Source of the DNA: a virus
Direction: 5' to 3' (one strand)
DNA length: 21,071 nt
IMG/VR virus record: IMGVR_UViG_3300042308_000293
Coordinates: 1 to 21,071 of that record
Shown: in pieces, positions 1 through 21,071 of the stretch
Position numbering within the stretch: position 1 is the stretch's first letter
Layout of the letters: the number at the start of each line of letters is the position of its first letter
Position numbers and translations under genes: made by a program
The notes under the pieces: model-generated
Seen by the model: the letters and a program-made list of their open reading frames with translations, nothing else
Told to the model about the DNA's origin: nothing
Databases searched by the model: none

Positions 1-47
1 ATATATGGTACGCCAACCCAGTCTGCGTAAGGTAAATAAATAAAGTT
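1..47 (+). other. Leader and unresolved 3' end of an upstream gene
   Basis: All three forward frames reach a stop within this stretch: frame 1 at 28-30, frame 2 at 41-43 and frame 3 at 33-35. The end of an upstream + strand gene is therefore probably present, but the frame cannot be chosen from so few codons. The 3' part (31-45, GGTAAATAAATAAAG) is AT-rich. It resembles a degenerate T4-late TATAAATA box or simply an AT-rich translation leader. A weak purine run (AAGG, about 29-32) lies too far from the ATG at 48 to be a convincing Shine-Dalgarno site. Confidence 0.3.
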
Positions 48-500
48 ATGTCAGAATATATCGGATTCAGCACACTCAATGCTAATAAACCAAAATCAAC
101 CAACCTTAGCGTAGGTGTAGCGGGTGGCGTGGGAACCATCACTCAGGGGTTAGTTCCCGGTAAGAAATTTAAGTTAACTGATCAGCAGTTAGTCATACAA
201 GATTTCATTAATGCATTAAACATCCGACGCGGAGAGAAAGTAGGAAAACCTAGTTACGGTACTACTTTATGGAATTTCGTGTTCGAACCTAACACCAGCG
301 ATGTACAAATAGCATTAGAACAAGAAATCAGACGAGTTGCTAGCAGTGATCCTAGAATATTAATCGATTATGTCAGAGCATTTCCTAAAGAAAATGGCAT
401 ATTGATGGAAGTGCAATTAGGAATTCAGCCGTATAATCAAGCATTATTACTCAGCGTGTTTTTCAATAGCAACACGAATAAAGCATCTATCCAATCTTAA
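48..500 (+). CDS. gp25: Baseplate wedge subunit gp25 (GPW/gp25 family)
   Basis: This 150-residue protein matches the gp25 family of contractile-tail baseplate wedge proteins, whose type VI secretion counterpart is TssE. In the family it helps join the baseplate wedge to the tail sheath and tube. What is seen: a helical stretch LVIQDFINALNIRRGEKVGK (about 48-67), then the family signature PSYGTTLWNFVFEP (68-81), then a helix leading to DPRI (101-104), which lies where gp25 and TssE carry their conserved EPR motif, and a C-terminal beta region (about 117-140). It is slightly longer than T4 gp25 (132 residues), with the extra length mainly in a Gly/Val/Thr-rich N-terminus. The ATG at 48 is the first start after stops in all frames, and its ribosome binding site is weak. 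gp6 follows after 47 bases, which supports a baseplate operon. Confidence 0.9.
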   Translation: MSEYIGFSTLNANKPKSTNLSVGVAGGVGTITQGLVPGKKFKLTDQQLVIQDFINALNIRRGEKVGKPSYGTTLWNFVFEPNTSDVQIALEQEIRRVASSDPRILIDYVRAFPKENGILMEVQLGIQPYNQALLLSVFFNSNTNKASIQS

Positions 501-520
501 AAACACGGTTTTTCAGGTTT

Positions 521-528
521 GATAAATA
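521..528 (+). promoter_or_regulatory. Putative T4-type late promoter (GATAAATA)
   Basis: GATAAATA lies in the 47-base gap between gp25 and gp6, 19 bases before the gp6 ATG. T4-like late promoters are a single TATAAATA-type -10 box read by the phage sigma factor gp55, and this differs at one position only. Initiation about 6 bases downstream would leave a very short leader before the ATG at 548. The evidence is motif plus position only; AT-rich sequence gives such matches by chance, though few intergenic bases exist here. Confidence 0.45.
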
Positions 529-547
529 CTCAAATCAGAGATAAACT

Positions 548-3500
548 ATGGCTAAGAGTTCAAGACAAGCAGCGTTATTCGGAATTAACGATTGGAAGGC
601 GATTTATCAGACCTTCCGAGAAGCAGACTTCCGCAGTTACGATTATGAAACACTACGTAAGAGTTTCATAGATTACCTTCGCGTTTACTACCCGGAAACG
701 TTTAACGATTATATTGAATCAAGCGAGTTTATCGCATTGCTTGATGTCATGGCATTCATGGGGCAGGGTCTAGCATTCAGAAATGACTTGAATGCTCGCG
801 AAAACTTCATCGATACAGCAGAACGCCGCGATAGCGTCATCAAATTAGCCAATCTTGTTAGTTATACCCCTAAACGCAATCTATGCTCAGAGGGTGTACT
901 AAAAGTAACAAGCATACAGACCACCCAGAATATCACAGACTTGAATGGCGTGAATCTAGGGAATCTTCCTATATTATGGAATGATCCTGCGAATCCAAGT
1001 TGGTTCGAACAATTCAACACTATCATCAATTCAGCATTGGTCAGTACACAAAGAGTAGGTAAGCCCGGAAATATATCTGACCTATTAGGTATCACAACTG
1101 CTGAATATAGCCTACAAATACCTGATGGCACACTGCCTATAGTACCATTCACTAGCACAGTCGATGGTAAGACTATGGATTTTGAATTAGTTAGTGTGAC
1201 TAGCATAGACGAGAGTTATCTTTACGAGATTCCCCCGGCCCCTACAGGTCGTTTCAATATGCTCTATCAAAATGATAGATTAGGATTCGCTAGCGCAAAT
1301 ACTGGTTACTTCTTTTATTTCAAGCAAGGTATTTTAAACAACTATGATTTCGTTCTTGAGCAACAGATCTCCAATCAGACAGTAGATGTCAACATACAAG
1401 GTATTAATAATACAGATACTTGGTTATATCAATTAAACACTAATAATAACACAAGAACATTATGGAATAAAGTCGATAACGTTTATGCTGACGCATACTT
1501 GCAGACAGAGACTAGCAAGAAGAGTATTTTTAGTGTAAGTTCAAGATTTAACGATCAAGTCACATATAATTTCGGTGATGGTGTGTTCAGCAACATTCCA
1601 GTAGGAACATTTCGTGCATACGTTCGCGCAAGTAATGGATTGACATACACTGTAGATCCTAGTGAGATGCAGGGTATTAGTGTAGCATTCACATACATCA
1701 GCCGCGAAGGTCGTGCTGAGACATTGACAGTAGGATTAGAATTAACACAACCCGTGAGTAATGCACAGGCACGTGAGAGTTTGCCGAGCATCAAGCAACG
1801 CGCACCAACACGTTATTATACACAGAATCGTATGGTTAATGGCGAAGACTATAATAACTTCCCATATACATTATACAGTTCTATCATCAAATCAAAAGCG
1901 GTCAATCGCAGTAGTATCGGTGTGTCAAAGAATTTAGATTTGCTTGATCCAACAGGCAAATATTCAAGCATCAATAGCATAGGCAGTGATGGTGGATTAT
2001 GGAGTGATAGTGATAATGGATTCTTAGAATTAAATGTCAATAATACAAGCACTATCATATCATTCTTAGCCGATACATTGACCGGTACGTTAGCACAGAA
2101 TAGAGCGACACAATTTTATCTAAATGCTACCGACGATCCTACAAACACACATTATCAAAGATTTAGTATCGACCAAGCGTCAGGTGATGGCACAGTATAT
2201 TGGAATACTAGTAACGTTAACGGTAGTAGTGAGAACGGATATTTTTATATACTAGATAATACTGTGGAAACACCTATCATGATAGGTACTTTTTCAACTA
2301 ACAATGTCAAGTATGTTACTAAAGGTGCGTTGGTTAAATTCATAGCACCGTCCGGTTATTATTTTGATAAAAATAATCGTCTAGCACCAGGACTACCGGG
2401 CCCAAGTGATAGCAGTTTCATATGGACAACTGTGTTAAATGTGGCAGGTGACGGCAGCAATACTGGTCAAGGAAATTTCAGCAACGGTATAGGTCCAGTG
2501 ACATTAAATGGTTATGTTCCTGGTGGTGCTATACTCACTACTGTTATCCCTGCGTTTGATAACGCTTTCCCTGTACAGGTTATACAGCAAGCGATACAGC
2601 AAGTAGAATTACAAAGAAATTTTACTTTAGTATTTTACAACAATCGCACGATTAATCAACCGCGTTGGGAAATAAGCAGTGCAAACGATCCAAATTGGTT
2701 CGTTAAGTTTCAAAACATCGGTGAAAATAGATGGACTGTATTATTCAAATCATTGCGTTATTATTTCGGTAGTGTCGATGAAACACGTTTCACTTATGCA
2801 TTGAACGAACTTGTATATGATCCTTTCTCAGGAAAGATACTACAAGACTTTATCAATGTTTTGGGTATCAATACTCAACCTAATACTGTTAATGCGATAG
2901 GCAAAGATACAAAGGTTAACATCATAGGTCAAACTGTTGAAAGCGACGGTTATGTAAATGATTTTGAAGTAGAGATTGCAAGCACAGATGTTAATAATAG
3001 AGTGCTAGTGTTGAATCCAGACTTCTTTGAAGAATTAACCGGCATTGTGCCCGGAAGCACTAACATCGGTAAGTATGCATTTTTTGAAATAGTACAGGAT
3101 GCAGTCAATCTAACAAGATTACAACTCTTACCAAGCACCGATGTTAATTATCAATACTCAGTAAAAAATCAAATTGAAATTGTAAAATATGATTATCCTG
3201 TAGGACAATTGTTCTATGCTTACACTGATAATAAATTTTATAAGACAGTACAGGACATCACAGTAACACAGACTAGTTACGTGCTTACGGAACAAACAAA
3301 TTATCTTGTAAAACCGGGCCGTCAGGGTTTAAGTTATCAATATCGCCATAATAGCAACAACACTACTCGCATAGACCCTGCAACTACTAATATAATCGAT
3401 TTGTATGTTGTGACACAGGCTTATTATACACAATATCAGAATTATATTCAAGATACTACAGACACAGTACCAGAACCAAGTAGACCAACTATCGCAGAAT

Positions 3501-3943
3501 TAAGTGCGGCGTATGGTCAGGTTCAAGATTACAAAATGTTGAGTGATTCTGTGGTATTAAATAGTGTAGTGTTCAAGCCATTGTTTGGACCCAAAGCAGT
3601 GCCGGCGCTAAGAGGAACTATTAAAGTGATTAAGACTAGTGATACTACAGCGAGTGAAAGTGAAATACGTAGTGCGGTGTTATCAGCGATGAACACTTAT
3701 TTCGATATTAATAATTGGAATTTCGGAGACACATTCTATTTCAGTGAACTCAGCGCATATCTACACAATGAATTAGGTGATTTGATCAGTTCAGCAGTAT
3801 TGGTACCAAATGATCCCACTGAGCCATTCGGTACATTATATGAGATCAAATGTAAGCCGTATGAAATATTCGTCAATGGTGCAGTAGCAGATAGCATTTT
3901 AGTAATATCAGCATTAACACCAGATCAATTACAAGTAGCATAA
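548..3943 (+). CDS. gp6: Baseplate wedge protein gp6, enlarged
   Basis: This 1,131-residue protein is the gp6 baseplate wedge subunit, which forms dimers that build the ring of the T4-like baseplate around the hub. The N-terminus is diagnostic: READFRSYDYETLR (about 24-37), NDYIESSEFIALLD (53-66), and FRNDLNARENFIDTAERR (about 77-94). A second conserved block covers FGDG (342 on), the YYTQNRMVNGEDYNNFP stretch (about 422-440), and LDLLDPTGKYSS (about 463). The C-terminus, from about 1007, keeps KPLFGPKAVP and NWNFGDTFYFSELSAYL (about 1056), corresponding to the baseplate-J-like end of gp6. T4 gp6 has 660 residues. The surplus lies mainly between about 480 and 1000 and is beta-rich, Asn/Thr/Tyr-rich and poorly recognisable. 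The start is the first ATG after the gap; the leader is AT-rich with only a weak GAG-type site. The TAA stop (3941-3943) is one base from the next ATG. Confidence 0.93.
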   Translation: MAKSSRQAALFGINDWKAIYQTFREADFRSYDYETLRKSFIDYLRVYYPETFNDYIESSEFIALLDVMAFMGQGLAFRNDLNARENFIDTAERRDSVIKLANLVSYTPKRNLCSEGVLKVTSIQTTQNITDLNGVNLGNLPILWNDPANPSWFEQFNTIINSALVSTQRVGKPGNISDLLGITTAEYSLQIPDGTLPIVPFTSTVDGKTMDFELVSVTSIDESYLYEIPPAPTGRFNMLYQNDRLGFASANTGYFFYFKQGILNNYDFVLEQQISNQTVDVNIQGINNTDTWLYQLNTNNNTRTLWNKVDNVYADAYLQTETSKKSIFSVSSRFNDQVTYNFGDGVFSNIPVGTFRAYVRASNGLTYTVDPSEMQGISVAFTYISREGRAETLTVGLELTQPVSNAQARESLPSIKQRAPTRYYTQNRMVNGEDYNNFPYTLYSSIIKSKAVNRSSIGVSKNLDLLDPTGKYSSINSIGSDGGLWSDSDNGFLELNVNNTSTIISFLADTLTGTLAQNRATQFYLNATDDPTNTHYQRFSIDQASGDGTVYWNTSNVNGSSENGYFYILDNTVETPIMIGTFSTNNVKYVTKGALVKFIAPSGYYFDKNNRLAPGLPGPSDSSFIWTTVLNVAGDGSNTGQGNFSNGIGPVTLNGYVPGGAILTTVIPAFDNAFPVQVIQQAIQQVELQRNFTLVFYNNRTINQPRWEISSANDPNWFVKFQNIGENRWTVLFKSLRYYFGSVDETRFTYALNELVYDPFSGKILQDFINVLGINTQPNTVNAIGKDTKVNIIGQTVESDGYVNDFEVEIASTDVNNRVLVLNPDFFEELTGIVPGSTNIGKYAFFEIVQDAVNLTRLQLLPSTDVNYQYSVKNQIEIVKYDYPVGQLFYAYTDNKFYKTVQDITVTQTSYVLTEQTNYLVKPGRQGLSYQYRHNSNNTTRIDPATTNIIDLYVVTQAYYTQYQNYIQDTTDTVPEPSRPTIAELSAAYGQVQDYKMLSDSVVLNSVVFKPLFGPKAVPALRGTIKVIKTSDTTASESEIRSAVLSAMNTYFDINNWNFGDTFYFSELSAYLHNELGDLISSAVLVPNDPTEPFGTLYEIKCKPYEIFVNGAVADSILVISALTPDQLQVA

Positions 3944-3947
3944 GATG
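3941..3947 (+). promoter_or_regulatory. gp6 stop / giant-gene start junction (TAA g ATG)
   Basis: The gp6 stop TAA and the next ATG are separated by one base. The 14 bases before the ATG (acaagtagcataag) contain no clear Shine-Dalgarno match. This suggests the giant gene is translated by reinitiation or coupling from gp6 rather than by independent ribosome loading. Confidence 0.55.
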
Positions 3948-4380
3948 ACCAGAATACGTACACTAGAATTTTTACCGGGCATATTCCAAACTGAAACTAA
4001 TAGTCAGTTCTTAGCAGCCACGCTCGACCAATTAGTCAATCCTCCTGTAACACAAACTATACAAGGATTCGTGGGTAGTAAATTTGGTTATGGTGTTGAC
4101 GCTAAAGATTACTATGTAACAGAACCAAATAAAGTTCGTAGAGATTATCAATTAGAACCGGGTGTAGTATTCTTAAAGGACAATGAAACTACTGCCTACG
4201 ATTTTATTAGTTATCCTGGCATAATTGACTCATTGAAGTTGCAAGGTGCTATCACTAGTAGAAACGATGAGTTATTTGAAAGTCAGTTCTATAGTTGGGA
4301 CAGTTTTACTAACTTAGATAAGATCATCAACTATAATCAGTATTACTGGTTACCTGACGGTCCTCCCGCCGTAATAGTTG
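3945..4380 (+). other. Conserved N-terminal region of the giant protein
   Basis: Residues 1-145 are the most recognisable start of this family. They show LPGIFQTETN, a Leu/Gln helix (QFLAATLDQLVNP), GFVGSKFGYGV, TEPNKVRRDYQLEPGV, FISYPGIIDSLKLQGA and FNLDK-like NYNQYYWLPDGPP near the end. Related cyanophage proteins begin in the same way directly after gp6, which supports the chosen start and suggests that this end docks on a conserved baseplate partner. The docking role is inferred. Confidence 0.6.
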
Positions 4381-7300
4381 CGGCTTCAACTGTCTTTACA
4401 GAAAACGATTACATAGTCAATTCACTGCCAGAAGCATACAATATCAGAGCAGTAGGCGCAGGTGTTGGTACTAATAATCCAACAATCACCTTATTAAGAG
4501 GTGGTACATATAATTTTATAGTAGATCAAAACACAAGATTTTGGATACAGGGCGAGCCGGGAGTAACAGGCTATAGTCCTACGCAGCCTAATTTAAATAC
4601 TAGAGACGTATACGGCGTTAACAACAACGGTGAAGACCGCGGCGTAGTATCATTTCAAGTACCTCAAAAAGATGCACAGAATGAATTCAATTACCCCGGT
4701 AATAATACAGTAGGTGTTGTTAGCACAAGACCTTTTAGCCAGATCAATGGTGCAAGATTAGCAGACATTGGCGGTATTGATGGGGTCACGGCACTAAATG
4801 GTAGAACAGTTATGTTCTACAATACCGGCGTAACTAACGAGATAGGCTATGTTAGTTCATTCTTTGATCAATCAGCATATGATAGAAATACAGGATCTAT
4901 TTCCTCACCGCTGACTATCAATGCTAGTTCGATAAATGGATTAGGTGCGATCACAGTAAGCAACGTTTCACAATTACAGATAGGACAGACTGTAACATTT
5001 GTAGGAACTGGTTTTGGTGGTATACAGGCATATAATGCTGACGTAGAAAATGCTATATCTACCAATAGTTTGATTGTAGGAAAGAAATATTTCATCGATC
5101 AAGTGGGAACGAGTAACTGGATCAATCTTGGCGTAGCATCAAGCGCAATAGTAGACGCACAGATTGTAGGTACACAGTTAAGAGTTTATAAAACTGTTTC
5201 TGGTTCATTCAGTATAGGTGATACATTAAATGGTTCAGGCGTAACTACAGGCACCAAGATTCTTGATTTTGATGAGATTGCTACCAACAATAATTATTTG
5301 AATGCGTCAAGTGTCACAGTAGGTGATTCATATCTTGTAAGATCATTTGTAGACGGTGCAGGAAATACAACCGACTTCACAGCGATGGGCGCTCCTGCTT
5401 CTGGCGTTATCAACGGTAGCATAGTAGGTACTGTGTTGACTGTGAACAGTATATCATCAGGTGCAGTCAATGTAGGATCTTATATAACAGGTCCCGGCAT
5501 AGTAAAAGGTACTTACATCGTAAGTCAAGGTACTACGGCTAACACATATGTTATAAACAAGACACAGGTCGTCACTGGTCCTATGACATTACAGCCAAGC
5601 GTGAACACATTGTTTACGGCTACTGCTGTGGGTTCAGGTTCAGGAACAGTGAGCATACCTACATATACAGTAAGCATCAACCAAACTGTTGCTAGAAGTA
5701 ATATCAATGTCTATCCTATACAAGAAGGTACTATATTCACAGCAGCCGCAAACGATGCAGGCAACGGCTTTGTAATCCCATTTAATCCAGACATTTATTA
5801 TGTGACTGGTATTAATACTGGAACAAATCAAATCACTATAAGCCAATCATTAAATGGTCCTACGTTCTTACCTACTAGCCCCGCTAGCGGTTCTATGACT
5901 GTTAGAATCAATCAAGGATTGTATGAGCAAGGATTTTATACTCAAGTAAACGACACATTCTATACTGTAGTATTCTTGGGTGATGCAGATGATCCTGTTC
6001 TTAGCCTAAGACCTGCAGGTTCTATACCTATCGAACAAAAGATCACACCGCAATACGGTACACAATATGTTGGACTGCATTTCGTTAAAAATTCTACTGG
6101 TGTGATACAAGAATTACCGTACATCTCTGCCCCATTAGACACATTATATTATCAAGACGGTACTAATCCTAACAGAGTAGGCGTCATCAAATTGATTGAA
6201 AACAATGAGACTAACTTGATCGATGTTGACGCTGATATATTAGGTAAAACGAATTATACATCAAAGAATGGTGTAGTATTCACTAATGGTTTGAAAGTCT
6301 CATTTGATGGAGATGTCATACCACGAAGTTATCTAAGTGGTGAATACTATGTAGAAGGTGTGGGCACTGCTATAGAATTAATATCTGTGACTTCATTGGA
6401 AGTTCCGGAGCCCTTCACTACATCAACATACAGCCCATATGATATATTACCATATGACATAGGACCGTTTGATGAAGGTTTAAATATACCTAACAATTCA
6501 GACTATATCACAATAGCAAGAAATAGCATTAACAAAAATGCATGGGCGCGTAGCAATCGTTGGTTCCATATACAAGTCATACAAGCGACTGCGGATTATA
6601 ACGATAACTCAGCCATACTTGATGAATATGCCAAATCAACAAATAAAGCAAAAAGACCTATACTTGAATTTTATCCTAACTTAAAATTATTCAACTCAGG
6701 TACTATAGGTAAAACTGCTGTAGATTTTGTTGATACTAGAACAACCAATGCATTTGAGTATGTAGAGAATCAACAGAATTATTATCCTGATGTACAAACA
6801 TATACCGCATATCAAGGAACTGTAAATTCTAACAACACACCTATCACTGTAGCCAATTTATTGATAGATCAATATTATGCTATAGAGACTTTAGGATCGA
6901 CTTCTACTGTCACTTGGCAATCATTGGGTGCAATACAAGATCAAGATGGTGGATTTGAAATAGGTGTAGAATATATCATAACAGATTTGGGTACCACTAC
7001 ACAGGCTAATTGGAATTTTATCGCTGGTACTACTACTACCCCAGTCTCATATTCGGTGGGCAATAAATTTACAGCAAAACAATCAGGTACAGGTACCGGC
7101 AACGGTACTGCGCTCAAAGTATTGTTCCAAACATCACTTGCCGGTGTATTGAATTCTGATGAACTTGCATCTGGTCAAATGTATACGATCACTTCATTGG
7201 GTACCACTCAGTGGAATAATATAGGCTATGTCGGTACTCCTATAATAGGTGGCACATTTACTGCTAGCGGCCCTGCTATTGGTACGGGTACTGCTATACA

Positions 7301-10300
7301 GGGTAACGGAACTGTAAAACAAAAAACTACCACGACAGTAACTATCGATCCAGATCATGTCACGGGCACATTTAGTCAAGGTCAATGGATAAATGATCTA
7401 AGATTGAATAATCCAAGCGCGTTGCCTATAGGTACTAGAATACTTTCTATAGAAAATACAGATCCTTATCAGATGACTGTATACTGGCCTATACCATCTA
7501 ACAACATAGTTTCGGCAGTGACCAGTGCATCATTTGTAGCAAGCACAAAAGACAATACTGATTTATTGTTGTTTCCCGGCGCTAGAGTTGTGTTCGCAGC
7601 AGATGAAAACCTATTGATAAGAAACAAGATTTATGTTGTGGGCTTCAACAACACTGGATCAGAATCATATCCAGTCATCACATTGACTGAAGCAGAAGAC
7701 GGCTTAGTTTTAGAAAACGACATGTTCAGCGTTGAGAAAGGTTTCTCTAATAAAGGAAAAACTTTCTATTTCGATAGTGATGAATATAAGCAAGCACAAC
7801 AGAAACAAACAGTTAACCAAGCACCGTTATTTGATATCTTTGATGAAAACGGCATAAGTTATGGTGATGAAACTGTCTACAACAGTTCGTCATTTACTGG
7901 ATGTAAACTGTTTAATTACAAGATCAGTGAAGGTATAAATGACACTATTCTAGGATTCCCTATCAGTTTTAGTTCTATTAACAACGTAGGTGATATCTCA
8001 TTTGAAGTGTCATTATATACACAGCAATTTGATTATATCGACAATGGAAGCTCAGTCACTTCATATGTAAATAATGGATTTGTTTATGATTACAATACCA
8101 GAGATGAATATGATAGATTGATCGGCTGGCAGACAGCAGTAGCACCAAGTACACAGTATCAAGTATTTCAATTTGAATATGTTGCGAATGATCCTGCATT
8201 AGTCTTAGAGCCAGAACAGACTTTTGATTATGTAGTGACTGTAGACGTACCGCAATTAAGTGTTGATACAACGATATGGCCTAGCCTCGAAGTTTACAAC
8301 AACAATAATATATTGACATTGGGTACAGATTATACTGTAGAAAACAAGATCGATTCTACAGTGATCACTATCAAGTTGTCTGAAGATATAGACACACCTA
8401 TTGAAGTGTTGATATTGAGTAACAAGGTAAGTGCAGATGCTTATTACACTATACCTATCAACTTAAGCAACAACCCATTCAATAGCAATCCAGATAATGT
8501 AGACATCGGTGACATACGCGGTCATTATCAAACTATTTTTGATAATAATCCAGACACATCAGGCGTGATGTTTGGTTCTAACAATTATCGCGATCTAGGT
8601 AACATGGTACCATGGGGCAATAGAATCATACAGAATAGCGCAAGCCTTGTATTGCCCGGCGCATTCTTGCGTAACCCAAGACATAACTTATTTGATTCTC
8701 TATTATTCAACAGCAGAGAATATATCAAGTTCAAGACATTATTAGTCGATACCACAGACAAACTTAACATTCAGCAAAAATATGATCCGGCGCTTATACT
8801 TGATCTAGCATTGGATACTATAACTTCAGTCAAGAGCCAAGACCAACCATTCTTCTGGTCTGACATGATACCTAACAAGGCACCATATATCAGTCAGACA
8901 TATAACTTTAATAATCAAGCAGAGACTAGTGTATTTCCATTAAGCAAGATTTACGATTTTAGTACTGCTAACTATGATGGTGTTCTAGTTTATCTACAAA
9001 GAAAGATACAGGGCATCGTAGTTACTAAGCAATTAGTAAGAGGCACAGATTATGTAGTAAGCATAGATAGTCCTAGCGTGACAGTCAACGTGTTTTTACA
9101 AACCAATGATAAAATCATAGTCAAAGAATATAATCAAACTTATGGTTCTTATATCCCCAACACTCCAACTAAGTTGGGTCTATATCCATTATATCTACCT
9201 TCAGTAGTATTGGATAATACATACATAGAACCTACTTATTTCATACAGGGTCATGATGGCTCATATAATAAACTATATGGTGATTATAATGAAACTCTAG
9301 GAATGTTAGTAGACTTCAGAGATCAAGTGTTATTAGAGTTTGAGACTAGAGTTTATAATAACATCAAACTAAGTAGAACATTACCTATCGAAACTGCTGA
9401 AATCGTTCCGGGTTATTTCCGCGACACAGCATTATCATATGTTGAATTCACAGAAATATATAGTAAGAATTTCTTAGATTGGATCGGTCAAAATAGACTT
9501 GATTACAAAACACAATTATATAACGCTAACGATCCTTATACATACAACTACAGAGACAGTAGTTTAAAATTAGATAATAGCACAGTGTTGCAAGGATATT
9601 GGAGAGGTATATACGAATACTTGTATGATACTTCTACACCAAATTTGACACCGTGGGATATGATCGGTTATGCAAATAAGCCTGTCTGGTGGGAAGATCG
9701 TTATGGTCCTGCCCCATACACAAGCAATAACTTAATTTTGTGGACTGACCTACAAAACGGTATTGATTACAATGGCGGTCAACCAGTAGTAAGAACACTA
9801 TATAAGAGACCGGGATTGCTAGAGATAATTCCTGTTGATAGTCAAGGAGAACTAAGACAACCAATAGATGCAGTCATAGGTAACTACAACCAACTGACAT
9901 TTAAGCGCGACTGGAGAGTAGGTGATGACGCACCTGTAGAATATTCATATCGTAAGAGTTCTACATATCCTTTCGATCTAATGAGACTTGAGGCATTATT
10001 GAAGCCAGCAGCATTCTTTAATTTGGGTGCTGACTTAGACAACTACAAATATAACGCTGAGTTCAATCAATTCTTGGTCAATGAAAGAAATCACTTAGTA
10101 CCAGCCAACATAGAAATTTATGGTAATGGTACTGCCAAGACAAGTTATATCAACTGGGTAGTTGACTACGAAAAACAATTGGGCGTTGATGCTACTAAGA
10201 ATATCAAAGAATTGCTAACTAATCTTGATGTAAGATTGGTATATCGTTTAGCAGGTTTTAGCGACAAGACACTATTGAAGTTTTTCGTTGAGAAGGGAAC

Positions 10301-13300
10301 ACCTGAGTCACGTAATAGTTCATTGTTGATTCCTGACGAAAGTTATCAGATTCTACTATATCAGAATCAACCTATGACTAAGTTGATATATTCTGGTGTT
10401 GTAGTACAAAAAATGCAAGAGGGTTATGCTGTGTTCGGCAACAGCCAGACTACAGCATTCTTTAAAATATTGAAGCCTATATTGAACGGTCCTAAGAAAA
10501 GAGTCACTGTTCAAGATGCAACGGTAAATGTAGCAGACAATTATTCTAGCGAAGAAGAGATCGTGCCGTATGGTACAATCTATTACAGTCTGCAAGATGT
10601 AAGCCAATTCTTGATGAGTTATGGTGCTTGGCTAACAGCCAATGGAGCAGTGTTTGATGATCAGATACAAAACGTTGCTATCACTTGGAATCAAATGGTA
10701 GCAGAATTCTTGTATTGGACACAAACTGGATTTATCGACGGTAGCATTATCACATTGAATCCTTCTGCTAGAAAGTTGACTATCGATAAAGAAAGTCAAG
10801 TTGTCCAGCCATTGACATATGATAACAGTAATTTTGTATTGAACAATAATATGTATCCAATACAAAATAAAGATTTGAGCATTTTCAGAGATGGTACTAG
10901 ATTTAGCATATCACCATTAAATGAAGGTGATGCAGTATCATATGGTCAATTTAGTTTGAGCAATATTGAACATGCGGTCGTATTTCAAAATGAGACATTG
11001 TTCAACGACACTATCTACAACTTGGAATCTGGATTGAAACAAAATCGTATCTATGTTCGCGGCACTAAGAGCGGTGAATGGAACGGTACATTGTTCGCAT
11101 CAGGATTCATCTATAATCAAGATAACATACAAGAGTGGGTACCCGGATTAAAATATACTAAGGGTGCCATCATCAAGTACAAGAACAAATACTTCACAGC
11201 ATTGAAGATAGTACAACCAAATCTAAAATTCAAAGAAGATGAATGGAAAGAAACTGACTACGATGAAGTTCAAAAAGGATTGCTACCTAACAGTAGCACA
11301 CGTAGTTATGAAAGCGCATTGTACTATAATGCAAATAAAGCAAACCTAGAACAAGATGCAGACTTGTTGAGTTTTAGTTTGATAGGATTCAGACCACGTG
11401 AGTACATGGCAAGCGCAGACTTGACAGATATCACACAGGTAAATGTTTACAAAAATCTAATCAGAGAAAAAGGAACATTGAATGCAGTGAAGGCATTCAA
11501 GGGTGCAAACTTACCGCAAGGCGGAATCGATTATGATGTCTATGAAAACTGGGCTATAATGCAAGGCACGTTCGGCGGTACGTTGAACGATAACTTTGTT
11601 CAGTTCAGATTAAAAGAATCTAATCTCTCAAACAACCCGTCTATTGTAGGTATCACTGACGGCAATGATATAGAAGGTGCACAACAATTAGTACCGTTAT
11701 ATTCATTGTTTAATTACGGCAGACCTGTCACCGATCCTAATATACTACCTGAAGTAACTTCAGACATTCCTAGCGCAACATTCCCTACAGCGGGATATGT
11801 AAACGTAAACGATGTTAAGATGTCAGCATATTTCTATAGCAATCTACCAACTGCTGTGGGTAAAGACGGTCTAACTGTATCGTTATCACAACTTAATGTC
11901 GGCGATTATGTATGGCTTGCTGACTATAAAGCAAGTTGGCAGATAATGACACCATCTAGCGTCGGTAGAGTATTGTTAGTTCGCAACAATTTAAACGGGA
12001 CTAGCACAGTTCGATTTGCCGATAATCATAACTTGAATCGTTATGATATATTTGCTATCATCAATTTTGACGGCTCAGTAAACGGTTACTATGTAGCAAA
12101 TAATATTATTGGTCCTAAAGAAGTATTGATAACGTTGACGTTATCTCCTAGCGTGAGAGCGGTTGTAGGTGAAGGGGCAGCATTGAGATTCGCCTCACAA
12201 AGAGTTACTAAGCCCGGCAATGTACAAAATCTACCGTTATTGAACAATGAATTCACAAAGAATACAGTTTGGGTAGATGAGAATAATGACGGAGGTTGGG
12301 CAGTATATCGCAAGAACATAAACTTTAAATATCAGCGAGAATTCACAAAAGAAAATAGTCAGAAGTTTGGTTCCGCGGTAGCGTACACTCCACTCATAGA
12401 TTATTTGTTTAGTGATCCTAACTTGGGTAAGGTATATCGTTATCAGTTTGATGCAACCACTGGTGATTATGATCTTGATGAGATATTGTCCGGGGTCACA
12501 ACTTTCGGTACTACTATAGTTCATGAGCAGAACATAGTAGCAATCTCACAACCAGAGAACACACCTAAAGTTTCATTGTATACTGTAAACGATACAAGAG
12601 TCACTGATAACATCATATTATATCAAGAAATATTAGCATCAAGCATAGGTGCTTCTATAACTAATTTCGGTAAGGGATTGGCACTGTCAGGTGATACTAA
12701 TTGGTTGTTCATAAGCGACTACAATGAAAATCCTATAGGCACAAGAAACAAAGTACATGTATTGCGCAAGAGAAATCAGATCATCGATGTAGATAATACC
12801 ACTGTTCTTGACGCCGCGGCGACATATCAGATACTTGATCCTGGCACAGTTAATTGGGTTGATCTAGCACTTGAACCTATCGCTAATGAAACAGGCATAT
12901 ACCTTAAGTGGGACGGAACGACAACACCGACAGGCGAGGGCACGGCTATACGTTGCGATTATCAATATGTCGCTACTATTGACGGGGACGCTACAATAGA
13001 TAGATTTGGTTATTCATTGTCCACTAATAATGATGGCACTATACTAGTCGTAGGTGCACCAAGCAAAGATTTAGATGTGGTGAATCAAGGTCGTTCATAT
13101 GTATACAATAGATTAGTACAGAATTATGAAGTACCCATAGGAACAACAGCCCCGTTGACATTCACACTAGCATGGAGCCCTACTGTAGGGTTACCACTGA
13201 CAGTTTCTAAAAATGGAATCGTTATAGATCCTAGCGATTATTCGTTCTCCGGAACTACGTTTATTTTTACCGGCACTTATGCAGTAGGTGATATCATCAC

Positions 13301-16300
13301 AGTAAGTGGCAATCAGTTCGTCAAAATACAAGAGATGAATGTCTCAGAAGACAATACTAGAATAGGCCCGCAGTTTGGACATTGTGTCGATAGCAACACC
13401 TTTGCTACTGAAATATTAATAGGTGCTCCTTTCTATATTAGTTCTATTAATTCGGAAGGATCAGTGACTAGATATACCAACGGGTCTGCAAGATTCGGAA
13501 CAATCACTAGCACTTCAGATGTAAACGTAACGACTACTAGACAATTATTGATAAATGGTTACTTAGTAAGCATACCAGCCGGCAATGCGAGTGCGGCCGC
13601 ATCGGCTATCAATAATGCTACGATCACAAATGTAGTTGCATCTGCGAACGGTTCTAAATTAACCATTAGCCTAATTAATTCTAATCTAGCATTAAGCAAT
13701 CAAGAATTATTGATATCAGTGACAAACAATGTTACATTGTCTGAGTTAGGGTTTCAACTCTATGCTAAGACACAGACCATACTCAATCCGCACTCGACCG
13801 GACCTAGCCAGTTCGGCACTGTTATCAAGTTTAACGAACACAATAGCGTAGCAATTAGCGCACCATCTGGTACTCGTTATGCGCTAACTACTTTTGATTT
13901 TATTGATGATGAAAATTATCAAAATGATACAATTTTTGATAATAATTCAACACAATTCTTAGACTCATTTGCAAACGCAGGTGCTGTATACGCATATGAC
14001 TATCTAAGTAACTATAATGAATCGCTATTGAACATAGGTAATTACACTTATGCTCAAAGCGTAAATGATACTAGCCTAGATTATGGTGCTCAACCTAGAT
14101 ACGGTTCTGCTCTAGATTGGTCTGCTGGAAGAATTGTTATAGGATCTCCTGACTATAGACCAGAAGACCTAGACGGACAAGTAGTGATATATGATAACAC
14201 ATTAGGTACTACAAACTGGATAGTTTTGAGACAGACTAGCCCTGTCGTTGACATCGACAAGGTTTATAATGTACAACTGTTCAGCGCAGAGACTAACAAT
14301 ACACTCAGCAATTTAGATTACATGGATCCATTGCAGGGTAAATTATTAGGAGCGATCAGACAAAATATAGATGTAATATCTAATATCGATCCTGCAGGTT
14401 ATAACAACTCAGCCGCTACTGCAACACTAGTATGGGGCGAAGCACAATTAGGAACTATATGGTTCGACACATCAAATATACGTTATGTCGATTATCATCA
14501 AAACGACAACAGTTATAACGCACGTTATTGGGGCTCATTATTCCCAGGCAGCGATGTTGCAGTATACAGTTGGGTAGGCAGTACTGTGCAGCCTTCTGCA
14601 TATACTGGCCCAGGAACTCCTAAAGATATCTCTAGTTATACTGTACAAACAGTATTGAATAGTTCAAATACTATAGTACCTGTATATTATTTCTGGGTAA
14701 GAAACACAGGCATCATTTACAATGGTAAGTCATTATCTGATATAAACATAACGCAATATTTGATCAATCCAAAATCATCCGGTATCAGTTATATGGCACC
14801 AGTCAGACCTGATGCAGTAGCATTGTATAACGTAAAGCCATTCTTAAATTCTAATGATACTGTATTGCAATTAGGCTATAGCACCGGTAGCCAAGACAAT
14901 CCTGCGCATCAACAGTTTACATTGATTCGTCAAGATTTCCCCGATGATTTCTTGCCCGGTGTTCCCGGAACAAGAGGGTATGTCACACCTCAAACATTAT
15001 ACGATAGACTGTTAGATAGTATGAGCGGTGTTGACGAGACTGGTGCTGTGGTGCCAGATCCGTTCTTACCAAAAGCAGTTCAATCAGGCGTATTAGCAAG
15101 ACCAAGACAAAGTTTCTTCTATAATCGCTATAAAGCGATACAGAATTATCTACAATATGCCAATACTATCATGGCATTATATCCTATATCTGAGATTAGA
15201 TCATTCAACTTCTTGAATACCTCAGGAAGATATTATGATACTACAGACTATTGGGAAAACATCAACTGGTGGGCACCTGGCTACGATAACAACACTAAGG
15301 CAGTATTACAGGTTCAAGTGTATGCTGACCTGTCTACATTGGAAGTCTCTATAGGAACTATAGTAACTGTAGCACAAAACAGCAATGGATCTGCTGAAAC
15401 ATATCGTTATGACGGTGAAGGCGTATGGACTAGAATTGGATTACAGAACGGTACTATCAGATTCAAAGATGAATTATATGATTATTCTGCGGCTGGATAT
15501 GGTTTCGGCGGCACGTTCTATGATACAGATAGTTTCGATGTGTTCCCGAGCGAAGAAACACGTTGGATCATACGTGCATTGAACGAGCAGATTTATACTA
15601 GTGAATTATTGATATACAGAAACAAGAGTTTGATACTATTGTTTGAGTATATCCAAGAAGAGACTATAGAAAATCAAAACTACTTGCCATGGTTGAATAA
15701 GACATCATTGATTGATGTATCACACAAAGTTCGCGAACTGAGAGAATTAAAGAATTTCGTCAGCGATAACGAACAGTTCCTAGAAGGTTATATCAATGAG
15801 ACTAAACCTTATCACGTAGTGATCAAAGAATTCTCATTCGACTATGAAAGAACTGATGTATATCCAGGCACATTGACTGACTTTGATCTACCTGCAACTT
15901 ATGATACCAATATCGATAAGTTCGTCAGTCCGGAACTCGTATACAGCAATCCAAATACAGATTATGAGTTTTTACCAGATGATTCAGTATGGACTAACGA
16001 AAAATATACTGAATGGTTTAACAACTATGGTGTCAGTTTAACAGGTCAAGAAAACTATCATATAGCAAAACTTGAATCATACTTGACATTATCAAGTCAG
16101 AATATGATCGTAGATAATCCACAAGGATTCCCAGTTAACGGTACTGTGATTATCGGTGAAGAAAAAATAAGTTATGCTAACGTAGATAGAGGCACGGGAT
16201 TGATCACTGGTTTGACTAGAGGTGTAGACCAAACTACAATCACTGATCATCTACCAGGCGCACAAATACGTATAGATTTGCCAGGAGTCTTAGTATTAGA

Positions 16301-19300
16301 CACAGGTAGAAACTATGCCAACCCACCAAGAATCTTAGCGTCTATTGATACTACGATATATCCAGAACCTAAACAAGAGGCTGTGCTTGAAGCAGTGATG
16401 AGTCTAGGTAGCGTTGTGGCAATTAATGTCATTGATCCGGGTCAAGGTTATGCTGTGACGCCAGAGATCGTGATAGATCCTGCTGAGAGATTCTCATTCA
16501 ATAGCAGTAACGTTAGTGTTGCTAACAATACTATCGATATCTATGCACCAATATTGGTGACAGGTGATCTAGTTCGTTATGTTGAAGGCACAGAAAACGT
16601 AGGTGGATTAGCAAACAAACAATACTATTATATCAACGTGTTGAGTTCAAGTCCTACAACTACATTAGCATTGTATACAACATATGCTGATGCGTTGAAC
16701 GATAATAATCGCGTAAAATTCTTGACTCAAGGTACAGGAACTCAAAACTTTGAGTTTGGTGCTAGAGCAGTACCTATCACATCAAGCACTCCGATCAGAG
16801 AAAACAATATCACGTTGCGTTTCGACAGAACAACATACAATACACAAGTATCTGACTGGACTGCTAACACTTTCTATGGTTCTGAATTCGTCAGTTATAC
16901 ATTAGAAGGTGCAAGTAGTGAGGTGTCATTGGCATCCGTTCAACCTGATATCAACAGAATATTATCAAGCGCACAGGGAACTGCATTTCCTATAGTGAAC
17001 ATAACTAATGATAGAGATATAGAATGGTCGTCATTTGAGAGATCAATCGACTATATCGTATCTAATAATGAAATTAAGTTAGTATATACTAGTAGCCCCG
17101 GAGACGAAAACCCATCTGGATCTACTGTAGGTTTCACTATTGGTATGCCAGTAAAATTCACTGGTGTCACTGGCCCGCAGATCATAGCAGGTCAGACATA
17201 CTATATTTCTGAAATCGTAAGTCTTAGCGGATTCAAGATTAGTTTGACACAGGGCGGTAGCACACTAGCATTGACCCCGAACTCATACTTAGATATGAAG
17301 ATGTTCACAGCGCAAGTCATAGATACTGCTGAGATCACTACAATATATTCAGGTTACAGAAATGTAACAGCAACTACTCAAAGCAACGATGCAGTCAAAG
17401 TAGAATTGACTGCTATAGGTACCGGTGGAACTAACGGGCTATACACAAACTTGCCGGTATACTTCACAGGAACAATATTCGGTGGACTAGAAGCAGACAA
17501 GATTTATTACGTAGTCTCAGTACTGGGCAGTGAACTATTCACGTTGTCAGAAACCCCTGATCCGGCTACAGTACGTGTGTTAGAGATGAATGCGGCAAGC
17601 CAGATAATAGTACAAAACACAAATGGTTTAGAAGTCAATGATCCTATCGTATTCGATAGTATGTCAATTAATGGCGAAGCAGTAGGTACATTTGGAAACA
17701 TACAACGACAAGTGATATACTATATTAAGAGTATAGGTATCAACGTGATCACTATAAGCACCACACCAGGCGGTAGCACATTCAACACGGGTGTTGTTGC
17801 TCCGGCAAATGGCAATTATTGTTTCATCACTAGTCAGGCTAGTGTTAAGCAGTTGACCAACGCTACAGGTAGTTGCACTATGGTAGTGTCATTACCAGTA
17901 AGCCCGGGCCAAGTCGACGGACAGAAATTTACTTTCTATCCTACATCACAGCACTATGCAGATATCACAGCACCTAACTTGACATATGGTAATCTTTTAC
18001 AAAAGAACATTGAACAAACATTATCGGATAATGATGTAGCGTTCTCATCAAACAGAACAGGTTTATATACCGGATTCCCATTCACTGTGTCAGCAACAGT
18101 AGGAGCAAATATTCCTAGCAACATCGGTGGACTACAATCAGGCAAAACATATTATGCATACGACATAGGAAATGTAGAAATAGTATGTCAATCATCTACT
18201 TCTTCAACGCTAGTCTACAATGCATCATTCACTGGAACTACGATGAATGTCACATCTATCACTAGTGGTTCAGGTGTGTTGTATCCAGGCACATTAGTGA
18301 CTGGTACCGGTGTTCAAACAAATACCTATATCAAGAGTTACATAAGCGGCACAGGTGGAGTAGGAACATATGAAATAAGCAAAGATTATTTCGTTCCAGT
18401 AGTAACTACCGACACAACATCTGTGACTGGTATATTAACAGTAGCAACTGATTACAATACTAACATGATCTATGAGGGAATGCCTATAGTGTTCTCATTG
18501 ATACCGTTGGGCGGTATAGTATCAGGATTCACTTACTATGTTAGACATATCATAAGCGGTACACGATTTACTGTAAGCCAAGTTAAAGACGAAGCATCTA
18601 TATCACTGACAGTTAGCAATGGAACTATGTTGGGTACAGGTAGCCCTTCATTGAAGGCATACTTACCACTAGGATCATTGACGACTGGCTACAAGTACGT
18701 AATACGTGATGTGGGTGATGGCACACCATCGACCGCTTGGTCAACTATAGGTGCCACATATATAAACAACGTAGCGACATTGACTCCGGGTCAAAAAATC
18801 ATCATTTATACTACAGGAACTACTAACTGGAACATCATAGCCGGAACTACCGGAGTTACATACAATGTCAATGATATCCTCACAGTAGAAAATCCCGGTA
18901 TATTGACGGTAGGAGCAGGTACTGCATTTATAGCGGAATTCACAGCCACAGGCACCGGGTCGTTGACTGATGCAGGTAGTGCTACAGTAGTCTTGGCAGC
19001 ATCTGGCGATACTGCTACATTAGATCAAGAAATAATCGCAGATCCTACATTTGATGTTGGATATATACTGGGCGGTTATAGTGTTGTTATAAACAACGGT
19101 GGTCTAGGATTCACACAAAATAACACTATCACTATACCGGGAACATTATTGGGCGGTACTACACCTGATAATGATTTGACACTAACGGTATCAAGAATCA
19201 ATGCGATAGAAGCGGGTGCGTTTAGTTGGTCATTACCAAGAGAGAGTGACGGAGAGATCACAAAAGTTATAGAGTCCGGAACACCGATCGGTACTGCTAC

Positions 19301-21071
19301 AAACTATTTCTTGAAAGTAACCGGCACTAATACTTTCAAGGTATACAGCGACCCATTGATGCAACTACCAGTAAGCGGAATCAATTTCCCGTATCAAGGA
19401 TTCACACAGAAAAACGTGACGCAGATATCTGCTACTAGTATAACAATGAGTAACGTTACTGGTTTAGCAGTGAATGATAATATAGTATTCACTAACTTAC
19501 CTACAGGGTTGAGCATAGTAGAAGGGCAAACTTATTATGTTCGTTCTATAATAAGCAATAACATTACCATAGCGACAGAACCAGGTGGTACAGCGATAAC
19601 AGTGGGTACAGCAGGCCCGTTCACTACAAATTATCCTGTAGCGACTAAGCCAGGGTCATTCATGTTGCTACCAGAACCGTTCGCATTCACTCCAAGTATA
19701 GTTAAGTATAACAATCGTGTTTGGATGTGTATTGTTTCTAATAACGATGACGAGTTTGTGTTTGGTAAATGGGAACAATTGAATAGCGGTGATCGCAGAT
19801 TGAATGCATTAGATCGTGCTAAGGGTTACTACGATCCTGATGTGAACATGCCCGGTACAGACTTGACACAATTGTTCACTGGATTGACATATCCTAACAC
19901 TACTTACAAGGGTAACGCATTCGAACCTGATCAGCAGTATCCGATAGATACTAGATTAGTAGATACACCATTTGATCCTACTCAGGTTAATGTTCCTGCT
20001 ATTGAATGGGATGGACAAAATTACATCGCTCCTGCAAACTTACCTAACTATGCGGCAGTAATCGCAGATATTGAAATACAAGATGAGTGGTTGCTATCAA
20101 CATTAGCAAATCAAACATTGTCGTTGACCGATATCACTAAGGGTGATGACGTTTACTTGATGACATCAGCCAACTCACCGACTCCGTTATTTAAGAGCGT
20201 AGATAAAGTACGTTGGAGCACTAATGGATTTGTAGTACCTATAGGTACACCTCCCGAATCAGCAGACTTCTTCAAAGTAAGATTGATCGCGGCGGGCATA
20301 CCATTGAATGCTGTCACATATCATGATGGCTTGTATGTGGCTGTAGGTAAGAGCATACTTACAAGCACAGATACTACGATGTGGTATGAGAGATTTAGAT
20401 TCCCGATATTTGACCAATTTAGAGATTTGTTTGATGTTTCTTACGTAGAGACTACTGCATTCTCTGGTTATATCGCAGTAGGTGTAGACTTGCTCAATGA
20501 CGCATTGATATTAAGAAGCACAGACGGAGAGTTTTGGACTAGAGTTACAGGATTGAACGATAGAACTCTAAAGGGAGTGGCATCTGGATTCAATACGATT
20601 TATGTAGTGGGAACTAGTGCTGGATTGTTAACTAGCCCAGACGGAGTAGTTTGGCAGCAAGTATCATTGCCAGGTTCACCTAGCGACTTCAATGCGGTCA
20701 CGTTCGCAGATAATACATTGGTTATAGTCGGCAATGGTGGCCGTGTATATGTATCTACAGACGGCGTGAACTTCACACAGAAATTTACAGGCACACCACA
20801 AAATCTAAACGATGTGATGTATGTTGAAGAAAGAGATCAATGGACTATTGTTGGAAATAATAATACGATATTACAAACTCAAAATATCGCAGCCAACCCG
20901 GTTACATGGGATATCACTCAGGTGTTCTCAAGCCCTGATCCTGACTATACTGTGCAAGGTGATCCATTCTTGAGCGGCTACGGTCCAGAAGAAATGGTGC
21001 CCGGCATCGTATCTGATCAATTAACTATGATTGTTAATACAAGAGCAGGAACAACTTGGCCAGCAACTGAG
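3945..21071 (+). CDS. Giant modular virion protein, at least 5,709 residues, 3' end outside window
   Basis: The frame opens at ATG 3945, one base after the gp6 stop, and stays open for 5,709 codons to the last base. The N-terminus (TLEFLPGIFQTETNSQFL, then DYYVTEPNKVRRDYQLEPGV) and many internal blocks resemble very large structural proteins encoded beside gp6 in T4-like cyanophages and pelagiphages, usually annotated as hypothetical or virion structural. It occupies the position of T4 gene 7 (baseplate wedge, 1,032 residues), but I see no residue-level match to gp7. Domains in order: conserved N-terminus (1-145), cupredoxin-like (180-250), small repeat modules (376-1124), conserved mixed region (about 1560-2550), seven FG-GAP-like blades (2800-3420), conserved scaffold (3426-3986), GLTRG and GxGY modules (4066-4180), TYYV repeats (4196-5220), Asp-box repeats (5454-5660). 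No signal peptide is seen. It is Asn/Thr/Ser/Tyr-rich with only about seven Cys. A virion role is likely from context; receptor or partner binding is inferred. Confidence 0.9.
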   Translation, partial: MTRIRTLEFLPGIFQTETNSQFLAATLDQLVNPPVTQTIQGFVGSKFGYGVDAKDYYVTEPNKVRRDYQLEPGVVFLKDNETTAYDFISYPGIIDSLKLQGAITSRNDELFESQFYSWDSFTNLDKIINYNQYYWLPDGPPAVIVAASTVFTENDYIVNSLPEAYNIRAVGAGVGTNNPTITLLRGGTYNFIVDQNTRFWIQGEPGVTGYSPTQPNLNTRDVYGVNNNGEDRGVVSFQVPQKDAQNEFNYPGNNTVGVVSTRPFSQINGARLADIGGIDGVTALNGRTVMFYNTGVTNEIGYVSSFFDQSAYDRNTGSISSPLTINASSINGLGAITVSNVSQLQIGQTVTFVGTGFGGIQAYNADVENAISTNSLIVGKKYFIDQVGTSNWINLGVASSAIVDAQIVGTQLRVYKTVSGSFSIGDTLNGSGVTTGTKILDFDEIATNNNYLNASSVTVGDSYLVRSFVDGAGNTTDFTAMGAPASGVINGSIVGTVLTVNSISSGAVNVGSYITGPGIVKGTYIVSQGTTANTYVINKTQVVTGPMTLQPSVNTLFTATAVGSGSGTVSIPTYTVSINQTVARSNINVYPIQEGTIFTAAANDAGNGFVIPFNPDIYYVTGINTGTNQITISQSLNGPTFLPTSPASGSMTVRINQGLYEQGFYTQVNDTFYTVVFLGDADDPVLSLRPAGSIPIEQKITPQYGTQYVGLHFVKNSTGVIQELPYISAPLDTLYYQDGTNPNRVGVIKLIENNETNLIDVDADILGKTNYTSKNGVVFTNGLKVSFDGDVIPRSYLSGEYYVEGVGTAIELISVTSLEVPEPFTTSTYSPYDILPYDIGPFDEGLNIPNNSDYITIARNSINKNAWARSNRWFHIQVIQATADYNDNSAILDEYAKSTNKAKRPILEFYPNLKLFNSGTIGKTAVDFVDTRTTNAFEYVENQQNYYPDVQTYTAYQGTVNSNNTPITVANLLIDQYYAIETLGSTSTVTWQSLGAIQDQDGGFEIGVEYIITDLGTTTQANWNFIAGTTTTPVSYSVGNKFTAKQSGTGTGNGTALKVLFQTSLAGVLNSDELASGQMYTITSLGTTQWNNIGYVGTPIIGGTFTASGPAIGTGTAIQGNGTVKQKTTTTVTIDPDHVTGTFSQGQWINDLRLNNPSALPIGTRILSIENTDPYQMTVYWPIPSNNIVSAVTSASFVASTKDNTDLLLFPGARVVFAADENLLIRNKIYVVGFNNTGSESYPVITLTEAEDGLVLENDMFSVEKGFSNKGKTFYFDSDEYKQAQQKQTVNQAPLFDIFDENGISYGDETVYNSSSFTGCKLFNYKISEGINDTILGFPISFSSINNVGDISFEVSLYTQQFDYIDNGSSVTSYVNNGFVYDYNTRDEYDRLIGWQTAVAPSTQYQVFQFEYVANDPALVLEPEQTFDYVVTVDVPQLSVDTTIWPSLEVYNNNNILTLGTDYTVENKIDSTVITIKLSEDIDTPIEVLILSNKVSADAYYTIPINLSNNPFNSNPDNVDIGDIRGHYQTIFDNNPDTSGVMFGSNNYRDLGNMVPWGNRIIQNSASLVLPGAFLRNPRHNLFDSLLFNSREYIKFKTLLVDTTDKLNIQQKYDPALILDLALDTITSVKSQDQPFFWSDMIPNKAPYISQTYNFNNQAETSVFPLSKIYDFSTANYDGVLVYLQRKIQGIVVTKQLVRGTDYVVSIDSPSVTVNVFLQTNDKIIVKEYNQTYGSYIPNTPTKLGLYPLYLPSVVLDNTYIEPTYFIQGHDGSYNKLYGDYNETLGMLVDFRDQVLLEFETRVYNNIKLSRTLPIETAEIVPGYFRDTALSYVEFTEIYSKNFLDWIGQNRLDYKTQLYNANDPYTYNYRDSSLKLDNSTVLQGYWRGIYEYLYDTSTPNLTPWDMIGYANKPVWWEDRYGPAPYTSNNLILWTDLQNGIDYNGGQPVVRTLYKRPGLLEIIPVDSQGELRQPIDAVIGNYNQLTFKRDWRVGDDAPVEYSYRKSSTYPFDLMRLEALLKPAAFFNLGADLDNYKYNAEFNQFLVNERNHLVPANIEIYGNGTAKTSYINWVVDYEKQLGVDATKNIKELLTNLDVRLVYRLAGFSDKTLLKFFVEKGTPESRNSSLLIPDESYQILLYQNQPMTKLIYSGVVVQKMQEGYAVFGNSQTTAFFKILKPILNGPKKRVTVQDATVNVADNYSSEEEIVPYGTIYYSLQDVSQFLMSYGAWLTANGAVFDDQIQNVAITWNQMVAEFLYWTQTGFIDGSIITLNPSARKLTIDKESQVVQPLTYDNSNFVLNNNMYPIQNKDLSIFRDGTRFSISPLNEGDAVSYGQFSLSNIEHAVVFQNETLFNDTIYNLESGLKQNRIYVRGTKSGEWNGTLFASGFIYNQDNIQEWVPGLKYTKGAIIKYKNKYFTALKIVQPNLKFKEDEWKETDYDEVQKGLLPNSSTRSYESALYYNANKANLEQDADLLSFSLIGFRPREYMASADLTDITQVNVYKNLIREKGTLNAVKAFKGANLPQGGIDYDVYENWAIMQGTFGGTLNDNFVQFRLKESNLSNNPSIVGITDGNDIEGAQQLVPLYSLFNYGRPVTDPNILPEVTSDIPSATFPTAGYVNVNDVKMSAYFYSNLPTAVGKDGLTVSLSQLNVGDYVWLADYKASWQIMTPSSVGRVLLVRNNLNGTSTVRFADNHNLNRYDIFAIINFDGSVNGYYVANNIIGPKEVLITLTLSPSVRAVVGEGAALRFASQRVTKPGNVQNLPLLNNEFTKNTVWVDENNDGGWAVYRKNINFKYQREFTKENSQKFGSAVAYTPLIDYLFSDPNLGKVYRYQFDATTGDYDLDEILSGVTTFGTTIVHEQNIVAISQPENTPKVSLYTVNDTRVTDNIILYQEILASSIGASITNFGKGLALSGDTNWLFISDYNENPIGTRNKVHVLRKRNQIIDVDNTTVLDAAATYQILDPGTVNWVDLALEPIANETGIYLKWDGTTTPTGEGTAIRCDYQYVATIDGDATIDRFGYSLSTNNDGTILVVGAPSKDLDVVNQGRSYVYNRLVQNYEVPIGTTAPLTFTLAWSPTVGLPLTVSKNGIVIDPSDYSFSGTTFIFTGTYAVGDIITVSGNQFVKIQEMNVSEDNTRIGPQFGHCVDSNTFATEILIGAPFYISSINSEGSVTRYTNGSARFGTITSTSDVNVTTTRQLLINGYLVSIPAGNASAAASAINNATITNVVASANGSKLTISLINSNLALSNQELLISVTNNVTLSELGFQLYAKTQTILNPHSTGPSQFGTVIKFNEHNSVAISAPSGTRYALTTFDFIDDENYQNDTIFDNNSTQFLDSFANAGAVYAYDYLSNYNESLLNIGNYTYAQSVNDTSLDYGAQPRYGSALDWSAGRIVIGSPDYRPEDLDGQVVIYDNTLGTTNWIVLRQTSPVVDIDKVYNVQLFSAETNNTLSNLDYMDPLQGKLLGAIRQNIDVISNIDPAGYNNSAATATLVWGEAQLGTIWFDTSNIRYVDYHQNDNSYNARYWGSLFPGSDVAVYSWVGSTVQPSAYTGPGTPKDISSYTVQTVLNSSNTIVPVYYFWVRNTGIIYNGKSLSDINITQYLINPKSSGISYMAPVRPDAVALYNVKPFLNSNDTVLQLGYSTGSQDNPAHQQFTLIRQDFPDDFLPGVPGTRGYVTPQTLYDRLLDSMSGVDETGAVVPDPFLPKAVQSGVLARPRQSFFYNRYKAIQNYLQYANTIMALYPISEIRSFNFLNTSGRYYDTTDYWENINWWAPGYDNNTKAVLQVQVYADLSTLEVSIGTIVTVAQNSNGSAETYRYDGEGVWTRIGLQNGTIRFKDELYDYSAAGYGFGGTFYDTDSFDVFPSEETRWIIRALNEQIYTSELLIYRNKSLILLFEYIQEETIENQNYLPWLNKTSLIDVSHKVRELRELKNFVSDNEQFLEGYINETKPYHVVIKEFSFDYERTDVYPGTLTDFDLPATYDTNIDKFVSPELVYSNPNTDYEFLPDDSVWTNEKYTEWFNNYGVSLTGQENYHIAKLESYLTLSSQNMIVDNPQGFPVNGTVIIGEEKISYANVDRGTGLITGLTRGVDQTTITDHLPGAQIRIDLPGVLVLDTGRNYANPPRILASIDTTIYPEPKQEAVLEAVMSLGSVVAINVIDPGQGYAVTPEIVIDPAERFSFNSSNVSVANNTIDIYAPILVTGDLVRYVEGTENVGGLANKQYYYINVLSSSPTTTLALYTTYADALNDNNRVKFLTQGTGTQNFEFGARAVPITSSTPIRENNITLRFDRTTYNTQVSDWTANTFYGSEFVSYTLEGASSEVSLASVQPDINRILSSAQGTAFPIVNITNDRDIEWSSFERSIDYIVSNNEIKLVYTSSPGDENPSGSTVGFTIGMPVKFTGVTGPQIIAGQTYYISEIVSLSGFKISLTQGGSTLALTPNSYLDMKMFTAQVIDTAEITTIYSGYRNVTATTQSNDAVKVELTAIGTGGTNGLYTNLPVYFTGTIFGGLEADKIYYVVSVLGSELFTLSETPDPATVRVLEMNAASQIIVQNTNGLEVNDPIVFDSMSINGEAVGTFGNIQRQVIYYIKSIGINVITISTTPGGSTFNTGVVAPANGNYCFITSQASVKQLTNATGSCTMVVSLPVSPGQVDGQKFTFYPTSQHYADITAPNLTYGNLLQKNIEQTLSDNDVAFSSNRTGLYTGFPFTVSATVGANIPSNIGGLQSGKTYYAYDIGNVEIVCQSSTSSTLVYNASFTGTTMNVTSITSGSGVLYPGTLVTGTGVQTNTYIKSYISGTGGVGTYEISKDYFVPVVTTDTTSVTGILTVATDYNTNMIYEGMPIVFSLIPLGGIVSGFTYYVRHIISGTRFTVSQVKDEASISLTVSNGTMLGTGSPSLKAYLPLGSLTTGYKYVIRDVGDGTPSTAWSTIGATYINNVATLTPGQKIIIYTTGTTNWNIIAGTTGVTYNVNDILTVENPGILTVGAGTAFIAEFTATGTGSLTDAGSATVVLAASGDTATLDQEIIADPTFDVGYILGGYSVVINNGGLGFTQNNTITIPGTLLGGTTPDNDLTLTVSRINAIEAGAFSWSLPRESDGEITKVIESGTPIGTATNYFLKVTGTNTFKVYSDPLMQLPVSGINFPYQGFTQKNVTQISATSITMSNVTGLAVNDNIVFTNLPTGLSIVEGQTYYVRSIISNNITIATEPGGTAITVGTAGPFTTNYPVATKPGSFMLLPEPFAFTPSIVKYNNRVWMCIVSNNDDEFVFGKWEQLNSGDRRLNALDRAKGYYDPDVNMPGTDLTQLFTGLTYPNTTYKGNAFEPDQQYPIDTRLVDTPFDPTQVNVPAIEWDGQNYIAPANLPNYAAVIADIEIQDEWLLSTLANQTLSLTDITKGDDVYLMTSANSPTPLFKSVDKVRWSTNGFVVPIGTPPESADFFKVRLIAAGIPLNAVTYHDGLYVAVGKSILTSTDTTMWYERFRFPIFDQFRDLFDVSYVETTAFSGYIAVGVDLLNDALILRSTDGEFWTRVTGLNDRTLKGVASGFNTIYVVGTSAGLLTSPDGVVWQQVSLPGSPSDFNAVTFADNTLVIVGNGGRVYVSTDGVNFTQKFTGTPQNLNDVMYVEERDQWTIVGNNNTILQTQNIAANPVTWDITQVFSSPDPDYTVQGDPFLSGYGPEEMVPGIVSDQLTMIVNTRAGTTWPATE
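4482..4694 (+). other. Cupredoxin-like beta domain (no copper ligands seen)
   Basis: Residues about 180-250 read TLLRGGTYNFIVDQNTRFWI, a turn with GEPGVTGY, then DVYGVNNNGEDRGVVSFQVP. This is the pattern (L-x-R-G-x-T-Y-x-F, G-V-x-N-N-G, G-x-x-x-F-x-V-P) of a beta-sandwich domain common in marine phage structural proteins. The His and Cys that ligate copper in true cupredoxins are absent, so a structural or binding role is likelier than redox. The fold is inferred from pattern only. Confidence 0.5.
5070..5432 (+). repeat. GTTxW-type modules, copies 1-2
   Basis: Copy 1 (5070-5174) reads VGKKYFIDQVGTSNWINLGV; copy 2 (5313-5432) reads VGDSYLVRSF, then TTDFTAMGAP and GSIVGT. Shared pattern: hydrophobic-G-x-x-Y-x-I/V, then GTT/S-x-W/F, then two to three residues and a hydrophobic-G/A. 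Many aquatic phage tail proteins carry such 35-50 residue modules with the core GTTDF. They are probably small beta units. Boundaries are approximate. Confidence 0.55.
5178..5591 (+). repeat. GxGVxxxT modules, copies 1-2
   Basis: Copy 1 (5178-5312) has GSFSIGDTLNGSGVTTGTKI and copy 2 (5424-5591) has NVGSYITGPGIVKGTYIVSQ. The shared pattern is x-G-x-x-hydrophobic-x-G-x-G-V/I-x-x-x-T-x-I, usually followed by a Y-x-hydrophobic strand. A third copy lies 13 kb downstream at 18216-18410. Copies interleave with the GTTxW modules, as expected if modules were shuffled and then diverged. Confidence 0.5.
5712..5868 (+). repeat. Isolated early TYYV-type module
   Basis: The translated segment carries QEGTIFTAAANDAGNGFVIP followed by DIYYVTGINTGTNQITISQS. 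The hydrophobic-Y-Y-V strand, short turn and x-I-T-I-S strand match the repeat that forms a cluster from 16530 onward. The similarity is low and boundaries are approximate. Confidence 0.4.
6858..7316 (+). repeat. Tandem GTTxW-type modules, copies 3-5
   Basis: Three adjacent copies: 6858-6955 (IDQYYAIETLGS, VTWQSLGAI), 6954-7121 (GVEYIITDLGTTTQANWNFI, ending SGTGTGNGTAL), and 7161-7316 (GQMYTITSLGTTQWNNIGYV, then GGTFTASGPAIGTGTAI). The last is the best match to the usual module: Y-x-I-x-S-L-G-T-T-x-W, F-T-A-x-G, and a GTGTA end. The copies differ at most positions, so they are old or fast-evolving rather than recent duplications. Confidence 0.6.
9219..9370 (+). other. IQGHDGSY conserved block of the giant protein
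   Basis: Residues about 1759-1809 read YIEPTYFIQGHDGSYNKLYG, then DYNETLGML, FRDQVLLEFETRVYNNIKL. The H-D-G-S-Y followed by Y-G-D-Y and an acidic helix ending in R-hydrophobic-Y-N-N-I-K is a stretch I recognise as recurrent in large structural proteins of marine T4-like phages. H-D could suggest a catalytic or metal site, but no further active-site residues are identifiable and a structural role is equally possible. Confidence 0.4.
9393..11580 (+). other. Long conserved mixed alpha/beta scaffold of the giant protein
   Basis: Residues about 1817-2546 differ from the Thr/Gly-rich module regions. They are richer in charged and aromatic residues and contain plausible helices (for example LSYVEFTEIYSKNFLDWIGQ, DLMRLEALLKPAAFF, DVSQFLMSYGAWL). 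Trp-rich turns such as GYANKPVWWEDRYGP and FKRDWRVGDD are strongly reminiscent of the corresponding part of cyanophage giant proteins. I take this as a core scaffold. No enzymatic motif is seen. Confidence 0.45.
11130..11262 (+). other. Small W/Y module resembling carbohydrate-binding type 5/12 pattern
   Basis: Residues about 2396-2440 read QEWVPGLKYTKGAIIKYKNK, YFTALKIVQ, then DEWKE. The W-x-P-G-x-x-Y-x-x-G-x-x-V/I-x-Y-x-x-x-Y-x-A...W order resembles the small chitin-binding-type module found in many phage tail proteins. A related, shorter version is at 19689-19800. Binding to a glycan is inferred only. Confidence 0.35.
12342..14204 (+). repeat. Seven FG-GAP-like blades (candidate beta-propeller)
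   Basis: Seven repeats begin with F/Y-G at 12366, 12504, 12666, 13005, 13374, 13812 and 14100 (residues 2808, 2854, 2908, 3021, 3144, 3290, 3386). The clearest is FGYSLSTNNDGTILVVGAPS followed by GRSYVYNR. Others are QFGHCV with EILIGAPF and EGSVTRY; QFGTVI with VAISAPSG and GAVYAYDY; and YGSALD with RIVIGSPD and GQVVIYDN. The first three are more diverged (KFGSAVAY with GKVYRYQF; TFGTTIV with IVAISQPE; NFGKGLAL with WLFISDYN). FG-GAP repeats form the seven-bladed propeller of integrin alpha chains and occur in bacterial surface proteins. The Ca-binding DxDxDG-type loop is not preserved. Blades are separated by inserted modules at about 12804-12950, 13116-13360 and 13500-13790. Confidence 0.7.
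12804..12950 (+). repeat. GTTxW-type module inserted between FG-GAP blades 3 and 4
   Basis: The segment reads AATYQILDPGTVNWVDLALE and ends in GTTTPTGEGTAI. It keeps Y-x-I-x-x-x-G-T-x-x-W and the GTA-like end of the modules near 7.1 kb and 18.7 kb. Its place inside the blade array suggests a module inserted in a propeller loop. Confidence 0.45.
14220..15903 (+). other. Second conserved scaffold region of the giant protein
   Basis: Residues about 3426-3986 contain blocks I recognise from cyanophage-type giant structural proteins: QGKLLGAIRQNID, then LGTIWFDTSNIRYVDYHQND, ARYWGSLFPGS, a YYFWV strand, PDAVALYN, WENINWWAPGYD, PSEETRWIIRALNEQIYTSE leading into LLIYRNKSLILLFEYIQEE, and INETKPYHVVIKEF. 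The final part (about 15540-15850) is helical and charged. The region interrupts the beta-module pattern and is probably structural. No catalytic motif is seen. Confidence 0.5.
16140..16485 (+). other. GLTRG and GxGY small modules
   Basis: The first module (16140-16275) reads GTVIIGEEKISYANVDRGTG then LITGLTRGVD and ends HLPGAQIRI. It is a compact beta unit (G-E-E-x-I-x-Y, G-L-T-R-G, H-x-x-G-A) frequent in marine phage tail proteins. It is followed by two GxxY-x-x-P units: LDTGRNYANPPRIL and VIDPGQGYAVTPEIVID (to 16485), separated by VMSLGSVVAINV. The D-P-G-x-G-Y-x-x-x-P pattern is a known repeat in such proteins. All functions are unknown. Confidence 0.5.
18216..18410 (+). repeat. GxGVxxxT module, copy 3
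   Basis: This copy reads TSITSGSGVLYPGTLVTGTG, VQTNTYIKSYISGTG, then GTYEISKDYFVPV. It is the fullest version of the module at 5178-5591 (x-G-T-L-V-x-G-x-G-V-x-x-x-T-x-I, then G-T-Y-x-hydrophobic-S). It lies between two TYYV modules. Confidence 0.5.
18678..18965 (+). repeat. Tandem GTTxW-type modules, late copies
   Basis: Two adjacent copies: 18678-18770 (TTGYKYVIRDVGD, TAWSTIGATY) and 18780-18965 (PGQKIIIYTTGTTNWNIIAG, then YNVNDILTV and FIAEFTATGTGSL). The second has both the GTTNW core and the F-T-A-T-G-T-G end that mark the module elsewhere in the protein. Confidence 0.55.
19689..19960 (+). other. Conserved block before the Asp-box repeats
   Basis: Residues about 5249-5339 read SIVKYNNRVWMCIVSNNDDE, FVFGKWEQL, RLNALDRAKGYYDPD, NMPGTDLTQLF, GLTYPNTTYKGNAF. 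The first part repeats the W/Y small-module pattern of 11130-11262. The second (N-A-L-D-R, Y-Y-x-P, M-P-G-x-D-L-T-Q-L, Y-P-N-T-T-Y-x-G-N-x-F) is a block I recognise from related marine phage proteins. It is probably a linker or base for the following repeats. Confidence 0.45.
20304..20924 (+). repeat. Five Asp-box / BNR-like repeats
   Basis: Five repeats of about 32-40 residues: 20304-20399 (LYVAVGKSILTSTDTTMWYE), 20427-20546 (YIAVGV, ILRSTDGEFWTRV), 20568-20663 (IYVVGTSAGLLTSPDGVVWQ), 20688-20786 (LVIVGNGGRVYVSTDGVNFT) and 20805-20924 (WTIVGNNNTILQT, TWDITQV). Each has hydrophobic-x-x-V-G, a Gly-containing turn and S-x-D-G-x-x-W/F, the Asp-box seen in sialidase, Ycf48 and other beta-propellers. 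The last copy lost the Asp-box proper. Sialidase catalytic residues cannot be identified, so this is a structural or binding propeller, with possible further blades beyond the window. Confidence 0.65.

Follow-up and report, generated by a model that had tools for sequence, protein, structure and literature searches.

The gp7 equivalents of contractile systems have been described in T4, XM1, pyocin R2 and others, and the (gp6)2-gp7 module, in which the gp7 partner begins with a helix-turn-helix, is well conserved across these systems (PMC10457771). The gene order gp25-gp6-gp7 also occurs in P2 (W-J-I), Mu (46-47-48), KVP40 and cyanophages, including P-SSM2. The wedge partners of the gp6 dimer in T4 (gp7), P2 (gpI), Mu (gp48) and XM1 (gp17) have sizes of 176-1,032 aa, and giant proteins in the gp7 position are already known from P-SSM2, with an annotated gp7 of 5,195 aa, and from RaK2-like phages (~3,330 aa). 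Phage proteins of up to 7,694 aa have been published (PMC7162821). Also known from cultured phages are the PHROG 10938 family, to which the protein described here belongs, and its virion association. Mass spectrometry of phAPEC6 detected gp245 (381.88 kDa) with 17 unique peptides (PMC7247149), at a chain coverage of 7.6% that gives neither the location in the virion nor proof of an uncleaved chain; PA5oct gp355 is annotated ESI-MS/MS, and CBB_236 was detected with 21 peptides and 7.72% coverage (PMC5259590).

The DNA analysed here (the window) is an entire IMG/VR record of 21,071 bases and is filled by three genes on the + strand. The first (48-500) encodes a gp25-like baseplate wedge or sheath initiator protein of 150 aa, with PF04965 at 28.4 bits (cut-off 27.2) and matches to PHROG baseplate wedge families. 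The second (548-3943) encodes a gp6-like baseplate wedge protein of 1,131 aa (PHROG 10646, E 2.6e-254) in which N-terminal residues 27-126 match the T4-like gp6 family PHROG 219 and which is 31-41% identical to the gp6-position proteins of RaK2, 121Q, PA5oct, Atu_ph07, Phosso and Vibrio phage 2.275.O. The wedge context is therefore correct. One base after the gp6 stop at 3943, the ATG of the third gene follows (TAA-G-ATG), and translation confirms the earlier observation that its frame is free of stops from 3945 to the window edge at 21071, where it runs off, with 5,709 codons in the window. At the base composition of the window, log10 P(no stop) for such a frame is approximately -177, and the other five frames of the region contain 288-589 stops each.

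Searching with the final 709 residues of the window protein recovered two contigs that carry the gene to its end. G001 (IMGVR_UViG_3300043803_000118; 70,479 b) is from the same population and includes the full window with 7 mismatches over 21,071 b; here the downstream extension proposed in the preliminary description reaches a TAA stop, giving an ORF at 39934-59556 that encodes 6,540 aa (~718 kDa). The expectation of a product of more than 600 kDa directly behind gp6 in a T4-like wedge operon thus holds for the complete form. G002 (IMGVR_UViG_3300047550_001767; 88,673 b) represents a distinct lineage, and its giant protein has 6,569 aa, with ~61-64% identity to the G001/window protein over the length. 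Divergence between G001 and G002 per codon position is 0.29/0.21/0.56, a coding pattern, and five of the seven differences between the window and G001 are synonymous, which together show that the giant gene is under protein-level constraint.

We conclude that the huge frame represents a single, real gene. Because the contigs are metagenomic and the window ends within the gene, we weighed a chimeric or mis-assembled contig or a chance open frame, but this explanation is refuted to near certainty by two full-length contigs from separate lineages, by 13 further IMG/VR contigs with stop-free giant frames of 6,086-6,632 codons and by the purifying codon pattern. Inflation by tandem repeats was also rejected, as no tandem arrays and no self-similar blocks (by BLASTP) were found. 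Across the 22 contigs examined, open frames of 4,601-6,632 codons have no internal stops, and the 11 contigs at 60-73% identity to the window core block have 6,222-6,601 codons. The giant frame is broken in three relatives, L097, L102 (~9,700) and L039 (~10,246). In L097 and L102 the frame changes at one homologous position (window aa ~1580-1630), which may reflect a real split, a frameshift or an assembly fault common to both.

The giant is a member of the PHROG 10938 family, from a jumbo myovirus of the RaK2/PA5oct/Atu_ph07 type. This family of 3,324 positions, named 'virion structural protein' and classed by PHROG under head and packaging, matches four successive 1,000-aa pieces of the giant with E-values of 8e-43, 3e-89, 1e-71 and 8e-56, and the gene lies directly downstream of gp25 and gp6. 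By tblastn, aa 2001-3000 match 84 phage records and the N-terminal 1,000 residues match 25, nearly all from RaK2-like or related jumbo phages, and at least 595 IMG/VR stretches encode relatives. We found neither a described function for any family member nor a relative in the PDB, in line with the earlier suggestion that the family is widespread, keeps conserved scaffold blocks and is functionally undescribed. A homologue of 3,323-4,555 aa is preceded by a gp25-like gene and a large gp6-like one in nine cultured phages (RaK2, 121Q, Munch, XbC2, Hallingskeid, PA5oct, Atu_ph07, Phosso and Vibrio phage 2.275.O). The relatives RaK2 ORF070w, 121Q gp582, phAPEC6 gp245, PA5oct gp355 and Atu_ph07 gp180 are homologous to the giant over all scaffold blocks at 23-36% identity and occupy the same site next to gp6. 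In Salicola phage SCTP-2 the homologue has 3,807 aa, and the ORF upstream of it, of 3,096 aa, was considered as a giant gp6 and set aside, given that BLASTP returned no gp6 match.

The identity of the phAPEC6 gp245 gene as a homologue of the giant was confirmed, and CBB_236, which lies beside gp6 and gp25 of CBB, is probably a further homologue, by position only. Judging by its relatives phAPEC6 gp245 and PA5oct gp355, the giant is probably a virion protein. Together with its close environmental relatives it is the largest family member found in this analysis. At 6,540 aa it is rightly placed among the larger phage proteins, yet the published 7,694 aa rule out a size record.

Of the 5,709 window residues, 2,840 fall in alignment columns occupied by at least 70% of ten cultured relatives, and 2,272 in columns occupied by fewer than 30%. 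Scaffold blocks lie at approximately aa 1-190, 743-945, 1207-2680 and 3425-4038, and the surplus over the cultured relatives is assigned by the alignment to insertions between these blocks, among them aa 191-742, and to an extended C-terminal part, the last 700 residues of which have no BLASTP match in those relatives. The conserved N-terminal block (aa 1-190; 3945-4514, +) is 31-36% identical to PA5oct, Atu_ph07 and Phosso. In the aligned RaK2 segment it is modelled as a helix-turn-helix followed by a beta/alpha part; the helices, which would correspond to the helix-turn-helix of XM1 gp17, have low confidence (pLDDT 33-58). The large insertion at aa 191-742 (4515-6170, +), whose position was confirmed in a second comparison, has an alignment occupancy near 0 and is largely missing from the cultured relatives, and the second scaffold block (aa 743-945; 6171-6779, +) is matched by relatives with E-values down to 7e-11. 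Comparison with cultured relatives also delimits a block at aa 1207-1641 (7563-8867, +), followed by the best-conserved one at aa 1735-2680 (9147-11984, +), which lies within the PA5oct match (E 5e-109). The RaK2 segment aligned to the second half of block 1207-2680 is modelled at pLDDT ~90 over most of its length, and Foldseek found no PDB resemblance for the RaK2 model of this block.

Further along, FG-GAP-like repeats at aa ~2908-3404 (12666-14156, +), with PF14312 at 24.3 bits (cut-off 23) and five motif copies, probably form an integrin-type beta-propeller, as judged from the sequence. In the last scaffold block (aa 3425-4038; 14217-16058, +), W, KTS and KPY positions hardly vary. The region of this block gave a weaker model than block 1207-2680 (mean pLDDT 67.5, pTM 0.41) and no PDB match by Foldseek. 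A module at aa 4027-4121 (16023-16307, +) is common to the giant gp7-position protein of S-PM2 (33% identity, E 1e-4). YCF48/BNR-like repeats at aa ~5464-5660 (20334-20924, +) match PF19755 (E 2e-4) and PF14870 (E 0.007), both below the curated cut-offs; the motif copies are regular in G001 and G002 and may represent a second propeller. An E1_FCCH-like domain, also below cut-off, lies near aa 6105 of the complete protein. Beta-rich modules of these three kinds are found between and after the scaffold blocks. In BFVD the matches comprise members of the family and phage proteins that are uncharacterised.

The gene order gp25-gp6-gp7 is reproduced by the giant, which has the gene position of T4 gp7, P2 gpI, Mu gp48 and XM1 gp17 but differs from them in size and shows no significant match to them. 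The profile searches and segment models against gp7 suggested in the preliminary description were run, and the T4 gp7 profile, hhalign and Foldseek all gave non-significant results. The T4 gp7 profile (PHROG 964) has no match in RaK2-like genomes and, among 11 records, finds only T4 itself; no Pfam Gp7 domain is among the Pfam hits of the giant. An hhalign comparison of the giant with gp7 gave E 0.13 at a probability of 0.5%, and the N-terminal and KPYH regions gave nothing significant against T4/cyanophage gp7, Mu gp48 and P2 gpI, negatives that are weak for Mu and P2, whose profiles are shallow (Mu and two relatives; P2 gpI alone, its relatives being near-identical). BLASTP against T4, KVP40 and cyanophage gp7 showed only insert-type modules in common, and PDB profile searches with the giant gave no significant match to any gp7. 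Foldseek of the two modelled parts against the PDB gave no hit at E <= 0.001, with no gp7 structure among the 50 matches listed per model. Whether 'FLEGYINETKPYHVVIKEF' resembles 'CLLEKYKPAHQIYKF', with which Mu gp48 ends, was weighed, and the likeness was not confirmed. Part of T4 gp7 is matched, too, by PHROG 2885, a baseplate-wedge family of 4,179 positions. The cyanophage proteins P-SSM2 gp7 and S-PM2 p084 (3,048 aa) resemble the giant in gene order and size, and that of S-PM2 in at least the one common module; however, the P-SSM2 N-terminus has a T4 gp7-like motif (192-269 against T4 720-787, E 7e-4), whereas none is detectable in the giant.

Direct gp7 homology thus found no significant support in sequence, profile or fold. 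Of the earlier claim that the giant replaces or is fused with gp7, the position behind gp6 stands, but the gp7 identity is unsupported by these comparisons. We read the giant as probably a wedge protein in the gp7 position and, since all direct gp7 tests were non-significant, do not class it as a gp7 homologue. We put the probability that it is a baseplate-wedge protein in the gp7 position, building an enlarged baseplate periphery, at roughly 0.6. The operon in G001 runs gp53-like - hub - gp25 - gp6 - giant. Its hub gene (32624-36019; L016:6624-10019) encodes a gp5-like protein of the hub/tail-lysozyme type with 1,131 aa and a long Ala/Ser/Thr-rich C-terminal part, the best PHROG match being confined to N-terminal residues 27-415. 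As a wedge protein, the giant would take the place of gp7 with one copy per baseplate wedge, its N-terminus pairing with the gp6 dimer, and the chain of FG-GAP, YCF48-like and E1_FCCH-like modules would form an enlarged periphery that may contact host surface glycans or dock fibres; six copies would add ~4.3 MDa. This reading is favoured by the complete and stop-free giant frames, by the identical neighbourhood in the nine cultured phages, by the gene order common to P2, Mu, KVP40 and P-SSM2, by the detection of relatives in virions, by the low-confidence helix-turn-helix of the RaK2 model and by the failure of profiles to detect a T4-type gp7 elsewhere in these genomes, although contractile systems such as T4, XM1 and pyocin R2 have a gp7 equivalent. 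Against it stand the non-significant gp7 comparisons, the low confidence of the N-terminal helices, the head-and-packaging label, the SCTP-2 upstream ORF lacking a gp6 match and the 7.6% peptide coverage in phAPEC6, too low to locate the protein or to prove an intact chain.

Right behind the stop of the giant begins an ORF of ~55 codons (G001 59557-59724) that ends in SSHVKIFDPNTKEIFVQKRADD; small genes also occupy this site in PA5oct (gp356) and Atu_ph07 (gp179), and the IFDPNTKEIFV motif of the ORF is similar to the beginning of the next protein. This next protein (~204 aa; G001 59722-60336, L012:14789-15403) belongs to PHROG 11259, of which each of the 11 related genomes tested, RaK2, 121Q and PA5oct among them, has a single copy. 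It raises the alternative that the giant is a peripheral tail protein, such as a fibre or whisker, merely located behind gp6, and that the true gp7 equivalent is a small undetected protein such as this one. The 11/11 single-copy occurrence, the location immediately or almost immediately behind the giant in most genomes, the MS detection in PA5oct, the size of the P2 and Mu gp7 equivalents (only ~180 aa) and the lack of measurable gp7 similarity in the giant all fit. However, in RaK2 and 121Q the 204-aa gene is several genes away on the opposite strand, the protein has no PDB or gp7-family match, and the place next to gp6 in RaK2-like phages is kept by the giant and not by the small protein, so we regard this alternative as rather unlikely. 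Further downstream, a 309-aa protein (G001 60368-61297; L012:15435-16364) has an above-cut-off match to PF11962, the Peptidase_G2 IMC autoproteolytic chaperone domain, which is typical of phage spike or fibre ends. Behind the structural genes, G001 62619-69341 appears, by sequence alone, to encode glycosyltransferase-like proteins and at least three that are radical-SAM-like; annotated radical SAM genes are also found behind the giant in Atu_ph07 and Phosso.

The giant could also be a precursor or fusion, combining for example gp7 with gp8 or with further peripheral parts of the wedge, from which several virion proteins are cleaved. The core of gp8 (PHROG 438) was not detected in the RaK2-like records and the four metagenome contigs tested, where only the insert-type module of this family matched, in the Atu_ph07 giant. 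The separately conserved blocks with variable insertions between them and the three broken frames would suit such a precursor too, but no protease-site or family evidence for cleavage was found, the giant has no Pfam or PHROG match to gp8 or gp10, and PA5oct has a separate annotated gp10-like gene, which leaves this explanation improbable. Returning to the wedge protein, a bolder version is that its scaffold is a structurally new wedge arm without homology to gp7 of the T4 type, which took over from gp7 (and gp8) in a very abundant group of environmental jumbo phages and grew beyond 700 kDa through glycan-binding-like modules, six copies making up most of the baseplate periphery; we offer this only tentatively and consider it doubtful.

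What is new here is the complete length of the giant, the recurrence of ~6,100-6,600-codon frames among many relatives from the environment, the map of its blocks and the lack of a relative with a solved structure. An abundant metagenomic family includes some of the largest virion proteins of jumbo phages, for which no described function was found. In the cultured relatives RaK2, 121Q, phAPEC6 and PA5oct, both its position in the baseplate and the identity of the protein that does the work of gp7 can be tested directly.

Follow-up and report, generated by a model that had tools for sequence, protein, structure and literature searches.

An integrin-alpha-class FG-GAP propeller predicted within a giant, gp6-linked virion protein of an uncultured jumbo phage

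Genomic context of the giant virion protein

The window, by which we mean the whole stretch of DNA analysed (21,071 nucleotides), derives from an uncultured, T4-related jumbo phage. Its genes run in the order gp25, gp6 and, directly afterwards, the gene for a giant virion protein that contains the propeller described below:

48..500, + strand: gp25-like baseplate wedge protein, context gene (Pfam GPW_gp25, 28.4 bits over cut-off)
548..3943, + strand: gp6-like baseplate wedge protein, context gene (phrog_10646 'baseplate wedge subunit', E 2.6e-254)
3945..21071, + strand: giant virion protein, open at the window end (phrog_10938, E 5.7e-208)

The giant protein is 6540 aa long in contig L003, which is near-identical to the window, and the phrog_10938 profile matches it over the core in two pieces (E 5.7e-208 and 1e-51). 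The giant virion structural proteins of PA5oct, RaK2-type, Atu_ph07 and Phosso phages (phrog_10938) have homologous N-terminal, pre-slot and post-slot blocks, the slot being the site that the propeller occupies in the window, and their gene order is mostly the same. Homologues of the whole giant protein are virion proteins, and the PA5oct record marks its homologue ESI-MS/MS. A reading of the letters alone (the sequence-only reading) had called the protein baseplate-linked, in agreement with its encoding next to gp25 and gp6; the giant gene also directly follows gp25 and gp6 in Phosso, Atu_ph07, PA5oct and GAP32.

This is a gp7-like position, T4 gene 7 following gene 6. None of the Pfam gp7 domains (helical, V and VI) is matched by the giant protein, whereas T4 gp7 itself matches all three. 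Three core alignments compared with T4 gp7 by blastp, hmmsearch and hhalign gave nothing significant, and hmmsearch of core alignments against PDB chains did not find gp7. T4 gp7 was also not among the fold-search matches listed for a core model (pLDDT 75), an absence that does not amount to proof. Membership of the giant protein in the T4 gp7 family is not supported beyond gene order, the sequence and Pfam searches being negative, and the baseplate placement therefore draws on gene order and homologues only.

A seven-bladed FG-GAP propeller

The propeller corresponds to residues ~2795-3431 of the giant protein, and residue r of its structural model starts at nucleotide 12291+3(r-1):

12327..14237, + strand: whole seven-bladed FG-GAP propeller with inserts, model residues 13-649 (AlphaFold2 model; VIA-align to integrin alpha)
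12348..12491, + strand: blade 1 (model strands; blade HMM)
12492..12635, + strand: blade 2 (model strands; blade HMM)
12636..12983, + strand: blade 3, with insert (model strands; blade HMM)
12984..13337, + strand: blade 4, with insert (model strands; repeat found by Pfam FG-GAP_2)
13338..13784, + strand: blade 5, with insert (model strands; blade HMM)
13785..14060, + strand: blade 6 (model strands; weak with the blade HMM)
14061..14237, + strand: blade 7 (model strands; blade HMM)

The sequence-only reading had proposed seven F/Y-G starts spaced by about 46-146 residues, four of them with clear cores, and a propeller whose loops carry grafted modules. In model numbering the starts are residues 26, 72, 126, 239, 362, 508 and 604, giving spacings of 46, 54, 113, 123, 146 and 96 residues, and the four cores read GAP, GAP, SAP and GSP. 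The AlphaFold2 model, built from a 53-sequence alignment, has seven blades (pLDDT 86.7, pTM 0.89), with the inserts in blade loops. All 50 chains listed by VIA-align for this model are integrin alpha; the best match reaches Z 37.5 over 342 residues at 2.7 A, and the matches span model residues 10-644. The seven modelled blades and the integrin-alpha fold matches together indicate that the ring closes. As modelled, the stretch forms a complete FG-GAP propeller with seven blades that belongs to the integrin-alpha fold class.

Profile evidence was more selective. Pfam FG-GAP_2 scores one repeat in a 670-aa piece at 26.8 bits (cut-off 23) and a longer piece at 22.8 bits, and it matches 48 of the 53 aligned members at E <= 0.1. 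The expectation that at least four repeats would score as FG-GAP did not hold for Pfam alone, which passes a single repeat in the window, that of blade 4; recognition of the remaining six blades depends on the family model or on the fold. A blade HMM built from six blades of the 53 aligned members found six repeats of 15-29 bits in the full-length copy L003; at 5 bits it found none in neighbouring core segments (128/128), and 134 of 136 shuffled slots were likewise free of hits. Blade 6 is the weakest, at 4.6 bits with the iterated HMM. In PDB profile searches, integrin alpha-4 was the best match of two separate profiles (E 0.0021 and E 4e-10). Chance repeats are ruled out by the fold, the integrin matches of the two profiles and the HMM controls.

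Insertion site and occurrence among relatives

The propeller interrupts flanks that are retained in a propeller-free relative:

12297..12314, + strand: 5' flank motif W-A-V-Y-R-K, kept in propeller-free PA5oct

In PA5oct, where the propeller is absent, ~20 residues join the same flanks. The insertion point is a short connector that probably forms a beta-hairpin turn. Among the phrog_10938 isolates examined, the slot is without an FG-GAP repeat in 5 of 5, whereas the window slot holds the propeller. A LamG-like domain read by eye in the SCTP-2 slot was rejected, Pfam at E 0.1 having given nothing there, and the SCTP-2 core used as a scan query found no relative.

The 53-sequence alignment comprised the window and 52 of 80 loci. 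The 28 loci left out were two with the same sequence as the window, near-duplicates (recognised as such from the table or from their ends), the partial L039 and L072, and L046, whose frame as read contains stop codons. The two censuses retained the best 80 of 171 and the best 80 of 510 relatives and therefore favour close relatives. In each of 77 comparisons, conservation is lower in the propeller than in the core.

FG-GAP repeats occur at the same site in 56 distant relatives. With the iterated blade HMM, complete distant slots gave seven repeats in 38 of 55 cases and otherwise six (10/55), eight (3/55), two (2/55), four (1/55) or five (1/55) hits, counts that lean towards repeats because this HMM was trained partly on the slots it counted. 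Complete slots of the window clade gave eight hits in 42 of 77 and nine in 2 of 77; counts above seven are tentatively put down to an additional hit within the blade-5 insert, which contains an R-F-G string. Independently of the blade HMM, Pfam FG-GAP_2 matches 33 of 34 non-redundant distant members at E <= 0.01, and the profile of 34 distant propellers is the one that matches integrin alpha-4 at E 4e-10. Near and distant propeller profiles match end to end, with the window's inserts falling in gaps. Propeller profile A2 with default filters gave weak matches in just 2 of 56 distant loci, in contrast to the direct reading of ten distant slots and to the iterated blade HMM, both of which show FG-GAP repeats at these loci.

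A search of genome contigs with A2 returned two weak loci in Enterovibrio MAGs, too little to infer a cellular origin of the propeller, and tblastn of the window propeller and the L172 propeller against 50,697 phage records gave nothing at 1e-5.

Loop inserts and the conserved blade-6 loop

The loops of blades 3, 4 and 5 carry extra, grafted modules, and one loop of blade 6 stands out by its constancy:

12771..12959, + strand: blade-3 strand 3-4 insert, GTTxW-like module, 63 residues in the window, absent in 12/53 relatives
13131..13292, + strand: blade-4 strand 3-4 insert, 52-276 aa in relatives
13482..13760, + strand: blade-5 strand 3-4 insert, 93-98 aa in 53/53 members
13869..13979, + strand: blade-6 strand 2-3 loop with T-T-F-D...F-D-N-N signature, nearly invariant

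Modules between blades, including a GTTxW unit, had been anticipated, and this unit is located in the blade-3 strand 3-4 loop. At this site, a turn of just 6-11 residues takes the place of the window's 63 residues in 12 of the 53 aligned members, indicating that modules were grafted into a propeller loop. Across relatives the same loop is exchanged, being empty, GTTxW-bearing or filled by another module, which is CBM5/12-like in distant relatives; CBM5/12-like modules also occur in blade 2 of some relatives. From relative to relative, the blade-3 and blade-4 loops vary strongly in both length and content, and one member weakly matches Flagellin_IN in the blade-5 insert. The blade-6 loop is unusually constant: 12 positions of the loop region are identical in 53/53 members, and the signature is present in 134 of 136 slots, distant relatives included. 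This loop, and not a variable one, is the most conserved surface element, and it resembles a contact site for a partner that stays the same.

Proposed role of the propeller

We propose that the propeller serves at the baseplate as a rigid platform for display, a reading that stands an even chance of being correct. It would be held in place by its hairpin base together with the conserved blade-6 loop, while the other loops would bear exchangeable modules (GTTxW, CBM5/12-like and others), which probably contact glycans or proteins of the host surface. The propeller would sit on the mature baseplate, turn its loops outward and bind the host. Several observations point the other way: the most conserved surface loop is not a variable loop, the length of the blade-5 insert hardly varies (93-98 aa in 53/53), T4 gp7 homology was not found, and the SCTP-2 giant gene is not adjacent to the gp6 gene of that phage.

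Host adhesion by the propeller is plausible, and its main rival is docking to another virion protein. The propeller might be an internal docking hub, its invariant blade-6 loop binding another tail or fibre protein and its inserts being spacers with no direct host contact. This is a serious alternative of somewhat less than even probability: the 12 identical positions, the persistence of the blade-6 signature in distant relatives and the constant blade-5 insert all suit it. However, the strong variation of the blade-3 and blade-4 loops and the CBM5/12-like modules in those loops and in blade 2 suit contact with variable surfaces.

It is improbable that the giant protein belongs to another particle part (head, neck or tail whiskers), with a propeller unrelated to the baseplate. 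The 'head and packaging' category of phrog_10938, the failure to recognise T4 gp7 by sequence, Pfam or fold, and SCTP-2, whose giant gene does not adjoin its gp6 gene, are consistent with such a placement, but the gene order shared by the window and the four phages named above and a PA5oct gene that is noted as T4-like gp10 and lies three genes downstream of the giant gene argue for the baseplate. A lactonase- or arylesterase-kind enzyme acting on the host surface is hardly to be expected, since Pfam Lactonase (7/53) and Arylesterase (3/53) at E <= 0.1 are far surpassed by FG-GAP_2 (48/53) and the fold matches listed are integrins.

Building on the display platform, a tentative and rather unlikely scenario is that uncultured jumbo phages of one lineage placed an integrin-class adhesion head in the connector of a gp6-linked giant tail protein. 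This head may act as a scaffold for small binding modules exchanged in fixed loops and so provide host recognition distinct from that by tail fibres, with the blade-6 loop as a constant anchor or trigger contact. If the propeller contacts the host and helps the virus to grip it, it would provide a recognition platform separate from fibres, with loop modules readable from sequence, which would aid host-range guesses for phages known only from metagenomes.

Comparison with known systems

Integrin-type propellers are known above all from the adhesion heads of animals, and here a conserved region of a tail-linked jumbo-phage protein, carried on many uncultured phage contigs, closely matches such a head in structure. 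Like the N-terminal propeller of the integrin alpha-subunit head, it has seven blades, FG...GAP repeats and ring closure. It differs from integrin alpha in lacking DxDxDG-type calcium loops (0/53 members by one regular expression), in the long strand 3-4 loop inserts of blades 3-5, and in lying inside a phage virion protein in which Pfam matches up to E 1 include no other integrin domain.

Similar viral propellers are predicted (BFVD) in giant viruses, cyanophage S-TIM5 (H6WG31) and Atu_ph07 ('hemagglutinin'), and Atu_ph07 gp320, with four FG-GAP_2 matches, is encoded next to genes that carry a tail-sheath annotation. These FG-GAP proteins are encoded by separate genes, not within a gp6-linked giant protein.

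Phage baseplate propellers take part in receptor binding or are suspected of such a role, according to the portion of the source available (PMC4901313). The C-terminal domain of phiKZ gp131 is described there as a seven-bladed propeller at the jumbo-phage baseplate periphery, with a suspected, unproven host role; it is likened to the present propeller by description only, and that portion does not mention an integrin-type FG-GAP repeat. The receptor-binding protein Gp45 of phage phi11, whose best DALI match is glutamine cyclotransferase, likewise uses a propeller as a platform on a baseplate protein, and as described in the same portion it differs by having five blades, forming a trimer and belonging to a siphophage (PMC4901313). 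Propellers on phage baseplates were already known, and what is new here is an integrin-class propeller with a module-exchange loop.

Gene context of the giant protein

The window, a virus record of 21,071 bases, has near-identical relatives in IMG/VR. Contigs carrying relatives of its giant protein reach 364 kb, which makes a jumbo phage the probable source. The window's gp25-like and gp6-like genes are followed by a single open frame running past the window end, which encodes 6540 aa in the near-identical contig L003 and 6483 aa in a 51-58% identical contig (L004).

3945-21071, plus strand: frame of the giant protein, open at its end
9147-11648, plus strand: conserved core of the giant protein
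11121-11261, plus strand: CBM5/12-like part of the core (core residues 659-705)
12327-14237, plus strand: predicted FG-GAP propeller

The core matches phrog_10938 ("virion structural protein") at E 5.7e-208, and tblastn with a core piece found matches in 60 of 50,697 phage records, with identities that all stay under 60%. Among these are Pseudomonas PA5oct-type, Klebsiella, Salmonella, Erwinia, Atu_ph07, Phosso and SCTP-2 phages. The genes immediately upstream of the giant gene are gp25 and gp6 in the window, Phosso, Atu_ph07, PA5oct and GAP32, but not in SCTP-2; the record of the PA5oct homologue carries an ESI-MS/MS mark. In the structure model of the core (pLDDT 75.0), the best fold matches fall on the CBM5/12-like part, including a Milano baseplate protein (Z 6.8, 45 residues). 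The nearest folds of this module are Milano and 7-7-1 baseplate/tail-fibre proteins and chitin-binding modules. Likeness to T4 gp7 was not recognised in any sequence, Pfam or fold test, so the giant protein is called gp6-linked rather than gp7.

Cyanophage ACG-2014b (KJ019044.1, 53565-72833) encodes a 6422-aa structural protein immediately behind gp25 and gp6, for which no homology to the core or the propeller of the window's giant protein was detected; it has repeats in common with Phosso and Atu_ph07 and one short segment in common with window aa 4115-4179. Towards the C-terminus of the giant protein, a piece of L003 (17837-21259, piece aa 697-768) scores 27.2 bits against Pfam E1_FCCH, a ubiquitin-activating-enzyme domain, just below the cut-off of 29.5. 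Near the C-terminus, window 20592-20771 matches DUF6242 weakly (18.3 bits, cut-off 29), and its S-x-D-G-x-x-W repeats resemble, by eye, a second propeller of BNR/YCF48 type.

A predicted seven-bladed ring

The sequence-only reading had proposed a propeller of seven FG-GAP blades, the blade number of integrin alpha. Its seven F/Y-G starts, spaced 46 to 146 residues apart, and four clear cores (GAP, GAP, SAP and GSP) are indeed present in the window. AlphaFold2, run on an alignment of 53 sequences (the window and 52 from the best 80 of 171 relatives), gave a model with pLDDT 86.7 and pTM 0.89, in which strands form seven sets of about four. Integrin alphaIIb heads were the best Foldseek matches in the PDB (E 4e-10). 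VIA-align listed 50 chains, every one an integrin alpha; its top match has Z 37.5 and covers 342 residues at 2.7 A (model range 10-644). The majority of the matches begin near model residue 10 and many stop near 638. On these matches, the repeats are predicted to close into one ring. We infer that N-terminal strand 13-19 probably closes blade 7 in integrin-like fashion and that strands 2-8 and 643-649 probably make the base.

Pfam FG-GAP_2 matched one window repeat (26.8 bits in the 670-aa piece, 22.8 bits in a longer piece) and, at E <= 0.1, 48 of the 53 aligned members. A blade HMM trained on six blades of these members found six repeats in the full-length L003 copy. With a threshold of 5 bits, this HMM had zero matches in 128/128 neighbouring core segments and in 134/136 shuffled slots, a slot being the site between conserved core blocks where the propeller sits. 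The best PDB sequence match of the window-clade profile was integrin alpha-4 (E 0.0021).

Loop modules and the blade-6 loop

The blade-3 3-4 loop is 6-11 aa long in 12 of the 53 members (L021, L025 and L027 among them) and mostly holds a single GTTxW-like module in the remainder (loose pattern, 36/53). Three members (L015, L019, L022) apparently, by reading, carry two such modules in tandem, and a different module of ~89 aa occupies the loop in L047, L050, L054 and L055. The blade-4 loop ranges from 52 to 276 aa, and every one of the 53 has a blade-5 insert of 93-98 aa. In distant relatives, a regular expression placed a CBM5/12-like module in the blade-3 3-4 loop and a further one behind the blade-2 GAP; it matched 16/55 distant slots, and Pfam CBM_5_12 matched 10 of 34 non-redundant ones. 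From the fold, 3-4 loop inserts of neighbouring blades should share one wheel face. More GTTxW-type modules like the blade-3 insert occur at giant-protein aa 382, 978, 1010, 1080, 4918 and ~4950 (L003 numbering).

In the blade-6 2-3 loop region, 12 positions are identical in 53/53 members (R529, T533, T534, F535, D536, D539, D546, F549, D550, N552, T554, G564), the model being unsure at residues 533-555 within this loop. A looser signature (FDxGxTTFD or TxFD..TxF) occurs in 134/136 slots, in 130 at the matching place, and 13 times in 575,825 aa outside slots. The DxDxDG calcium loop was found in 0/53 aligned members. As a guess, the acidic loop could be a candidate metal or partner site.

Distribution of the propeller slot

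PA5oct keeps the flanking motifs, with ~20 residues between the W of the first and the VD of the second, where the window has its propeller. The corresponding stretch between the core blocks is ~230 aa long in GAP32 and ~1530 aa in Atu_ph07 and Phosso, and the blade HMM found no FG-GAP repeats in these three slots. A scan with the PA5oct post-slot core yielded 56 distant loci, all with at least two blade matches and 38 of the 55 complete ones with seven. The profile of 34 non-redundant distant slots and the window profile aligned end to end (99.8%, E 3.5e-30), the window's inserts falling in gaps of the distant profile; the distant profile matched integrin alpha-4 at E 4e-10. Among the best 80 of 510 relatives from a scan with the post-slot core of seven phages, the propeller profile gave 80/80 a score of 357 bits or more, part of which may stem from GTTxW modules elsewhere in the giant protein, and all 77 complete slots had at least seven blade matches.

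FG-GAP_2 matches also occur in other genes. The jumbo phage Phosso (PV764938.1) has 66 at E <= 10, the majority in two adjoining giant genes (48338-57826 and 57900-68978). In Atu_ph07 (NC_042013.1, 243018-244199), the "Hemagglutinin" gp320 has four and adjoins genes with a tail-sheath annotation; the BFVD matches include the model of gp320.

Possible function and comparison with known phage propellers

With the window as reference, all 77 of 77 comparisons showed lower conservation in the propeller than in the pre-slot core (median identity 49% and 63%), which suits an exposed domain without proving host contact. Set against internal docking and other roles, an adhesion platform is the likeliest single function, at about even odds.

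In the open-access journal papers searched, the combinations FG-GAP, phage and baseplate; integrin-like, FG-GAP and bacteriophage; and integrin alpha, phage and jumbo were not found, and papers joining FG-GAP and phage were off topic, judged by title. Phage propellers as such are already known: PMC4901313 describes five-bladed phi11 Gp45, the distorted five-bladed propeller of PRD1 P2, and the seven-bladed phiKZ gp131C at the baseplate periphery.
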